Shown: piece by piece, positions 1 to 64,000 of the stretch | How positions within the stretch are numbered: position 1 is the first letter of the stretch | Layout of the letters: every line of letters starts with the position of its first letter | NCBI RefSeq assembly: GCF_000384655.1 | Contig: NZ_ARQI01000130.1 | Location: 62,001-126,000, forward strand | From: Brachyspira innocens ATCC 29796 | GTDB taxonomy: Bacteria > Spirochaetota > Brachyspiria > Brachyspirales > Brachyspiraceae | DNA length: 64,000 bases | Reading direction: 5' to 3' | The notes under the pieces: model-generated | The model's database searches: none | Told to the model about the DNA's origin: nothing | Seen by the model: only the letters and a program-made list of their open reading frames with translations | Program-made: the position numbers and the translations under genes

Positions 1-1656
1 ACTTCATTATCAAATGAAGCATATAATTTTAAAACAAGACTTTACACTTCATATGCCAATACTGAAAATCCTAGTATTTCTATGATGTCTAATGTTATTG
101 CCTATTCTCAAAGCGATGATGAAAAAATGTTTAATTATGCTACTATTGTTGAAGATAGATATGCGGCAAAAGATACTAATACTGCGTACTTATTTTCAGA
201 AGAAGGATATAAATTCTTTGCCTCTTCATACAGCAATATAAGTGATTCTAATGCTTATAAATTTATTAAGTCAATGCTTCCAGTGTATAGAAGAATGGGA
301 GAAGACGGAGCGGTAAAAGGTGCGAATAGAGCATTGCATTTTGTATATCTATATACAAACAATAATTACGATTTAGTAGATGAATACTTTACTCCTAGGA
401 CATTATCAAGATTCTTAAAAGCTAAAGATAATCCTAATGAATCTGTAAGGTATTTAAATTATATAGCAAATAGGGTTAATGGAGATAATAAAGAAAAGAT
501 TTTGGAAGTTGCTGTACTTTATGATTTGATATATGCTAAAACTCCTATTGATACTGTAACTAATTTCCTTAACAGAATGCAAAACACAAATGAGGTATTA
601 ACTGTAGCTAATACAATACTTGATACTTCTGTAACAAATGAAAGCGATATATTCACTACTATGAATTATATATACGGCAATCAGTATGTATTTGAAACAG
701 AAACAGTATCTTCATTTGCCGATAGATTCTATTCATTATACAAAACTAATTCTGCTTATATATACGGGCTATTAAATAAAATACGTGTTCCAGAAAGCGA
801 CTTTGATAAAAATATAGCAAATGCTTATGATATATTTTCTAATGAAAGCACTAATACTATGTTTATATTTTATGCTTATGAAAATGATAAATATACCGCT
901 TATAGTTATGTGGTAGGCGACAGCGAAGTAAAAAAATCAAGCCTTATTGATATGAAAAAACTTAGCGGATATTTGGAAAGTTTTACTAATGCTGCTAAAG
1001 CTAGAGACAGAAGAACGGCTTTGAAATCCATTGAAAGCGGAATGCTCTCATCAGATATTATTAAAGATGCACAGAGAGTTCAGAGAATATATATAACAGG
1101 TTCTTATGCTAATTTATTTACAGTGCCTTTTGCATATTTGAATTCTTTAAGAAGTAATGATGTTGTTAAGATAAGAGAGTTGGAGTATTCACCTCTCTAT
1201 GTACTTAATGTAGGAAAGCCTAAAATTAAATTAAATACTGAAACTAATTTCTATACCTCTTTAGAAACTTCAGCAGTTGAGAAATTTACTAATCCTAATG
1301 GAAATATACCATTAACGCACTATATAGGAATAGATACTAATAGAAATAAACCTTTTGATAAAGAAGATATTTTCCTATCTCCTGCTAGAAATGCTGATAT
1401 ATTTATGTATTTGGCTGCCAGAAATGATACAAAACTTATGTTTACTTATGCTACTAATAGTGCAGGCGACTATTATACTGTAATGAAGTATTTATATGAA
1501 AGATTTGATAATGGTATTATTGATGCTTACAGATTTATAAAGACTAATAGGGTGAGTGTTAATACTATAAATAACAGTGATAGGGATACGCTTTACATTG
1601 CCAATTATGCATTGTTTGATTATATACTTCCGGGTATACCTAAAGGTGATAAATAG
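1..1656 (+). CDS. Hypothetical protein, 5' end outside the window
   Basis: The frame is open from base 1, so the true start lies upstream; an internal ATG at 82 is not a convincing start because the 27 codons before it read as ordinary protein. About 551 codons are visible and end at TAA 1654-1656. The protein is rich in Asn, Tyr, Thr and Asp, without membrane segments in the visible part and without a motif I recognise; the composition and regular helix-like spacing suggest an all-helical protein, but that is only an impression. No terminator-like stem is obvious after it, and the next gene has its own promoter. Function unknown. Confidence 0.75.
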   Translation, partial: TSLSNEAYNFKTRLYTSYANTENPSISMMSNVIAYSQSDDEKMFNYATIVEDRYAAKDTNTAYLFSEEGYKFFASSYSNISDSNAYKFIKSMLPVYRRMGEDGAVKGANRALHFVYLYTNNNYDLVDEYFTPRTLSRFLKAKDNPNESVRYLNYIANRVNGDNKEKILEVAVLYDLIYAKTPIDTVTNFLNRMQNTNEVLTVANTILDTSVTNESDIFTTMNYIYGNQYVFETETVSSFADRFYSLYKTNSAYIYGLLNKIRVPESDFDKNIANAYDIFSNESTNTMFIFYAYENDKYTAYSYVVGDSEVKKSSLIDMKKLSGYLESFTNAAKARDRRTALKSIESGMLSSDIIKDAQRVQRIYITGSYANLFTVPFAYLNSLRSNDVVKIRELEYSPLYVLNVGKPKIKLNTETNFYTSLETSAVEKFTNPNGNIPLTHYIGIDTNRNKPFDKEDIFLSPARNADIFMYLAARNDTKLMFTYATNSAGDYYTVMKYLYERFDNGIIDAYRFIKTNRVSVNTINNSDRDTLYIANYALFDYILPGIPKGDK

Positions 1657-1728
1657 ATAAATAATATTTACCTTATTTTACTTTATATTAAAAAATACGC
1701 TTTTTTAGTAAAAATTATTTACTTTTTC

Positions 1729-1757
1729 TTGACATTTTATTTACAATATATTATAAT
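1729..1757 (+). promoter_or_regulatory. Sigma-70 promoter of the broken outer-membrane protein gene
   Basis: TTGACA at 1729-1734, a 17-base spacer, and TATAAT at 1752-1757: both hexamers match the consensus exactly. It lies 33 bases before the start of the barrel gene, whose ribosome binding site (AAGAAAGGGG) follows. A perfect promoter in front of an interrupted gene argues that the interruption is recent. Confidence 0.8.
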
Positions 1758-1790
1758 ATAAGTATAATCAATCAAGAAAGGGGCGTATTT

Positions 1791-2519
1791 ATGAAAAAGA
1801 TATTTCTTGCAATTATTAGTATTTTTATAATTCAAATTCAAACAGCTTTTGCAGATTTTAATGCTGGTATAGGTTTGTATATACCTTTGGGAGCATCCAT
1901 TTCTCAAAGTTATCAAGACTATAAACTAGGTGTTAATAATAATGACGGCAAACTTACTACAGGTGCTGCTTTTGAATGGGGTGTTGGAATAACTCCCTGA
2001 ATATATAATGGATTTGATAATTACATGGGGTTTTCTTTATCATTGGATATAGCATATCATAGAGATGTTTATGCATACAATGAAAGTAAAGCAGCAGGAG
2101 CAGCAGGTCAGTTTCAAAATGTAAAAACTACATATTATTTTGATACATTAACTATAGGCATACTTCCTAAATTTAATATAAAAGGTTTTTTCATTGGAGT
2201 TGGTGCTGGAGTAAAAATTCCTTTGGCTGGAGGAGAGTCAACTCAAAATTACAACACAACATACAGTCAATTTGAAAAAGTTAATTATTATTATAATTTA
2301 AGCGATATAAAAAATAAATATAAAATGTCAGTTATTCCATATGTTAAACTTACATTAGATTATTTATTTTACTTCAGTGATGAAACTGCTTTAGGTATAG
2401 GTATTTATGCAGGGTATGATTTCGGACCTGGTATTGTTAATGATGCCAGATTTTCTAAAAATGATTTCGGAGCTGTTGATATAGGAGGACAAATAAGTTT
2501 ATATTTGGTAGATAATTAA
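1791..2519 (+). pseudogene. Outer-membrane beta-barrel-type protein interrupted by an in-frame TGA
   Basis: A clear signal peptide (MKKIFLAIISIFII..., ending near AFA at residues 19-21) is followed by alternating, glycine- and aromatic-rich strands typical of small outer-membrane barrels. Codon 70 (1998-2000) is TGA. The same frame then continues without interruption to TAA at 2517-2519, through an internal ATG at 2025. Residues after the stop (IYNGFDNYMGFSLSLDIAYH) continue the strand pattern, so this is one gene of about 241 residues with a nonsense mutation, not two genes. A single change from GGA to TGA would explain it. No ribosome binding site precedes 2025, so the second half is unlikely to be made alone, and it would lack a signal peptide. 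Sequencing error cannot be excluded. Confidence 0.7.
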
Positions 2520-2557
2520 TTCTTATAATAAATTCATATATCACTCATAAATAGTAT

Positions 2558-2594
2558 ATGGGCTTGTCTTAATATAAGGCAGGCCTATTTTTTT
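2558..2594 (+). terminator. Rho-independent terminator
   Basis: A 13-bp stem (arm 2558-2570, arm 2576-2588, loop AATAT, three G-T pairs) is followed by a run of T to 2594. It closes transcription from the barrel gene before uppP. Confidence 0.8.
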
Positions 2595-2690
2595 GGTTAT
2601 CATAAATCAGTTTACATAATTTTTTTATATTGTTTTTTTTAAACTATCCGAAAATTATCTCAGTATTATGTAAACAAATGGGGTAGTTTA

Positions 2691-3500
2691 ATGATTAAAG
2701 CTGTAATATTAGGTTTTATACAGGCTATAACTGAATTTTTACCAGTATCGAGTTCAGGGCATTTAAGAATAGCAGAATATTTTCTTAAGTTTCATGCAGA
2801 AAATATATTATCATTTGAAGTAGCTTTGCATTTCGGTACTTTTTTAGCTACATGTATAATATTTCATAAAGATATTATTAAAGCTATAAGCGGATTTTTT
2901 TCTGGATTAAAAGATGTTAAAAATTCAAGCAAAAATAATGAAGGTTTCAGAACATCATTAATGGTGATAATAGCTTCTATACCTGTTGCAGCAGTAGGGC
3001 TTCTTTTAGAAAAATATTTAAGTAATTTAGAAATACAGAGAATAGGTCTTAATCTTGTTATAACAGGTTCTATATTACTTTTAACTAGAAAGTTTGATAA
3101 AAACACTTATAATAATGATACGAAAGATGTATTTAGTATGAGTTATTATAATGCTTTTATAATAGGATTAGCTCAGGCGATTGCAGTTTTTCCAGGTATT
3201 TCAAGGTCTGGTATGACAATAAGTATAGCGTTATTTATAGGATTAAATAGAGATTGGGCTGGAAGATTTTCTTTTTTAATATCACTTCCTGCAATATTTG
3301 GGGCATTACTTTTATCAATAAAGGATTTGACGGATTTTAATATAACTTATGCTTTGGTTGGATTTATCACAGCATTTGTTTTTGGTATTATAGCATTAAA
3401 ATTTTTAATGGCATTTTTAAAGAAAGGCAAACTTTTCTACTTCGGTTTTTACTGTATGATAGTAGGAATTGCCGTTTTAGTTTATTTTATGGGTTTATAG
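2691..3500 (+). CDS. uppP: Undecaprenyl-diphosphatase UppP (BacA family)
   Basis: Integral membrane phosphatase that converts undecaprenyl diphosphate to the monophosphate, recycling the lipid carrier for peptidoglycan and other envelope polymers and giving low-level bacitracin resistance. Both family signatures are present: EFLPVSSSGH near residues 15-24 and PGISRSGMT near residues 167-175. The 269 residues are the normal length, with about eight hydrophobic segments. The start follows a weak GGGGTAG ribosome binding site. The gene ends 15 bases before ftsK on the same strand, so the two are probably co-transcribed, linking lipid carrier recycling with the division and segregation motor. Confidence 0.95.
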   Translation: MIKAVILGFIQAITEFLPVSSSGHLRIAEYFLKFHAENILSFEVALHFGTFLATCIIFHKDIIKAISGFFSGLKDVKNSSKNNEGFRTSLMVIIASIPVAAVGLLLEKYLSNLEIQRIGLNLVITGSILLLTRKFDKNTYNNDTKDVFSMSYYNAFIIGLAQAIAVFPGISRSGMTISIALFIGLNRDWAGRFSFLISLPAIFGALLLSIKDLTDFNITYALVGFITAFVFGIIALKFLMAFLKKGKLFYFGFYCMIVGIAVLVYFMGL

Positions 3501-3515
3501 TATTGGAGTTTTATT

Positions 3516-6500
3516 ATGTTTGGATTATTTAAAAGAAAATTAGCAATACAAAAAAGAGCTGAAATAAGAAATGCAAATAAGAAACATACATCAGATAATT
3601 TTGATGACAATTATGAAGAAACTTATGAAAATAGAAATATATTCTTTGATATAGCAGGATTTTTATGTATTTTATTTTCTGGTATACTGCTTTTATCATA
3701 TTTTAGTATGAATATGGAAGATTTAAACTCTGGAAAAGAAGTTAGGAATTTGCTTGGAATATTTGGAGCTTATATATCTGCTTATTCATTTTTAGCTTTT
3801 GGTTTTTCTTCTTATGTAATACCTGCATTTTTTATGTATGCTGGAGTTAATATTATATTAAAAAATTCTACTGATAAAATATTAGTTTCTGCTTTATCAT
3901 CATCTATATTAATGATTTTGCTAAGCATATTATTAAATATATTTTTAGGCAATTTGGATTTTTATAATAAAGGCGGTATGATGGGAGAGTTTATAGGAGG
4001 CTCTTTAGTATCATTGTTTGGAAAGACTGGTGCTGTTATGATAGTGTTATCAGCATTTTTAATAACAGCTATAATATTTGCCAAAGTTTCTATAATGGAT
4101 TTAGTTAATTATTTAATAGATATGTTTAAAAATGTAAAAGTTATAGAAAAAAAAGTTGTTGATGGAATAAAAGATTTTGAAATGAAAAATATGCATCATG
4201 ATGATAGTATTATGAATAATCATACTAGTGAAAATAATTCAAGCGGCAGTCAATCATATACAAAAGATTATCTTCCTTTATTTTACACAAAAGAGGTTTC
4301 AGAATTAGAATTAAAGAGCATACCTTTTATAGAAAAAGTTAATGATTTTGATGAAAAAAGCTATAGAGAGAATTTTTTACATAAAAATAATGTTTCTCAT
4401 AATTTCAATGATAATTTCTTTAACAGAACATCTAAAGAAAGCAAAGAAATAGACAGTATTGTATCAGAGCTAAAAAATCATAGATTTGGCGGAATAAACG
4501 TAAATACTATGGAAACTAAAGAAGAAGATTTGGGATTAACTTTGGCTGAGGCTGTATTTGGAAGAGATAGAGCTAATAGAGTTAATAATAATACATATCA
4601 AAGCAGTATGGAAAGAGAAGATAATTTTTATAGAGAATATTATAATGATATAATAAATAAAAAAAAAAATAATGAAATAGAATATAGTAACAATAAGATA
4701 GAAGATAATGAAATATTTGAAGGGCTTGATTATAATATAAATTATTTAAGAAAGTCTGATTTTAAAAGAGCTGCTTATGATGATTCTGTTAATAATTATG
4801 CTAAATATAATGTATCAGATCAGTATATAAAAGCTAAAGAAACAGAAAGTTTTGATGATGATTTTATTTATTATAATGAGGCAGATGAGAATAATTTAAA
4901 TACAGAAAATGATTTCAATATAGAAGAAGAGGATAGCTTTGAAAAACTTCAGAGATTAGTTGAAGAAAATAAAGAAAGTAAAAAAATTAAAGAGATTGAA
5001 GAAGCTGAACACAATGCAGATATAGATAATATAATAGAGACTATAAACAATAGAAAAGATAATATTGAATCAGAAAAATATGTTTCTAATATACAAAGCA
5101 GAAATTCTAATAATAATAAAAAAGAGGTATTTGAATTTGCTATGGGATACGCTTCAAAAAGAGCATATAATCGAGCAGATCATATACCAAATTATAGCAA
5201 TTCTTCATACAATAATAGTATTGACGGAAGAATAGATGAATTTGATTTGGACGAAGAAGAACTTTATAATGCTGATAATAATTCTGATAGCATAGAAGAT
5301 ATTAGATTAAAAACAAGAACTGTAAATAAAACTTCTGATTATGAAGAAGAAAATAATTATTTAAATGATCCATATTTAGATTCTTCTAAATATAATTTGG
5401 ATTCAAAAATCAATGATAATATTCCAGCAGAAAATATTTCAGAAATTGCTGCAATAGAAGAAAACAATAATAATATTACTGAAGATTTTAATGAATCTGC
5501 GGATAAAGAAAATTCAGATAATATTTTTGATAATAATTCAGAGATAAATAATGCACCAAAAGAAGAGGCAGCAGGTTTCATTAATATGGAATCTCAAAGA
5601 AATGTTGACACCTTAAATAAGCCTAAAAAAGTTATACTTGGTACTAAAAATATAAGGAATATGGACAGCGAACGCATACAGTCAAATTTTGATACAAAGT
5701 ATGTTGATAAGCATTATAAACACCCTCCTTTTGATTTGCTCAACAGATCCATACCTGTTAATGATGGTGCTATGATGGAATCTATAAAACAAACAGCTAT
5801 GCAGCTTGAGCATACTTTATTAGATTTTAATATAGAGGCAAAAGTTACTGGAGTATCAAGAGGTCCTGTTATTACAAGATATGAGCTTGAAATAGCTTCT
5901 GGTATAAGAGTATCAAAAATATCAAATCTTACTGATAATATTGCATTAGCTTTAGCTTCTGAAAGTGTAAGAATAATAGCTCCAATACCCGGACGTTCTG
6001 TCATAGGAATAGAGATCCCTAATAAAGTAAGAAATGCAGTTTTTTTGAGAGATGTATTAGAAAGTTCCGATTTCAGACAGTCTAAACTTGATATACCTTT
6101 TGTGCTTGGAAAAGGAATATATGGAAATAATGTTATATCTGATATGTCGGAAGCTCCTCACTTACTTGTTGCTGGAACTACAGGTTCTGGTAAAAGTGTT
6201 TGTCTTTCTACTATAATACTTTCACTATTATATAAATTCAGACCTGATGAATTAAAGTTTATATTTGTAGATAAAAAGAGAGTAGAACTTTCTATATATA
6301 ACGGCATACCGCATTTGATGTCTCCTGTAGTATCTGATGAGAAAAAAGCTACTATAGTATTGAGATATATTGTAGATATAATGGAAAAAAGATATGAGAG
6401 AATGGAGAGATTTTTTGTAAGAAATGTTAAGACATATAATGAAAAGGTTAGACAATTACTAAAAGAAGGAGAAACAGAATTTAATGGAGAGCCTTTAGAG

Positions 6501-7160
6501 TTTTTCCCGTATATAGTTCTTGTTATAGATGAGCTTCATAACTTGATGGTTGTAGCCTCAAAAGAAGTTGAGGATTTAATCTCACGTTTGGCTGGAATGA
6601 GTAGGGCAGTTGGAATACATTTAATAATAGCAACTCAAAGACCTTCTGCTGATGTTGTTACTGGGGTTATAAAAGCAAATCTTCCAACTAGAATAGCATT
6701 CCAAGTACCTAACAAAACTAACTCAAGAATTATAATTGATATGTCTGGAGCTGAACAGCTGCTAGGTAAAGGTGACGCTTTATTCTGTGCTTCTGGAAGT
6801 CAAATGCCTGATAGGGTACAGGGTGCTTTTGTATCTGATAATGAAGTTAAAAAAGTCGTTGATTATTTATCTGGGCAGATGTCTCCTATGTTTGATGAGA
6901 GTTTGATTGCTGCTTTAGAGGGAAGCGATGCTGATGATAAAAATTCTGATGAAGAGGATATACTTGATGAAGAGCTTTGGGAGGATGCAGTTCAATTAGT
7001 TGCTAGAACTGGTAAGGCTAGTGCTTCATTCTTACAAAGACGTTTGAAAATAGGATATAACAGAGCTGCAAGAATAGTAGAGATAATGGAGCGTCAGGGT
7101 ATAGTGGGACCAGAAAACGGCAGCAAGCCTAGAGAGGTTTTAATTACTTTAGATGAATGA
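3516..7160 (+). CDS. ftsK: FtsK/SpoIIIE DNA translocase with a very long linker
   Basis: Septum-anchored, ATP-driven double-stranded DNA pump that clears and aligns chromosome termini at division. Residues ~45-200 hold about four membrane segments. Residues ~205-690 are a low-complexity, Asn/Asp/Glu/Ser-rich linker. The motor follows: Walker A GTTGSGKS at 887-894 and Walker B with VIDELHNL near 1000-1007. The C-terminal ~65 residues are the winged-helix gamma domain (ELWEDAVQLVARTGKASASF, then an RRLKIGYNRAARI helix) that reads KOPS-like DNA polarity sites. At 1,214 residues it is longer than most homologues because of the linker. The linker carries an A11 run (4659-4669). Start ATG follows a GGAG ribosome binding site, 15 bases after uppP. 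Confidence 0.95.
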   Translation: MFGLFKRKLAIQKRAEIRNANKKHTSDNFDDNYEETYENRNIFFDIAGFLCILFSGILLLSYFSMNMEDLNSGKEVRNLLGIFGAYISAYSFLAFGFSSYVIPAFFMYAGVNIILKNSTDKILVSALSSSILMILLSILLNIFLGNLDFYNKGGMMGEFIGGSLVSLFGKTGAVMIVLSAFLITAIIFAKVSIMDLVNYLIDMFKNVKVIEKKVVDGIKDFEMKNMHHDDSIMNNHTSENNSSGSQSYTKDYLPLFYTKEVSELELKSIPFIEKVNDFDEKSYRENFLHKNNVSHNFNDNFFNRTSKESKEIDSIVSELKNHRFGGINVNTMETKEEDLGLTLAEAVFGRDRANRVNNNTYQSSMEREDNFYREYYNDIINKKKNNEIEYSNNKIEDNEIFEGLDYNINYLRKSDFKRAAYDDSVNNYAKYNVSDQYIKAKETESFDDDFIYYNEADENNLNTENDFNIEEEDSFEKLQRLVEENKESKKIKEIEEAEHNADIDNIIETINNRKDNIESEKYVSNIQSRNSNNNKKEVFEFAMGYASKRAYNRADHIPNYSNSSYNNSIDGRIDEFDLDEEELYNADNNSDSIEDIRLKTRTVNKTSDYEEENNYLNDPYLDSSKYNLDSKINDNIPAENISEIAAIEENNNNITEDFNESADKENSDNIFDNNSEINNAPKEEAAGFINMESQRNVDTLNKPKKVILGTKNIRNMDSERIQSNFDTKYVDKHYKHPPFDLLNRSIPVNDGAMMESIKQTAMQLEHTLLDFNIEAKVTGVSRGPVITRYELEIASGIRVSKISNLTDNIALALASESVRIIAPIPGRSVIGIEIPNKVRNAVFLRDVLESSDFRQSKLDIPFVLGKGIYGNNVISDMSEAPHLLVAGTTGSGKSVCLSTIILSLLYKFRPDELKFIFVDKKRVELSIYNGIPHLMSPVVSDEKKATIVLRYIVDIMEKRYERMERFFVRNVKTYNEKVRQLLKEGETEFNGEPLEFFPYIVLVIDELHNLMVVASKEVEDLISRLAGMSRAVGIHLIIATQRPSADVVTGVIKANLPTRIAFQVPNKTNSRIIIDMSGAEQLLGKGDALFCASGSQMPDRVQGAFVSDNEVKKVVDYLSGQMSPMFDESLIAALEGSDADDKNSDEEDILDEELWEDAVQLVARTGKASASFLQRRLKIGYNRAARIVEIMERQGIVGPENGSKPREVLITLDE

Positions 7161-7214
7161 TATTATAATAATTTAAAAACTATCAAATATTTATATACAT
7201 GTTTATACCTATCT

Positions 7215-7259
7215 AAAAAGACAGGAGAGTTAAGAAATTAATTCTCTTGTCTTTTATTT
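7215..7259. terminator. Bidirectional terminator between convergent genes
   Basis: A long inverted repeat (arm from about 7216, AAAAGACAGGAGAG; matching arm ending near 7255, TTCTCTTGTCTTTT, with G-T wobbles) lies between ftsK and the minus-strand DUF4261 gene. It has A residues on one side and T residues on the other, so it can end transcripts from both directions. Confidence 0.75.
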
Positions 7260-8020
7260 TATTGATTTTTATTTATATCTTTTAAGTTTTTTTCAAGCAT
7301 TATGAATTTATTATCAAAGAATTTAAACATACCTATATAATTATCATCTGTCTGCATAGTATTTCCGTCTTCAAGATTAAGATTGTTTTCTATAATGCTT
7401 CTTGATAATATTGTAAGCAGATTAATTATACTTTTTGCATCTCTTACCGTTTTATAAGCCATAATCTCATATTTACCAAAATTTTTAAGTCCTTCAGTGA
7501 ATGCATGGTTTCCATTATTATCTGAAAAAATATCTACTCTTACCCATAGACGAGTAGGGAAGTATTTATTATTTTTTATATATTCTTCCATTTCAGATAA
7601 ATATATATCATTAGAAATAAGAAGATTAATTTCACCTATTAAAACGGCTGATACATTATTTTGTCTTATTATAGAATATATTATCTTACTAAAAGTTAAA
7701 GCAGCATCTTTGAAGCTTTTATTTTTTGAATTGGCATTAATAGATACAAATGCATTGTGATTTAATATTTTTTCTCTTGTTACATTATCTATATCATTAT
7801 AATTAATTAGTATTTCAGCTTCTTTGTCAGGTACTTTAAAAGGAGCTAGTTCATATTCAAAATCAATATCATTAATGGTAAATGTATTTTTGTTATTATA
7901 AGATACTATGTTTATATAAATATTCCAATCTTTTTTTAATTGATTTGAAAAGTCATTAAAGTTTTTATCATCTAATAAAATAAAAGCTATTACATAATTA
8001 TTTTGAATTAAGTTATTCAT
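7259..8020 (-). CDS. DUF4261-like protein
   Basis: A 253-residue soluble protein without signal peptide or membrane segment. The C-terminal part (around residues 175-185) carries FTEGLKNFGKYEIMAY, which resembles the conserved TxGLxxFGKxE block of the DUF4261 family. The N-terminal half shows alternating hydrophobic strands (VIAFILLDD, SAVLIGEINLLIS). Function is unknown for this family; I recognise it from memory of the motif, not from a search. It starts 2 bases after the murF stop on the same strand, so it is translated from the murF transcript. It converges with ftsK across a shared terminator. Confidence 0.6.
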   Translation of the reverse strand: MNNLIQNNYVIAFILLDDKNFNDFSNQLKKDWNIYINIVSYNNKNTFTINDIDFEYELAPFKVPDKEAEILINYNDIDNVTREKILNHNAFVSINANSKNKSFKDAALTFSKIIYSIIRQNNVSAVLIGEINLLISNDIYLSEMEEYIKNNKYFPTRLWVRVDIFSDNNGNHAFTEGLKNFGKYEIMAYKTVRDAKSIINLLTILSRSIIENNLNLEDGNTMQTDDNYIGMFKFFDNKFIMLEKNLKDINKNQ

Positions 8021-8022
8021 TT

Positions 8023-9372
8023 TTATTTATTCTCTTTTATACTATCTATTATCACAGCAAAACCCATACTTAGTGAAGCCTTTATAAGCATTGCTGTATT
8101 ATATTTCAAAAACTCTTTTACTTTTTCTATAGCACTTTTAGCATTTTCAAAATAGTATTTTTCACAATTAACAGTATTATAAATATCTTTTGAATGCTCT
8201 CCAACTGCTATAACAGTATCAATATTTTTTAATTCATTTATAGTATTTCCTATTTCTTTATGATAAGATGAGTTTTCAGTTTCAGTTTCAAGCATATCTC
8301 CTATCACAGCAATTTTTTTTGATTCATTTCTTTGCGATAAATATTTAAGCATATTTTTTAATGCTGATGGATTAGAATTATAGCAGTCATTAATAACATT
8401 ACAGCCTTTTATATTAATTATCTGCATTCTGTTTTTTTGTGATTCATAATTTACTAAAATATCAGCACATTTTTTTAAGTCTGCATTATAAATCTCTGCG
8501 GCATTTAAAGCAGAAAGTACATTATACAAATTAAAATCTCCAACTAAATTATGCTTAAAAATTATTCCTTTATACTCAAAAGTATTATCATCTTTTTTGA
8601 CTATCTCTTTTATATCAGATTCTATTATATTTTGTATATTGTTTCTTTGAGCCTCTTTTTTTAAGATATCAGCACAGTTAGTATTTTTATTTATTATAGC
8701 ATTAGCATTTTCTCTAGTGTGATTAAAAAGTTCTGCTTTGGCATAAGCAATATTTTCTATAGAACCAAGATGAGCAATATGCACAGGTTCTACATTATTT
8801 ATTATAACAGTATTTGCCTCTATACATTCAGATATCCTTAATAATTCATTTTTATGATTCATTCCAGCTTCAATAACTGCTATTTCATAACTACTATCTA
8901 AATTAAATATTGTTTTTGGTACTCCTATTTCATTATTAAAATTTCCTTCTGTTTTTAATGCTTTATATTTTGTAGATAAAAAAAGATGAGTTAATTCTTT
9001 AGTAGTAGTTTTACCGCAGCTTCCTGTTATTGATATTATAGGTATATTAAATCTTTTTCTATATTCTCTTGCAAGTTTTATAAAAAAAAGTATTGTGTCA
9101 TTAGTATAAAAAACTATTGCGTCATCTGGCATATTTATAGTTTCATCGCTTAAAATAAAATATCTGCAGCCTTTATTGTATGTTTCTAATGCGAATTTAT
9201 TTCCGTCAAACTTTTCACCCTTTATTGCTAAAAATAATTTTGTGCTGTCAAAATCATCTCTGCTGTCAGTTGATATTTCTAATTCTATATCTGAGTTTTT
9301 TATATCTTTATTGTATTTTGAGTTTAATTCTTTATTTACTTTTATTATATCTTTTAATGAAGTTTTTCCCAT
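8023..9372 (-). CDS. murF: UDP-N-acetylmuramoyl-tripeptide--D-alanyl-D-alanine ligase MurF
   Basis: Cytoplasmic Mur ligase that adds D-Ala-D-Ala to the UDP-MurNAc-tripeptide, the last cytoplasmic step before MraY. The 449 residues show the Mur-ligase order. The N-terminal substrate domain has STDSRD near 35-40. The ATP-binding P-loop follows (ITGSCGKTTTKE near residues 111-122), then the central-domain blocks TEGNFNNEIGVP and EAGMNHKNEL. In the C-terminal domain, INDCYNSNPSA and GDMLETETENSSYH match the family. The ATG at 9372 follows a GGAAA-type ribosome binding site and has no closer competitor. It is promoter-proximal in a two-gene unit with the DUF4261 gene and is divergent from the TPR gene at 9654. 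Confidence 0.95.
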   Translation of the reverse strand: MGKTSLKDIIKVNKELNSKYNKDIKNSDIELEISTDSRDDFDSTKLFLAIKGEKFDGNKFALETYNKGCRYFILSDETINMPDDAIVFYTNDTILFFIKLAREYRKRFNIPIISITGSCGKTTTKELTHLFLSTKYKALKTEGNFNNEIGVPKTIFNLDSSYEIAVIEAGMNHKNELLRISECIEANTVIINNVEPVHIAHLGSIENIAYAKAELFNHTRENANAIINKNTNCADILKKEAQRNNIQNIIESDIKEIVKKDDNTFEYKGIIFKHNLVGDFNLYNVLSALNAAEIYNADLKKCADILVNYESQKNRMQIINIKGCNVINDCYNSNPSALKNMLKYLSQRNESKKIAVIGDMLETETENSSYHKEIGNTINELKNIDTVIAVGEHSKDIYNTVNCEKYYFENAKSAIEKVKEFLKYNTAMLIKASLSMGFAVIIDSIKENK

Positions 9373-9397
9373 GATAAAATTTCCGATTAATTAATAT

Positions 9398-9410
9398 TGT
9401 TAACATAATT
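9398..9410. promoter_or_regulatory. Single TTAACATAAT-type half site upstream of murF
   Basis: GTTAACATAATT lies between murF and the divergent TPR gene, about 26 bases from the murF start. It matches the half-site that appears in inverted pairs upstream of several other genes here (18753, 49434, 50746, 54101). In DNA this AT-rich a single copy is weak evidence; it is listed only because of those pairs. Confidence 0.2.
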
Positions 9411-9567
9411 AAACCATGTAAATAAATAATTGTAAAGTAGGCACAGGTATAATTTAAGCTATAAAATTATTATGAATATGGTTAATAATTTTTATATTTA
9501 ATTTTATCAAATACTTTTGAAATAAGTATATTCTTTAACAGGATAAATATGAAAGTATGGCTTTTGG

Positions 9568-9596
9568 TTGACAAACTTAAAAATCTTTAGTATATT
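9568..9596 (+). promoter_or_regulatory. Sigma-70 promoter of the TPR/HEAT gene pair
   Basis: TTGACA at 9568-9573, a 17-base spacer and TATATT at 9591-9596, 57 bases before the TPR start codon. The remaining murF-TPR intergenic DNA (9373-9567) is AT-rich and shows no gene. Confidence 0.7.
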
Positions 9597-9653
9597 TATT
9601 TAAGCTGCGAGAGATTGTTTATTATATTAGTAGTATAAATTAAGGATAAGTTT

Positions 9654-10703
9654 ATGGTAGATGATTTATTAAAATTGGCAGATGAAGCATTTGATAATGA
9701 GGATTATGAAAAGGCTATAGAATATTGTGATAAACTAATATTTTATAATGGAGATAATGAAGAAGTTTATAATTACAGAGGACTTGCCAAAAGCAATTTA
9801 GGTAAATATAAAGAGGCATTAGATGATTTTAATACCGCTTTAAAATTGGATAATAATAATGCGGATATATATTATAATAAAGGTGTAACTGAATATCATA
9901 TGGGTGATTATGATAAAGCCATTGAAGATTACACTAAAAGTATAGAACTTGATAATAGTATTGATGATGTTTATAATAATAGAGGTTTATGTTATTCTGC
10001 ATTAGGAGATTTTGAAAAGGCTATTGAAGATTTTACCTATGCAATAGAATTAAATAATGAAGATTCACAGTACTATTATAATAGAGGACTTGCAAAAGAT
10101 AATTTAGAAGATTTTAAAAGTGCATTAGATGATTACGATAAAGCTATTGAAATAAATCCTAAGTACAGCAATGCTTATAATAACAGGGGGAATGCAAAGG
10201 CTGAATTGAATTATGATGAAGAAGATATTATAAAAGATTACGATAAAGCTATAGAACTTGATAATAATAATATAAATGCATATTTTAATAAGGCATTATA
10301 TTACGATATTAATGAAAATTATGAGCAGGCTTTGAATATTTATAATCAATTATTAGAGATAGATGAGTATTATATAGAGGGTTATGGAAACAGGGCTTTA
10401 ATTTTATATAAGTTAAATAAATATGAGGAATCTATTAAAGATTGTGATAAAGCTATTGAATTAGACAGTAAGTATTGGTTATTATATTTAAATAGAGCAG
10501 AGATTAAACTTGAAGTTGCTAAGAAAAATATTGATGATTTAAAAAAATTAAATGATGAAGTATTTGAAGATATAAAAAAATTTTATGAGTTAGCTTTAGA
10601 AGATGAAGATAATTTGAATGAGTTTAATAATTTTGTATCAGAATTGGCAAATGAAGGATTTGAAGCAGTAATAAAATTCTGTAAGGAATATAAATTATCA
10701 TGA
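9654..10703 (+). CDS. Tetratricopeptide-repeat protein
   Basis: A 349-residue protein made almost entirely of about eight TPR units of 34 residues, each with the familiar pattern of a Tyr/Asn-rich first helix (YNNRGLxxxxLG) and an acidic second helix (YxxAIxDYxKAIELD). There is no signal peptide, so it is cytoplasmic; such repeats bind partner proteins. Start ATG follows an AAGGATAAG ribosome binding site. Its stop overlaps the start of the next gene by four bases (ATGA), implying translational coupling with the HEAT-like protein. A close relative, now frameshifted, lies at 46125-47196. No specific function can be assigned. Confidence 0.85.
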   Translation: MVDDLLKLADEAFDNEDYEKAIEYCDKLIFYNGDNEEVYNYRGLAKSNLGKYKEALDDFNTALKLDNNNADIYYNKGVTEYHMGDYDKAIEDYTKSIELDNSIDDVYNNRGLCYSALGDFEKAIEDFTYAIELNNEDSQYYYNRGLAKDNLEDFKSALDDYDKAIEINPKYSNAYNNRGNAKAELNYDEEDIIKDYDKAIELDNNNINAYFNKALYYDINENYEQALNIYNQLLEIDEYYIEGYGNRALILYKLNKYEESIKDCDKAIELDSKYWLLYLNRAEIKLEVAKKNIDDLKKLNDEVFEDIKKFYELALEDEDNLNEFNNFVSELANEGFEAVIKFCKEYKLS

Positions 10704-12526
10704 ATATAGAATCATATCCAAAATGGGATAATTATTATGTAGAAGATGATAATAATTCTGAATTTCAACTGGATAAAACAGAACGTCCTCCATTGACAGG
10801 AAAAAACAGATATGTTTCTAATGGACTTTATGATGAAAAATGGGGAAATGTTTATGATGCTTACGGCAAAGCAGATTTAACTCCTTATTATATAGAGGCT
10901 CTTACAAGTGATGATGATAATGATGTTAACTTTGGTGTTTATGGTCTTTACTCTGCAACTACTCATCAGGGAAGTGTTTATAAATCTTCAAAAATGGCAG
11001 TTCCTTATTTGGCTGATTTACTTAAGTTTAATAATAATTCTTCAGAGTTGGCATGCATATTTCTATCAAGAATAGCATTAGGTGAAAAGCATTTTATCAA
11101 TACACCATTCTTTTATAAAACTAAATATTATGGTGCAGTTAAAAAATATAAAGATGAAATATTTGATTATTATAAAAAAAGTAATTCATTAGAGGCTATG
11201 CATCTATTATGTTTTATATCAAAGTCTTTGCCTAAAGTTTTGAATGTTTCGTATGAAGAATGCTTGAAAATAGAAAATGGAAATAAAAATAATGCTTATA
11301 TTCGTCAGGCTTCTACTTTATTAGTACAAGGTTTTACAGCAGCACAATATAATTATAAAATTTCTGATAAAAATTATTATAAAGAATACCCAAATATTGA
11401 TATGACAGATGACAGCTATAAAAAATTAGAAGTTCATAATCATATTAAAGAGGTTTATAATATTATGAAAACAAGCGAATCTCTTTTAGTTATAGGCTCT
11501 GCAGCAATTTGTTTAGCTTATACTGGAGTATTTAATAAAGATATTTCAGATTTGCTTTTATATATAGCTGAAAATAATTGTTCAGGTGTTGATTGGGTAT
11601 GGTACGATAATTTTTCTAATATAGCAAAACATGCATGGCTTTATTCCAGCGATATTGAAACATTATTAAATACTGGAGGTATTAAAACAAAAAATGATAT
11701 ATGTATTGCGGGCAGTGTTAGTAATGAGAAAAGTTATGATGATATATTAATAGAAGCTGTAGTGAGAGTTTTTCCTTATAAAGAAAAAAGAAATGAATTA
11801 ATAAGTATAGAATTAAATAATATACAAAAAAGAGTATTAAAAATAATAATTGATAAAGCACCTAATCTGCTTGGAAGTTATGAACTAGAGGCTATTAATA
11901 TGCCTTTAAATATCGAAGCAGTAAAAAGACTTATAGATGATAATTATATAAAAAATAAAATACTATGTAAAATAATTAGTTCAAAGCCTTTATGGTATAT
12001 AATAGAAGAAGCATTGATTAAAAAAGATGAAAAAACTATTACTGATACTATTATCAATAAAAATATAGATGCATTAAAATTATTATATGAAATATACACA
12101 CCTATAAAAAATATTGTTAATAGAGAGATAATAAAAAATACATTGAATATATATACTGACTTGGATAAAAAAATATTAAATGAAGCAAATACTATTTTAC
12201 TTTCTTCAATAGCTGATTGTATTGTTTATAATATAGGAAGTTATAAAAATGAAATATTTAATTATTTAGATGAAACATTAATAAAAGTGAAAGATTTTAA
12301 AGATGATTATAGTGAAAAATTAACAGGTGAGTATGTAGGTGTATTCTTGCTTGCATTAGGACGTTCAAAGTTATTAGAGGAAAAATATTATATATTAGTT
12401 CGCCCTTTTCATAGATATGTTAAGTATTCAAGTTTCCCAAGCAAATTATTTTTTGAGCTTTTAAATTATACTTCTTTAGAACATATAGAATATATAAAAA
12501 ATAAGTTTTCTATAAAAATTAATTAA
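10700..12526 (+). CDS. HEAT-repeat-like protein coupled to a TPR protein
   Basis: A 608-residue soluble protein with no recognisable catalytic motif. The segment near residues 85-110 (YGLYSATTHQGSVYKSSKMAVPYLADLL) resembles the HQGxxYxAsxxaVPfL block of helical-repeat (HEAT/PBS-lyase-like) proteins, and the rest alternates helices in pairs. The assignment is therefore to a helical-repeat scaffold, from memory only. Its ATG overlaps the TPR stop (ATGA), so the two are made together and may act as a pair. It is convergent with the minus-strand gene at 12523-14400, and the two stop codons overlap by four bases without a terminator in between. Confidence 0.5.
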   Translation: MNIESYPKWDNYYVEDDNNSEFQLDKTERPPLTGKNRYVSNGLYDEKWGNVYDAYGKADLTPYYIEALTSDDDNDVNFGVYGLYSATTHQGSVYKSSKMAVPYLADLLKFNNNSSELACIFLSRIALGEKHFINTPFFYKTKYYGAVKKYKDEIFDYYKKSNSLEAMHLLCFISKSLPKVLNVSYEECLKIENGNKNNAYIRQASTLLVQGFTAAQYNYKISDKNYYKEYPNIDMTDDSYKKLEVHNHIKEVYNIMKTSESLLVIGSAAICLAYTGVFNKDISDLLLYIAENNCSGVDWVWYDNFSNIAKHAWLYSSDIETLLNTGGIKTKNDICIAGSVSNEKSYDDILIEAVVRVFPYKEKRNELISIELNNIQKRVLKIIIDKAPNLLGSYELEAINMPLNIEAVKRLIDDNYIKNKILCKIISSKPLWYIIEEALIKKDEKTITDTIINKNIDALKLLYEIYTPIKNIVNREIIKNTLNIYTDLDKKILNEANTILLSSIADCIVYNIGSYKNEIFNYLDETLIKVKDFKDDYSEKLTGEYVGVFLLALGRSKLLEEKYYILVRPFHRYVKYSSFPSKLFFELLNYTSLEHIEYIKNKFSIKIN

Positions 12527-14400
12527 ATTATATAATCATCAGCAATTTTTCTAAGTCTTTTGTTGCCAAGTACATGAAAATGTCTTAATTTTCTTAATGT
12601 TTCGCTTGAAAATGTAGCAAGAGGTACATAAACTATTTCAACAGAATTTTTTTTAGCAAACTCTTTTAATATATCAGACGGCGGATTAGGAGCAACATAC
12701 CCTAAATATTTATCAACAGAATATATTATAGCAGTATAAAGTAAAAGGTCAGCATAGTTTCTGACAATATTTTCTTTTTTAAGGCTGTAGTACATTCTCC
12801 ATACATCATGAGGAGCCTGCGGAGGCATTAAAGAGGCATACCCACCGAAGTAACATTTTGATATACCAGGTCCTACAAGTGTATTTCCGGGCTCTGTAGA
12901 GTATAATATCAAGTCGCTGTCATCATGTGCTTCGCTGTACCAAACTATATTCCAATCATAATCTTCATCATGCTCATCATCAAAAATTACTACCATATGT
13001 CCGATATTGCCTTTAATCTTTGGAATCTCTTTGACATATATCTCATTTTTATAATAGTTTCTTATAGTTTCACGCATATCAATACCGTCTTTAATGCTTA
13101 CAGTAAAAGGTTCAATTTTTGCTTTATCTTCTGTAAGCATATTTCTTATTTTTTCTCTTAATATATTCATATGCTTTTCCATAAGTATATCTTCAGGTAC
13201 ATGTGATAGTAGATTTGTTCTTTTATTCCAAACATCTTCCCATTCACCTTCATATTTTTCACTAGGACGTGTTGTTACATGAACTTTTTTAAAAGATGTT
13301 CTCCATACATTATCATATTTGTGAAGCTTTATTTTTTTATCTTTGAGCATTCCTTCCATACCATTAGTGCTTGGATCTCTGTTTAATTTTATGGTAGGGT
13401 AGTTTTCATCTTCTTCGGTATAATGAGGATAATATTCCATCCCTTCCATAACTTCTAATGCATAGTCATTGTTTATCATACATTTTGCAGTGGTTAGCAT
13501 ATCTATATAGTCTGGTATGATGTAATTATCCAAAAGGCATAGATTTCTCAAATATTTCATCATATTTTTTTGCTGTAATAATGATATTGGAAGTTTGTAT
13601 CTTAATTTAGCTTCTTTAAATATAGTTTCTATTATATTTATTTTATCAAAGTTTTCTAATTCCCCGTTTCTGTACAGTTCATACATATAAGTTGTAAAAG
13701 GAAACTCTCCAAGCATTTTATTTAAAGATTCTTTATGTACATTATATATTTTAGGCTCTGAGTATTCGTATTCTTCATCGTCTTCATCAAATTTTTTATT
13801 TATTATTTCTTCTCTTTCTTTACTGTCTGATTTATCAAGCTTTTTTAATATTGAAACTATACTCTCCCAATGAGACATTCCTATAACAAGAAGTATTTTA
13901 TTATATTTTTTAGAGAGTTCATGTATATTTTTAGCCATATATATTTCTCTCTCTTCATCGGTATCATCTTTATGAAATATATATTTTGATTTAACTTCGC
14001 TGTAGAATCTGTCAAGTCCTATATTTTTCATAACATAGTCATCAGGCATAAGATAATGCGAATTAGTATTTATAGAAGTAATATCTTTGTCTATAGGAAA
14101 GAAAGGTATCTCTTCATCAATGGCAAGACGTACTGCTTCTATTATAGAGTCGCATGGATCTATAGGTATATAAACAGCTTCATTTTCAATTTCCCTTATT
14201 ATTAAGCTAATATATGGAAGTCTGCTTACAGCCTCACGCAAAGAATCAGCAAAATTGGCTGGATGTTCTATAGCTATAATATCAGGCTTAAACTTCTCAA
14301 AAGCCTCTCTTACAGCCATAGAAAAATATACTCTAGAATGTATAGATGGTATAGCTAATATATTTTTGTATCTTAATATATCAGAGTTTATATCAACCAT
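12523..14400 (-). CDS. TraB/ChaN-like (DUF5682-like) protein, function unknown
   Basis: A 625-residue soluble protein. The N-terminal third resembles the TraB/ChaN/EreA-like fold: IPSIHSRVYFSMAVREAF near the start, FKPDIIAIEHPANFADSLREA near 35-55, and LLVIGMSHWESIV near 170-182. These match the pattern of a first motif, then a PDxVxIEgP motif, then a GxxH motif. The C-terminal half (acidic, with many Trp, Tyr and Asp) is not recognised. It starts 33 bases after the class A PBP gene on the same strand, so it is probably co-transcribed with a peptidoglycan synthase; whether that is functional is not shown. I am unsure of the family beyond the superfamily level. Confidence 0.45.
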   Translation of the reverse strand: MVDINSDILRYKNILAIPSIHSRVYFSMAVREAFEKFKPDIIAIEHPANFADSLREAVSRLPYISLIIREIENEAVYIPIDPCDSIIEAVRLAIDEEIPFFPIDKDITSINTNSHYLMPDDYVMKNIGLDRFYSEVKSKYIFHKDDTDEEREIYMAKNIHELSKKYNKILLVIGMSHWESIVSILKKLDKSDSKEREEIINKKFDEDDEEYEYSEPKIYNVHKESLNKMLGEFPFTTYMYELYRNGELENFDKINIIETIFKEAKLRYKLPISLLQQKNMMKYLRNLCLLDNYIIPDYIDMLTTAKCMINNDYALEVMEGMEYYPHYTEEDENYPTIKLNRDPSTNGMEGMLKDKKIKLHKYDNVWRTSFKKVHVTTRPSEKYEGEWEDVWNKRTNLLSHVPEDILMEKHMNILREKIRNMLTEDKAKIEPFTVSIKDGIDMRETIRNYYKNEIYVKEIPKIKGNIGHMVVIFDDEHDEDYDWNIVWYSEAHDDSDLILYSTEPGNTLVGPGISKCYFGGYASLMPPQAPHDVWRMYYSLKKENIVRNYADLLLYTAIIYSVDKYLGYVAPNPPSDILKEFAKKNSVEIVYVPLATFSSETLRKLRHFHVLGNKRLRKIADDYII

Positions 14401-14433
14401 ATTTTTTATCCATTTATATCTGCTTAATAGTTT

Positions 14434-16833
14434 TTAATAGTTAAGGAAAGAATCAATTATACTGTCAAGCTCATTAGAATCTTCCAAATAATGCGAACAT
14501 ACATTGCATGTTTCAGTTGGTATTTTATTAGTAATAAATAAATCAGTCTGAAATGAATAGCATGAAGGACCAGGTAATTTACCGCTAATAGCACATACCT
14601 GCACACTTACTATATCATCAGGTCTGTCATACCAAGTAGGCTTAACTTCTTTTAAGGCAGCCACCATATATTTACCCCATATAGGAGCAGCAACTCTTCC
14701 GCCAACCTGATTATTTCCTAAAGAGTATTTGAATGAATCAAAACCAATCCATATTCCAGTAGCAAGTTCTGGAGTATATCCCACAAACCAAGCATCTTTC
14801 CAGTCATTGGAAGTACCTGTTTTACCTGCACCTCTTCTAGTAAATCCAGCTTCATACATCGCACTTGTTGCAGTACCGCCTCTTAATACACCCATTAATA
14901 TATCGCTTATTAAGTATGCAGCTTCTTTGCTGATAACCTGTTTAGGTCCTCCTCTTAATGTTACTTCTTTTTTAAGCTCTTCTTCAAAATTATCTATGAC
15001 AATGCCATATCTGTCAGTAACATATCTTATAAGTATAGGGTTAACTTCTTTACCTTCATTTGCAAACTCAGCAAAACCTGTTGTAAGTTCTAAAGGTGTA
15101 AAAAGACCTGTACCAAGTCCTAAAGTTAAATCTGGATTAAACATTCTTTTTGATTTATCAGAATTATGTTCAGCTTTGAATATAGGCTCTACATAATTAA
15201 TAGCATTCGTAATACCTACATAATTAAGCACATTAACAGTAGCAATATTTAATGAAGCTGCTAATGCATATCTTAAACTAACATCGCCTTTAAAGTTTCC
15301 AGAATAGTTTTTAGGTATCCAAACTTCGCCTTCTTCCCCTTCTTCTGGAACAAAGCCTATAGGAGCATCGCTAACTATAGTAGAAGGGCTGTAATTACTA
15401 ATATCCATTGAGGCAGCATATACAAAAGGTTTAAATGCACTTCCAGCCTGTCTTCTAGCTTGAGTAGCACGATTAAATTGATTTCTTGCCGTAAAGCCTG
15501 AACCTCCAACCATTGAAACTATATATCCGTTTCTTGGGTCTATTGCAACTAATGCTCCTTCAATTTGTCTTGAAAGTTCTGCCTCATCAGCTTTCATCAC
15601 TTCCATAGTTATATCATTAACTTCTTCCATACCGAATACATCAGATAATAATGCTAATGGTAAGGTAGTATATTTATTTAAAGTATCTCTTACAGCTATA
15701 TTAAATTTATTATAAGCACTATTCTCTGGAAGATTAAATAAAATAGAAAGCATTTTTACTCTGTCTATGGTTTCTCTATCATATATTTTGATAATATCCA
15801 TAGAACCGCCTTCGTATTTATTGTTATATTCTGTAAGTGCTTCAGTTAATAATCTTTGGGCTTCTTCCTGTTTTTCTATATCTATAGTAGTGTATATTTT
15901 AAGTCCATCTTCTTTTAACGCTTTCTCTCCATATCTGTCAACTAATTGTCTTCTTACATACTCCGTAACATATGGTGCTCTGTCTATAGAGGCACTGTAG
16001 GCAGTAGAACCTCTTCTTCCTATTTTACCAGTATATGTTTCCCAAAACTCTTTATGAGCTTCGGCTGCTTCTTCTCTTGTTATAAACTTTAAATCAGCCA
16101 TTCTGTTTAATACAACTTTATGTCTTGCTATTGATATATTAGGATTATTAATAGGAGAGTAGGCATTTGGTGCTGGAGGAAGTGTAGCGAGCATTGCACA
16201 TTCTGCTAAATCTAAATTTTGAACATCTTTATTAAAATAGAATCTGCTTGCTGCCTGAACTCCATAAACAGAGTGTCCGAAATATATTTGATTGAAATAT
16301 AATGTAACTATTTCTTCTTTCGTAAGTCTTTTTTCTATCTGGAAAGTTACCCAAATCTCTTTTAACTTTCTCATTATAGTTCTTTCACTTGATTTTAATA
16401 CTATGTTTCTTGCTACCTGCTGAGTTAATGTACTTGCTCCTCTAGCTCTTTTTCCAGTAAGTATATTACCTATAGTACCTCTAAATATACCAAAAATATC
16501 TATACCAAAATGTTTCATAAAGTTATTATCTTCCATAGAGATTATGGCTTCTATTAGTTCTGGAGGCAAGTCTTTATATTCAACTAATGCTCTTTGCTCT
16601 GTAAAAAACTCTGATATTACCTCGCCTTTTATATCATAAATTTTTGTAGGTATTGTCGGTTTATATAATTCTACTGCCTGAACATCTGGCTGCATAACTA
16701 TATCAGCTGCTAAAATAGAAAGTACTATAGTAACTGCTAAAAATATAACTGACATGAACACAATATAAAATTTTTTGAATTGCTCTATATTTATTTTATT
16801 GTAATTATCCCATATTTTCTTTAAAAATTTCAA
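14434..16833 (-). CDS. mrcA: Class A penicillin-binding protein (PBP1A-type)
   Basis: Bifunctional peptidoglycan glycosyltransferase and transpeptidase, anchored by one N-terminal membrane segment (residues ~22-45) with its body in the periplasm. The GT51 domain carries EDNNFMKHFG with the catalytic Glu at 101, then GASTLTQQVARN and a third block near RKLKEIWVTFQIEKRLTKEEI. The transpeptidase domain has SAFK (active Ser 465, Lys 468), SLN and KTGTSNDWKDAW. The 799 residues are normal for the family. A near-consensus promoter lies just upstream (16866-16894) and AGGATAAG provides the ribosome binding site. The gene precedes the TraB/ChaN-like gene. Confidence 0.95.
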   Translation of the reverse strand: MKFLKKIWDNYNKINIEQFKKFYIVFMSVIFLAVTIVLSILAADIVMQPDVQAVELYKPTIPTKIYDIKGEVISEFFTEQRALVEYKDLPPELIEAIISMEDNNFMKHFGIDIFGIFRGTIGNILTGKRARGASTLTQQVARNIVLKSSERTIMRKLKEIWVTFQIEKRLTKEEIVTLYFNQIYFGHSVYGVQAASRFYFNKDVQNLDLAECAMLATLPPAPNAYSPINNPNISIARHKVVLNRMADLKFITREEAAEAHKEFWETYTGKIGRRGSTAYSASIDRAPYVTEYVRRQLVDRYGEKALKEDGLKIYTTIDIEKQEEAQRLLTEALTEYNNKYEGGSMDIIKIYDRETIDRVKMLSILFNLPENSAYNKFNIAVRDTLNKYTTLPLALLSDVFGMEEVNDITMEVMKADEAELSRQIEGALVAIDPRNGYIVSMVGGSGFTARNQFNRATQARRQAGSAFKPFVYAASMDISNYSPSTIVSDAPIGFVPEEGEEGEVWIPKNYSGNFKGDVSLRYALAASLNIATVNVLNYVGITNAINYVEPIFKAEHNSDKSKRMFNPDLTLGLGTGLFTPLELTTGFAEFANEGKEVNPILIRYVTDRYGIVIDNFEEELKKEVTLRGGPKQVISKEAAYLISDILMGVLRGGTATSAMYEAGFTRRGAGKTGTSNDWKDAWFVGYTPELATGIWIGFDSFKYSLGNNQVGGRVAAPIWGKYMVAALKEVKPTWYDRPDDIVSVQVCAISGKLPGPSCYSFQTDLFITNKIPTETCNVCSHYLEDSNELDSIIDSFLNY

Positions 16834-16865
16834 TTTACTTATCCTAGTATATATTTTATATTCTT

Positions 16866-16894
16866 ATTATACAAATAATTATTCATTTAATCAA
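16866..16894 (-). promoter_or_regulatory. Sigma-70 promoter of the class A PBP gene
   Basis: On the minus strand, TTGATT (16894-16889), a 17-base spacer, and a perfect TATAAT (16871-16866), 33 bases before the start codon. Confidence 0.8.
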
Positions 16895-16926
16895 CATATT
16901 TTTTCTATTATAAAAATGAGATATAT

Positions 16927-16963
16927 AAAAAAACACTCTATGAAATTATATGTTCATAGAGTG
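16927..16963 (-). terminator. Strong minus-strand terminator without an adjacent gene
   Basis: A perfect 11-bp stem (CACTCTATGAA at 16934-16944 with TTCATAGAGTG at 16953-16963) is followed on the minus strand by seven or more T. The closest minus-strand gene upstream ends almost 300 bases away, so this hairpin probably terminates a separate short RNA or is a second stop for that gene. Confidence 0.75.
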
Positions 16964-17021
16964 AAAAAGTAATGGGTTTGTATATATATCTTAAGAGCGC
17001 AACAAATGACGTTTGTAGCTA
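16927..17021 (-). ncRNA. Candidate small RNA of about 95 nucleotides
   Basis: The 16834-17257 interval has no coding frame. On the minus strand it holds a possible promoter (TTTACT at 17056-17051, 17-base spacer, TTATAT at 17033-17028). An RNA starting near 17021 would fold into a small stem (ACAAA/TTTGT around 17000-17014) and then the strong terminator at 16963-16927. No known RNA family is recognised, and the promoter is only moderately good. The alternative is read-through trailer of the META-domain gene. Confidence 0.3.
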
Positions 17022-17156
17022 TACTATATATAACATTAATAAATAGAAACAGTAAAATATATTTAGCTGATTAAATTAAAATCAGTATTATTACAATACG
17101 AAGTTTTTAATTATTATTTTTTTAATTATATTTAAGTGATTTAAGTAAAAATAGTA

Positions 17157-17190
17157 ATGGGCTTATGATTAAGGAAAATCACAAGCCCAT
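17157..17190 (-). terminator. Possible terminator of the META-domain gene
   Basis: A 14-bp inverted repeat with one mismatch (ATGGGCTTATGATT, then AATCACAAGCCCAT) sits 68 bases beyond the stop of the minus-strand gene at 17258. On that strand it is followed by an imperfect T-rich stretch (TACTATTTTTAC), so termination is plausible but not certain. The rest of 16834-17257 shows only the candidate small RNA and the PBP promoter. Confidence 0.45.
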
Positions 17191-17257
17191 CAATAATAGT
17201 GTTAGGAGTCTGATAATAATGAATAATTGCTTTGTTTATAAAAAATATTAAATAAAA

Positions 17258-17974
17258 TTAAGATTTCATCTTGTATATCAACTTTTCTTTATCTTTAGTT
17301 GTTAATATAAGTTCATCTCCTTCTAATGATATTTTAGATATACTTCCTAACAAATTTATATATTTATCATTAGCTGTTTCTTCAGTACTTTCTGTTTTTA
17401 TATCTTTTATTAAAATTTTATCATCATTAATGGTATAAGCCGAGAAATATTTATCTCTATTATTATAACCATATATATAATTTTTAGTAAAACCAATAGT
17501 AATATTTAATTCATCAAATGCATTTTTTAATACAAATTCTTTGCCTTTAAGATAATTTGATGATAATTCTATTACTTCTTTAAATATTAATTCTTTATCA
17601 GTATTAGTTTTTATTTTTAAAATATTACCTTTTATTTCTAAATTATGAGCTTCTGAAAGTAATTGTAAATATTCTTCCTCTTCTTTCATCAAATTTTGAG
17701 GTCCGTTCATTTTTGAAGCTGATATATCATTAATTTCTATATTATCTCCTGTTATACGATATGAGGCACTGTATGTATTGATAGTTGATTTTCCGCTTAT
17801 TTTATTATCATCAAAAATAATTGTAATGCTGTTTTTTGCTAAATTATCTAAAGTATAAACCTTCCCATTTAATATTTTAGTAATTATACTATCATCAATG
17901 CTGAAGTCCGTTTCCGAAAACAAGGCAAGAGAATATGCCAGAAAAATAAAAATATATGCCAGTTTTTTAATCAT
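17258..17974 (-). CDS. Secreted protein with two META (HslJ-like) domains
   Basis: A signal peptide (MIKKLAYIFIFLAYSLALFS) precedes about 215 residues that divide into two similar halves. The first half (residues ~35-130) follows the META/HslJ pattern: ITIIFDDNKISGKS, YSASYRITGDNIEI, a stretch ending EEEEYLQLLSEA, then IKGNILKIKT. The second half (~145-238) repeats it: ITIGFTKNYIYGY, FSAYTINDDKILI, NDKYINLLGSI, LEGDELILTTKDKEKLIY. No lipobox Cys is seen, so it should be periplasmic or released. META domains occur in stress- and envelope-linked proteins, but the molecular role is unclear. The duplication is unusual, as most family members have one domain. Confidence 0.65.
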   Translation of the reverse strand: MIKKLAYIFIFLAYSLALFSETDFSIDDSIITKILNGKVYTLDNLAKNSITIIFDDNKISGKSTINTYSASYRITGDNIEINDISASKMNGPQNLMKEEEEYLQLLSEAHNLEIKGNILKIKTNTDKELIFKEVIELSSNYLKGKEFVLKNAFDELNITIGFTKNYIYGYNNRDKYFSAYTINDDKILIKDIKTESTEETANDKYINLLGSISKISLEGDELILTTKDKEKLIYKMKS

Positions 17975-18151
17975 ATATAAATATTTTATCCTTTAATAAT
18001 TATTATTCATATAACTAATATAACAATTATAGTGTAAAATGTATAATAAAAAAAATAAAAAACTATTAAAATAATTGCAAAAAAAGAAAAATAAGTTATC
18101 ATATTATAGTTTACATAATAAAATCCGATAATAATATGCAGGTAATATATT

Positions 18152-18652
18152 ATGAATAATATACGTGAAGCACATATAGAAGATGCTCAGGATATTATAG
18201 AATATATAAAAAAAGTTTCTGATGAAACAGATTTTTTAGTTTCTGGTTCTGAAGAAAGGCAGTTAGATGTAAAAAGAGAGGAGGAATTTCTTCAAAACAT
18301 ACAGCATTTAACATTAGAAAAGATGTTTTTATACGAAATTAGCGGTAAAATTGTAGGAATATGTAATTTAAAAGGCATTAATAAGGTTAGAATAAGGCAT
18401 AGAACAGAGCTTGGTATAACTGTATTAAAAGATTATTGGTCAAGAGGCATAGCTTCTGAACTTATAAATCATGCTGTTGATTACTGCAGGCTTAATTCTA
18501 TAAAAAAAATAGAATTAACAGTAAGAACTGATAATGAAAGGGCGTTAAAACTGTATAAAAAAGCGGGTTTTGAGATAGAAGGAGAAATAAAAAGCTTTTT
18601 TTGTATAAATGGTGTTTATTACAATTGTTATATTATGGGGCTTTTTGTTTAA
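18152..18652 (+). CDS. GNAT-family N-acetyltransferase
   Basis: A 166-residue acetyl-CoA-dependent acetyltransferase of the RimJ/RimL-like branch. The acetyl-CoA pyrophosphate loop is visible as YWSRGIASELINHAVDYC (residues ~92-109), preceded by the beta-4 strand TELGITVLKDY and followed by KKIELTVRTDNERALKLYKKAGF, the usual beta-5/alpha-4 signature. The substrate cannot be inferred; such proteins acetylate protein N-termini, amines or antibiotics. Start ATG follows GCAGGTAAT. It is a single-gene unit with a stem-like sequence after it, and lies upstream of the flagellar export operon but 218 bases away. Confidence 0.85.
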   Translation: MNNIREAHIEDAQDIIEYIKKVSDETDFLVSGSEERQLDVKREEEFLQNIQHLTLEKMFLYEISGKIVGICNLKGINKVRIRHRTELGITVLKDYWSRGIASELINHAVDYCRLNSIKKIELTVRTDNERALKLYKKAGFEIEGEIKSFFCINGVYYNCYIMGLFV

Positions 18653-18714
18653 AATAACACTATAAATAAATTTTATGTATAGTGTATTGATACTGTAAAT
18701 GTTATTTTGCTTTT
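18651..18714 (+). terminator. Possible terminator after the GNAT gene
   Basis: An outer 9-bp inverted repeat (AAAATAACA at 18651-18659, TGTTATTTT at 18700-18708) and an inner, overlapping 8-bp repeat (ACACTATA / TATAGTGT) just after the stop codon, followed by GCTTTTAG. The T-tail is weak. Confidence 0.35.
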
Positions 18715-18752
18715 AGTATGAGATTTAATTTTTATTGAGTTGATTGTAAATT

Positions 18753-18794
18753 AGTTAACATAATACTTGACTATTTTAGAATAATATGTTAACT
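18753..18794. promoter_or_regulatory. Near-perfect inverted repeat upstream of the flagellar export operon
   Basis: AGTTAACATAATA (18753-18765) and TAATATGTTAACT (18782-18794) pair at 12 of 13 positions around a 16-base centre that includes TTGACT (18767-18772). A good -10 is not evident at the right distance (TAACTT at 18790 is poor). The element lies 77 bases before fliP and is a reasonable place for an operator or an activator-dependent promoter. Confidence 0.45.
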
Positions 18795-18870
18795 TTATTC
18801 AAGTCGTAAAGATTATCGTTTTTAGAAGAAAAAATATTAGGAAAAAAATTTATAAAGTTGGAGTTCTCAA

Positions 18871-19659
18871 ATGCGAAAGTTTCTTATGGTATTTTTGGTA
18901 TTATGTTTACTTATACCTGCAGCAGCTTACGCTCAAGATAATACTCAAATACCAATACCTACAATAGGGCTTAATGTAACTCAGGCTCAGACTCCGCAGC
19001 AGGTAAGTTTAGGTCTTCAAATATTATTTCTTTTAACGATATTGTCTTTATCTCCGTCTATTATAATAATGACAACAAGTTTTATAAGAGTTTCAATAGT
19101 ATTAAGTTTCGTACAAAGGGCATTGTCATTACAGGAAACCCCGCCAAGAGCATTGATAATGGGGCTTTCACTATTCCTTACATTTTTTATAATGATGCCC
19201 ACATTAACTCAGGTGAATAATGAGGCACTGCAGCCGTATTTGAACGGATCTATAGGTGTCAATGAATTATACAGCAGAGGCATACAGCCTATAAGAATGT
19301 TTATGTTCAACTCTTTAAGAGGTGAAAACGGTATGAAGAGTTTGGATTTATTTCTAAGTATAAGTGATACTAATATAAGACTTAGAGATATTCAGACAGT
19401 AGATGATTTGAATAGGATACCCACTATAGTAGTAGTGCCTGCATTTATAATAAATGAACTTACTATAGCATTCAAAATGGGAATATACCTATTTATACCG
19501 TTTATTGTTATAGACTTGGTTGTTGCTTCTATACTTATGGCAATGGGTATGATAATGCTTCCGCCTATTATGATATCTTTGCCTTTAAAAATAATTTTGT
19601 TTGTTGCAGTTGATGGCTGGAAACTATTAATACTTCAAATAGTTCAAAGTTTCCAATAA
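18871..19659 (+). CDS. fliP: Flagellar export gate protein FliP
   Basis: One of three proteins (FliP, FliQ, FliR) that form the helical core of the flagellar type III export gate in the inner membrane. The 262 residues begin with a cleavable-looking signal (MRKFLMVFLVLCLLIPAAAYA), as in many FliP proteins. They then show the family blocks TSFIRVSIVLSFVQRALSLQETPP (residues ~70-93; its glutamine-proline segment is typical), PAFIINELTIAFKMGIYLF, and the final GWKLLILQIVQSF. A GGAG ribosome binding site precedes ATG 18871. It is the first gene of a tightly spaced operon running to fapA. Confidence 0.96.
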   Translation: MRKFLMVFLVLCLLIPAAAYAQDNTQIPIPTIGLNVTQAQTPQQVSLGLQILFLLTILSLSPSIIIMTTSFIRVSIVLSFVQRALSLQETPPRALIMGLSLFLTFFIMMPTLTQVNNEALQPYLNGSIGVNELYSRGIQPIRMFMFNSLRGENGMKSLDLFLSISDTNIRLRDIQTVDDLNRIPTIVVVPAFIINELTIAFKMGIYLFIPFIVIDLVVASILMAMGMIMLPPIMISLPLKIILFVAVDGWKLLILQIVQSFQ

Positions 19660-19710
19660 TTATAAAAAATATTTGGCTTTTATATAGTTAATTTATTTTA
19701 AGGAATTTTT

Positions 19711-19980
19711 ATGAGTGATACTTCAATTATCGTTTTGGTGCAGGAAACATTATGGGTTTTTATGCTTCTTTCTGCCCCTGTTTTGGGTGTATCAATAATA
19801 GTAGGTTTGATAATATCTATACTTCAGGCTACTACAAGTATTCAGGAGCAAACTTTAACATTTGTTCCAAAGATGATAGCGATGCTTGCTGTTATATATA
19901 TGCTTGCTTCTTGGATGCTTAATTATACAAGTGCTTTTACTGTAAGATTATTTAGCATACTTCCTAGTATAGCTAGATAA
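19711..19980 (+). CDS. fliQ: Flagellar export gate protein FliQ
   Basis: Small two-helix membrane protein of the export gate, 89 residues, the standard length. The conserved LSAPVLGVSIIVGLIISILQA segment (residues ~20-40) and ATTSIQEQTLTFVPKM (~40-56) identify it. It follows fliP by 51 bases with an AAGGAATTT ribosome binding site and is followed by fliR after 39 bases, the classical fliP-fliQ-fliR order. Confidence 0.95.
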   Translation: MSDTSIIVLVQETLWVFMLLSAPVLGVSIIVGLIISILQATTSIQEQTLTFVPKMIAMLAVIYMLASWMLNYTSAFTVRLFSILPSIAR

Positions 19981-20019
19981 TAAATATTTATAATAGGTTA
20001 GGGATAATAGGAATAAGAA

Positions 20020-20823
20020 ATGGATAATTTTGTTAATTTTTTCCAGATTTACCTGCTCATTATGGTAAGGTTTATAGCTATACTTATGGTAGCTCCTTTA
20101 TTCTCATCTAATGTTATTCCTAATAGTATAAAAATGGCACTTGCTTTTATAGCTACGGCTACTATATTTCCTTTAGTTGCTGATATATCTGTTCAGGCTG
20201 CTCCTACATTTGTTGAATATTTTTTAACACTTGTTAATGAGGCACTTATTGGAATATTAATAGGATTTTTGATGTCTATTATATTTGCTGCCTATCAGGT
20301 TATGGCAAATTTCTTTGAGGTTCAAATGGGATTTGGTATATCAGAAACAGTTGACCCAATATCACAGGTTACAGTTCCAGTATTAGGTCAGCTTCAGTCT
20401 TTGGTAGTGGTATTAATATTTATAGCTATAGACGGACCAAGCTGGGTGGTTAGAACTTTATTTTATAGTTTTAAAGCTATGCCAGTATTAAGTGATGCAT
20501 CAAAAGCTGTATTTGCTTCATCATTTAATGGTGTTATAGATAGAATGATATATTATATGAGTTCATTATTTTCTATAGCTCTTTCGCTTGCTTTGCCTAT
20601 AATGCTTACTTTATTCTTATTATCACTAAGTTTGGGTTTGTTGTCAAAAGCAGCTCCTCAGATGAATATTTTAATGTTAGGTTTTCCTATGCAGATAGGT
20701 GTTGGTATCGTTTCTTATTATATATTAATACCAGTGCTTGTTTCTAACTTTATGAGAATATTGGAATATACTATATCAGATGTTAATAATATAATAACTT
20801 TCTTATCGGGAGGTACTATATGA
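20020..20823 (+). CDS. fliR: Flagellar export gate protein FliR
   Basis: Integral membrane component of the export gate, 267 residues with about six hydrophobic segments. Recognisable features include RFIAILMVAPLFSSNVIPNSIKMALAF near the start, GFLMSIIFAAYQV, and FFEVQMGFGISETVDP near residues 100-115. The last codon region overlaps flhB: the FlhB ATG (20820) lies within the FliR stop (ATGA), so the two are translationally coupled, in keeping with their tight contact in the gate and the natural FliR-FlhB fusions known in some bacteria. Confidence 0.95.
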   Translation: MDNFVNFFQIYLLIMVRFIAILMVAPLFSSNVIPNSIKMALAFIATATIFPLVADISVQAAPTFVEYFLTLVNEALIGILIGFLMSIIFAAYQVMANFFEVQMGFGISETVDPISQVTVPVLGQLQSLVVVLIFIAIDGPSWVVRTLFYSFKAMPVLSDASKAVFASSFNGVIDRMIYYMSSLFSIALSLALPIMLTLFLLSLSLGLLSKAAPQMNILMLGFPMQIGVGIVSYYILIPVLVSNFMRILEYTISDVNNIITFLSGGTI

Positions 20824-22019
20824 AAAATATAATATCTTCCGTACTTGAACTATTAATAATATTTAAAGCCAAGCTATACAGAAAATATTTACGTATCACA
20901 AAAAAAGGCTATGTGTTAACATTATTTGCATCTCCTGAAGATGAAGGCAGAACAGAACTTCCTACAGAGAGAAAGAAAAGAAAAGCAAGAGAAGAAGAAG
21001 GACGTGTTGTAAACTCTGTAGAAATAAACCAAACTCTTGTTTTAGCAGTTACAATAGCTGTAATAGCACTTCTTACAACATATTTAACTGATACAGTGTC
21101 TAAATTTTTTATGACAATATTAAATAAGATATCAACAGCAGACGCCACTATGAATGTATTGTCTCTGCCAGATATGTTTTTGGAGATAGTAGTTTTAATA
21201 GCAAAAACTGCAGGTATAGTTTTGGCAGTAGCATTAGTTGTAGGTGTGGGGATTAATTTAGCACAAACTAAATTCCTATTTACGACTAAAAAATTAAAAC
21301 CTAATTTTAAAAGAATAGCTCCTACTTGGTCAAACTTTAAAGAAAGGGTATTTATTTCTTCACAAAACTTAATGAACTTGGCAAAAATTTTATTTAAAAT
21401 GGTAGTTATATCTTTTCTTACTTTTACTACAATATATGGAAAACGCACTGAATTATTTAATATGACTAACATGGAGCTTCCTCAGACTATGCATCTTTTC
21501 TTTTTTATAGTTTTGGAGATGCTTGCTAAGGTAATAGTATTTATGATAATAGTATCTGCTTTCGATTATTTCTTTCAAAGAAGGCAGTATATTAACAGCT
21601 TGAAGATGACAAAGCATGAGATGAAAGAAGAGTTCAAAGAGATGGAAGGAGATCCTTTGGTAAAAAGTCAATTGCAGGATATGGCTAGAAAGATAGTAAG
21701 CAGAACAATGCTAAAATCTGTACCAGAGGCTGATGTAGTTATTACAAACCCGACTCACTTTGCAGTTGCTTTAAAATATGAAAATGGCGATTATGCTCCA
21801 GTAGTAACAGCTAAGGGAGCGGATCATATAGCTTTAAGAATAAAAGAAATAGCTAAAGAAAATGATGTACAAATAGTAGAGAATAAACCTTTAGCCCGTG
21901 AATTATATTTTAATGTTGAAATAGGGCAGTATATACCAGAAAAACTGTTCCATGTTGTTTCAAGAATACTTGGCGAAGTATATAGAATACGTAATGAAAA
22001 AATGGCAAGGGCTATATAG
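20820..22019 (+). CDS. flhB: Flagellar export switch protein FlhB, with N-terminal extension
   Basis: Gate-associated protein that switches export from rod/hook to filament substrates by cleaving itself at NPTH. That motif is present (TNPTHFAVALKYENG, near residue 310), with four membrane segments before it. At 399 residues it is about 35 longer than usual because a basic, partly hydrophobic extension (MKNIISSVLELLIIFKAKLY...) precedes the normal start-like segment EGRTELPTERKKRKAREEEG. No alternative ATG exists in between; a GTG at about codon 31 is possible but lacks a clear ribosome binding site. Overlaps fliR by four bases; flhA follows after 12 bases. Confidence 0.94.
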   Translation: MKNIISSVLELLIIFKAKLYRKYLRITKKGYVLTLFASPEDEGRTELPTERKKRKAREEEGRVVNSVEINQTLVLAVTIAVIALLTTYLTDTVSKFFMTILNKISTADATMNVLSLPDMFLEIVVLIAKTAGIVLAVALVVGVGINLAQTKFLFTTKKLKPNFKRIAPTWSNFKERVFISSQNLMNLAKILFKMVVISFLTFTTIYGKRTELFNMTNMELPQTMHLFFFIVLEMLAKVIVFMIIVSAFDYFFQRRQYINSLKMTKHEMKEEFKEMEGDPLVKSQLQDMARKIVSRTMLKSVPEADVVITNPTHFAVALKYENGDYAPVVTAKGADHIALRIKEIAKENDVQIVENKPLARELYFNVEIGQYIPEKLFHVVSRILGEVYRIRNEKMARAI

Positions 22020-22031
22020 GAGGAATAAAAA

Positions 22032-24152
22032 GTGGCAACAATGAATGGTGCTAAATCAATATTAGATTCGATAAAACTGCCTGCTAATATGAGCAGACAC
22101 AGCGATATAATGTTTGCTGTAGGTGCGGTTATGGTAATAATGATGCTCATTATACCATTACCTTCCTTCGTATTGGACTTTTTGCTTATAGTAAATATTA
22201 TAGTATCATTATTAATATTACTTATGGTGCTTAGTATAAAAAGTGCCAATGATTTCAGCGTATTTCCTTCTGTGCTTCTTGTTATGACAGCTTTCAGACT
22301 TGCTCTAAACGTATCCACTACAAGGGCTATTCTTACAGAGGGTGCTAATTTCAACGGTAAAGTTATCACATCATTTGCTGACTTTGTAGTAGGCGGAAAT
22401 ATAGTTGTAGGTGTAGTAATATTTATCATACTTATTATAGTACAGTTTGTAGTTATCACTAAAGGTGCTACAAGGGTATCAGAAGTAGCAGCAAGATTTG
22501 CATTAGACAGTATGCCTTCAAAAATGATGGCTGTTGAAAGTGAACTTCAGGCTGGTGCTATTACTGATAAAGAGGCAGAAGAAAAAAGAAAAAAAATAAG
22601 AGGCGAAAGTGATTTTTATGGTACTATGGACGGTGCTTCAAAGTTTGTACAAGGAGACGTTATAGCAGGTATCATAATCACAGTTATAAATATAGTAGGC
22701 GGACTCATCATAGGAATGACTATGAGAGGCGAGCCTTTTGCTCAGGCGGTTAATGCTTATACACGCTTTACGGTAGGTGATGGTTTGGTAAGTCAGATAC
22801 CTTCTTTCTTTATGAGTTTTGCTACTGGTTTATTAGTAACTAGAAGCAGCAGCGAAGATAATTTGTCTACTCAAATTGCAGTGCAGATTTTTGCTAAACC
22901 TAAAAACTTATTTATAGGTGCTGGTTTTGCTTTCTTTTTAATGCTTTTACCTGGTTTTCCAAAAATAGCATTATTTGTTATAGCATTAGCATTATTTTTA
23001 GCAGGTTATGCTCTAAGAAGAGAACAGCAGGAACTTGGACTTAATGAAGATGGTACAAAAGCAGATGCTGGAGAGCAGGTACATCAAGGTCCTTTGGATG
23101 TTACCCCGTATTTGAAAGTAGAAAAGATAGAGCTTTCAGTAGGTGCTTCGCTTATACCTTTGGCATTAGAGTCTGAGGGCGGAGATTTAATTAACAGAAT
23201 AAGTCAGATACGTAGAGAGCTTGCTTTGGAAGTGGGTTTGGTTGTACCTCCAGTACGTATTGTAGATAATAGTGTAATAGAGCCAGACGAATATACTGTA
23301 AGTATTAATGGTACAGAGATGGCTAAGGGATTTGTACGTCCTAATATGCTTTTAGCTTTGAATGCTAATTCCCCAGACGGACCTTCACCAGATTGTGAGA
23401 AAGTAAGAGAGCCAGCATTCGGGCTTCCAGCTTATTGGATTAAAGTTGATGAAAAAGATATGGCTGAGAAAAAAGGATTTATGTTGTTTCAGCCTACATC
23501 AGTTATTGCTACTCATTTCAGCGAAACTATTAAAAGAAATGCTAGTCTTCTTATCGGACGTGAAGAGGTACAGAATATGCTTGATCTTATTAAAGATGAT
23601 CATAAAGCACTTGTATCCGAAGTACTTGCTGCTAAACCTCACAATGAAAGTCCTCTTGGTTATATACAAAAAGTATTGCAGAATCTTCTTCAAGAAGAAG
23701 TGCCTATCAGAAACAGTGTTGCTATATTAGAGGGTGTTGCTGATGCTATATCTATTATGGGAAGCGAACAGGCTACTGAACTTGTAAGAAGCAGACTTGC
23801 ATCTCAAATATCGCAGATGGTTGCAGACCAAGACAGAAATATCAGAGTTATTACTTTAAGTCAGCAGCTGCAAAATAATATAGCTCAAAACCTTGCAAAT
23901 ACTGGAAATTTACAAGGCTCTCAAATGATAGCTATGAGTTTTGAAAGTATGCAGAACTTGATTAAAAATATAAAAGATGCTGTTAAACTTGTCAGTGATT
24001 CTGGAGTTGATGATATAGTATTTTTAACTTCTCCTATCATAAGAAGACCTTTATATCAATTTATATCCAAAAATGTTGGTAAGTATAAGGTTATAGCAAC
24101 TACTGAAATAGCACAGGGATATAATGTACAGGGAGTTGCAAGCATAAAATAA
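22032..24152 (+). CDS. flhA: Flagellar export protein FlhA
   Basis: Large export-gate protein: an N-terminal membrane domain of about eight helices conducting protons, then a cytoplasmic ring domain that docks chaperone-substrate complexes. Of 706 residues, the FHIPEP-like core is seen as MTAFRLALNVSTTRAILTEG, and GGNIVVGVVIFIILIIVQF and VTKGATRVSEVAARFALDSMP follow. The chosen start is GTG 22032, because AGGAGG lies 8 bases before it and no in-frame ATG is better placed (ATG 22041 is three codons on). It follows flhB after 12 bases. Confidence 0.96.
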   Translation: MATMNGAKSILDSIKLPANMSRHSDIMFAVGAVMVIMMLIIPLPSFVLDFLLIVNIIVSLLILLMVLSIKSANDFSVFPSVLLVMTAFRLALNVSTTRAILTEGANFNGKVITSFADFVVGGNIVVGVVIFIILIIVQFVVITKGATRVSEVAARFALDSMPSKMMAVESELQAGAITDKEAEEKRKKIRGESDFYGTMDGASKFVQGDVIAGIIITVINIVGGLIIGMTMRGEPFAQAVNAYTRFTVGDGLVSQIPSFFMSFATGLLVTRSSSEDNLSTQIAVQIFAKPKNLFIGAGFAFFLMLLPGFPKIALFVIALALFLAGYALRREQQELGLNEDGTKADAGEQVHQGPLDVTPYLKVEKIELSVGASLIPLALESEGGDLINRISQIRRELALEVGLVVPPVRIVDNSVIEPDEYTVSINGTEMAKGFVRPNMLLALNANSPDGPSPDCEKVREPAFGLPAYWIKVDEKDMAEKKGFMLFQPTSVIATHFSETIKRNASLLIGREEVQNMLDLIKDDHKALVSEVLAAKPHNESPLGYIQKVLQNLLQEEVPIRNSVAILEGVADAISIMGSEQATELVRSRLASQISQMVADQDRNIRVITLSQQLQNNIAQNLANTGNLQGSQMIAMSFESMQNLIKNIKDAVKLVSDSGVDDIVFLTSPIIRRPLYQFISKNVGKYKVIATTEIAQGYNVQGVASIK

Positions 24153-24216
24153 CAAAATACAAAGCTCTGTAAAGAGTATTTTTTAAGATATAAATATAAT
24201 TATTTGGAGTTAAACA

Positions 24217-24390
24217 ATGAAAACTATAAAAATTTTTGGTAAAAACAGAGAGGAAATTGAAAAACAAGCCAGAGATAAATATGGCGAAAGCTATTTTATT
24301 ATTAGTGTTAGAGAAAGCAAAAGAAAAAACATATTTGGCATGATTAAAAAAGAGTTTGAAGTTTCTATTGGTATATTAGAGCAATATTAA
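24217..24390 (+). CDS. FlhF N-domain-like mini-protein
   Basis: A 57-residue frame with a TTGGAG ribosome binding site lies in the 316-base gap between flhA and flhF. Its sequence (MKTIKIFGKNREEIEKQARD, then KYGESYFIIS, then IFGMIKKEFEVSI) lines up with the first ~55 residues of the FlhF encoded next (MVDIRTIRGKDKTDAFAKAR, VEYGGNFVILTS, FLGLGMKTEHELRI): a similar start, AR-x-x-YG, a hydrophobic strand, then FG/LG-x-x-K-x-E. It therefore looks like a stand-alone copy of the FlhF N-terminal domain. Whether it is functional, for example titrating an FlhF partner, is unknown. Moderately sure that it is a gene, less sure of the homology. Confidence 0.6.
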   Translation: MKTIKIFGKNREEIEKQARDKYGESYFIISVRESKRKNIFGMIKKEFEVSIGILEQY

Positions 24391-24468
24391 TAAAAAATTT
24401 AAGATAAATTATTAAGATATAAATATTTATAATCGAGGAGTTTCTAAGATGATTAGAGGAGTTACAAT

Positions 24469-26451
24469 ATGGTAGACATACGTACTATAAGAGGGAAGGA
24501 TAAGACTGACGCCTTTGCCAAAGCAAGAGTGGAATACGGCGGAAATTTTGTTATACTGACAAGCAAAGATGTAAAAGTAGGCGGTTTTTTAGGTCTTGGA
24601 ATGAAAACAGAGCATGAACTTAGAATAATGCTTAATAACTCTATATATGATAGAAAAAACAATTCAGAAGAAAAAAATTCTTATGACAGCAGCACAGAAG
24701 ATGATGATATGCATAGAACCAAACTTCTAAGCGACAGAATAGAGATGAAAAAGCATACAACTGAAACTATTGATGCAAGTGAAATGGCTGATAGAATAGT
24801 TGCTGTAACTAAGGCTTTAAAAGAGGCTTCAAGAGAAAGAAATGCTAATAGAACAAGCAGTTCTTCAGCTATGAAAAATAGTTTAAACTCTTCTTCTCAA
24901 TCTGTTCATTCTGACAGTTTTGATGATGACAGCAGAGATGGTATTAGTAGTATCAACGAAGAACTTGTTAATGAAACTTTGGAAAGCAATAATCATTCAT
25001 ATTCTATTGAAGAAAAAAAGGAAAATATATCTGCTAGAGAGATAAATAATAATAGCACAGATAATTTTACTCCATTGCCTCATTTTAATAATTCTCCTTA
25101 TTCCAATTTTTCATCTTCTACATTTACTAATGTAAAAGGTTCAATGCTTTCAGACTATAATACTACTAATAATAGTTTTTCTCCAATAAATAATTATAGT
25201 AATTTTGCTAATAACAGCTTTATGAATGGTATGAACAGCAATATGAATAATTTTAATAGCAATGTTATACCTAATCATATTAGCACTTCAAATAATCAGA
25301 ATAATAATTCAGCTAATACTGCTAATGCTATAGATGAAAATGTAAAAAAATTAGTTCAAGAACAGATAAGAGATATGGTAAAAGAATATTTGGAAGGAAG
25401 TTTGCCAAATATTAATAAAAATAATAAATATAATTCTCAAAATAATACTAATTCTAGTAATAATAGAAATACATTTAATGATACTGAAGATGAAGAAATT
25501 AATAATGCTATAGAAGAGATAAAAGAATACAGAGAAGAAAATAATCTCACTAGAGAACATAGAGAAAAGAAAACGAATGTGAGAGATTATTTTGAAGATA
25601 CAGATGATACTTCTGATGACTATAATAATAATGATGATGGCTCTGAAAATAATCCTGCTGACGGAATGGAAGAGAGCTTCAATTATTTAAGAGACAGAGA
25701 GTTTCCTGAAGAGGTTCTTTTAGATTTAAGAGAATATTTATTAACTTCAAGCAATGCAAGATTTTTTCAGTCTAAAGATGTAATTAGAGAGGAGGTTGAA
25801 AAATATTTCTCTGATAAATTAATATTGGCTAATGGTATAGATGTAGGGGCGAAAAAGAAAATTATAGTATTTGTAGGACCTACAGGAGTTGGAAAAACAA
25901 CAACTATACCTAAAATAGCAGCTCAGCATATGAAGTCTGGAAAAAAAGTTTCTTTTGTTACAATAGATAATTACAGAATAGCAGCGGTTGACCAGCTTCA
26001 AAGATATGCAAGCATTATGAAAGTTCCGTTTACTAGTGCAAGTACTCCTGAAGCTTTAAGGGCTGAAATTAGAAAGATGGATAATTCTTCTCTTTTATTT
26101 ATTGATACTATGGGACGTTCTCCAAAGAGTGCTGAAGAAATAGTTGCTATGTCAAAATATTTTACTACAGTTGGAAGATTTGACATGGATATTCAGCTTG
26201 TTATGAGTGCAACTGCTAAATATAAAGATGCTGTGAAAATACTTAATGGTTTTAAGCCTACTAATTATAAGGGAGTAATACTTACAAAAGTTGATGAAAC
26301 TGATTATTTGGCTTCTTCAATTTGTGCTATTACAAAGAAGAAACTGCCTATTACCTATATAACACATGGTCAGGGTGTGCCTAAAGATATATCTACAGCT
26401 AAGAAATATGGATATAAAATAATGGAAGGATTATTTGGTTCTTCAAAATAA
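24469..26451 (+). CDS. flhF: Flagellar GTPase FlhF with a long disordered middle
   Basis: SRP-type GTPase that fixes where flagella are built; in spirochaetes the sites are near the cell poles. The 660 residues comprise an N-terminal domain (~1-60), a Ser/Asn-rich low-complexity stretch (~65-400), and the NG GTPase domain. The latter has GPTGVGKT at 470-477, IDNYRIAAVDQL (the SRP-GTPase G2 region), FIDTMGRS (G3) and LTKVDE (G4). Typical FlhF proteins have 360-450 residues, so the linker accounts for the extra length. ATG 24469 follows AGAGGAG. flhG follows after 36 bases, the usual antagonist pair. Confidence 0.95.
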   Translation: MVDIRTIRGKDKTDAFAKARVEYGGNFVILTSKDVKVGGFLGLGMKTEHELRIMLNNSIYDRKNNSEEKNSYDSSTEDDDMHRTKLLSDRIEMKKHTTETIDASEMADRIVAVTKALKEASRERNANRTSSSSAMKNSLNSSSQSVHSDSFDDDSRDGISSINEELVNETLESNNHSYSIEEKKENISAREINNNSTDNFTPLPHFNNSPYSNFSSSTFTNVKGSMLSDYNTTNNSFSPINNYSNFANNSFMNGMNSNMNNFNSNVIPNHISTSNNQNNNSANTANAIDENVKKLVQEQIRDMVKEYLEGSLPNINKNNKYNSQNNTNSSNNRNTFNDTEDEEINNAIEEIKEYREENNLTREHREKKTNVRDYFEDTDDTSDDYNNNDDGSENNPADGMEESFNYLRDREFPEEVLLDLREYLLTSSNARFFQSKDVIREEVEKYFSDKLILANGIDVGAKKKIIVFVGPTGVGKTTTIPKIAAQHMKSGKKVSFVTIDNYRIAAVDQLQRYASIMKVPFTSASTPEALRAEIRKMDNSSLLFIDTMGRSPKSAEEIVAMSKYFTTVGRFDMDIQLVMSATAKYKDAVKILNGFKPTNYKGVILTKVDETDYLASSICAITKKKLPITYITHGQGVPKDISTAKKYGYKIMEGLFGSSK

Positions 26452-26487
26452 AGATAATTATAAAAAACAGGAAATTAAGTATATATT

Positions 26488-27351
26488 ATGAAAGATCAAG
26501 CAGATGAATTAAGAAAGATGATGGGCGTAAAAGATAAACGTCCGCAGCGTATAATAAGTATAGCCAGCGGCAAAGGTGGCGTAGGCAAAACTAATATAGC
26601 TATTAATCTATCCATAGCATTGCAGGAATTGGGTCAGAATGTTCTTTTAATAGACGCTGATCTTGGACTTGGTAATGTTAATGTAATACTTGGAAATATA
26701 CCAGAATATAATCTTTACCATGTTATTAAAGGTGTAAAAAAACTGCATGAGGTTGTACTTGAAACTGATTATGGTATAAGATATATTGCAGGAGCTTCAG
26801 GATTCTCTTCTCTTGCAAATCTTTCTGGAAGAGCTTTAACTAAATTGGTTAATAGTATGGATTCTTTAAATGATGCTGATATTATTATAGTAGATACTGG
26901 AGCAGGAATTTCTGATACAGTATTATATTTTCTATTATCATCAGATGAAAGTATTGTAGTTACAACTCCAGAACTTACTGCTATACTTGATGCTTATGGT
27001 GTAATAAAATCTATAGCCCCAGAAAATGCTAATGCTGATATAAAAATATTAGTTAATAGAGTTACAAAGGCTTCTGAAGGTAAAGAAGTGGGAGATAAAA
27101 TTATTATGACAAGCAAAAAATATTTGGATATGGATGTAAAATATTTAGGTCATATTTTGGAAGATAAGACTATTCCTTATGCCGTGTCTCAGCAGCTTCC
27201 TTTTTATCAATATGATAATAAATGTCATGCTTCTATGTCTATATATAATATTGCTAAAAAAATAGTTGATATGGAATATGATGATGACAGAGAAGCAAAA
27301 GGTTTGGGAGGATTTATGGAATCTCTTCTATCTTTTGTAAGTAAAAAATAA
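26488..27351 (+). CDS. flhG: Flagellar number regulator FlhG (MinD/ParA-type ATPase)
   Basis: ATPase that restrains FlhF and limits flagellar number. The 287 residues begin with a short helix containing DQADELRKMM (residues 3-12), the segment that in FlhG orthologues carries the DQAxxLR motif activating FlhF. The deviant Walker A follows (SGKGGVGKTN at 27-36), then DADLGLGNVNV and the switch region DTGAGIS. The C-terminal end has a basic/hydrophobic helix (GFMESLLSFVSKK) compatible with membrane binding. It lies 36 bases downstream of flhF. Confidence 0.94.
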   Translation: MKDQADELRKMMGVKDKRPQRIISIASGKGGVGKTNIAINLSIALQELGQNVLLIDADLGLGNVNVILGNIPEYNLYHVIKGVKKLHEVVLETDYGIRYIAGASGFSSLANLSGRALTKLVNSMDSLNDADIIIVDTGAGISDTVLYFLLSSDESIVVTTPELTAILDAYGVIKSIAPENANADIKILVNRVTKASEGKEVGDKIIMTSKKYLDMDVKYLGHILEDKTIPYAVSQQLPFYQYDNKCHASMSIYNIAKKIVDMEYDDDREAKGLGGFMESLLSFVSKK

Positions 27352-27385
27352 AAATTATTAATGAATTAATACTTAGAGGTAATTT

Positions 27386-27994
27386 ATGAATAATATAGTT
27401 GAAAAAGTAAAACAATATTTTTCATCTAATTTTGGAAAATTAGCAGCAATTATAGCTGGACTTTCTTTTGTTATAACGCTTATATTATCAGTTTCCTATA
27501 AAAATAGAATTGACATTTCTTTATTAAAAGCAATTTTTTCAGCTATTATAACAATTGCCATATTGTTTTTACTTGGTACAGTATTGAAAAAATATTTAGG
27601 TGATGTAATAGATGAAGCAGAAGATAATTCTAATATGGATATAGACTATAATGCTATAGATGATAATAGTACTAATAATACAATTTCGCCTGATACAGAT
27701 AATGCTCCTTTTACTCCAGATTTGAGTCCTGATTCAGCAGCTCCAAAACCTTTAAATCTTGATAAAAATACTAAGCCGAATTATAAAAGTTCAGGAGATG
27801 ATATTGGCGATATAGTATTCAGTAAGCCCAATACCACTCAAAGTACTACAAGCTATACTTCAAGCAGCAGCAGTATGTTCCCTGATAAGAAGGTTACAAG
27901 TGAAGAGATGGAAAGAGAGGTTAGGGAAGACCCTGAAAAAGTAGCTAAGGCTGTTAGAACAATGATAGCTAAAGATGAAAAAGATGATAAGTAA
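27386..27994 (+). CDS. Operon-embedded membrane protein, function unknown
   Basis: A 202-residue protein with two membrane segments (residues ~16-38 and ~46-70), then an acidic, Asn/Ser/Thr-rich disordered stretch, and a short charged C-terminal helix (PDKKVTSEEMEREVREDPEK, VAKAVRTMIAKDEKDDK). The last helix, EDPEKVAKAVRTMI, reminds me of the FliG-binding tail of the MS-ring protein FliF, but this rests on pattern memory only. The gene occupies the position between flhG and fliA where spirochaete flagellar operons commonly carry a hypothetical gene. Its final ~60 bases are copied at the end of the following sigma-like gene, which marks one edge of a tandem duplication. Confidence 0.7.
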   Translation: MNNIVEKVKQYFSSNFGKLAAIIAGLSFVITLILSVSYKNRIDISLLKAIFSAIITIAILFLLGTVLKKYLGDVIDEAEDNSNMDIDYNAIDDNSTNNTISPDTDNAPFTPDLSPDSAAPKPLNLDKNTKPNYKSSGDDIGDIVFSKPNTTQSTTSYTSSSSSMFPDKKVTSEEMEREVREDPEKVAKAVRTMIAKDEKDDK

Positions 27995-28035
27995 AACATA
28001 TTAAAATAAAGAATTTAATAGTTAGGGTGAATATT

Positions 28036-28935
28036 ATGAGAGACAAAGATAAAATACCAAATATTACTAATGACAATGAACAGGAATATTGGCAGGAGTT
28101 TAAAAATACTCAGTCACCTTATATAAGAGAAGCTTTAATTAATAAATATTCTCCATTGGTAAAATATGCTGCAGACAGAATATATGTTAATATGGACACT
28201 CAGGAAAATGTTGAACTTCAGGATTTGTTTGGTTTCGGAGCTTTCGGACTTATGGATGCTATTAATAAATATAACCCTAATAATGTAGATATTAATTTCA
28301 AAACATATGCTCTTGATAAAATTAGCAGAGCTATATATGATGGACTCAGAGAATTAGATTATCTGTCAGACTCTATGAGAGATGTTTGGTATGCAGGCGA
28401 TGATTCTAATGATAAAACTGAATATGTGGCTGAAAGAGAAAATACGAAAAATAAAATAGTAGATGCTTTGAAAAAACTTCCTGAAAAAGAAAAACAGGTG
28501 ATTATATTATATTATTATTATGATCTTACATTAAAAGAGGTTGCTAATATATTAGAGGTACCAGAGAGTAAAATATCTCAGCTGCATACAAAAGCTATTA
28601 ATGATATTAAAGATTTATATAAGAATGGTAATATATTAGAGCCAAGATTAAGCAGAAATATAAAGCCTCAGGAAATGACTGATATTTTTATAATACCAGT
28701 AAGCCAATATAATGAAACTATGAAAAATTATATAGAGACTCCTACTACATATTTGAGTGATGTTTGGTATGTAGATGATGATTATGATGAAATATCTGTA
28801 ATAGATACATTAAAATCTAAAACTAATCATGAGTATTTTATAGATAGAGAATATACAAAAAATAAAATAATAGCTGATTTGAAAAAACTGCCTGAAAAAG
28901 TTACTAAGGCTGTTATAATAATTATAAAAAGTTAA
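28036..28935 (+). CDS. Rearranged FliA-type sigma factor paralogue (s2-s4-s3-partial s4)
   Basis: A 299-residue product from ATG 28036 (GGGTG ribosome binding site; an in-frame GTG at 28027 is part of that site). It starts with a nearly intact sigma region 2 (to ~28380), almost identical to the fliA gene that follows. A region-4 segment then intrudes (28381-28602, DVWYAGDDS ... SQLHTKAIN), region 3 follows (NILEPRLSRNIKPQE ... ), and a second region 4 is cut at LPEK (28891-28900). The last residues (VTKAVIIIIKS) match the end of the 202-residue gene upstream (VAKAVRTMI), not sigma. Either a decaying duplicate or a sigma-like regulator with altered domain order; it keeps an open frame throughout. 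Confidence 0.75.
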   Translation: MRDKDKIPNITNDNEQEYWQEFKNTQSPYIREALINKYSPLVKYAADRIYVNMDTQENVELQDLFGFGAFGLMDAINKYNPNNVDINFKTYALDKISRAIYDGLRELDYLSDSMRDVWYAGDDSNDKTEYVAERENTKNKIVDALKKLPEKEKQVIILYYYYDLTLKEVANILEVPESKISQLHTKAINDIKDLYKNGNILEPRLSRNIKPQEMTDIFIIPVSQYNETMKNYIETPTTYLSDVWYVDDDYDEISVIDTLKSKTNHEYFIDREYTKNKIIADLKKLPEKVTKAVIIIIKS

Positions 28936-29010
28936 AAACGATAAAAAAGATAAATAAGAAATTATTTAGAAAAATTATATAGTAAAAAATTAATAACTAG
29001 AGTGAATATT

Positions 29011-29829
29011 ATGAAGATGAACAAAAAAGAAAAAGGTAAAATACCAAATATTACTAATGATAATGAACAGGAATATTGGCAGGAGTTTAAAAATACTCAG
29101 TCACCTTATATAAGAGAAGCTTTAATTATTAAATATTCTCCATTGGTAAAGTATGTTGCAAGCAAAATATCTGTTAATATGGGTTCGCATAAACATATTG
29201 AATTTCAGGATTTGGTGGGTTTCGGATCTTTCGGACTTATGGATGCTATTGATAAATATAACCCTAATAGAGATATTAAGTTCAAAACATATGCAGTTAC
29301 TAGAATTAGGGGAGCTATATATGATGAACTTAGAAAATTGGATTATCTTCCTAGGTCTATACGTAAAGATGTTAAAGAAATAGAGAAGGCAAGAGAAATA
29401 TTAGAGGCTAGATTAAGCAGAAATATAAAGCCTCAGGAAATAGCTGATATGCTTGGAATACCTATAAGCAAATATAATGAGACTATGAAAAGATATATAG
29501 AGGCTTCTCCTACTTCACTTAGCGATGTTTGGTATGTGGGAGATGATTCTGATGAAATATCTGTGATAGATACATTAAAATCTAATGATAAAACTAACCC
29601 TGAATATTTGGCTGAAAGAGAAGATGTAAAAAATAAAATAGTAGCTGCTTTGAAAAAACTTCCAGAAAAGGAAAAGCAGGTACTTATATTGTATTATTAT
29701 GATGATCTTACCTTAAAAGAGATTGGAAAAGTATTAGAGGTATCCGAGAGCAGAATATCTCAATTGCATACAAAGGCAATACAGCAATTAAGATATAGTC
29801 TTTCAGAGATAAAAAAACAATTATTATAA
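29011..29829 (+). CDS. fliA: Flagellar sigma factor FliA (sigma-28/WhiG type)
   Basis: RNA polymerase sigma factor for late flagellar genes. The 272 residues from ATG 29011 have the full set. Region 2 includes LVGFGSFGLMDAIDKYNP, FKTYAVTRIRGAIYDELRKL and the DYLPRSIR signature. Region 3 is ARLSRNIKPQEIADMLGI. Region 4 has LPEKEKQVLILYYYDDLTLKEIG and the recognition helix VSESRISQLHTKA. A GTG at 29002 is in frame, but GAGTG there serves better as ribosome binding site. It is preceded by its own rearranged paralogue and followed after 14 bases by fapA. Confidence 0.94.
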   Translation: MKMNKKEKGKIPNITNDNEQEYWQEFKNTQSPYIREALIIKYSPLVKYVASKISVNMGSHKHIEFQDLVGFGSFGLMDAIDKYNPNRDIKFKTYAVTRIRGAIYDELRKLDYLPRSIRKDVKEIEKAREILEARLSRNIKPQEIADMLGIPISKYNETMKRYIEASPTSLSDVWYVGDDSDEISVIDTLKSNDKTNPEYLAEREDVKNKIVAALKKLPEKEKQVLILYYYDDLTLKEIGKVLEVSESRISQLHTKAIQQLRYSLSEIKKQLL

Positions 29830-29843
29830 AATAGGTGATTTTT

Positions 29844-31826
29844 ATGAATGAGTTAAAAAGAAAAATATTGCAAAGCGATTTTTATAAAGAGGTTTATAAT
29901 AATAAAAATACACGTTCTGTTGAATTATCTGTAGCGTCTTTGGAACGCGGTATGCAGGAGGCTGCTGCTATATTTCAATGTCCGATTTATGAATTGAGTT
30001 ATAAGGTTTTGGAAGAGGGAAGCAAAGGATTTTTTAATATAGGTGCTAAACCATTTTTGGTAAGATATACACATATTACGTATGACAAATCTAATATAGG
30101 CCCTGCTATAGGAGCTGATTATACTGTTGGAAATGTAAATGATTATAACCAAGAAAAAGTAGTGTTTAATAAAGATACTGAAATAATTGTAAGAGTAAAA
30201 AGAGACGGAGTATTTTTAAAAGTTAATCCTCCAGTTGCTGATGGAAAAAGAATTGAAGATATAACAGCTTTGGAAGGTAAGTTAATAGATGCTGGAATAA
30301 AAGAATATGATTCTCATTTGGCTAAGAAAATGCTTCATGAACAGACTGGAGAATATGCCAAAGTTGCTGAATGGGACGTTGGAAGATCTGGAAATAATGC
30401 TAAGATTAGTTATAGTATTAGTGATGACAAAATGCGTGCTTATGTTACTGTAACCAAACCTAATAAAGGCGGAAGAGAAATGGATTTGCAGGACGTAAAA
30501 GAGCTAATGGAAAATAATGGAATTACTTTCGGATTTCAGGAAGAGAATGTTGTTAAGTGTTTAGAAGAAGGTACCTTTAATATACCTATACTTGCAGCTG
30601 AAGGACGTGCTCCTGTAAATGGTCAGAATGCTAAAGTGGAATATTTGGTTAATGTTAATAAAAAAGTTATACCTAAATATATAGGAGAGGATCAAAGTAT
30701 TGACTATAAAGATCTAAGCATAGTAGAAAATGTTGAGCAGGGGCAGAAATTAGCTAGGAAAATACCTGCAACTGATGGTGAAGTAGGAAGAACTGTACTT
30801 GGAGTAAAAATAGAAACTAAGAGCGGAAAAGATATTGATATTAAAGAAATATTGGGTGACAATGTTGAGATGTCTGATGATGGAGAGTATATAATATCTT
30901 CTATAAACGGACAGGTAGTACTTAGAGGAAAATCACTTAATGTTGAGCCTATATTTGAGGTTTCTGGAGATGTAGGTCCTGAGACTGGAAATATCAATTT
31001 TATTGGAAGTGTTGTTGTTAAAGGAAGTGTAAGTGATAATTATTCTATAAAAGCAGAAGGTAATATCGATGTACATGGAACTGTTGGAAAATGCGACCTT
31101 GAGGCTAAAGGTGATATTATGGTTAAACTTGGTATTCAGGGTAATGAAAATAGCTCTGTAAAAGCAGGCGGCGATGTTATTGCTAAGTTTATACAGTTTT
31201 CTAATGTTCAGGCTGGAAATAATGTTGTTGTTACAGAAGCTATACTTAATTCAAATATTGATGCTGATAATAGAATTATACTTATAGGTAAGAGAGCTTC
31301 TGCAAGCGGCGGAAGATTAAGAGCTTTAAGAGAAGTTAATGGTAAAGTTTTGGGCTCTCAGGCTGGTGCCATAACATTGATAGAAACAGGTATATCTCCT
31401 GCTAAAAGACGTGCCATTGATGATTTGGATAAAGAAAAAGAAGAATTAGACAGTTCTATAGAAGAAACAGAAAGAAATATAAAATCTCTTGAACAGGCTG
31501 CTAAACTTAAAAAACTTGATGATGAGAAAAAAGATCAGTTACAGAGTTATAAAGATCAGTTATCACAGGCGAATAGCAGAAGAGAAGAGGTTGTTTTAGA
31601 AAGAGAAGCATTAAATCAGAATATAGAAGTAGAAAAAGTGGAATCTACAGTTAGTGCTGGTAAAGAGATGCTTCCGGGAGTTAAATTAATTATAGGAAGT
31701 GCTGAGTTTACAATAAGACAAAGCTATAAAGCTATAACTTTCTTTGAAGAAGGCGGAATGATACAGACAGAAAAATATAGAGGCGAACCTAAAAATGACA
31801 GCAAAAAAAATGAAGATGATGAATAA
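29844..31826 (+). CDS. fapA: FapA/DUF342 family flagellar assembly protein
   Basis: A 660-residue protein from ATG 29844, with AGGTGA as ribosome binding site (an in-frame GTG at 29835 lies inside that site). The N-terminal ~75 residues look like a Jag-N-type domain (ASLERGMQEAAAIFQCPIYE, then VLEEGSKGFFNIGAKPFLV). The large central part is the DUF342 beta-helix: repeated short strands such as GSVSDNYSIKAEGNIDVHG, TVGKCDLEAKGDIMVK and SSVKAGGDVIAKFIQFSNVQ. The C-terminal ~130 residues form a coiled coil (DLDKEKEELDSSIEETERNI). FapA proteins are linked to flagellar assembly in other bacteria; the biochemical role is not settled. It is the last flagellar gene in the operon. Confidence 0.88.
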   Translation: MNELKRKILQSDFYKEVYNNKNTRSVELSVASLERGMQEAAAIFQCPIYELSYKVLEEGSKGFFNIGAKPFLVRYTHITYDKSNIGPAIGADYTVGNVNDYNQEKVVFNKDTEIIVRVKRDGVFLKVNPPVADGKRIEDITALEGKLIDAGIKEYDSHLAKKMLHEQTGEYAKVAEWDVGRSGNNAKISYSISDDKMRAYVTVTKPNKGGREMDLQDVKELMENNGITFGFQEENVVKCLEEGTFNIPILAAEGRAPVNGQNAKVEYLVNVNKKVIPKYIGEDQSIDYKDLSIVENVEQGQKLARKIPATDGEVGRTVLGVKIETKSGKDIDIKEILGDNVEMSDDGEYIISSINGQVVLRGKSLNVEPIFEVSGDVGPETGNINFIGSVVVKGSVSDNYSIKAEGNIDVHGTVGKCDLEAKGDIMVKLGIQGNENSSVKAGGDVIAKFIQFSNVQAGNNVVVTEAILNSNIDADNRIILIGKRASASGGRLRALREVNGKVLGSQAGAITLIETGISPAKRRAIDDLDKEKEELDSSIEETERNIKSLEQAAKLKKLDDEKKDQLQSYKDQLSQANSRREEVVLEREALNQNIEVEKVESTVSAGKEMLPGVKLIIGSAEFTIRQSYKAITFFEEGGMIQTEKYRGEPKNDSKKNEDDE

Positions 31827-31851
31827 TCTTAAATAAGAGGTTAAAAAATAT

Positions 31852-32817
31852 ATGGCTTTAAAAATAAATGAATTATACAGAGCAGCTGTTGAATGTGCTA
31901 TTGATGCTGATCCTAGAGGCAGAGCGATTGTAGAAAAAGAGTTTGAAAACACGAAAAAAAATTATAATAGTTTAGATGAAAATAAAAAAGAATATTTTGA
32001 TAAAGACACAATATTTAATCCTTATGCCGATACAAGAGTTCTTAATATTGCAGAGGATAAAGATATAAAAAAAATTTTCTGCGGTATAGATATGCAGACT
32101 TCAGAGCTTTTACTTGCTGACAGACTTAATGAAAAAAATGAAAATATCGATTTGGTTATAACTCATCACCCTAATGGGTATGGTTTTGTTAATTTTTATG
32201 ATGTTATAGAAATGCAGGCTGAAAAAAACGCTTTGCATAATGTGCCTATAAATGTATCTGAGGCTTTAACTAATAAAAGACTTAATGAAGTAAGCCGTTC
32301 TGTATACGGAGCCAATCATTATAGAGATGTTGAAACTGCTAAACTTCTTAAACTTAATTATATGTGTATGCATACTGTGGCTGATAATTTTGTAGAGAGT
32401 TTTTTAACTGAAAAGATGAAATTAGAAAAGCCTAATACATTATCAGATATAATTGATATTTTATACACAATAGAAGAATATAAAATATCGGCTAAGCGTT
32501 ATAATCCTCCTAAAATATTTAATGGTTCTAATAAATCTAAAGTTGGAAGTATTATTGTTGATATGACAGGAGGAGCTTCATTTGACTCTGCTATGATATA
32601 TGCACTTTCTAAAGCGGGTATTTCTACTATTATAGTTATGAATATATCTGACAGACTTTTAGATGAATGCAAAAAACATTATATAAATGTTATTTGTGCT
32701 GGTCATATGTCAAGCGATAGTTTGGGACTTAATTTGTTATTTAAAGCTATTAAAGAAAAAACTAAAGAAGACTTTGAGATAATTCCAGCTTCTGGTTATA
32801 TTTTTGTTTCTAAATAG
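31852..32817 (+). CDS. NIF3-like dinuclear metal protein
   Basis: A 321-residue protein with the NIF3/YbgI-type signature: DLVITHHPNGYGFVNFYDV (residues ~101-119) supplies the paired metal-binding histidines, and LNYMCMHTVADNF further on another. The family forms toroidal hexamers with two metal ions per subunit; no cellular function is established, and the older label 'GTP cyclohydrolase I type 2' is weakly supported. It starts 25 bases after fapA with a TAAGAGG ribosome binding site, so it may be transcribed from the flagellar operon, although its function appears unrelated. Confidence 0.8.
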   Translation: MALKINELYRAAVECAIDADPRGRAIVEKEFENTKKNYNSLDENKKEYFDKDTIFNPYADTRVLNIAEDKDIKKIFCGIDMQTSELLLADRLNEKNENIDLVITHHPNGYGFVNFYDVIEMQAEKNALHNVPINVSEALTNKRLNEVSRSVYGANHYRDVETAKLLKLNYMCMHTVADNFVESFLTEKMKLEKPNTLSDIIDILYTIEEYKISAKRYNPPKIFNGSNKSKVGSIIVDMTGGASFDSAMIYALSKAGISTIIVMNISDRLLDECKKHYINVICAGHMSSDSLGLNLLFKAIKEKTKEDFEIIPASGYIFVSK

Positions 32818-32840
32818 TTGATATGTATGAGTGATAAGAA

Positions 32841-33506
32841 ATGAGTAAATATTGTAATATATTGTTTGATCTTGACGGAACAATTATTGATTCTGCTTCA
32901 GGTATAATGAATGGTGTTTTATACGGGGTAAAAAAAATTAATGAAACATATAATTTAAATATAAATATCCCAAGTAATGAAACATTAAAAAAGTTTATAG
33001 GTCCTCCTTTAGATTCAAGTTTTAGAAAATATTGTTATGATGATGAAAAATTATCTCTTGAGTTTGTAAAGTTTTACAGAGAAGATTATAATGGAAATAA
33101 CGGGCTTTTTAATTGTTCTCTTTATGACGGCATATATGATTTAATAAAAAAACTTTCAGAGAATAATTATAAAGTATTTTTAGCAACTGCCAAACCTAAA
33201 GAATCCGCTTTAAGAATAATAGAGCATTTTGGAATGGAAAAATTTTTTACTGGATTTTATGCACCTATTTTAGGCGGAAAAATAAAAAATAAATTAGATG
33301 TATTGAAAGAAGCATTAGAAAAAGAAAATTTTGAAAAAGACAAAACTGTTATGATAGGTGATAGAATAGATGATATAGATGCTGCTAAAAATGTGGGTAT
33401 TGATTCTATTGCTGTACGTTACGGATTTGGAAATGATGATGAGTTTAAAAATGCTGTTTATATAGTTGATAATACTAAAGAAATATTTGATATATTAAGC
33501 AAATAA
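32841..33506 (+). CDS. HAD-superfamily phosphatase (phosphoglycolate phosphatase-like)
   Basis: A 221-residue cytoplasmic phosphatase with all four HAD motifs: FDLDGTIID (residues ~9-17, nucleophile Asp), a Thr-containing motif II in VFLATAKPKESA, a Lys in KLDVLKEAL (motif III), and IGDRIDDIDAAKN (motif IV). A helical cap lies between motifs I and II. The overall pattern fits the Gph/PpaX/YjjG group, but the substrate is not determined. It follows the NIF3-like gene after 23 bases. Its end overlaps the convergent recO gene by 12 bases, without a terminator between. Confidence 0.85.
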   Translation: MSKYCNILFDLDGTIIDSASGIMNGVLYGVKKINETYNLNINIPSNETLKKFIGPPLDSSFRKYCYDDEKLSLEFVKFYREDYNGNNGLFNCSLYDGIYDLIKKLSENNYKVFLATAKPKESALRIIEHFGMEKFFTGFYAPILGGKIKNKLDVLKEALEKENFEKDKTVMIGDRIDDIDAAKNVGIDSIAVRYGFGNDDEFKNAVYIVDNTKEIFDILSK

Positions 33507-34292
33507 AATTTCTTCTAATACTTTTTTGCTTTTTATATTTCTGTTTATGTGATTAAATAAAGATTTGTTCATTATATCTTTTACAGTTCCTATTGAATTA
33601 TTATACAAGTTAATTATATCTTTACTATTTACTATATCTATTAATGATGTGTGTTTTATAATTCTCATAAAATTTTTATCATCTTCTGTTATTTCAAATG
33701 CATCTTTTATTATTGCTTTGCATTTTGAGCATATAAGTCCTCCTTCTATTATAGAATAAAATGATGCATTATTGTTTTCACATAGTATACATTTATCCAA
33801 ATGAGGAGATATTCCTGCTATATGAAGAGTTTTCATCTCAAATGCTCTCATTAAAATATTGATATACATTTTTTTTATTTTATCATTGCTATCATTGTCT
33901 TTTTGACTTTCTTGTTTTTCTAATTCTTCTAATGCATTTAAAGATTTCTCCATTAAAATAAAATATCTTTCATCAAAATCCCTTGCACAGTATAGCAGTA
34001 CTTCTCTGATATAAAATACTAAGAGTGATGAATATATTGACTTTTCTAATGATGTATAATTTTTAATAATGCTAGATTCTTTTAATATAGATAATTGAGG
34101 CTGTTTTTTTTCGTATATATCTATATCTAATTTTGAAATACTTTCCAAATCAGAGCCGAATGCTTTAGAAGATTTTTTTGCTTTATAGCATATAGCCTGA
34201 ATGACTGAGTTATTAGTTAGAAAAGAAGCTATTATAGATGAAGTTTTATACTCATTATATGATAGTATAAATGCCTGAGTATTTTTTATCAA
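33495..34292 (-). CDS. recO: DNA repair protein RecO
   Basis: Recombination mediator that anneals single strands and, with RecR, loads RecA onto SSB-coated DNA. The 265 residues start with the OB-fold domain (TQAFILSYNEYKTSSIIASF, the usual RecO opening, followed by AKKSSKAFGSDLES). A helical domain follows, then a zinc-finger-like segment KCILCENNNASFYSIIEGGL with a second pair CSKC. That four-cysteine arrangement is common in RecO of low-GC bacteria. AAGGA precedes the ATG. The ferredoxin gene lies upstream on the same strand, but a terminator separates them. The 3' end overlaps the HAD gene. Confidence 0.88.
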   Translation of the reverse strand: MIKNTQAFILSYNEYKTSSIIASFLTNNSVIQAICYKAKKSSKAFGSDLESISKLDIDIYEKKQPQLSILKESSIIKNYTSLEKSIYSSLLVFYIREVLLYCARDFDERYFILMEKSLNALEELEKQESQKDNDSNDKIKKMYINILMRAFEMKTLHIAGISPHLDKCILCENNNASFYSIIEGGLICSKCKAIIKDAFEITEDDKNFMRIIKHTSLIDIVNSKDIINLYNNSIGTVKDIMNKSLFNHINRNIKSKKVLEEILFA

Positions 34293-34316
34293 TATTTTTC
34301 CTTAAAGTATATAATA

Positions 34317-34356
34317 TAAAAATAGGGCAGGAATCTATCTTAAAAGAAACCCGCCC
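34317..34356 (-). terminator. Terminator of the ferredoxin gene
   Basis: On the minus strand GGGCGGG (34356-34350) pairs with CCTGCCC (34331-34325), with one G-T pair, and is followed by TATTTTTA. It sits 20 bases after the ferredoxin stop and before recO. Confidence 0.75.
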
Positions 34357-34376
34357 CGAACTATGCCGTTAAGCTA

Positions 34377-34544
34377 TTAAGCTTGATGAATAGCATTGCT
34401 TGGACAAACTGGTTCACAAGCACCACAGTCAGTACATTTGTCTGGGTCAATCACGTAGATATCTCCTTCGCTAATAGCATCAAATGCACATTCTGGTTTA
34501 CAAGAACCGCAAGCTACACAATCGTTATTTATAACACGTGGCAT
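34377..34544 (-). CDS. 2[4Fe-4S] ferredoxin
   Basis: A 55-residue electron carrier of the clostridial type. Two cysteine sets are complete: Cys 9, 12, 15, 19 (CVACGSCKPEC) and Cys 37, 40, 43, 47 (CTDCGACEPVCP), each expected to hold one [4Fe-4S] cluster. The start ATG (34544) follows a GGAGGTAAATT ribosome binding site. It is a single gene with a strong terminator, and its codon use is somewhat richer in G+C than neighbours, as expected for a highly expressed protein. It fits an anaerobe that relies on ferredoxin for pyruvate oxidation and hydrogen metabolism. A plus-strand frame across the same bases is only its shadow. Confidence 0.95.
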   Translation of the reverse strand: MPRVINNDCVACGSCKPECAFDAISEGDIYVIDPDKCTDCGACEPVCPSNAIHQA

Positions 34545-34727
34545 AATTTACCTCCATATAATTAATTAAACTCTCTATATTATAACATAAATTAATAACG
34601 AAATCAATATCTATAATCCAATTATAAATATATTCTAATATATTTTGATATTAATCTAACACATGTTTTGTTTATTTAACTTAATATTAAATTATTTATA
34701 TTAACTTTGAAAAAATCATAAATGTCC
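34545..34727. other. Intergenic DNA, divergent ferredoxin/hom
   Basis: Very AT-rich spacer between the ferredoxin start and the hom promoter. No frame of useful length, RNA gene or clear repeat is visible. It must contain the ferredoxin promoter on the minus strand, but no hexamer pair stands out. Confidence 0.5.
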
Positions 34728-34756
34728 TTGTAAAATTATTTAATAAATGTTATAAT
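34728..34756 (+). promoter_or_regulatory. Sigma-70 promoter of hom
   Basis: TTGTAA (34728-34733), 17-base spacer, TATAAT (34751-34756). The ~125-base leader that follows holds one 8-bp stem (AGTAATAT, then ATATTACT) and could be an attenuator, but no leader peptide or known riboswitch is recognised. Confidence 0.65.
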
Positions 34757-34881
34757 ATAACTTAATACAGTAATATCATTTTTAGAAATCATAAAAATAT
34801 AATATTACTAGCTTTTGTAATAATTTAAGGTTAATTTTATTAAAACAAATTTATATTTAATCAAATTTTAAGGAGTTAAAA

Positions 34882-36135
34882 ATGGACAAGAAAAAAGAAT
34901 TTAAAGTTGCAGTAGCAGGTTACGGACATGTAGGTAAGGATACAGTAAAAACTATTATTGAGAATAATTCTATAATGGAAAACAGAACTGGAATAAAATT
35001 AACCGTAAAAACCATTTTTAGCCGAAATATTGATAAAGTACAAAATGATAAATTTTTGGACAGGGTAGAAATAAAAACTAAAGATTTGAACGATATATTG
35101 AATGATGATGATATTGATATAGTAATAGAAGTTTTAGGCGGTATGGATACTGCTAAAGAACTATTAATGAAAATAAAAAAACCAGTTGTTACAGCAAATA
35201 AGGCATTACTTGCCAACTGTTTTGGAGAGCTTATAAAAGACAGAAAAACAGATATAGCATTTGAGGCATCTGTTGCTGGTGCTATACCTATAATAAAAGC
35301 TATGAAAGAGAGTTTGGTTTCTGACAGAATGGAGGGTGTTTACGGAATATTAAACGGTACTTGTAATTATATATTAACAAACATGACTAAAAATAATTTA
35401 GATTTCAATGTTGTACTTAAAGATGCTCAGGAAAAAGGATATGCTGAAGCTGACCCTACATTTGATATTGACGGAATAGATACTGCTCATAAACTTTGTA
35501 TACTTTCTTCTATTGCTTTTTGCAATGTTATAAGTTTTGATAAGATATTTATTAGAGGAATAAGAAATATTATATTAGATGATATTGTATTTGCTTCTGA
35601 GCTTGGTCTTACTATTAAATTGATAGCTGAGGCAGCTTTAGATGAAAATGATAATGCCTATATATACGTAATACCTACATTACTTAATGACAGCAATATG
35701 CTTTCAAAGGTAGATTATGCTTTTAATGCTATAACAGTTGTAGGGGATCGTTCAGGAGACACAGTATTTTATGGATCAGGTGCAGGCGGAAGACCTACAA
35801 GCAGTGCTATAGTTTCTGATGCTATTACTTTGGCTAGAAACAGTCTTATTACTGATGAGCTTAGAGTGCCTATACTTGGTTTTGTTAATGAGAATAAAAA
35901 TATCAAAGTAAAAGATTTTAAAGATAAAAATGAAACTTTTTATGTAAGATTTAAATCAAATAATAATAATTTACTTGCCTTTAATGAAGCCTTTTATGAT
36001 ATCAATATTGAAAAAAGTGTTGAAAGAAACGGGTATTTTATGTATGTACTTAAAGATGTCAGCATAAACTCTATAATTGAAGCTATAGAAAAAGTTGAAA
36101 AAATAGAAGATATATTTATAGCAAAAATAAAATAA
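34882..36135 (+). CDS. hom: Homoserine dehydrogenase
   Basis: NAD(P)H-dependent reduction of aspartate semialdehyde to homoserine, the branch point to threonine and methionine. The 417 residues open with the nucleotide-binding Rossmann motif VAVAGYGHVGKDT (residues ~9-21). Then come KPVVTANKALLA (~103-114) and the substrate-binding/catalytic block EASVAGAIPIIKAM with GILNGTCNYILTNM. The signature GYAEADPTFDIDGIDTAHKL contains the catalytic lysine region. The C-terminal ~70 residues (FYVRFKSNNN ...) look like an ACT-type regulatory domain. AAGGAG precedes the ATG. It is a single-gene unit bounded by its own promoter and a strong terminator. Confidence 0.94.
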   Translation: MDKKKEFKVAVAGYGHVGKDTVKTIIENNSIMENRTGIKLTVKTIFSRNIDKVQNDKFLDRVEIKTKDLNDILNDDDIDIVIEVLGGMDTAKELLMKIKKPVVTANKALLANCFGELIKDRKTDIAFEASVAGAIPIIKAMKESLVSDRMEGVYGILNGTCNYILTNMTKNNLDFNVVLKDAQEKGYAEADPTFDIDGIDTAHKLCILSSIAFCNVISFDKIFIRGIRNIILDDIVFASELGLTIKLIAEAALDENDNAYIYVIPTLLNDSNMLSKVDYAFNAITVVGDRSGDTVFYGSGAGGRPTSSAIVSDAITLARNSLITDELRVPILGFVNENKNIKVKDFKDKNETFYVRFKSNNNNLLAFNEAFYDINIEKSVERNGYFMYVLKDVSINSIIEAIEKVEKIEDIFIAKIK

Positions 36136-36160
36136 TATATTTTTAGATTTATGATTAACA

Positions 36161-36205
36161 GCACATATATAGATTTGAATAACTATATATGTGCTTTATT
36201 TTTTA
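36161..36205. terminator. Strong bidirectional terminator
   Basis: A perfect 12-bp stem (GCACATATATAG at 36161-36172, CTATATATGTGC at 36183-36194) followed by TTTATTTTTT. It ends hom on the plus strand; the T-tail overlaps the 3' end of the convergent YihY gene. Confidence 0.85.
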
Positions 36206-37953
36206 TTTTTATAATAAGCTAAATGAAGCAGATTTGTATTATAATCTTTAATTGATATAGCTTTATTTTGATATATTATGTTTTTGTATTTATCATTAGA
36301 GTTTATATTCTTACTTCTGAATCCTCCGTCCATTCTTAAAGAGTATAAAATATCTCCTATGGTAATTGATTCAGGCTGACAGCCTAAAGTGTATGAAATA
36401 TTTGAGCCATTAACTATCTTTATTACAAACATAGACTTTTCTAAAGCATCGGATATTTCTGTTATTGTAGTAGGTGCTGTTCTTAATTCTTTGGCAAGCT
36501 CATACATAGTTATTGCTTTTTTCTTATTTATAAATCTGTAAGTTACTATATACATAAATTCTAATGCTATAGCTTCTTTTTCAGCAAATGATAATCTTAT
36601 ATTACTTTTATCAATTCCATAAGATCTGAAATATTGTATAGAGTAGGTAAGTTCAGCACCGAATAATATAATAATCCAAACTATATATAACAATAATAAT
36701 AATACAGGTATTTGAGCAAAAGAGCTTGCTGATGATAATTCGGCTGGAGTTATACTAGTGAGCATATTATTTTCACTGCTTATAGTAACTACATCATCTA
36801 TTTTGAAATTATATTTTACAAGCTGTTCTCCTACATTTGGTGAAAAACTTTTAAAATCAAGCATATTAGTTTCTATAGGTTTTTTTTCATATATTGCTCC
36901 GCTTATTCCATTTCCAACATTTTCCATAATAACATAGCTTATTCTTTCTATTTTTATACTTGTTATATTTTCAACATCAATTTTTTGATTTTCCTGAAGT
37001 ATATTTTCATTGGCGTTAGTAACTTCATTAGTTATTATATTTTGATTGGTGTCAGTAACTTCATTAGTTATTATGTTTTCATTTGATGTATCATTATATT
37101 CCGTATATCCAGTATTAATTTCTTTTACAATATATTCTATTTTGTATCTGTCACTGTCAAATATTTGTTTATAATTCTTTACATTTATATTGAGTTTAAA
37201 ATAAACGCTGAAAAGTGTTATTATCGCTATGGCCACTAATATAGAAGATATAGCAGCATTAGACCAATTTACTTTTGTCTGCGGAACTAATACGTAAGAA
37301 AATAATACCAATATAGAAGTTAATATTATAGGAGTAACCCAAGATAATAGTATTTTTATTAATGCTGGAAGATTATGCAAATTTATAGATGTATAAGTTA
37401 TTAAAGTAAATGATACGCCAATTAATATAGGAATTAGGAAAAGCAAAGCTATATAATTGGCTACAACTCTAGGTATAGAAGTTGTTATTTTTACACGCCA
37501 TATTTTTACTAAAGATGATTGTATACTATGAAGTATTAATGCTGTACTCACTATAGTTGATATAATACCAATAATACCGAAACTTGCCAAATTGGTATTA
37601 TCAGCTATATTTAATATCTGCCTTACCATAGGTTCATAAAAAGGTGCATTTTTTTCCATCCAGTCAAATATAACAAGAAATATGTTCTGATATATATTAA
37701 AAATTCTCAATATAAATAATCCAACTATCAATGCTGGTATAAATGATAATGTTACCAAATACGTTAGAGCTGCTGCTCTTATAGTACAGTCATCTTTAAA
37801 AAAATCTGTAATGGCAAATGTAATCACTCTATATATATTTACTAAAAACTTTTGTATGGGGTTAAATGTGTTTTGGTCAATGAAATATATGTCTTCAATT
37901 AGAAATTTTTTCACTTTCTTGAAAAATTTGTTAATTTTTTGAATTTTAGCCAT
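36196..37953 (-). CDS. YihY/BrkB-family membrane protein with cytoplasmic insert and winged-helix-like tail
   Basis: A 585-residue inner-membrane protein. The YihY/virulence-factor-BrkB pattern is visible: RAAALTYLVTLSFIPALIVG (residues ~60-79), SLVKIWRV, and several further hydrophobic segments. The family was once mislabelled ribonuclease BN; its function remains unclear. Between membrane segments at roughly residues 270-420 is an unusual polar insert with a 12-residue Asn/Thr-rich repeat (NIITNEVT). The C-terminal ~130 residues (MYELAKELRTAPTTITEISD ...) resemble the winged-helix-like tail of the bacterial YihY subgroup. AAGAAGG precedes ATG 37953. It is convergent with hom and divergent from tRNA-Leu. 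Confidence 0.82.
   Translation of the reverse strand: MAKIQKINKFFKKVKKFLIEDIYFIDQNTFNPIQKFLVNIYRVITFAITDFFKDDCTIRAAALTYLVTLSFIPALIVGLFILRIFNIYQNIFLVIFDWMEKNAPFYEPMVRQILNIADNTNLASFGIIGIISTIVSTALILHSIQSSLVKIWRVKITTSIPRVVANYIALLFLIPILIGVSFTLITYTSINLHNLPALIKILLSWVTPIILTSILVLFSYVLVPQTKVNWSNAAISSILVAIAIITLFSVYFKLNINVKNYKQIFDSDRYKIEYIVKEINTGYTEYNDTSNENIITNEVTDTNQNIITNEVTNANENILQENQKIDVENITSIKIERISYVIMENVGNGISGAIYEKKPIETNMLDFKSFSPNVGEQLVKYNFKIDDVVTISSENNMLTSITPAELSSASSFAQIPVLLLLLYIVWIIILFGAELTYSIQYFRSYGIDKSNIRLSFAEKEAIALEFMYIVTYRFINKKKAITMYELAKELRTAPTTITEISDALEKSMFVIKIVNGSNISYTLGCQPESITIGDILYSLRMDGGFRSKNINSNDKYKNIIYQNKAISIKDYNTNLLHLAYYKNKK
37015..37086. repeat. 36-bp tandem repeat inside the YihY-type gene
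   Basis: Two copies of a 36-bp unit (starting 37015 and 37051), sharing GTAACTTCATTAGTTATTAT, encode the 12-residue repeat NIITNEVTxxNx in the polar insert. A partial third copy flanks them. As a multiple of three, copy-number change would keep the frame. Confidence 0.75.
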
Positions 37954-37963
37954 ACAAACCTTC

Positions 37964-37991
37964 TTGCAAAAAAAAATATATAATGTATAAT
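37964..37991 (+). promoter_or_regulatory. Promoter of tRNA-Leu
   Basis: TTGCAA (37964-37969), 16-base spacer, TATAAT (37986-37991), 17 bases before the tRNA 5' end. Confidence 0.65.
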
Positions 37992-38008
37992 ATATAAATA
38001 AAAATCAA

Positions 38009-38089
38009 GCGAGGGTGGCGGAACTGGCAGACGCACTAGACTTAGGATCTAGCGCCCTAGGCATGAGGGTTCGATTCCCTCCCCTCGCA
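38009..38089 (+). tRNA. tRNA-Leu (anticodon UAG)
   Basis: A complete class II tRNA. The acceptor stem is GCGAGGG (38009-38015) with CCCTCGC (38082-38088). The anticodon stem CTAGA/TCTAG encloses loop CTTAGGA with anticodon TAG. There is a variable arm of leucine type, and a T arm GAGGG-TTCGATT-CCCTC. Discriminator A at 38089; the CCA end is not encoded, since AATTC follows. It reads CUA codons (and other CUN by wobble). Confidence 0.95.
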
Positions 38090-38093
38090 ATTC

Positions 38094-38366
38094 TTATTCA
38101 TCTTTTTTCTCTGTATCATTTTTATCATCTTTTACTTCTATTGAATATCTGCATTTAGTACATACTTTTTTGTATCCGCTTGAAGTTTTTATTATTCGCA
38201 TAGAATTCTTACAATGACAAAACGGACAGTCTTCATGATTTCTAAATATGATCATAGAGATTAAATCTACAACCTTACTTATACCCGAAACAAAAAATAA
38301 TATTCCAAACATTAAAATAAATATTATGATGATAATTATAAAAAATATAATAACTAATAAGTCCAC
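38094..38366 (-). CDS. Small membrane protein with zinc-ribbon-like tail
   Basis: A 90-residue protein: one long N-terminal hydrophobic segment (residues ~3-35, mostly Ile and Phe), then CPFCHCKNSMRII with KVCTKCRYSIE, giving two CxxC pairs spaced like a rubredoxin-type zinc ribbon, and a charged Asp/Lys/Glu tail. The order membrane anchor, then zinc ribbon suggests a membrane-tethered cytoplasmic metal-binding protein; the function is unknown. Its stop lies four bases beyond tRNA-Leu on the opposite strand. Confidence 0.7.
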   Translation of the reverse strand: MDLLVIIFFIIIIIIFILMFGILFFVSGISKVVDLISMIIFRNHEDCPFCHCKNSMRIIKTSSGYKKVCTKCRYSIEVKDDKNDTEKKDE

Positions 38367-38409
38367 TTTTCAATAATTCCATTAGTAGTGTTTATATTAT
38401 AATTATATG

Positions 38410-38781
38410 TTAAATGTATGATTTTTTAAAGAAGTCAGAGTATATTTTTATTATATTTGTATTAATATATTTTATAGGGAAATCTGACCAATTATCTAAT
38501 TCATTATCCCATAATCTATAATAATAGTTGTTTCCTTCTTTTTTCCATTCATACGTATAAACTTTATTATTGTTTGGAGCATTTTTATCATCATTGCTGT
38601 AAACTATTTTATTATTATTAAAGAAAGTATATTTCTCTTTGTTATTTCCATTAATAAACTCCCAAGTACCAATAAACCTATAATCTACAGTTCCTTTTTC
38701 TGTGCTTATGATTTCTTTTTTATGACAAGAAGATAAAACTATTACTAAAATTAACAATGTAAATATATAAAGTTTATACAT
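38410..38781 (-). CDS. Small lipoprotein with lipocalin-like domain
   Basis: A 123-residue protein with a lipoprotein signal (MYKLYIFTLLILVIVLSSC, lipobox cysteine at residue 19) followed by ~100 residues of short beta strands (IGTWEFINGNNKEKYTFFNN, VYTYEWKKEGNNYYYRLWDN). The IGTWEF start and repeated strands fit a small lipocalin-like fold, a guess from pattern. It should be anchored to the envelope; the partner or ligand is unknown. It precedes the zinc-ribbon gene on the same strand by 43 bases, so the two may be co-transcribed. Confidence 0.65.
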   Translation of the reverse strand: MYKLYIFTLLILVIVLSSCHKKEIISTEKGTVDYRFIGTWEFINGNNKEKYTFFNNNKIVYSNDDKNAPNNNKVYTYEWKKEGNNYYYRLWDNELDNWSDFPIKYINTNIIKIYSDFFKKSYI

Positions 38782-39140
38782 GTATATTATACCTCTTTAA
38801 TATGATATATTCTATAATATCGTAATAAAAATTATAAAATAAAAATATTATGTTTATGCCATGTATATTTTATATTAATTGAATTATAGTCATTGTCTTT
38901 AATTTCTATAAAAAGTATTGATGAATATAATTTTTATTGTATAATAATAAAGTCTGTTTATTTTTTAGAAATTATTTTTATTTACAATTTTTTTATTCTA
39001 AAACTACTTTTTATGTATATGGGCAATTATTTTTTATTGCTTTTTTATTAAATTAGTATTAAGGAATAATTTTTGCAGAATATATATTGTAAAATTATTT
39101 TTCTAAATGATAACATAAATATTTTTTATAGGAGTTTTTT
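38782..39140. other. Intergenic DNA upstream of the AbgT gene
   Basis: 359 bases, extremely AT-rich. A possible plus-strand promoter (TTGCAG at 39073-39078, 17-base spacer, TATTTT at 39096-39101) lies 40 bases before the transporter gene. No frame, RNA gene or convincing inverted repeat is seen. Confidence 0.4.
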
Positions 39141-40703
39141 ATGCAAAGTGATGGGAAGGCAGTAAAAAAATCTAATAAGTTTGAAAGTTTTTTGAATATT
39201 ATTGAGGCAGTAGGAAATAAACTTCCAGACATAACTATTTTATTTTTAATAGCATTTTTTATAATGCTTATAGTATCATGGATATTATCTCATTTTACTT
39301 TTAACTATTTTCACCCTACAACAGGCGAGCAGATAAAGATTATAAATATGCTTGCACCTTCAGAGCTTACTAAATTTATAACTAAGATGACAGCTAATTT
39401 TGTGAGCTTTCCTCCATTGGGTATTACTGTTGTTGCTACACTAGGTATAGGAGTGGCAGAGGGCAGCGGATTTATTAGAATGATACTTATTAAACTACTA
39501 GCAATAATACCAAAAAAAGCAATAGCACCAGCTATAATATTTATATCTGTGGTAAGCCATATAACTTCAGATTCTTCTTATGTTATATTGATGCCTATAG
39601 CTTCTATAATGTTTTTTGCTGTTGGAAGACACCCTTTGGCAGGAATTGCTGCTTCATTTGCAGGACTTGCTGGAGGCTTTTCTGCAAGCTACACACCTTC
39701 TACAATAGACCCTATAATGCAGGGATTTACTCAAGGAGCAGCAAGACTTATAGATCCTACTTATACTGTTAATGTTTTATGTAATTATTTTTTAAGCGTA
39801 TCATCTACATTTGCTGTTATTTTGGTATGCTGGTTTATTACGGATAAGATAGTAGAGCCTTTTTTATGGAAAACAATGCCTATCGATGAAGGTGTTAAGC
39901 CTGAAGACACTAGTATTTCTTCAATAACAAAAGAAGAAAACAGGGCTTTTAAAATAGCATTTGCTGTTTTGATATTGATGTTTGTACTTTTGATAGTTTT
40001 ACTTGTACCAAAAAATTCTTTACTAAGATCTCCAAATGGTAACTTAACAACTCCAGATGCTCCAGTTATGCAGGCAATAGTGCCTATACTTTTCTTATTT
40101 TTGGTTATACCCGGATATACATACGGTAAACTTACTAATAAATTCAAAACAACAAAAGATTTTAGTTTGGCTATGGCTGGAAGTGTTAAGAACTTAGCTT
40201 CATTTTTAACTTTTTCATTTTTCTGTGCTCAATTCTTATATGTTTTCGGTAACTCTAATGTAGGTACATTAATAGCCATATCAGGTGCAGAATTTTTAAA
40301 ATCATTGAATATGGCTCCTCAAATAACTATAGCAGGTATAACTTTGCTTACAGCTATATTGAATTTGTTAATAACTTCAGCTTCATCAAAATGGGCTATA
40401 TTAGCACCTATATTTGTACCAATGCTTATGGCGGTAGGTATATCTCCAGAACTTACTCAGGCAGCATTTAGAGTCAGCGATTCGGCTATTAATGTTGTTA
40501 CTCCGATGTTTGCTTTTTATCCATTGATAATATTTTATTGTCAAAAATATTGTAAAAAAACAGGAGTGGGTACATTATCTTCTATGATGCTTCCATTTAG
40601 TATAGGTTTGCTTGTTGTGCTTATGATAATGCTTTATATATTCTGGGCATTAAATATACCTATAGGTTTTAACAGCGGTTATGTGTATCCGCCAGTTAAT
40701 TAA
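39141..40703 (+). CDS. AbgT-family transporter
   Basis: A 520-residue inner-membrane carrier with about 11-13 hydrophobic segments. The family blocks are recognisable: VSHITSDSSYVILMPIASIMF near residues 138-158, GGFSASYTPSTIDPIMQGFTQ near 176-196, and NLLITSASSKWAILAPIFVPM near 415-435. AbgT proteins take up p-aminobenzoyl-glutamate or export sulfonamides/peptide-like molecules. The gene is followed 43 bases later by pepT, so a role in handling small peptides or peptide-like folate fragments is plausible. GGAG precedes the ATG. Confidence 0.9.
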   Translation: MQSDGKAVKKSNKFESFLNIIEAVGNKLPDITILFLIAFFIMLIVSWILSHFTFNYFHPTTGEQIKIINMLAPSELTKFITKMTANFVSFPPLGITVVATLGIGVAEGSGFIRMILIKLLAIIPKKAIAPAIIFISVVSHITSDSSYVILMPIASIMFFAVGRHPLAGIAASFAGLAGGFSASYTPSTIDPIMQGFTQGAARLIDPTYTVNVLCNYFLSVSSTFAVILVCWFITDKIVEPFLWKTMPIDEGVKPEDTSISSITKEENRAFKIAFAVLILMFVLLIVLLVPKNSLLRSPNGNLTTPDAPVMQAIVPILFLFLVIPGYTYGKLTNKFKTTKDFSLAMAGSVKNLASFLTFSFFCAQFLYVFGNSNVGTLIAISGAEFLKSLNMAPQITIAGITLLTAILNLLITSASSKWAILAPIFVPMLMAVGISPELTQAAFRVSDSAINVVTPMFAFYPLIIFYCQKYCKKTGVGTLSSMMLPFSIGLLVVLMIMLYIFWALNIPIGFNSGYVYPPVN

Positions 40704-40746
40704 AATATTTAAAATTATAAATTTATAAATAAGAGGTAAAATAAAT

Positions 40747-41991
40747 ATGTTAAACGATGATATTAAAAAATTTCAGATAGATAGCTTTTTTAAATACGTT
40801 TCAATACCAAGTCAGAGTGTTGCAGGAGCTAAGACAATTCCAAGTTCAGAAGGTCAGATGAAACTTGCTAAAGTATTGGCAGAGGATTTAAAGGCTTTGG
40901 GATTAAAAGATGTAGTTGTAAATGATAACGCTATAGTTACAGCTTTACTTGAAAAAAATAAAGATAATATACATTCTATAGGTTTTGTTGCTCATCTTGA
41001 TACTGTGGACGTTGGACTTACAGGAGATGTTCACCCGCAGATATTAAAATTTGTAGGTGAGGATTTATGCCTTAATAAAGAAAAAAATATAATGTTTAGG
41101 GTTTCAGAACACCCTGAAATAAAAAAATACATTAATGATGATATTATATTTTCAGACGGTACTAGTGTATTAGGTGCTGATAATAAGGCGGCAATAGCTA
41201 CGGTGATGTCAGCATTAAAATATATAAAAGATAATAATCTAGAGCATGGTGATATATATATAGCTTTTGTACCAGATGAAGAAATAGGATTAATTGGTTC
41301 TAAGGCATTGGATTTGAATGTATTTAAGCCAGATTTCGCGTATACTATAGATTCCTGTGAGATAGGGGAGGTTGTATATGAAACATTCAATGCAGGAAGT
41401 GCCTCAATAGATATAGAGGGAGTAACTGCTCACCCTATGAGTGCTAAAGGTGTTTTGGTGAATCCTATACTTATAGCCATAGATATAGCTAATGAGTTTG
41501 ACAGAAAATCTACTCCTGAATGTACCGAGAAAAAAGAAGGCTATATTTGGGTTCAGGGAATAAGCGGAAATCAGAGAAATGCATCATTAAAACTTAATAT
41601 AAGAGATCATAGCAAAGAACTTTATGAACAGAAAAAAAGCAAAATAAAAGAATCAGTTGAAAAATATCAGAAATTAGAACCTAGAGCAAAAATATCATTA
41701 ACTATAGAAGATGTCTACGCTAATATTTCAGATTCTATTAAAGATGATAGATTTCCTATAGATGTTATTTATGAAGCTATGAAAAATCTTAATATAGAAC
41801 CTAAAACTATATCAATGCGTGGAGGTACAGATGGTTCTGCATTATCAGTTAAGGGGCTTTTAACGCCTAATTATTTTACAGGTGCTCATAATTTCCACTC
41901 TATATATGAGTTTTTGCCTATATCTTCATTTCATAAAAGTTTACAAACAACGCTTGAAATAATAAGAATAATATCTTCTAAATCAAAATAA
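40747..41991 (+). CDS. pepT: Tripeptide aminopeptidase PepT (M20B)
   Basis: Cytoplasmic zinc tripeptidase of the M20 family. The 414 residues show the metal-binding and catalytic motifs in order: AHLDTVD (residues ~84-90), LGADNKAAIA (~140-149), PDEEIG (~177-182, catalytic Glu) and DSCEIGE. The dimerisation domain follows with TAHPMSAKGVLVNP, and near the end SMRGGTDGSAL and TGAHNFHSIYEF supply the last ligand. TAAGAGG precedes the ATG. It is paired with the AbgT carrier, so the two may form a peptide uptake and cleavage unit. Confidence 0.93.
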   Translation: MLNDDIKKFQIDSFFKYVSIPSQSVAGAKTIPSSEGQMKLAKVLAEDLKALGLKDVVVNDNAIVTALLEKNKDNIHSIGFVAHLDTVDVGLTGDVHPQILKFVGEDLCLNKEKNIMFRVSEHPEIKKYINDDIIFSDGTSVLGADNKAAIATVMSALKYIKDNNLEHGDIYIAFVPDEEIGLIGSKALDLNVFKPDFAYTIDSCEIGEVVYETFNAGSASIDIEGVTAHPMSAKGVLVNPILIAIDIANEFDRKSTPECTEKKEGYIWVQGISGNQRNASLKLNIRDHSKELYEQKKSKIKESVEKYQKLEPRAKISLTIEDVYANISDSIKDDRFPIDVIYEAMKNLNIEPKTISMRGGTDGSALSVKGLLTPNYFTGAHNFHSIYEFLPISSFHKSLQTTLEIIRIISSKSK

Positions 41992-42009
41992 ATTTAATTT
42001 GTATAATTT

Positions 42010-42071
42010 TTATTAAGCAGGAGGTTTTATATTAATATATAATTCCTCTTGCTTAATAATAACATGTTATT
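42010..42071 (+). terminator. Terminator-like hairpin plus palindrome after pepT
   Basis: A 15-bp stem with one G-T pair (TTATTAAGCAGGAGG at 42010-42024, CCTCTTGCTTAATAA at 42045-42059) is followed directly by the perfect 14-base palindrome AATAACATGTTATT (42058-42071) and TTG. The T-tail is short, so termination is likely but not certain; the palindrome could also be an operator for the thyA promoter 10 bases further on. Confidence 0.6.
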
Positions 42072-42080
42072 TTGTATATA

Positions 42081-42108
42081 TTGATAAAATCTATTAAACA
42101 TGTATAAT
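42081..42108 (+). promoter_or_regulatory. Promoter of thyA and the downstream R-M/folA genes
   Basis: TTGATA (42081-42086), 16-base spacer, TATAAT (42103-42108), 55 bases before the thyA ATG. No other convincing promoter is seen before folA. Confidence 0.7.
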
Positions 42109-42163
42109 TACTCTCTATTATGATTAAATATAATCAGTCAGAACTTATAAACTAGGATTTTGT

Positions 42164-42964
42164 ATGAAAAACTATTTAGAATTATTAAAAAAAGTATTGG
42201 AAGAAGGTGAGGAAACTTTAGACAGAACTGGAGTTGGTACAAGAAGAATATTCGGACCTCAATTAAGATTTAAATTTGAAGGAAATAAAATACCTATTAT
42301 AACTACAAAAAGAGTATTTATGAAAGGTGTTATTATAGAATTATTATGGTTTTTACAAGGTTCTACTAATATAAAATTTTTACTTGAAAATAATGTTCAT
42401 ATATGGGACGAATGGGCTGATGATATGGGAGAGCTTGGTCCTGTATACGGCAAACAGTGGAGAGCTTGGGAGACTAAAGAAGGAAATAAAATAGATCAGA
42501 TATCAAATATAGTAAACACATTAAGAAATAATCCTACTAGCAGAAGAAATATTTTAAATGCTTGGAATGTAGGGGAGATTGATAAAATGCATCTTCCTCC
42601 TTGTCATATGATGTGTCAGTTTTCTGTTAATAATAAAGGTGGAATTATAACACATTTATATCAGCGTTCTGCCGATTTATTTTTGGGTGTTCCTTTTAAT
42701 ATAAGTTCTTATGCTATACTTACAAGGCTTTTAGCTATGCATAGCGGACTTCATGCTTCAGAACTCATCATGACTTTTGGTGATGCTCATATTTATAATA
42801 ATCATATAGAACAGGTAAAACTTCAGCTTTCAAGAGAGCCTTATGAAAATACTGCAGAATTATTTATAGAGAATCGTCCTAATATATTTAGTCATGTTTA
42901 TGAAGATTTTAGATTAGAAGGCTATAAATATTATCCTACTATAAAAGCGGAGGTAGCAGTATGA
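42164..42964 (+). CDS. thyA: Thymidylate synthase ThyA
   Basis: Methylates dUMP to dTMP with methylene-tetrahydrofolate, releasing dihydrofolate. The 266 residues hold the family signature LPPCHMMCQFSV with the nucleophile Cys 147. Other marks are TLDRTGVGTRRIFGPQLRF near 19-37, GELGPVYGKQWRAW, YQRSADLFLGVPFNISSYA and GDAHIYNNH. The typical partner folA, which regenerates tetrahydrofolate, lies 2.4 kb downstream on the same strand, separated by a restriction-modification pair. The stop is 21 bases before the methyltransferase start. Confidence 0.97.
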   Translation: MKNYLELLKKVLEEGEETLDRTGVGTRRIFGPQLRFKFEGNKIPIITTKRVFMKGVIIELLWFLQGSTNIKFLLENNVHIWDEWADDMGELGPVYGKQWRAWETKEGNKIDQISNIVNTLRNNPTSRRNILNAWNVGEIDKMHLPPCHMMCQFSVNNKGGIITHLYQRSADLFLGVPFNISSYAILTRLLAMHSGLHASELIMTFGDAHIYNNHIEQVKLQLSREPYENTAELFIENRPNIFSHVYEDFRLEGYKYYPTIKAEVAV

Positions 42965-42985
42965 TTTTATGGAGTTTTATAAATA

Positions 42986-44557
42986 ATGAATAAGTCGGAC
43001 TTAATAACTTTAAATGCTGCAGCTATTTGGGCTTCAGAATATACTAACAAAGCAGTAACTATATCTAATATTAGTTATTTAGTTCAGTATGCTTTGATAG
43101 ATAAAGTTATAAATAATGGTGTAGCTTATGTTTCTCAATCAGATTTGAAAAAATATTACGATAAAAATAAAAGAGAAATTAATTGGAAAAATAAACTTGG
43201 AAATGATTTAAACTGGAAACTTTCTTTTGATAATTTAAAAGAATCTGATACTACAAAACATGTTCATCGTATGCACCCATACAAAGGAAAATTTATACCT
43301 CAGCTTGTTGAATATTTTATAGATAGTCATATAGATGAATTTAAAAAAGATATATATTTTAAAGAAAATGATATAATATTAGACCCATTTTGCGGAAGCG
43401 GTACAACTCTTGTTCAAGCTAATGAATTGGGTATTAATGCCATAGGTGTGGATATATCTGAATTTAATTCTATGATTTCAAATTGTAAAATAAGAGAAAT
43501 TGATTTAATAAATCTTGAAAATATTATTAATATTCTGACAGATAAATTAGAATGTTATATAAAACCAAGTTTGGAATTTGAATATGAACTTAATAATAAA
43601 TTGATAGAATTCAATGAAATTAATTTTAATATATTAGATTATAAAAAAAAAGTTAGGGATAAAAAGATAGATTCTAATATATACGGAAAAGAAAAAGAAG
43701 ATGAATTTCTAATTATTTATAACGATTTAATAAAAAAATATAATATAAAATTACATAATGATAATAATAATTCATTTATATATAAGTGGTTTATCCCAAG
43801 TATAGTTGATGAATTAAATTATATTAATAATTTAATAAATAATATAAATGATGTAAAAATAAAAAGTATCTTACAAGTAATTTTAAGTAGAACAATGCGT
43901 TCTTGCAGAGCAACAACTCATTCTGATTTGGGTACTTTATTAAAACCTGTAACATCCGCATATTATTGCCGTAAACATTATAAAATATGTAAACCATTAT
44001 TTTCTATTATTAAATGGTGGAAAAAATATTCTATTGATACAATAAAGCGTTTATATGAATTTAATTCATTAAGAACTAATACTCATCAATTATGTATAAC
44101 TGGGGATTCTAGGAATATAGATATTTTTAATGAAGTAAAAATATCTGATAATGTTTTTTATAATATATTAAAAAATAAAAGAATAAATGGTATATTTACA
44201 AGTCCACCGTATATAGGACTTATAGATTACCATGAGCAGCATGCTTATGCTTATGATTTATTTTCTTTTAATAGAAATGACAATTTTGAGATAGGTTCAT
44301 TATCTAAAGGTACAAGTTTAAATGCTAAAAAAGAATATACTGAAGATATATCAAAAGTTTTATTAAATGCTAAAAAATATATGCTAGATGATTATAATAT
44401 TTTTATTGTTGCTAATGATAAATATAATTTGTATCCTGAGATAGCTTATAAATCAAATATGAAAATAGTTAATACTTTTAAAAGACCTGTGTTAAATAGA
44501 GTAGAGAAAGATAAAGCAGCATACTCTGAAATAATATTTCACTTAAAAGAGTTATAG
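42986..44557 (+). CDS. Type II DNA methyltransferase (probably N4-cytosine), partner of a TdeIII-type nuclease
   Basis: A 523-residue AdoMet-dependent DNA methyltransferase. The order is HPYKGKFIPQLVEYF (residues ~92-106), the AdoMet-binding motif I DPFCGSGTT (~133-141) with GVDISEFN after it, a ~260-residue middle containing the likely target-recognition part, and the catalytic motif SPPY (~407-410) followed by DYHEQHAYAYDLF. SPPY is most common in N4-cytosine enzymes. By analogy with TdeIII systems it would modify GGNCC, but this is inferred from the neighbouring nuclease. It sits inside the thyA-folA unit, with codon use as AT-rich as its surroundings. Confidence 0.82.
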   Translation: MNKSDLITLNAAAIWASEYTNKAVTISNISYLVQYALIDKVINNGVAYVSQSDLKKYYDKNKREINWKNKLGNDLNWKLSFDNLKESDTTKHVHRMHPYKGKFIPQLVEYFIDSHIDEFKKDIYFKENDIILDPFCGSGTTLVQANELGINAIGVDISEFNSMISNCKIREIDLINLENIINILTDKLECYIKPSLEFEYELNNKLIEFNEINFNILDYKKKVRDKKIDSNIYGKEKEDEFLIIYNDLIKKYNIKLHNDNNNSFIYKWFIPSIVDELNYINNLINNINDVKIKSILQVILSRTMRSCRATTHSDLGTLLKPVTSAYYCRKHYKICKPLFSIIKWWKKYSIDTIKRLYEFNSLRTNTHQLCITGDSRNIDIFNEVKISDNVFYNILKNKRINGIFTSPPYIGLIDYHEQHAYAYDLFSFNRNDNFEIGSLSKGTSLNAKKEYTEDISKVLLNAKKYMLDDYNIFIVANDKYNLYPEIAYKSNMKIVNTFKRPVLNRVEKDKAAYSEIIFHLKEL

Positions 44558-44565
44558 GAGTTTTT

Positions 44566-45348
44566 ATGCCATTGAATAATAAACAAAAAGATGCTATAAA
44601 AGATAAATTATATACAACTTTAAGAAATAAATTTAAAGATTATAAACCAGAAACAACATCAATGCCTTTTCACACTCGTTTACTTGGTAAAGATAGAATG
44701 GCTTTATTTTCATTTATACATTCTTTAAATACTAATTTTGGTACTACAATATTTGAACCACTAGCCATTGAATTAGGTAAAGATAGATTTAAAGTTATTG
44801 ATAAGCAAGTTAAACCTAATGATATAATTACATCAGAATCACAAATAGTTATACAGAATATAATGGATGATCTTAGATCCGCTAATAAAAAACCAAATAA
44901 AGATAATGAAATTAAATTAATAAAAAAAGTGTGCAAAGTAGGGGAAGCTAAAAAAATAAAACCAACAAAGGTAGATATTTATATTGAAGATTATCATAAT
45001 AATATATATTTAATAGATTTAAAAACAGCAAAACCTAATAAAGGCGAATTTCAGAATTTTAAAAGGACTTTATTAGAATGGGCAGCAGTAACTTTATATT
45101 CTAATGATAAAAATAATGTTCATTCCATTATAGCTATACCGTACAATCCTTATGCACCGAAACCTTATGAAAGATGGACTATAGCTGGCATGCTTGATTT
45201 GGATAAAGAATTAAAAGTAGCAGAAGAACTTTGGAATTTTATAGGCGGTGATAATGTTTATGATGATATTTTATTATGTTTTGAAGAAGTAGGTCTTAAT
45301 ATGAGAAAAGAAATAGATGAATATTTTTCCAATTTTTTAAAAGGATAA
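44566..45348 (+). CDS. TdeIII-family type II restriction endonuclease
   Basis: A 260-residue protein recognised as the TdeIII/MjaII-type nuclease group, whose characterised members cut GGNCC. A PD-(D/E)xK-like active site is visible: KVDIYI (Asp 137), then YLIDLKTAKPN (Asp 151, Lys 153). Other family-like blocks are MPFHTRLLGKDRMALFSFIH near the start and SIIAIPYNPYAPKPYERW later. It follows the methyltransferase by 8 bases and is followed by folA after 3 bases. The frame is complete, so the system may be active. Its last two codons plus stop (AAAGGATAA) provide the folA ribosome binding site. Confidence 0.78.
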   Translation: MPLNNKQKDAIKDKLYTTLRNKFKDYKPETTSMPFHTRLLGKDRMALFSFIHSLNTNFGTTIFEPLAIELGKDRFKVIDKQVKPNDIITSESQIVIQNIMDDLRSANKKPNKDNEIKLIKKVCKVGEAKKIKPTKVDIYIEDYHNNIYLIDLKTAKPNKGEFQNFKRTLLEWAAVTLYSNDKNNVHSIIAIPYNPYAPKPYERWTIAGMLDLDKELKVAEELWNFIGGDNVYDDILLCFEEVGLNMRKEIDEYFSNFLKG

Positions 45349-45351
45349 TAT

Positions 45352-45849
45352 ATGATAGTTTCATTAATTGCGGCAGTGGATTCAAAAAATGGCATAGGTT
45401 TAAATGGTATTATGCCTTGGGGACATATAAAAGAAGATATGCAGTTTTTTAGGAGCACTACTACAGGATATCCTGTTATTATGGGACGTGTAACTTTTGA
45501 ATCTTTAGGATCTAAACCGCTTCCAAAAAGAAAAAATATTGTTATATCTTCTAGTATAAATAATGAGATTAAATATGATAATCTTTTTTTTGATAATTCA
45601 CTTGAAAATGTTTTGTCTAAATTGTTATTAGAAAAATATAATCAGATATTCATTATAGGAGGAGAATCTATATATAAAAAGGCGTTAGATTATGCTGATA
45701 GTATTTATCTTACTCACATAAATAAAGATTATAACTGTGATAGATTTTTTCCAGAAATGGATAAAAGTTTGTTTAATTCAAATAAATTAAAAAGTTTTAT
45801 CTATAATGATATAAATGTTGATATTGTGGAATATAGCAGAAAAAAATAG
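45352..45849 (+). CDS. folA: Dihydrofolate reductase
   Basis: NADPH-dependent reduction of dihydrofolate to tetrahydrofolate, completing the thymidylate cycle with ThyA. The 165 residues begin IVSLIAAVDSKNGIGLNGIMPWGHIKEDM (catalytic acidic residue in KEDM). The rest includes YPVIMGRVTFESLGSKPLPKRKNIVIS (NADPH and folate-binding blocks) and IIGGESIY. ATG 45352 is only 3 bases past the nuclease stop, and the AAAGGA ribosome binding site is made of nuclease codons. No promoter is evident between, so folA expression probably depends on transcription through the R-M genes. Confidence 0.95.
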   Translation: MIVSLIAAVDSKNGIGLNGIMPWGHIKEDMQFFRSTTTGYPVIMGRVTFESLGSKPLPKRKNIVISSSINNEIKYDNLFFDNSLENVLSKLLLEKYNQIFIIGGESIYKKALDYADSIYLTHINKDYNCDRFFPEMDKSLFNSNKLKSFIYNDINVDIVEYSRKK

Positions 45850-45986
45850 TTTAATAATAATTTGCTATCATATATATACTTTATTTTTATTATAGAATAT
45901 GAAATGATTTCTTTTTCAATAAACTTTCTATACAGTATATACTGAATATTTTATTATTATATAAATATAAATTATCATAAAAATAG

Positions 45987-46024
45987 TTTTTGCAATATTA
46001 TTTACAGTAATACTGTTGCAAAAA
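45987..46024. repeat. Compound inverted repeat after folA
   Basis: TTTTTGCAA (45987-45995) pairs with TTGCAAAAA (46016-46024). Between them sits the palindrome ACAGTA-A-TACTGT. There is no run of T on the plus strand after it, so it may be a terminator for neither strand; perhaps an operator of the TPR gene. The rest of 45850-46124 shows no gene. Confidence 0.5.
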
Positions 46025-46124
46025 TTAAAAATTACTATACAATTTTTTATATATGTAAAATTCTTGTTATATATGGTAAAAAATTATTGATAAATAAAGT
46101 GATTTTATTTAGGGGTTATTTGTT

Positions 46125-47196
46125 ATGAGTAATCTTGATGATTTATTACAATTGGCAAATGACGCTTTTAATGGCGGTGATTATAAAAATTCCATAGAAT
46201 ATTTTGATAAACTAATTTTTTATTATGGGGATATTGTAGAGCTTTATAACAATAGGGGGCTTGCAAAGAGTAGTTTAGGAATGTATGAAGAAGCCATTAA
46301 AGATTTTGAAAAAGTTATCAGTATAGATCCAAACTATGTTCATGCTTATAATAATATAGGTTTAGTTCATCATAATTTAGGTAATTATAAAGAGGCTATT
46401 AAGTATTATAATAAGGCCTTTGGAATTGGATAATAATTGTATTCAGGTTTATAATAATATAGGATTAGCTAATCATAATCTGGGTAATTATGAGGAGGCT
46501 ATAAGAAATTATATAAAGGCTATAGAAATATCGCCCAATGTGCATACCTATAATAATATAGGTTTGGTAAAAAATGATCTTGGTCTCTATGAAGAGGCGA
46601 TAAAAGATTTTAATAAAGTATTAGAATTAGATAAAAATTATTCAAAAGCTTATTATAATATAGGTCTTTCTAAATATAATCTAAAGAAGTATGATGAGGC
46701 TATAGAATATTTTAATAAGGCTTTAGAATTGGATAGTAACTTTGCTTATACATATAATAATATAGGTATAGTAAAACAGGATTTAAGAATAGATAAAGAA
46801 GCTTTGTATTATTTTGACAAAGCATTAGAATTAGATAAAAATTATTCAAAGGCATATTATAATAGGGGAATATCAAAAATTAATTTAAAATTATATGAAG
46901 AAGCTGTAAATGATTTTTATAAGGTTATAGAGTTGGAACCAAAAAATTTTAATGCTTACTTACGACTAGCTTATGCTAAGTTAAAATTGAGGCTTTATGA
47001 AGAAGCTATAGAATATTATGATAAATACATAGATTGTGATAATGTATCAAATGATGTCTATTTTTATAGGGGATTTGCTAAATATAAATTGTCAGACTAT
47101 AAAAATGCTATAAAAGATTTTGATAAAGCTGATAGTAATATTAAAGTTATTGTATTAAAAATGATTTCAAAAATTAAGTCAATATTGAAAAAATAA
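46125..47196 (+). pseudogene. TPR protein gene split by a one-base frameshift
   Basis: The reading frame from ATG 46125 encodes a TPR protein very similar at its start to the intact one at 9654 (DDLLQLANDAFNGGDYKNSI, then EYFDKLIFYYGD). It ends prematurely after KYYNKAFGIG (TAA 46431-46433). Removing one base at about 46417-46420 (GGCCTTTGG to GGCTTTGG) restores NKALELDNN and joins it to the frame 46420-47196, which continues with seven more TPR units. The intact product would have about 356 residues, matching the 349 of the paralogue. The second frame has no ribosome binding site. A real mutation, a reversible slip or a sequencing error are all possible. Confidence 0.75.
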
Positions 47197-47233
47197 AAAA
47201 GCGAAAGATTAAAAATCCTTCGCTTTTAATTTT
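47197..47233. terminator. Bidirectional terminator between TPR and chemoreceptor genes
   Basis: AAAAGCGAA (47197-47205) pairs with TTCGCTTTT (47219-47227), with an inner GAT/ATC pair and T-rich DNA after it. It sits between two convergent genes. Confidence 0.75.
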
Positions 47234-47247
47234 ATAAGTATTAAAGA

Positions 47248-49413
47248 TTAAAATGATTCAAAACCATCTGAAGTATCTTTAGAAGTATCAAATGTATTTC
47301 CAAACTCATTATCTTTTACAGTTTTTGAAGAAACCTGAGGTGTTATTTTTTCCTCATGATGTTTTTTAATAGGGCTTTTCAATTCAGGTCTTTTTAACTC
47401 TGGTTTTGAAGAAGAGCTTGAAGGCTTAGTAGCAGAACTTGATTTTGTTGCTGCAGGTTTATTTTCCTGAACAGCTTTAGAATCGGTTGTAGGAGAAGAT
47501 TTTTTTCTTTCTACTTTTGTTATGCTCTTTTTAACATTAGAACCTCTTAATTTGAAGAATTCCATAGCAGTTACTAATTCTTCAGCTTGAGAGAATAAAG
47601 CCTCAGAAGCAGCAGTAGATTCTTCTACTAAAGCAGCATTTTGCTGAGTAGTCATATCCATTTGAGTAATAGCTATATTAACTTGGTCAACACCAGCCTG
47701 TTGTTCCATAGCAGTAGAACTTAAATCCTGCATAATTTTAGCAGTTTCTTCTATTTGAGCTCTTAGGTTTTGGAATATTTCTTTTGATTCTCTAGCAGTT
47801 TCAGTAGCAGCAGCAATTTTTTCTTCAGAATCAGCAACCAAAGTAGTAATATCTTTAACTGAAGTTTGAGTAGTTTGAGCCAAGTTTCTAACTTCTGAAG
47901 CAACAACAGCAAAACCTCTTCCTTGTTCTCCAGCACGTGCAGCCTCAACAGCAGCATTAAGAGCAAGTATGTTAGTTTGGAATGCTATATCTTCAATTAT
48001 TTTTGTAATAGCACTGATTTTTGAACTAGATTCATATACAGCTTCAATATTCTGAGTACTTTCTTCAATAATTCTTCCAGCCTCTTCAATAGCCTTTTTA
48101 GAATTAATCATCATATTATTACCTTCTAAAGTATGCTCAGCAGAAGATTTTATTGTAGAAGCAATTTCTTCCATAGAAGAAGCAGTTTCTTCAAGTCCTG
48201 AAGCCTGATTTTCTGTTCTATTTGATAAATCTATATTACCTTGTGCCACCTCATTAGCAGATGCTTTTACAGTATAGGCACTATCATATACTATTCTTAC
48301 CTTTTCATTTAATTGGTCTAATATATTTATTAAAGCAACAGCAATTTCACCAAACTCATCTTTTCTCTTTTCAAATCCCGGAGTAGTAGACCAGCTAAGA
48401 TCACCTTTAGAAAGACTAGTTAAATCTACTGCCAAAACATGAAGTATAGTTGTTATTTTGCTTATATAGAATACTATAACTATAGAAGCTATAATAAGTA
48501 TTGCTATTGTACCAATAATAGCATATCTTTTCATAGCGTTTATATGAGCAAACAATTCATCAGATTCTATACTCATAACAACAGACCAGCCTGATATAGG
48601 TTCCTTATAAAAAGTAGCTATAGAATCTTTGCCATTAAAAGGAGATTTAAATTCATAGTATCCAGATTCATTTTCAACAGCATATTTTATATAATCAGCA
48701 TTTCTTAAAACTTCGCTTCTTACATGAGAAGGAACAGGGTCTGCTATAACCCATCTGTCAGGGTCTACAATAAATGGGTGTCCAGTATTTCCCAATTTTA
48801 CAAGATTCAATTCTTTATCTATAAATCCTAACCAATCTATCATTGTTGATATAGCACCAACTACACTTCCAGATGAGTTTTTTATAGGGGAGAAAATTTT
48901 TACTACATATTTGGTGTTATCAGCTGGCGAAGGATCTACTGTAGAGAGCATTGAAGACTGACCAGACATAATCTTCTGCCATAGTTCTGTTCCGCCAAAA
49001 TTTCTTGTACTTGAAGAATTAACCACTTTTCCATCCAAACTATCAGCTACAACATTACCATTAGCATCTAAAACCACAATACCTTGTATATTAATGTTAT
49101 TTGCCACAACATTTTTAAGACTTGTCTCAAGAAGAGCTCTATTTTCTGCTGTTCTATCTTGAAGAAATGCGATTAATTGTGGATATCCTTTGCTTATAGC
49201 TTCAGAGGTGTATATAGATTGTTCTAGCCATACATTTATCATTCTAGCATACACTTTAGTAGTAGATTCAAAACCGAATATAGCAGAACTTCTAATACCT
49301 TGAGAACCTATTCTAATAAGAAGAGTAACCAATATGATTGTCATTACAGTAACAATCAGCATTACGAAAAAAGGTATTTTAACCTTCAAGGATTGCAATT
49401 TTCTCACTTTCAA
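47248..49413 (-). CDS. Methyl-accepting chemotaxis protein
   Basis: A 721-residue transmembrane chemoreceptor. Two membrane segments (residues ~12-35 and ~295-320) bracket a periplasmic sensor domain of about 260 residues with the dCACHE look (GIVVLDANGNVVADSLDG, then VFSPIKNSSGSVVGAISTMI in pattern). A HAMP linker follows, then the methylation and signalling helices. The signalling tip is intact (FQTNILALNAAVEAARAGEQ, GRGFAVVASEVRNLAQ). The C-terminus is a ~100-residue Ser/Lys/Pro-rich flexible tail ending GFESF, which fits the aromatic-x-x-aromatic pentapeptide used to tether CheR/CheB. Ligand unknown. It is convergent with the TPR pseudogene. Confidence 0.93.
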   Translation of the reverse strand: MKVRKLQSLKVKIPFFVMLIVTVMTIILVTLLIRIGSQGIRSSAIFGFESTTKVYARMINVWLEQSIYTSEAISKGYPQLIAFLQDRTAENRALLETSLKNVVANNINIQGIVVLDANGNVVADSLDGKVVNSSSTRNFGGTELWQKIMSGQSSMLSTVDPSPADNTKYVVKIFSPIKNSSGSVVGAISTMIDWLGFIDKELNLVKLGNTGHPFIVDPDRWVIADPVPSHVRSEVLRNADYIKYAVENESGYYEFKSPFNGKDSIATFYKEPISGWSVVMSIESDELFAHINAMKRYAIIGTIAILIIASIVIVFYISKITTILHVLAVDLTSLSKGDLSWSTTPGFEKRKDEFGEIAVALINILDQLNEKVRIVYDSAYTVKASANEVAQGNIDLSNRTENQASGLEETASSMEEIASTIKSSAEHTLEGNNMMINSKKAIEEAGRIIEESTQNIEAVYESSSKISAITKIIEDIAFQTNILALNAAVEAARAGEQGRGFAVVASEVRNLAQTTQTSVKDITTLVADSEEKIAAATETARESKEIFQNLRAQIEETAKIMQDLSSTAMEQQAGVDQVNIAITQMDMTTQQNAALVEESTAASEALFSQAEELVTAMEFFKLRGSNVKKSITKVERKKSSPTTDSKAVQENKPAATKSSSATKPSSSSSKPELKRPELKSPIKKHHEEKITPQVSSKTVKDNEFGNTFDTSKDTSDGFESF

Positions 49414-49433
49414 ACTCCAACAATTTTTCGATT

Positions 49434-49457
49434 ATGTTAAAAATAATATATTAACAT
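49434..49457. promoter_or_regulatory. ATGTTAA-N10-TTAACAT inverted repeat upstream of the chemoreceptor
   Basis: Two 7-base arms (49434-49440 and 49451-49457) lie 21-44 bases upstream of the chemoreceptor start. A plausible minus-strand promoter (TTGACT around 49492-49487, AT-rich -10 near 49467) is next to them. Arms match half-sites found upstream of other genes in the window, though in the opposite relative orientation to those at 18753 and 54101. Confidence 0.35.
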
Positions 49458-49554
49458 TCTTATATATAATAACAATATTTTTAATGAAGTCAAGATATAT
49501 TTTTTACATAGCATATAAATTATCGTGTAATTTGCAGTTATTTTTTAAAAAAAA

Positions 49555-50235
49555 TTACATTTTTTTGTATTCGGCTTCGCTTTTTCTTACATATAATGGA
49601 ATTAGTGAAAATACATCATCGAATTTTTTATTTGCGGATAATTTGATAGTTTTTGACGCTTTTATGATATTGTATGAATTGTCTAATTTGTTTATATTAT
49701 AATTTTTCAAGTTTTCTATAAAGAAATCAGAATTTTTTGAAAATCCATCTCCGCATAAAGTGATATTTTTATTTGAAGTGTTAATGGAGTTAATTATGTC
49801 TATGAATTGCTGATAGGTGAGGTCGGCATTCTCCGTTATTTTTTCGTTATTATTATATATATTGGCATAGACACTTCCTTTTCTTGCATCTATCATAGCC
49901 GATTTTATACCTTCTCTTTCAGATATATTTTCATACAGAGTATCTAGGCTAGAAATTCCAACTATAGGAATGTTTTTTGCATAGCATATAGTTTTTATTG
50001 TGGCAAATGCTATTCTTAAGGCTGTAAATGAACCAGGACCTATACCTAATGCTATGTATGATATATTATCCAATGTTAGGTTGTTATTAGTTAAAAAATT
50101 GTGAAGTACTGGGAGCAGCTCTTCATTATGATTTTTTACATTTTCTTTATTGTATTCTATTATTGAACCGTTTTCTTTTTGAATAGCTATAGAAAAGCTA
50201 GTAGATACTGTATCGAATGCTAGTATATTGCTCAT
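49555..50235 (-). CDS. tsaB: tRNA threonylcarbamoyladenosine biosynthesis protein TsaB
   Basis: Non-catalytic partner of TsaD in making the t6A modification at position 37 of ANN-decoding tRNAs. The 226 residues show the TsaB/YeaZ opening ILAFDTVSTSFSIAI, then NHNEELLPVLHNFL and the signature IALGIGPGSFTALRIAFATI (residues ~62-81). The remainder (GISSLDTLYENI, MIDARKGSVYANIY) also fits. Its ATG overlaps the stop of the preceding yaaR-type gene by four bases, so the two are translationally coupled. Confidence 0.93.
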   Translation of the reverse strand: MSNILAFDTVSTSFSIAIQKENGSIIEYNKENVKNHNEELLPVLHNFLTNNNLTLDNISYIALGIGPGSFTALRIAFATIKTICYAKNIPIVGISSLDTLYENISEREGIKSAMIDARKGSVYANIYNNNEKITENADLTYQQFIDIINSINTSNKNITLCGDGFSKNSDFFIENLKNYNINKLDNSYNIIKASKTIKLSANKKFDDVFSLIPLYVRKSEAEYKKM

Positions 50236-50699
50236 GACATTAAATCTAATACCAAACCCTTAAGACGCATTACCTTATTTGCTATGGCTATATGGTTTTT
50301 CTGCTCTGTCATTATTAGTTTATATAATGAATCGAGTTCTTCATTGATTTTTGAAACAACCTGATATTCACGTCCTCTTCTCATATATGATGATACTATT
50401 CTTATCCTGTATGCATCTTTTACTAATTTGTCGGTTAATGCTCTTATTAAATCTCTAAATTTTTGAAAGTCTTTTATATTGGCACTTTTTTCTAGCATGT
50501 TTCCAGCATCGTATATTTGTCTTTTTAATTCGTCTAATTCATAAGAGTATCTTTTTATTTCTTTTTCTTCTTCAAGCATTGCTGCAAATGGAGATGATGA
50601 TACAGCTACTTTCATAGATGAAACCATTGAAGCATCTTGTGAGGTCATAAGTATACTGTTTAAATTCATCTCGCTGTTTCTTCTGTCTTGAACTCTCAT
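50232..50699 (-). CDS. YaaR/DUF327 family protein
   Basis: A 155-residue helical, soluble protein with the DUF327 pattern: a variable N-terminus (SMKVAVSSSPFAAMLEEEKE), then helices ELDELKRQIYDAGNMLEKS, FQKFRDLIRALTDKLVKDAY and YQVVSKINEELDSLYKLIMT. The family occurs in spirochaetes and Firmicutes, sometimes near motility genes, but has no proven function. TsaB follows with a four-base overlap. An exact ATGTTAA-C-TTAACAT palindrome lies 46 bases upstream. ATG 50699 follows a GGAG ribosome binding site. Confidence 0.82.
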   Translation of the reverse strand: MRVQDRRNSEMNLNSILMTSQDASMVSSMKVAVSSSPFAAMLEEEKEIKRYSYELDELKRQIYDAGNMLEKSANIKDFQKFRDLIRALTDKLVKDAYRIRIVSSYMRRGREYQVVSKINEELDSLYKLIMTEQKNHIAIANKVMRLKGLVLDLMS

Positions 50700-50745
50700 T
50701 TATTTTTTCTCCATAATTTCAAAATTAAATTGATTAAAATGTATT

Positions 50746-50760
50746 ATGTTAACTTAACAT
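50746..50760. promoter_or_regulatory. Palindrome ATGTTAA-C-TTAACAT between yaaR and yggS
   Basis: A 15-base palindrome in the 235-base divergent intergenic region, 46 bases from the yaaR-type gene. On the minus strand it reads AGTTAACATAATAC, the same string as the left arm of the repeat upstream of fliP (18753). Confidence 0.4.
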
Positions 50761-50874
50761 GAAATCAATAAAATATCAATATACTATAAATCGTATTTTT
50801 ATAATTTTGCTTTACTATTTTATTTATGATAATATATGTATTATTATATAGTGTTTTTATAAAATTGTAGTTTA

Positions 50875-50902
50875 TTGAAAAAAAAAGAAAAAGATTTATA
50901 AT
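50875..50902 (+). promoter_or_regulatory. Promoter of yggS
   Basis: TTGAAA (50875-50880), 16-base spacer, TATAAT (50897-50902), 32 bases before the start codon. Confidence 0.65.
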
Positions 50903-50934
50903 AAAACAATGTATTTATTTGCAGGCGTTTTATT

Positions 50935-51630
50935 ATGAATAGAGATGAAATTTTAAAAAGATATAATTTGATAGAAGATAATATTAACAGAATAAAAGAG
51001 AAGTATAATATAAATTATGATGTAAGTTTAGTAGCAGTAAGTAAATATTCTTCTATTGAAACAATAAAAGAGTTTTTATCATTAAACATAGACTTACCAT
51101 TGGGAGAGAGTAGGGCACAGAGTTTGAGAGATAGGATAGGGGAGATAGGTAAAATAAAAGATAATATAAAATGGCACTTTATAGGACGCATACAAAGCAA
51201 TAAAGTAAAATATATAGTAAAATACGCAGACTTGATACAGAGTGTAGATTCTATAGAGATAGCTGAATGTATAAATAAAGAGGCATTAAAAAATAATAAG
51301 GTACAGGATATACTGCTTCAGTTTAATATAAGCGATGAAGGTCAGAAGGGCGGATTTACAGCAGATGACTATATAGGAGTATATGAGAATATTATAAAAA
51401 TGCCTAATGTATCAGTAAAAGGATTAATGGCTATAGGAAAAGACACAGAAGATACTAGTGTTATAGAGGAAGAATTCGAGCATCTTAACATAATATATAA
51501 AGAAATAAATAAAAAATATAATAATGCTTTATCAATTCTTTCAATGGGTATGTCATCGGACTATGAACTAGCCATAAAGCATGGTTCAAATATGGTTAGA
51601 ATAGGCAGCAGCTTTTTGGGCAATTCCTGA
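50935..51630 (+). CDS. yggS: PLP-binding protein of the YggS/PLPBP family
   Basis: Pyridoxal-phosphate homeostasis protein with a single-domain TIM-barrel like the N-domain of alanine racemase, without enzyme activity of its own. The 231 residues contain VSLVAVSKYSS with the PLP-binding Lys (residue ~37), then LGESRAQSLRDR (usual GENRVQE), WHFIGRIQSNKVKYIV, VKGLMAIG and LSMGMSSDYELAIKHGSNMVRIGSSFLG. The ATG follows an AGGCG ribosome binding site. It is followed after 56 bases by the hsdS gene, with no terminator seen. Confidence 0.93.
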   Translation: MNRDEILKRYNLIEDNINRIKEKYNINYDVSLVAVSKYSSIETIKEFLSLNIDLPLGESRAQSLRDRIGEIGKIKDNIKWHFIGRIQSNKVKYIVKYADLIQSVDSIEIAECINKEALKNNKVQDILLQFNISDEGQKGGFTADDYIGVYENIIKMPNVSVKGLMAIGKDTEDTSVIEEEFEHLNIIYKEINKKYNNALSILSMGMSSDYELAIKHGSNMVRIGSSFLGNS

Positions 51631-51686
51631 ATATTTTTGATTTGAGTATTAACATCATAAATGTGATTGTAGGAGTTTTTTAAGTA

Positions 51687-52832
51687 ATGGGAAAGAATGA
51701 AAAAGAATGGCAGGAAGTTAGGCTAGGGGATATATGCATAATTAATTATGGTAAAGGATTAATAAAATCAAAAGTTATCAAAGGTCATATTCCTGTTTAT
51801 AGCTCAAGTGGAATAACAAATTATCATAATAACTCATTAGTAAATTCAAAAGGTATAATAATTGGAAGAAAAGGTAATGCTGGAAGTGTCTTTTATTCAA
51901 AAGTCCCATTTTTCTGTATAGATACAACTTTTTATATAACAGAAAATAAAAATTATGATTTAAATTTTTTATATTATAACTTAATTTCACTTAATTTAAC
52001 AAATTATATAACTGGTACAGCAGTTCCTGGAATAACTAGACGTGATCTTTATTCTATAAATACTAAACTCCCGCCGCTGGAAGAACAAAAGAAAATCGCC
52101 TCCATACTCTCATCGCTTGACGACAAAATCGAACTCAATAACCGCATGAATAAAATACTCGAAGAGATGGCACAGACTATTTTTAAGGAATGGTTTGTCA
52201 ATTTCAACTTTCCGAGTGAAGATGGCAAACCCTATAAAGATAGCGGCGGCAAGATGATAGAAAGCGAGCTAGGGGCAATACCAGAGGGCTGGAGAATCGG
52301 AAAACTAGATGAAATAATAGAATTATTTGACAATAAGAGAATACCATTATCAAATATAGAAAGGGAAAAGAAGAAAAAAATATATCCATATTATGGAGCA
52401 GCATCACTTATGGATTATGTAGATGATTATATATTTGATGGAACATATGTTTTATTAGGTGAAGACGGAACAGTTATAGATTTAAAAGGATATCCTATAT
52501 TACAATATGTTTATGGTAAATTTTGGGTAAATAATCATGCTCATGTTATAAAAGGTAAAAATGGATTTAATGAAGAAAGTTTATTTATTTTACTAAAAAA
52601 TTTAAATGTAAGAAGTATAGTAACAGGTGCTGTTCAGCCTAAAATAAATCAAAACAATTTAAAATCATTAAAAATTATAATACCAGATAAAAATTTAATA
52701 TTAGATTATAATAAAATTTCAAAATCTATTTTCAATAAGATAAAATTCAATCAAATAGAAAACCAGAAACTTGCTTCTATTCGGGATACCCTATTGCCAA
52801 AGCTTATGAGCGGGGAGATTAGGGTAAAATAG
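51687..52832 (+). CDS. hsdS: Type I restriction-modification specificity subunit HsdS (orphan)
   Basis: DNA-recognition subunit that directs HsdM and HsdR. The 381 residues have two target-recognition domains: the first at ~1-130 (WQEVRLGDICIINYGKG start), the second at ~200-360. They are joined by the conserved coiled-coil spacer PPLEEQKKIASILSSLDDKI ... ILEEMAQTIFKEWFVNFNFP, and end with the second conserved helix ASIRDTLLPKLMSGEIRV. The spacer (about 52060-52290) uses G/C-rich codons (ATC, CTC, CGC, GCC, TCG) unlike the AT-rich recognition domains, a sign of mosaic assembly. No hsdM or hsdR is in the window. Debris of another hsdS end follows. Confidence 0.9.
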   Translation: MGKNEKEWQEVRLGDICIINYGKGLIKSKVIKGHIPVYSSSGITNYHNNSLVNSKGIIIGRKGNAGSVFYSKVPFFCIDTTFYITENKNYDLNFLYYNLISLNLTNYITGTAVPGITRRDLYSINTKLPPLEEQKKIASILSSLDDKIELNNRMNKILEEMAQTIFKEWFVNFNFPSEDGKPYKDSGGKMIESELGAIPEGWRIGKLDEIIELFDNKRIPLSNIEREKKKKIYPYYGAASLMDYVDDYIFDGTYVLLGEDGTVIDLKGYPILQYVYGKFWVNNHAHVIKGKNGFNEESLFILLKNLNVRSIVTGAVQPKINQNNLKSLKIIIPDKNLILDYNKISKSIFNKIKFNQIENQKLASIRDTLLPKLMSGEIRVK

Positions 52833-52838
52833 TTAAAA

Positions 52839-52904
52839 ATGCAGTCCTTACGCGATACTCTCATGCCTAGCTTATTGATAGGGGAGATTAGGCTAAATAA
52901 TTAA
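52839..52904 (+). pseudogene. Remnant 3' end of a second hsdS gene
   Basis: Immediately after the hsdS stop, 21 codons read MQSLRDTLMPSLLIGEIRLNN, a clear second version of the HsdS C-terminus (SIRDTLLPKLMSGEIRVK). It has no gene body before it, so it is a scar of a recombined or deleted hsdS copy. Confidence 0.7.
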
Positions 52905-52912
52905 AAGCTATA

Positions 52913-53440
52913 TCACTGAAAACGTCTTGGTCTGTCTATTGTTATTAAATAGTTCCAAACATAGTAAAATATAGTGTCTTTTGTTGTAAAGTTTTCTACA
53001 GCTTCATCTTTTTTTAGTTTTATCATACTATTAGAGAAAGCCTCATCTTTTTCTAATTCTTCTATTTTTAAGGATAATTCATCTGTATGTGCCTTTACTT
53101 TAGACATAAGCTCTACAGGCAAATTTCGCTCATAGTCTTTGCTTGTTAAAGTTTCAAGTGCGTATTCTATCTTGTCTGGTGTTATTCTTGATGATATTTC
53201 TTTTTCTCTTTGTGCTTCTGTATTTAGTATATTTTCAGTCCAAGTGTTAAACTCATTAATCCATTCTTTATACATATTACCGTATTTATCAGATTCTAAT
53301 GTATAGTCGCTCCTTATATCAGTTGGAAGTATATTCAAGAAATTTTTATATCTTTTCTCCATAGCGTATATAGATCCGCCGTCATTTTTGCATGATATAA
53401 TTATTAAACTTAATATTAAAAAAAGTATTATTTTTTTCAT
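52913..53440 (-). CDS. Lipoprotein of unknown function
   Basis: A 175-residue protein with a lipoprotein signal (MKKIILFLILSLIIISC, lipobox Cys 17) and a helical, charged mature part with no family I recognise (for example KRYKNFLNILPTDIRSDYTL, TSKDYERNLPVELMSKVKAH). It should be anchored to the outer face of a membrane. It is convergent with the hsdS remnant, its stop lying 8 bases beyond it. Its start is in the region where DNA reverts to the very AT-rich type. Confidence 0.7.
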   Translation of the reverse strand: MKKIILFLILSLIIISCKNDGGSIYAMEKRYKNFLNILPTDIRSDYTLESDKYGNMYKEWINEFNTWTENILNTEAQREKEISSRITPDKIEYALETLTSKDYERNLPVELMSKVKAHTDELSLKIEELEKDEAFSNSMIKLKKDEAVENFTTKDTIFYYVWNYLITIDRPRRFQ

Positions 53441-53602
53441 TAGTGCATATCCGTAATTTTATTTTTCTTTATTGATGACAGATTATACTATAATATATAA
53501 AAAAGTTCAATTGTTAATGAAAATTGCTTGTATAAATATTATGTATTGACTTTTTAATTTTTTTATTTATTATAAAAATATAATAACTTTAAGGATTTAA
53601 AA

Positions 53603-53707
53603 ATGGAAAATCAGGGAAACCCTTTAGTATCTATTGGCATGATGATAGCTATATTCTTTATTATCGGGTTTATTATCAATATAATAATAAAGTCTATAAA
53701 AAAATAA
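53603..53707 (+). CDS. 34-residue single-pass membrane protein
   Basis: ATG 53603 follows an AAGGATTT ribosome binding site and a possible promoter (TTGACT at 53546-53551, AT-rich -10 near 53570). The product MENQGNPLVSIGMMIAIFFI plus IGFIINIIIKSIKK has a short polar start, one hydrophobic segment (residues ~9-28) and a basic end. Size and layout are typical of small regulatory or accessory membrane proteins, but no family is known to me. It lies on the same strand upstream of the giant coiled-coil gene, 445 bases apart. Confidence 0.5.
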   Translation: MENQGNPLVSIGMMIAIFFIIGFIINIIIKSIKK

Positions 53708-54089
53708 CATGCCCAAGTTAACATAATATACATTATCGGAATATAAATTTGCTTTTTTGGGCTTTATTTATTGAATACCTAACTACAATTAATAATTTTA
53801 ATAAGTACTATAACCAACATACATACTACAAATACCCAATTATAATTAATATACACACATATTAGCTGCACTTCGATATCTCATAGCCTTTGTAGATTAC
53901 TTAACTTCCAGTCTGTTTTTACTAAAATTATTTTATATATCTTATATATACTTTGTGAAGTTATTATTAATATGGCTTATGCTTTATATTTTAGGTATTA
54001 ATTATAATAAAATACAGTTATAATTTATTAAAAAAAATTATTTTTTCTCAAATTTTACTATACGCAGAAATTAAAACCTGCAAATACTA
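53708..54089. other. Intergenic DNA upstream of the giant gene
   Basis: No coding frame is supported. GCCCAA (53711-53716) and TTGGGC (53757-53762) could close a long-looped stem followed by TTTATTTATT, perhaps the terminator of the 34-residue gene; AGTTAACATAATATA occurs inside. The section around 53860-53920 is less AT-rich than the rest but encodes nothing recognisable. Confidence 0.4.
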
Positions 54090-54118
54090 TTGACATATAC
54101 ATTAACATAATATAGAAT
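54090..54118 (+). promoter_or_regulatory. Sigma-70 promoter of the giant coiled-coil gene
   Basis: TTGACA (54090-54095), exact 17-base spacer, TAGAAT (54113-54118), 35 bases before the start codon. The -10 lies inside the inverted repeat 54101-54127. Confidence 0.75.
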
Positions 54119-54127
54119 TATGTTAAT
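54101..54127. promoter_or_regulatory. Perfect inverted repeat over the -10 (probable operator)
   Basis: ATTAACATAAT (54101-54111), centre ATAGA, ATTATGTTAAT (54117-54127): 11 of 11 bases pair. It covers the last part of the spacer, the -10 and about ten bases beyond, the classic place for a repressor. It is not followed by a T run, so it is not a terminator. Confidence 0.6.
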
Positions 54128-54152
54128 ATACTATACTTGCGGAGTTTTTCTT

Positions 54153-57100
54153 ATGAACCCTGTTCTTCAATTAATACTAACTTTTGTTGTACCTCTATTA
54201 TTTATCGGTATTTATAGCGTAATCAATAGGAAAAAAAATTATAATGATAATAATTTTAGCGATATGTTTGCAGAAGAGAAAGCAGCGCTAGAAGGTATTG
54301 TAGAAGAGAAAATTTCCGAGGTTAGAGATAATGCTATAGATTTGGAAATAGCAGTTAAAAAAGCTGGTTTTATAAGCAAATCTATGGAAGAAGACCTAGC
54401 CAAGCTAAATAAAAGGATAGAATCATATAAAGATTATAAAGCAGCTGTGTCTCAGTATCAGGAACAAGTTGATTCTCTTGAAGAGGCTTATTTAGAGATA
54501 CTTAATAAAGTAGATACTGTATTAAAAGAACGTAATACTATAGAAAAAACATATAAAAGAATATCTGATGTTAAGGCTAAAATGTCAGAATTAGAAAAAA
54601 ATGTAGGATCCATACAGGATAAATTGATAGAATCTTATAATTCTAAATTAAATGAGTTTGAGAGCGAACTTTATAAGAGATTTGACGCTCTCACAACTAA
54701 TTTATTAGCTAGAGATGCTCATTACAGCACTATGGCGGAACAAGAAAAAGAAAAAATATCTGCTCTTACAGAGGAATTCAAACTCCACGTTGCCAAAAAA
54801 GAAGAATTATTTACAAATCAGCTTACTCAGCTTGCTGAAAGAACAGCACGTCATAATATAGAACAGCTTGCAGAGCTATTTGAGAAAGGAAGAGATGAAC
54901 TTATAAATAAATATTCATCATTTGCTGATGAAATTGATGTTAAATCTAAAGATATAGAAAATCGTTATGAAACTTTAAGCCAGTCAAAAGACGGTCTTGA
55001 AACAGAATTAAATAATTTAAGAGACACTATACATGATAGATTGAACTCTATAACAGAATCTAGCGTATTAGAGTTCCAAGATGAAATGGAAAAAACTAAA
55101 GAGATGCTCTACTCTACCCTAAAAGAAGGCCTTGAAAAAATAAGTATGGACAGAGAAGAGTTCTTAGATTCTATAGAACAAAAAGCTCATTCTTTAGAAA
55201 AATCTATAGATGATATAAAAGATAAAGCTGATTATATAAGCAAAGATTATGCTGAGAAAGCTCATCAGTTAGAAAGTGAGTTTTCAGTATTAAAAGATGA
55301 TATAAATAACAGATTTATAGCTGAAGTTGAGAATTTCTCTAATCATATAAAAAATGTTCTTGAAAATGAAGATGACGGTGTTATAACTCTTTATAGAAAC
55401 AAAACTAAAGAACTTAATGATTTAATCATATCTATAGATGGTATGAGTGAAGAAACTATGCTCAGAGCTGAGAGCAGATTTGAGGATATTGTTAACGATA
55501 TAGATAAATTAAAAGATGATATTCTAACAAGAGCTCAAGATGATATGGAATATTCTATAGATAATGCTAGAAGTTCTTTAATAGCAGAAATTAATGAACT
55601 TAGAAACGATGTTGAAACAGAAACTAATCTATTAAAAGATAAAATAGATGAAACACATTATCAAACTTCTGAAATAATATCTATACTTAATAATAAACAG
55701 GAAGAAATACTTGATTCTTTAAGTCTTCAAAAAGAGTATTTATATAAAGATTTAGAAACTCAGGCTAATGACAGAGTAAATGAAATAGAAAAGTTATTTG
55801 CTACTGTTAAAAATGAGTTGGAAGAAAATATTAATACATACATAAAAAATACATCTTCTGATTTAACTGCCATTGATGAAAAATTATCAGGTTTAAAAGA
55901 GCAGTATGATAAAGCCGCTTCTGATATAGATACTTTAAGTAAAGAAACAGAATCTAATATAAAAGACAATATAGAAAAACGTTTGGAAATATTAGAAAAA
56001 ACTTCAGTAGAAATTAACGGATTAGTAAGCAGAGCCAATGAAAAATTGGATGTTGGTATGAAAGATGCTGAAGATAAAATAGAAGGTATTAAAAAGGAAA
56101 TATCCGACTACAGCGATGCATATATAGATAGTTTGAAATCTCATTTAAAAACTGTTTTAGATGACTATGAACAAACTAAAATGAAAGCTATAACTGATAG
56201 TATAGATTCTGTTATAAGTCAGGTCGATGAAAGTGAAAAAAGACATGATGCTTTAATGAGCAGTATAGAAAATTCTTTAGATGATTTTAGAAATAAAGTA
56301 GACGCAGCTGTAGATGAAAATATAAAATTCAATGAGGAAACTAAAAAAGAAGTAGCTGATATGCTTCATGATGAGCTTCGTCAGGCTACTGATTCATTTG
56401 ATACTCTTTTAAATGAAAAAAGAGAGAGTATGAATAAAATAAAAGATGAAATTGAAGATATATTGCATAGAGTTGAAAATGGAAGAGATGTATTTGAACG
56501 CACAATAAATAAAGTGTATGAAAATGCTGAAGATAAAGAAAAAGAATTAATGTCTGATATAGAAGATAAATATAATTCTTTGGATAAAAAAATTGATGGC
56601 GTATTAGATGAAAGAAGAGCCGATTTGAATGCTATAAGTGCTGAATATCATGCTATGCTTGAGAAGTATTCTAATAATTTGAAAGATGATTATGAAGAAT
56701 TAAAACACCATGCTTCCTTAATGACAGATGAATATAAAATGCGTATAGAAAATCTAGGCGAGAGAATCAATGAAATAATCGATAATGCTAATAATATGCA
56801 GTCTGTAGTTGATGCTAAAACTGGAGAGATGGATTCGTATATAGCAGATAAAAAAGATGAAATTGCTAAAAGAACAGAAACTATATTTACAAATATAGAA
56901 TACGATACTTCTAAAAAATTAGATGAACTTAAATCATTAATAGATAATGCTATAGCTAAATATCAGGACGAAATAAAAGAAATAGAAACTTATAGACTTG
57001 AAGAAAATAAAAGTATTATAGAAGATGTAGAAAATATAGGTGCTGGCATAAGAAAAGATTATGAACAGTATACTAATATGCTTGAAGAACTCTACAATAA

Positions 57101-60100
57101 AGAAAAAAATTCTTTGAATGAGCATGTTAATACTTTGAAAGATGAGATAGAAAAAGCAAGAGAAGAATCCGAAGCTAAACATCTTACTAATGAATCTAAT
57201 TATATAGATGATTATTTGAATAAAGCTTCTTCAAAAATAGATGAAGAGGTTAATCGCCTAAATGAAGAGCTTAATGATTCATTCAATACTTTATACAGCG
57301 GTTTTTCTAAAATATTAGCTAAAATAAGAAAAGCTAATCATAAAAAAGCATTGCAGTCTATTGCTAAAATTAAAAAACATGCTGAAAAAGTTATATCTAA
57401 TACAGCAGCAGAAGTTAGAGACAGTCTTGGTCTAACATTAGAAGATTTAAGAAATGAGTTTATATCATTAAAAGATAATGTTGATGATAGATTAAGAGAA
57501 CAGGCAGATAAATTAATATCTAATAATGAAAATGTGCTTGCTATATTAGATGATCATGAAAGCAGACTAGAAAAAATAAATGATATCTCTAATATAATAG
57601 AAACTATAAAAGAAACTTTGTCTGAACAGATAGATGAATTAAAATCTAATATTTCAGACAGTAATGAAGATGTTAATAATAGAATAGAAGAAATTAAATC
57701 TTCTTTAATAGACAGAGAAGAATTAATAAACTTGCATGATAGTGAAAGAGAACTTCTTAAAAATCAGATAGAAGATATAAAAGAAGAGTTTGAACTATTT
57801 AAAGATAATATAATAAGAACTAATGAAGTAGAGATACCTGCCCTATTTGATGAAGAAAAAGAAAGAATAGAGAGAATGTTTGATGAGTTTAGTAAGAACC
57901 TACTCATGAGACTTACTGACAATGAAAGCGATATACATTATATAAAAGATGTATTATCTGAAGAGAGAAGTCATTTAATATCTCAAATAGAACTTTTAAG
58001 AAAAGATGTTGATGATATAAAAGATGATAATACAGTAACTGTTTTATCAGAAGAAAAGGCTGTTCTTGAAAACTCTTTAACTGCTTTAAGAGATGATTTT
58101 GATAAAATAATGGATTTGGAAAAAGATTTTGTTTCTCTTAAAAACAGAATGGAAGGAATCGACAGCGGATTGAAAGATGATGTTAAAGATTTATCTGATA
58201 AATTAAAAAGTTTCAGAGATAATTTAGAAGAAAAGATAGAAAAAAATTCAAATGGTCTTTATAAAGATATAGAAAATCTTAATAAAAATTTTGAAACTGT
58301 TAGAGAGAATATGTCCAGTTTGTTGGATAGAAATGAAGTTGAGTCATTAATCAATAATGAAAAAGAAAGATTAAATTCTATATTTGAGAGTTTAGCTTCT
58401 AACAATGAAGATTTTAAAGACAGATTAGAAAAACGTATATCTTATTTTGAGGACGTATGGTCTGATAATACTAGAATAAAAAGTATATATGCTTCAGATA
58501 TAAGAGAAGAAGTTGAAAATATAAGAAAAGAAGCTGATGTTAAGTATGACAATCATATAGCTCAATTGAAAGAAAAAATGAAATTAATTGAAGAGGATAT
58601 ATATGATTGGAAAAATGGTAATTTGAATACTTTACTTGCTCAGTTGGAAGATGCAAGAAAAGGAATAGAAAGCTTTATAGACACTTCAGAATCTAAGAAA
58701 AATCAATTCTTGATTGATATGCTAAGCAGTATAGAAAATAAAGAAAGTGAAATATATTCTCGTATAGATGAGAAGATATTAAATGCTGAAAATAAACTTT
58801 CTGATATAGACGAAAAATTAAATAATGCTATAGGAAATAGCTTGGAAAGTATTCATAATAGAATAAACGAATCTGTTGCAAAATATGATGAAGAGATAAA
58901 AAGAATAGAACATCATAGAGCAAATGAAGCTGAAGATTTAATATCTGATATGGAAGATTTGGGCAACAGCATACGTGAAGATTATGAAGAATATTCTATA
59001 ATGATAGATAAAATTTACGAAGATGCTGTGGCAGAATTAGAAACTCATCTTGAGAATATTAAAAAAGAAATAGAAAGAGCAAGAGCCGAATCTGAAGAGA
59101 AACATTTGTCTAATGAAAAAAATTATATAGATGATTATTTATTAGATTATTCTGAAAAAATAGAAGCTCATGTTAATGATAAATTGAGTATATTAACTGA
59201 AAGTAAAGCTCAGTTAGATGATATGATAAAAGATTCATTCAGCACTCTTAATGCTAATTTGAATGATACTATATCTAAATTTAATGAAGAAGCAAATAGT
59301 CAGATATACTCTGTTGTTGAAAGATTAGAAAGAGAAGCAGCGGCAAGATTGTTTAGTGAACAGAAATATATGTCTGACTTGGAAGAACAATTAAGAGCTA
59401 TTAGTGCAAAAATAGATAATGAGCTTTATAATATTTCTTCTAAGTTAGATAGTGAAATATCTGATGTAAAAACAAAATATAAAGATTTGAGTACTGATTT
59501 TGATGAAGCATTAGATATGATAAAAAGCTCTATTCTTGACAGAGATGAACTTATGGAACTTCAGTCATCAGAAAAAGAACTTTTATCTGAGCAAATGGAA
59601 ACTTTGAGAACAGATTTTGATACTTTCAAAGATGAATTGTTAAAAGCCAATGAAGAGGATATACCTACCCTATTTAATGAAGAAAAACAAAAGATAGAAA
59701 AAGCATTTGAAGATTTTACTAATGTTATACTCGATAGAATGGTGGATTCTGAAAATGATATTAATAATGTAAAAGACGCTATATCAGAAAATAAGGCTTC
59801 TTTCTTAGAAAAAGTTGAAAATATTAAAAGAGATATAGAATCAATAAGAGAAGATAATACTATAGCTCAGCTTGCTTTAGATAAACAGTCTTTGGAAGAG
59901 TCTTTTAATGCTATAAAAAATGATTTTTCTAAATTAAATGATTTAGAAAGTAATTTTTATCATTTGAACGACAGACTTGAAGATTTCCAATTGAAAGTTG
60001 CTGCTGACAATGATAATTTATTTGAAAATATAGATAATATAAAAAGCAGCATAAAAGATTCCATAAGCAAATCTTCTGAGCTTGATGATAAATTTACTTC

Positions 60101-63100
60101 AATAAAAGATAATGTATTTACTGTATTGGGTAAAAATGAAAATATAGAAAATATGTTTGCTGAGGAAGTAAAAAAATTAGATGAATTATTTAATAACTTC
60201 AAAACTGATAATGCTGAGTTTAGAAGCAGATTAGAAAAACGTATTGATTATTTTGAGGATATATGGTCTGACAGTAGCAGAATAAGAAGTTTGTATGCAG
60301 CTGATTTAAGAGATGAATTAGACAGCATAAAAGCAGAAACTGAAGTTAAATTAGAAAATTATCTTAATGATTTGAATGACAGAATAGAAACTATTAATAA
60401 TGATGCATCTTCTTGGAGAGATGAATATATTAATGATTTCAAAGAAAAAATTGATTCTCTTGATAAAGATATATCAAGCTGGAAAGACGGACGCATTAAT
60501 GATCTTTTAGAACAGTTAGAAAAAGCTAAAGAAAATATTAATAGTTATTTAGAATCTTCTGAAGGTAAAAAAGAAGAATTATTATCTGATATACTATCAA
60601 AAATTGAAGAGAAAGAAAACTCTCTCTATGGAAAAATAGATAGCAAGATAGAAGAGATAGAAGGCAGATTATCTATTGTAGACAGCAAAATATCAGATGA
60701 TATAGCCAGAGGTTTAGAAGAAGTACAATCTATAGTAAATAATGCCGTAAACAAATACGATGAAGAGATAAAAAATATAGAACATCATAGATCTGAAGAA
60801 AGTTCTAAATTATTAGAGGATATACAATCAGGTTATGATTATTATTCTAAACTTATAAATAATACTTATAAAGATTCATTGTCTTCTTTGTCAGAGTACA
60901 CTAACAGAATTAAAGCAGAAATAGAAAAAGCTAGAAAAGAAACAGAAGCTAAACATCTTAATAATGAAAAAAATTATATAGATGAGTATTTAAAAGAATA
61001 TTCATTAAAATTAGATAATCAGGTTAATGAAAAAATAAATGTATTAAATGATACTAAAAATCAATTAGATGATATGATAAGAGAATCATTTAATACTCTT
61101 AATAATAACTTGAATGAAGCAGTAATTAAGTTTAATGAAGAAGCTGACATGAAAATTAATGCTACTCTTGAAAGATTAGAGAGAGATGCTTCTGAAAAAT
61201 TATTAGACTATAATAATTATGTTGCTGAATTGGAAGACAGTTTAAGAGTTCTTAATTCTAAAATAGATAATGAGATATACAATGTATCTTCAAAACTAGA
61301 TAGCGAAATATCTGATATAAAAAATAGATATAAAGAGCTTAGTATAGATTTTGAAGAATCATTGGATATGATAAAAGGTTCTATTCTTGACAGAGATGAA
61401 CTTATGGATTTGCATACATCTGAAAAAGAACTTTTATCAAACCAAATAGATGAGATTAAAAATGATTTCATTACTTTGAAAGAAGAGGCTTTAAATGCTG
61501 GAAAAGAAGATATACCTGCCCTATTTGATGAAGAAAAACAAAAAATAGAAAATGCTTTTGAACAGTTTACTAATGCTTTATTATACAGAGTAAATAATTC
61601 TGAAAATGATATTAATTATCTTAAAGATGCATTATCAGAGGATAAACTCTCACTATTAGAAAAGATAGATAATTTAAAGTCTGAAATAAGAACTTTAAAA
61701 GAAGAGGATAAAGTAAATAAATTAGCATTAGAAAAACAGGCATTAGAAGAGTCTTTTAATGCTATAAAAAATGATTTCTCTAAATTAGAAGATTTGGAAA
61801 ATCGCTTGCATGAATTAAAAAATAACATGTATACTACAGATGTTAATTTGAAAGATGAAGTTGCTAATTTGTCTAGTAAATTTGTAGATATTGAAAATAA
61901 AATAAATGAAAATAATGACTATATAGACAGAAATATAAGCAATAATATATCAGCTTTAAATAAAGATATTGATATAATAAAAAATGCTGTAAATGAATCT
62001 ATAAATAAATCATCAGAACTAGAAAATAATATTCTAAAAGACAGAGAAGAATTGGAAAACAGAATCGATTCTCTAAAAGAAAGTTTAATAAATATATTAG
62101 GCGATAATGAAACAGTAGAAGGCTTATTTTCTAATGAAGTAAAAAGAATAGATGAATTATTTAATAACTTCAAAAAAGATAGTATAGATTTTAGGGATAG
62201 ATTAGAAAAACGCATAACTTATTTTGAAGATACTTGGTCAGATAGTACTAAGATAAGAAGTTTATATGCTTCAGAAATGCGTAATGAACTTGAGGAAGTT
62301 AAAAATGCAGCAGAAAAAAGATTTGAAAACTATCTTAATGATCTAAGCTATAAGATAGAAAGTATAGATAAAGATATATCTAGTTGGAAAGATGTACGCA
62401 TTAATGATTTATTAGAAGAGTTGGAAACAGCTAGAGAAAATATAGAAGAATACCTAAATTCTACTGAAGGCAAGAAAGAAGAGTTAATCTCTGATATACT
62501 TTCAAAAATAGAAGAAAAAGAGAACTCTATCTACGGAAAAATAGATAGCAAAATAGAAGAGATAGAAAATAGATTATCTGTAGTTGATAGTAAAGTATCA
62601 GATGATATAGCTAGAGGTTTAGAAGAAGTACAGTCTATAATAAATAATGCTGTAAATAAATATGATGAAGAGATAAAAAATATAGAACATCATAGAACAG
62701 AGGAAGGTTCTAAATTATTAGAGGATATCAAATCAGGCTATGATTATTATTCTAAACTTATAAATAATACATATAAAGATTCTTTATCTTCATTATCAGA
62801 ATACACTAACAGAATAAAATCAGAGATAGAAAAAGCTAGAAAAGAAGCAGAGAATAAAGGTTCTAATGTAGATAAGAATTATATAGATGAGTATTTAAAA
62901 GAGTATTCAGAGAAATTAGATAATCAGATAAACGAGAAGATAGGTATATTAAATGACAGTAAAACTCAATTAGATGATATGATAAGAGATTCGTTTAATA
63001 CACTTAATACTAATTTGAATGAAGCTATATCTAAACTTAATTCTGAAGCAGATAGTAAGATAGAAAGTGTAGTGTCTAAATTAGAAGCAGAAGTATCAGA

Positions 63101-64000
63101 CAGACTATTTAATTATAAAGAATACATATCAGAATTGGATAGTCATTTACAGTCTATTAATTCTAAAATAGATAATGAGATATATAATGTGTCTTCAAAA
63201 CTAGATAAAGAAGTATCAGAATTAAAAGCTAAATATGATTCATTAAATATAGACTTTGAAGAAACATTAGATATGATAAAAGGTTCTATACTTGACAGAG
63301 ATGAACTTATTGAACTTCAGGCTTCAGAAAAAGAAATGTTGTCTGATAGATTGGACGAAATGAAAAAAGACTTTGATGATTTTAGAGAAGAATTATTAAA
63401 ATCGGACAAAGCAGATGTGTCTAGTATATTTGAAGAAGAGAAAGAGAGAATAGAAAATGCCTTTGAAGAGTTTACAAGTAATTTATTAGACAGAGTAAAT
63501 ACTTCAGAAAGTGACATAAACTATTTGAAAGATGTATTATCAGAAGATAAATTATCATTGTTAGAAAAAATAGACAGCTTGAAAGAAGAGATAGATAATT
63601 TAAGAGAAGATGATACCATAACTCAGCTTAGTTTAGAAAAACAAGCATTGGAAGAGTCTTTTAATTCTATTAAGAATGATTTTTCTAAATTAGAAGATTT
63701 AGAGAGCCGTTTGTATGAATTAAAAAATAATATGGAAGATACAGATATCAGCTTGAAAGATGAGGTAAAAAGTTTATCCAGCCGTTTTGAAGATTTAGAG
63801 CAGAGAGTATCTGAAGATAAAGATGGTATAGAAAAAGACATAATCTCTAATTATGATAGCTTAAGCAGTGATATAGAAAGTATCAGAAATGAAATACAGA
63901 ACTCTATAGATAAATCATTGGAATTGGAAAATAATATTCTAAAAGATAGAGAAGACTTAGAAAATAAACTAGAATCATTAAAAGAAAACTTAACTAACAT
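54153..64000 (+). CDS. Giant membrane-anchored coiled-coil protein with ~630-residue repeats (3' end outside the window)
   Basis: One uninterrupted frame from ATG 54153 (GGAG ribosome binding site 8 bases before) runs past the window end: at least 3,282 codons, over 370 kDa. Residues ~4-24 form a single hydrophobic helix followed by RKK, which by the positive-inside rule places the rest in the cytoplasm. Everything after is charged, helical and almost free of Pro and Cys, with heptad-like Leu/Ile spacing. From about 56.8 kb on it repeats: landmarks NYIDDYL/NYIDEYL, DEEIKxIEHHR, RLEKRIxYFEDxWSD and LDRDELxxL recur every 1.85-1.92 kb. No enzymatic motif is seen. It could be a cytoskeletal or envelope-scaffold filament; SMC-like ATPase motifs are absent so far. 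Confidence 0.85.
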   Translation, partial: MNPVLQLILTFVVPLLFIGIYSVINRKKNYNDNNFSDMFAEEKAALEGIVEEKISEVRDNAIDLEIAVKKAGFISKSMEEDLAKLNKRIESYKDYKAAVSQYQEQVDSLEEAYLEILNKVDTVLKERNTIEKTYKRISDVKAKMSELEKNVGSIQDKLIESYNSKLNEFESELYKRFDALTTNLLARDAHYSTMAEQEKEKISALTEEFKLHVAKKEELFTNQLTQLAERTARHNIEQLAELFEKGRDELINKYSSFADEIDVKSKDIENRYETLSQSKDGLETELNNLRDTIHDRLNSITESSVLEFQDEMEKTKEMLYSTLKEGLEKISMDREEFLDSIEQKAHSLEKSIDDIKDKADYISKDYAEKAHQLESEFSVLKDDINNRFIAEVENFSNHIKNVLENEDDGVITLYRNKTKELNDLIISIDGMSEETMLRAESRFEDIVNDIDKLKDDILTRAQDDMEYSIDNARSSLIAEINELRNDVETETNLLKDKIDETHYQTSEIISILNNKQEEILDSLSLQKEYLYKDLETQANDRVNEIEKLFATVKNELEENINTYIKNTSSDLTAIDEKLSGLKEQYDKAASDIDTLSKETESNIKDNIEKRLEILEKTSVEINGLVSRANEKLDVGMKDAEDKIEGIKKEISDYSDAYIDSLKSHLKTVLDDYEQTKMKAITDSIDSVISQVDESEKRHDALMSSIENSLDDFRNKVDAAVDENIKFNEETKKEVADMLHDELRQATDSFDTLLNEKRESMNKIKDEIEDILHRVENGRDVFERTINKVYENAEDKEKELMSDIEDKYNSLDKKIDGVLDERRADLNAISAEYHAMLEKYSNNLKDDYEELKHHASLMTDEYKMRIENLGERINEIIDNANNMQSVVDAKTGEMDSYIADKKDEIAKRTETIFTNIEYDTSKKLDELKSLIDNAIAKYQDEIKEIETYRLEENKSIIEDVENIGAGIRKDYEQYTNMLEELYNKEKNSLNEHVNTLKDEIEKAREESEAKHLTNESNYIDDYLNKASSKIDEEVNRLNEELNDSFNTLYSGFSKILAKIRKANHKKALQSIAKIKKHAEKVISNTAAEVRDSLGLTLEDLRNEFISLKDNVDDRLREQADKLISNNENVLAILDDHESRLEKINDISNIIETIKETLSEQIDELKSNISDSNEDVNNRIEEIKSSLIDREELINLHDSERELLKNQIEDIKEEFELFKDNIIRTNEVEIPALFDEEKERIERMFDEFSKNLLMRLTDNESDIHYIKDVLSEERSHLISQIELLRKDVDDIKDDNTVTVLSEEKAVLENSLTALRDDFDKIMDLEKDFVSLKNRMEGIDSGLKDDVKDLSDKLKSFRDNLEEKIEKNSNGLYKDIENLNKNFETVRENMSSLLDRNEVESLINNEKERLNSIFESLASNNEDFKDRLEKRISYFEDVWSDNTRIKSIYASDIREEVENIRKEADVKYDNHIAQLKEKMKLIEEDIYDWKNGNLNTLLAQLEDARKGIESFIDTSESKKNQFLIDMLSSIENKESEIYSRIDEKILNAENKLSDIDEKLNNAIGNSLESIHNRINESVAKYDEEIKRIEHHRANEAEDLISDMEDLGNSIREDYEEYSIMIDKIYEDAVAELETHLENIKKEIERARAESEEKHLSNEKNYIDDYLLDYSEKIEAHVNDKLSILTESKAQLDDMIKDSFSTLNANLNDTISKFNEEANSQIYSVVERLEREAAARLFSEQKYMSDLEEQLRAISAKIDNELYNISSKLDSEISDVKTKYKDLSTDFDEALDMIKSSILDRDELMELQSSEKELLSEQMETLRTDFDTFKDELLKANEEDIPTLFNEEKQKIEKAFEDFTNVILDRMVDSENDINNVKDAISENKASFLEKVENIKRDIESIREDNTIAQLALDKQSLEESFNAIKNDFSKLNDLESNFYHLNDRLEDFQLKVAADNDNLFENIDNIKSSIKDSISKSSELDDKFTSIKDNVFTVLGKNENIENMFAEEVKKLDELFNNFKTDNAEFRSRLEKRIDYFEDIWSDSSRIRSLYAADLRDELDSIKAETEVKLENYLNDLNDRIETINNDASSWRDEYINDFKEKIDSLDKDISSWKDGRINDLLEQLEKAKENINSYLESSEGKKEELLSDILSKIEEKENSLYGKIDSKIEEIEGRLSIVDSKISDDIARGLEEVQSIVNNAVNKYDEEIKNIEHHRSEESSKLLEDIQSGYDYYSKLINNTYKDSLSSLSEYTNRIKAEIEKARKETEAKHLNNEKNYIDEYLKEYSLKLDNQVNEKINVLNDTKNQLDDMIRESFNTLNNNLNEAVIKFNEEADMKINATLERLERDASEKLLDYNNYVAELEDSLRVLNSKIDNEIYNVSSKLDSEISDIKNRYKELSIDFEESLDMIKGSILDRDELMDLHTSEKELLSNQIDEIKNDFITLKEEALNAGKEDIPALFDEEKQKIENAFEQFTNALLYRVNNSENDINYLKDALSEDKLSLLEKIDNLKSEIRTLKEEDKVNKLALEKQALEESFNAIKNDFSKLEDLENRLHELKNNMYTTDVNLKDEVANLSSKFVDIENKINENNDYIDRNISNNISALNKDIDIIKNAVNESINKSSELENNILKDREELENRIDSLKESLINILGDNETVEGLFSNEVKRIDELFNNFKKDSIDFRDRLEKRITYFEDTWSDSTKIRSLYASEMRNELEEVKNAAEKRFENYLNDLSYKIESIDKDISSWKDVRINDLLEELETARENIEEYLNSTEGKKEELISDILSKIEEKENSIYGKIDSKIEEIENRLSVVDSKVSDDIARGLEEVQSIINNAVNKYDEEIKNIEHHRTEEGSKLLEDIKSGYDYYSKLINNTYKDSLSSLSEYTNRIKSEIEKARKEAENKGSNVDKNYIDEYLKEYSEKLDNQINEKIGILNDSKTQLDDMIRDSFNTLNTNLNEAISKLNSEADSKIESVVSKLEAEVSDRLFNYKEYISELDSHLQSINSKIDNEIYNVSSKLDKEVSELKAKYDSLNIDFEETLDMIKGSILDRDELIELQASEKEMLSDRLDEMKKDFDDFREELLKSDKADVSSIFEEEKERIENAFEEFTSNLLDRVNTSESDINYLKDVLSEDKLSLLEKIDSLKEEIDNLREDDTITQLSLEKQALEESFNSIKNDFSKLEDLESRLYELKNNMEDTDISLKDEVKSLSSRFEDLEQRVSEDKDGIEKDIISNYDSLSSDIESIRNEIQNSIDKSLELENNILKDREDLENKLESLKENLTN
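57198..59120 (+). repeat. Giant-gene repeat unit 1
   Basis: 1,923 bases (641 codons), counted from its NYIDDYL landmark to the next. It is the most diverged unit: it keeps NYIDDYL, IDREELINLHDSERELL, IPALFDEEKERIE and YFEDVWSD, but the part after the first landmark (RKANHKKALQSIAKIKKHAE) is unlike the others. Repeat-like sequence begins somewhat earlier, by ~56.96 kb. Confidence 0.75.
59121..60971 (+). repeat. Giant-gene repeat unit 2
   Basis: 1,851 bases (617 codons) between NYIDDYL (59121) and NYIDEYL (60972). Contains SILDRDELMELQSSEKELL, IPTLFNEEKQKIE, RLEKRIDYFEDIWSDSSRIR and YDEEIKNIEHHRSEE. Confidence 0.8.
60972..62876 (+). repeat. Giant-gene repeat unit 3
   Basis: 1,905 bases (635 codons) between NYIDEYL landmarks at 60972 and 62877. 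Contains SILDRDELMDLHTSEKELL, IPALFDEEKQKIE, RLEKRITYFEDTWSDSTKIR and YDEEIKNIEHHRTEE. Long stretches are nearly identical in DNA to unit 2's second half, for example around the GYDYYSKLINNTYKDSLSSL block. Confidence 0.8.
62877..64000 (+). repeat. Giant-gene repeat unit 4, cut by the window end
   Basis: 1,124 bases visible from NYIDEYL (62877). Contains SILDRDELIELQASEKEML and then, at 63.6-63.7 kb, LEKQALEESFNSIKNDFSKL, matching the same position in unit 3. The array clearly goes on beyond the window. Confidence 0.75.

Follow-up and report, generated by a model that had tools for sequence, protein, structure and literature searches.

Sigma factors of the FliA/sigma-28 type (FliA/WhiG, TIGR02479) carry their domains in the order 2, 3, 4, and Group IV (ECF) sigma factors consist of domains 2 and 4 (s2 and s4) with no domain 3 (s3). 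Within these proteins, region 2.2 binds the beta-prime coiled coil and region 2.4 reads the -10 element. In the split sigma factor SigO-RsoA, regions 2 and 4 reside on separate proteins. A different kind of relative is the ordinary tandem-duplication pseudogene, which forms at short repeats.

Here, an open frame beside the fliA gene of Brachyspira innocens ATCC 29796, the paralogue, is compared with these systems. It resembles FliA/sigma-28 in that all of its segments, bar the last dozen codons, come from the neighbouring fliA, and it differs in its domain order (s2-s4-s3-s4t, the last being truncated), its scores below the family cut-offs and its degraded promoter-contact motifs. As in ECF sigma factors, s2 is followed directly by s4, but s3 and a second, partial s4 come next and the origin is fliA. 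With tandem-duplication pseudogenes the paralogue shares a 10-nt match at the junction, a truncated copy and decay in relatives, and it departs from them in having an extra internal s4 copy and a reading frame that has held up unusually well. We consider it likely that the frame arose as a partial duplicate of fliA, was rearranged and is now decaying.

Anatomy and origin of the rearranged frame

The window, that is, the whole stretch of 64,000 nucleotides that was analysed, contains the gene order flhF, flhG, orf202, paralogue, fliA, fapA. The features of the locus are as follows.

27386..27994, + strand: orf202 (ORF call), upstream gene without an assigned family and source of the tail that the tandem duplication copied
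27932..27941, + strand: CCTGAAAAAG in orf202, upstream end of the duplicated unit, with short homology to the LPEK codons of fliA (repeat search and alignment)
28036..28380, + strand: paralogue s2, repeat of fliA (Sigma70_r2, 26.1 bits)
28381..28602, + strand: ectopic s4 of the paralogue, 74 codons, repeat of fliA s4 (Sigma70_r4, 58 bits), with the same insertion in genomes G005 and G015
28603..28758, + strand: s3-derived segment of the paralogue, repeat of fliA
28759..28890, + strand: second s4 copy of the paralogue, truncated, repeat of fliA
28891..28935, + strand: C-terminus of the paralogue from the orf202 tail, including the stop codon (repeat search, alignment)
28891-28900, + strand: duplication junction CCTGAAAAAG, within the C-terminal segment
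28936..29010, + strand: spacer, second copy of the spacer between orf202 and the start codon (alignment)
29011..29829, + strand: intact fliA (sigma-28), source of the copied segments (NCBIfam matches)

The paralogue ORF (28027/28036-28935) is free of stops and has 299 codons when counted from the ATG at 28036. Repeat searches match its s2 to fliA over 242 nt at 90% and 84 nt at 83%, the inserted s4 block over 186 nt at 84% and the s3 block over 222 nt at 82%, with the truncated s4 being an additional partial fliA copy. Pfam finds Sigma70_r2 at residues 34-106 and Sigma70_r4 at residues 144-192, and gives no match to region 3 at a threshold of 0.001. The order s2, s4, s3 and an s4 cut at LPEK, which the first-pass annotation had read from the letters, is thus borne out by the ORF calls and the repeat search.

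That annotation also placed the 74-codon s4 segment at 28381-28602 between GAT-[AG]TT motifs, and both coordinates and borders are exact: GATGTT (28381-28386) and GATATT (28603-28608) flank the 222-nt segment. In fliA itself, GATGTT is present at the s2/s3 border (29368) and again at the s3/s4 border (29524), and therefore recombination at short repeats would explain the insertion point. An s4 copy entered the s2/s3 boundary at a GATGTT repeat, in a further jump that may have belonged to the tandem duplication or come later, and its place there gives the permuted order.

The cut at LPEK is real as well, and what the annotation missed is that it forms the junction to the tail of orf202. Positions 28891-28926 match 27932-27967 in this tail (86% over 36 nt), and the homology runs on across the spacer as far as the start codon. 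On this alignment, the sequence establishes a tandem duplication that joined the LPEK codons to the end of orf202 and left a truncated upstream copy. The duplicated unit would have begun at CCTGAAAAAG in orf202 and reached the LPEK codons of fliA, two similar stretches that were joined to give an upstream fliA copy ending in the orf202 tail and a complete downstream copy. The orf202 gene has no match in a Pfam search and a single NCBIfam match of 19 bits, against a cut-off of 150. In this genome, the copied ribosome-binding site probably still drives translation of the paralogue. A promoter scan of 27900-29100 returned 13 sites, with 9.0 expected.

Elsewhere in the window, positions 54120-63998 are occupied by a single open frame of at least 3293 codons, which runs off the window and has long internal repeats at a spacing of about 1.85-1.9 kb; its sequence suggests a giant coiled-coil protein built of repeats. 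Repeats of 102 nt (34 codons) form two separate arrays, at 9661-10465 and 46240-47039, and match what is expected of TPR-type proteins, the TPR name being our own reading.

The copy across the genus Brachyspira

As the annotation had proposed, the locus was compared across the genus, using 26 Brachyspira species genomes in which G000 is that of the window. In all 26, flhG, orf202, fliA and fapA occur in the same order, with orf202 between flhG and fliA, and in 16 the slot before fliA is only 17-64 nt. The window-type duplication or a remnant of it is found in six genomes (G000, G005, G015, G006, G004 and G009). It is open throughout in two, with 299 codons in G000 and 312 codons in the identical segment order in G005, and it is frameshifted, deleted, shortened or stopped in the other four. 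The G015 copy has the identical order and lacks one base, so that reading halts after 166 codons. Internal deletion has reduced the G006 copy to an 85-codon frame, the G004 copy retains s2 only up to codon 56 followed by the junction spacer, and the G009 copy has a stop and a large deletion. The annotation had named stops in close relatives as an observation that would refute its reading, and these are seen in G009 and, through the one-base frameshift, in G015.

The permuted order is thereby established, at the level of sequence, as common to three of the sampled genomes (G000, G005 and G015), which bears on whether it is an artefact of assembly or sequencing. The assembly is a draft of 130 contigs, and the annotation had raised assembly error itself, but the same order in two other independently assembled genomes (G015, frameshifted, and G005, which refutes the idea) eliminates it. 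In addition, the copies have only 73-90% DNA identity to fliA by block, so that misassembly of a repeat cannot produce them. We regard the chance of an artefact as negligible.

A 33-nt deletion in the inserted s4 is common to G000 and G015 and absent from G005, and FliA is 100% identical among G000, G009 and G015. The G004 and G005 copies (L039, L054) resemble the gene of the G000/G009/G015 group more closely than the fliA of their own genomes; for the G005 copy, 53 of 342 sites differ in the comparison with G000 fliA, and 71 of 336 in that with the resident fliA. This pattern suggests that the slot was transferred laterally by recombination. One paper reports frequent recombination in B. pilosicoli (PMC8116685). 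Outside the flagellar slot, a second full-length FliA-like gene (62% identity) is found at G001:C1:1388929-1389732, and fragments are found in G003:C19. A literature search limited to one open library returned no paper on this locus and, in the papers listed, no mention of a permuted or duplicated fliA; a paper on spirochete flagellin genes was among them. The excerpt of PMC2194791, on sigma genes of Burkholderia, has no bearing on it.

Selection and the predicted protein

Substitution ratios, also proposed by the annotation, were estimated over 274 codons of G000, G005 and G015, with the two frames of G015 entered as separate pieces. With three mutation compositions, MG94 omega since the copies diverged is 0.875, 0.761 and 1.013, no value being different from 1 (2dlnL 0.47, 1.95 and 0.00), a range of 0.76-1.01 versus about 0.005 for FliA, whose branches give 0.004-0.007. 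On the window's own branch the values are 1.06, 0.97 and 1.10. The G015 branch has 0.54, 0.48 and 0.68 (2dlnL 3.65, 5.07 and 1.56) and leans to constraint in the count test too (7 of 200 simulations). Overall, that test found 133.5 amino-acid and 38.5 silent changes, an omega of about 0.90; of 200 simulations under neutrality, 54 came out as low or lower.

A fit with GY94/F3x4 gave omega 0.42 for s2 (2dlnL 10.9) and 0.472 for the whole (2dlnL 15.5), which suggested that the window's copy is under purifying selection. This suggestion was set aside, as MG94 in three compositions and two counting tests disagree. GY94/F3x4 is trusted less because its position-specific codon frequencies absorb past selection, and by branch GY94 itself gives 0.88 for the window's own s2, which is indistinguishable from 1. 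As in a pseudogene, therefore, amino-acid change in the window-type copy is indistinguishable from neutral by MG94 and by counts, GY94 dissenting.

The frame has fared differently from the amino-acid sequence. The disruption typical of a pseudogene is absent from the window and from G005 and is the state of four of the six carriers. About seven internal indels separate G000, G005 and G015, and all but one are multiples of three, the exception being the 1-nt loss in G015; this sole frame lesion there could be a sequencing error. Under neutral change, a frame would stay free of stops with a probability of 0.095 over the 37 changes on the window's branch and of 0.013 over the 72 changes of G005, figures that partly reflect selection of the case, as an open frame had been picked at the outset. 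Together, these results indicate that the frame was held for some time and that the amino-acid sequence is now nearly free. The paralogue would thus have had its frame maintained early on, after which constraint was lost.

A frame that stays open despite amino-acid drift could be kept solely so that ribosomes shield the message upstream of fliA, avoiding polarity, with the protein sequence irrelevant. The spacer and start signals of the paralogue and fliA are mutual copies, which fits this idea. Yet stopped or nearly deleted copies (G009, G004) and a frameshifted one (G015) all precede an intact fliA, and we judge this explanation improbable.

The protein itself has lost its promoter-binding motifs. 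The motifs TRIRG and PRSIR read DKISR and SDSMR in G000, TKISR and SEYKR in G005, and DKIRG and SGFIS in G015, so that each of the three long copies has decayed motifs in both region 2.4 and the s2-s3 linker. The paralogue scores 158.1 against the TIGR02479 cut-off of 189.6 and 273.2 against the PRK06288 cut-off of 343; the neighbouring fliA passes both (255.2 bits for FliA_WhiG and 422.9 for PRK06288). AlphaFold2, run on an 11-row alignment, returned a mean pLDDT of 63.7 and a pTM of 0.43. Averaged in blocks of ten residues, pLDDT is 65-90 for s2 (residues 1-110), 34-38 for the subsequent linker, 55-80 for the inserted s4, 43-57 for the s3-derived segment and 41-62 after residue 200. The best reading of sequence and model is that the paralogue does not work as a sigma factor: conserved residues are missing from region 2.4 and from the s2-s3 linker, and no fold is predicted for the C-terminal half.

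This bears on whether the protein could be an ECF-like s2-s4 sigma factor, which arose by dropping s3 from between s2 and s4 and drags a dead C-terminal tail. The TIGR02937 sigma70-ECF superfamily model does span residues 31-193 unbroken (102.1 bits, cut-off 42.9), and the modelled helices of s2 and the inserted s4 are among the better parts of the prediction. However, TIGR02937 also matches ordinary FliA, at 126 bits, and so does not separate the two, and the altered region 2.4, the poorly modelled s2-s4 linker and the absence of amino-acid constraint by MG94 leave this origin very improbable.

The annotation had offered two readings, a modified sigma factor or anti-FliA competitor, and a pseudogene in which stops have yet to arise. 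The second is better supported, with four of six carriers broken and omega near 1. The first finds no support for the window's gene, given the loss of TRIRG and PRS, yet s2.2 is well kept and most indels are in frame. As an antagonist of FliA, the product would start no transcription; its s2 would sit where sigma binds core RNA polymerase, or an anti-sigma factor such as FlgM would be titrated by its s4 copies, and flagellar genes would be tuned. The s2.2 stretch DLxGFGxFGLxDAIxKYNP, thought to bind core polymerase, is retained in both open copies, a FlgM-like match occurs in 25 of 26 genomes (above the curated cut-off in five), and an independent s2-only copy is under purifying selection in four other genomes, as explained below. 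On the window's branch, though, omega is near 1, and carriers have broken the copy with FliA unchanged, as in G009 and G015. An antagonist is thus unlikely here, and decay of a fliA duplicate is the reading we retain.

Separate s2-only frames in sister genomes

In G008, G023, G024 and G025, the same slot upstream of fliA holds a 107-codon, s2-only frame, which is open in all four:

L046, 2546-2866: s2-only frame
L044, 1382-1702, - strand: s2-only frame
L049, 1416-1736, - strand: s2-only frame
L047, 1459-1779, - strand: s2-only frame

Since divergence, MG94 omega for this frame is 0.22-0.38 (2dlnL 12.9-30.4), and none of 2000 neutral simulations had as low an amino-acid share, in a sample of 107 codons from four genomes, of which two are metagenome bins. 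On the stem, the MG94 estimate of omega is high but imprecise (2dlnL 1.6-3.0), with 0.6-0.9 in the count test. The protein models as a compact four-helix s2 domain (mean pLDDT 91.6), which indicates fold compatibility alone. G022, a close relative of the carriers, is without the frame. Gene conversion from the resident fliA was considered as the source of the apparent constraint and rejected, as singletons are hardly more shared with own FliA than with others.

Trees group the s2-only frame with FliA of its own group. A single origin with the window-type copies is rejected by the AU test (p values of 0.0026 over all sites, 4e-5 over third positions, 0.011 over the first 55 codons and 0.048 over the rest), although for the codons beyond the first 55 a single origin passed the KH and SH tests. 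Against separate origins, a loss of 12 nt behind the start codon and, in part, an S-to-Y change are common to the two types; convergence or exchange between copies is the only explanation we can offer.

G008 alone also has an intact 61-codon, s4-only frame (L046 3760-3945) between fliA and fapA, which begins like the first codons of fapA and, as read from its sequence, is a third partial duplication. Its constraint test gave 7 of 500, a figure biased by the inclusion of FliA's own evolution. The two frames make a split set around fliA in this genome. They recall SigO-RsoA, with regions 2 and 4 on separate proteins, and differ from it in that a full FliA lies between the pieces, which are themselves copies of it.

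The s2-only frame is a better candidate for a core-polymerase competitor than the window's copy, and an inhibitor of FliA is more plausible there. It is possible, and we put it forward tentatively, that Brachyspira repeatedly copies parts of fliA into this slot and that some have been recruited as stand-alone s2 proteins that rival FliA for core RNA polymerase. On this view, the s2-only frame would be the working form and the window's copy a failing or relaxed example. Inside the flagellar operon, one duplicated regulator gene is seen in all stages, namely open, frameshifted, deleted and absent, and the locus illustrates how domain order may be scrambled via short repeats at gene borders. If the s2-only frames work, they would represent a simple, newly made damping of a sigma factor by a piece of itself.

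Follow-up and report, generated by a model that had tools for sequence, protein, structure and literature searches.

The stretch of Brachyspira innocens DNA analysed here, 64,000 nucleotides long and referred to as the window, ends inside a reading frame that opens at position 54153 on the forward strand, and the locus raises the question of what so long a gene encodes and what its product might do in a spirochaete. The earlier note on this DNA had followed the frame for more than 3,280 codons up to the window edge and had allowed that a stop or frameshift might come shortly beyond it. In the organism's own genome assembly the frame indeed fills the window to its edge and then runs on unbroken for a further 13.4 kb to a clean stop (G000:C130:139421-139423), without N and without a frameshift, which gives a whole frame of 7,756 codons and a product of 7,756 amino acids and 903 kDa. 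The ATG at 54153 is the likely start since a promoter match ends at 54118 and a GGAG lies at 54141-54144, and an upstream ATG at 54120 is disfavoured because it coincides with the transcription start expected from that promoter. No intrinsic terminator was scored 3' of the stop. The features of the gene that lie within the window are as follows.

54090..54118, + strand, sigma-70-type promoter TTGACA-17-TAGAAT (11/12 matches; a consensus match only)
54141..54144, + strand, ribosome-binding site GGAG, 8 nt before the ATG (from the sequence)
54153..64000, + strand, SpiroCoCo gene, first 3,282 of 7,756 codons (open frame; continues to G000:C130:139423)
54162..54221, + strand, single N-terminal membrane helix (residues ~4-23), followed by NRKK (hydropathy)
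54174..54833, + strand, SpiroCoCo_N domain (residues 8-227), membrane helix plus heptad coil with a period of 3.52 (NCBIfam profile, periodicity)
54840..64000, + strand, start of the shaft (whole shaft residues ~230-7420), period 3.64 residues (hydrophobic periodicity)
58383..60188, + strand, repeat unit, residues 1411-2012, with W landmark (self-match, landmark)
60189..62159, + strand, repeat unit, residues 2013-2669 (self-match, landmark)
62160..64000, + strand, repeat unit, residues 2670-3304, cut by the window edge (self-match; AF2 model of the whole unit)

Just upstream of the giant gene, at 51687-52832, lies a gene for HsdS, the specificity subunit of a Type I restriction system, with no hsdM or hsdR adjoining.

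The protein had been thought to belong to no named family, which is wrong, as both of its ends exceed the cut-offs of NCBIfam models for a family called SpiroCoCo. SpiroCoCo_N (NF047514) scores 166.8 bits over residues 8-227 (cut-off 75) and SpiroCoCo_C (NF047515) scores 211.4 bits over the last ~330 residues of the same protein, beyond the window (cut-off 125). The giant is real and a member of a named but unstudied family rather than something categorically new; no paper using the name SpiroCoCo was found in the open-access literature. Three things are new here: the protein's giant form, reached by repeat expansion, a shaft that does not follow a heptad pattern, and a tip linked to the flagellum. 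The family is almost universal in spirochaetes, including genomes that resemble Borrelia, Treponema and Leptospira, with the cut-off passed by SpiroCoCo_N in 284 and by SpiroCoCo_C in 271 of 393 Spirochaetota genomes. The giant shares with the rest of the family the two end domains, in the same order on either side of a long helical middle, but outside Brachyspira the full-length proteins are mostly of ~950-2,500 residues, with a few of 3,200-3,555 in another genus, whereas the Brachyspira proteins reach 7,100-9,100 residues through tandem repeats of ~600-680 residues and may be among the longest helical proteins in bacteria.

The giant gene is not an assembly artefact, because other Brachyspira genomes, several of them single-contig or near-complete at one or two contigs, encode versions of 7,139-7,877 residues. 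The longest Brachyspira version has 9,127 residues and two extra W landmarks, and shorter versions of 3,906 and 5,588 residues are found in more distant members of the genus. Compared with its counterpart in the relative G113 the giant has 95.6% amino acid identity with 12.6% difference at four-fold sites, and compared with that in G058 the values are 79.8% and 30.4%; judged on such sequence comparisons and on the way in which differences fall across the codon positions, the gene is under purifying selection. The last 330 residues are 98% identical to those of Brachyspira sp. G79, and B. hampsonii, B. alvinipulli and B. catarrhinii also carry relatives. In one two-contig genome (L042, G093) the frame begins at KKNYG, past the membrane helix, and a stop or frameshift, either real or an assembly error, appears to have removed the anchor.

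At its N-terminus the chain has one membrane helix, as the earlier note had proposed, followed by NRKK. The hydropathy of this helix (KD19) is 2.27 and the rest of the 7,756-residue chain never rises above 1.04. A cytoplasmic, membrane-anchored placement by the positive-inside rule is likewise supported at the level of sequence. The proposal that the protein is a coiled coil holds for both ends, which are heptad coils, but not for most of its length. Hydrophobic residues recur every 3.52 residues in the N-terminal coil and about every 3.45 in the C-terminal coil, compared with 3.64 in the shaft; a chemoreceptor encoded in the window, used as a control, gave 3.50. Autocorrelation peaks at 7, 14, 21 and 28 in both ends and at 7, 11, 18, 22, 29 and 40 in the shaft, which together with the 3.64-residue period points to an amphipathic helix of hendecad type and away from the classical heptad coiled coil. 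The same shaft period, 3.62-3.65, is found in the Brachyspira relatives and in all 20 proteins examined from other spirochaetes. AF2 predicts one whole repeat unit (residues 2670-3304) as nearly all helix at a mean pLDDT of 68, and the C-terminus as two long helices followed, after a flexible linker, by a compact tip of three helices at a pLDDT of about 92. The order of parts shown by the sequence is a membrane helix, a heptad coil, a predicted amphipathic helical shaft of ~7,200 residues, a second heptad coil and a helix-turn-helix (HTH)-like tip.

The tandem repeats of about 630 residues described earlier are also found when 300-residue pieces of the chain are compared with the whole by BLAST, with matches at offsets of 617, 635 and ~646 residues, identities of 48-76% and E values down to 1e-153. 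The picture of a giant repetitive helical protein is supported. The repeats are of ~600-680 residues, with strong similarity from about residue 1050 to 5100 that fades towards 6100 and beyond. A tryptophan landmark, RLEKRIxYFEDxWSD, recurs at residues 1431, 2033, 2690, 3325, 3985, 4658, 5254 and 6034, with a weaker ninth copy at 6772; the window contains just the first three. A catalytic head at the C-terminus, which would have placed the protein among SMC-like or other known families, was looked for and none was seen. SMC models score at most 55 bits, against cut-offs of 567 and 729, and the protein has no ATPase domain. ZorA models score at most 65.7 bits (cut-off 190-250) and in the shaft only, the giant having a single membrane helix and no MotA/ExbB-type channel domain. 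Matches to Rad50 and Exonuclease VII arise from coiled-coil or helical composition and fall far below the cut-offs. The likeness to SMC, Rad50 and ZorA is thus one of weak, coiled-coil-driven matches, and a sequence search of solved structures returned nothing beyond generic coiled coils.

An amphipathic helix with a period of 3.64 residues could also be imagined to lie flat on the inner membrane as a peripheral coat, in the manner of an apolipoprotein. The Apolipoprotein A1/A4/E model (PF01442, gathering score 90) does score 99.7-117 bits with three of the five pieces, although hendecad periodicity alone could account for such scores, and Lys and Arg are concentrated along the borders of the apolar face while acidic residues occupy the far face. 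However, the shaft carries a net charge of about -760 and its apolar arc is as narrow as that of the heptad N-terminal coil, a width that in itself does not separate a coiled coil from a membrane-lying helix, and we consider a coat very improbable.

The C-terminal tip is an HTH-like domain of the DUF6115 (PF19610) kind. The gathering score of that model, 27 bits, is passed by all seven of the other SpiroCoCo tips scored (29-36 bits), whereas the Brachyspira giant tip has diverged and scores 17.7-18.5 bits, below the threshold; it nevertheless aligns with the other SpiroCoCo tips in a profile comparison at 95.5%. A search of 11 flagellated genomes with DUF6115 returned SpiroCoCo and/or a short second protein of 165-253 residues, consisting of a transmembrane helix and an HTH (TM+HTH), which is the only close kin of the tip in the same genomes. 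Second matches in G211 and G004 were weak and were rejected as unrelated regulators. In six of eight genomes inspected the gene for the short protein closes the flagellar superoperon, preceded by a series such as FliP-FliR-FlhB-FlhA-FlhF-FlhG-FlgV-sigma28-FapA and one small gene. The SpiroCoCo tip matches the tip of this flagellar protein with a profile-profile probability of 98.1% (E 7.5e-14), and the Brachyspira tip alone does so at 86.9%, compared with 1% or less for four unrelated HTHs used as controls (including sigma-28 region 4, PadR and FtsK). No kinship was detectable between the N-terminal parts of the two proteins (27% in the profile comparison).

A flagellar-associated TM+HTH protein has been reported in the flagellar superoperon (Zamba-Campero et al. 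2024, PMC11607428), and from position and architecture we infer that it is the short DUF6115 gene after FapA. Like the giant, the short protein has one N-terminal membrane helix and a DUF6115-type HTH tip at its C-terminus, but it has no long shaft. One Bacillus subtilis protein also matches DUF6115, and we take it to be SwrB. SwrB is a single-pass membrane protein that activates flagellar export through FliP, and according to the 2015 paper it is conserved only in Bacillus (PMC4526659). It can be likened to the giant by description, as a single-pass membrane protein acting on flagella, but it is short. The giant has the tip in common with the flagellar TM+HTH protein, but since it is a separate unit encoded outside the flagellar superoperon it is not classed as TM+HTH or SwrB-like.

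Brachyspira has a short DUF6115 protein of its own, encoded on another contig (L071 1069-1830). The window itself contains a flagellar operon at 18871-31826, in the order FliP-FliR-FlhB-FlhA-FlhF-FlhG, a two-TM protein that fits FlgV, sigma28 and FapA, and here, in contrast to the arrangement elsewhere in the spirochaetes, no short TM+HTH gene comes after FapA. Two sigma-28-like genes stand in tandem in this operon, at 28027-28935 and 29002-29829; the second is intact, with regions 2, 3 and 4, whilst the first appears to be rearranged, its region 4 lying mid-gene and partial segments being repeated.

The fold of the tip allows a different function, in which the HTH binds DNA and the shaft spaces the chromosome from the membrane. 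When the predicted tip was compared with the PDB by Foldseek only HTH folds were returned, none with an E value below 0.001, and the nearest were the DNA-binding HTHs of resolvases and response regulators. The giant tip moreover has a net charge of +4, but those of the other 20 proteins range from -2 to +3, the conserved last helix, GEVELILE, is acidic and hydrophobic, and kinship with the flagellar TM+HTH proteins points to the binding of protein. A membrane-to-nucleoid tether is hence improbable.

Relatives without flagella provide a further view of the tip. The presence of FliP and of the SpiroCoCo C-domain (E < 1e-15) was tabulated by hand for the 393 Spirochaetota genomes; 331 have both, 14 have FliP only, four have the C-domain only and 44 have neither. 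The four C-only genomes were rejected as flagella-less genomes with a tip, and are regarded as flagellated because all of them have flagellins and three have FlhA. The 44 with neither comprise 36 genomes of the f49 group, two of f50 and six others without FliP, which are mostly incomplete. FlhA and flagellin are absent from the two f49 genomes tested for them and from both f50 genomes, the remaining f49 genomes being classed as flagella-less on FliP alone, and SpiroCoCo_C is absent from all 38 genomes so classed. DUF6115 gave no matches in six flagella-less genomes. Fisher's test on the association of FliP with the C-domain gives p 4e-41, a value that overstates independence because the flagella-less clades represent few independent losses (f49 and f50).

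The f49 genomes keep an orthologue of 376-711 residues with the membrane helix and N-terminal coil and a short shaft, and those read have an acidic tail, such as EEEISLDEEDDKNT, in place of the tip. These tails match the flagellar TM+HTH tip at 0.1%. In two of the truncated orthologues (L076 and L077) long acidic tandem repeats, PETEEL and EPTADE, precede a conserved acidic end, EEEISLDEE. The gene lies in the order Der-HAD-[gene]-(GrpE)-DnaK-DnaJ in the five f49 loci inspected, a position between HAD and DnaK-DnaJ that SpiroCoCo also occupies in other spirochaetes; in one of these (L089) overlapping frames obscured the gene call and the coil gene was placed from its coordinates. A similar truncation has arisen independently in G371 (f50), where the neighbours differ from those of the f49 locus. 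The retention of anchor and coil in flagella-less clades indicates that part of the function of SpiroCoCo is not flagellar. Moreover, f49 is probably the Sphaerochaetaceae. The Sphaerochaetaceae lost their helical shape as well as their flagella, and hence the loss of flagella and the loss of shape in this group are inseparable from genomes alone.

The gene neighbourhoods speak against a purely flagellar role. In many genomes outside Brachyspira the neighbours of SpiroCoCo are HAD, ExbB/ExbD and GrpE-DnaK-DnaJ, and the gene sits outside flagellar operons. Among 20 non-Brachyspira loci (L051-L070) a HAD-family hydrolase is present in 18, in most directly upstream of SpiroCoCo, and ExbB is nearby in 11; the hydrolase is a possible functional partner. 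No HAD, GrpE or DnaK was found beside the giant gene in Brachyspira, and an upstream HAD is typical of the family but does not define it.

The earlier note had favoured a cytoplasmic scaffold for cell shape, and its membrane tether and helix stand. A flagella-independent version of this idea, in which a membrane-tethered filament beneath the inner membrane determines the shape of thin helical cells or the spacing within them, would fit the extreme length, the near-continuous helix and the anchor, the retention of anchor and coil without flagella, and the envelope and chaperone genes found as neighbours elsewhere. It leaves unexplained the kinship of the tip to a flagellar-operon protein and the loss of the tip with flagella, and we regard it as unlikely, though it is the main rival reading and less improbable than a coat or a nucleoid tether. 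Because the tip has its kin in the TM+HTH protein of the flagellar operon and is missing from flagella-less genomes, the evidence on role leans towards a flagellum-linked function.

The giant can be pictured as a cytoplasmic spacer of variable length, tethered to the membrane and docking with its tip on the flagellar machinery, a proposal to which we give an even chance. The chain would be tethered in the inner membrane and would oligomerise through its heptad coils, with the shaft acting as a spacer of variable length. As a single extended helix the shaft would measure ~1.15 µm, which is an upper bound and not a prediction of its folded state, and at that length it would have to run along the narrow cell; a chain of about 1 µm inside a thin cell is a physical oddity. 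The tip, as a relative of the flagellar TM+HTH tip, would dock on the machinery of flagellar export or of the basal body, or on its assembly factors. Such docking would serve to position, count or licence the periplasmic flagella, or would couple them mechanically to the membrane's cytoplasmic face. Against this reading, the tip may instead be a general adaptor. Across the phylum the extended-helix lengths of SpiroCoCo range from ~0.14 µm to over 1 µm. A wider role for the family, as a phylum-wide flagellar accessory in which an adjustable-length tether holds its tip on the flagellar base and its length could set the position of the apparatus or its distance from the pole, is offered tentatively and seems doubtful. 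With the homology of the tip and the natural truncations, a 'hypothetical coiled-coil protein' becomes the subject of a concrete hypothesis, one that bears on a long-standing question, namely what governs the placing and number of the internal flagella in spirochaetes.

Elsewhere in the window, at 42164-45849, an N6_N4_Mtase DNA methylase and a TdeIII-type restriction endonuclease lie between thymidylate synthase-like and dihydrofolate reductase-like genes, and read as a putative restriction-modification pair that has entered a cluster of folate genes.
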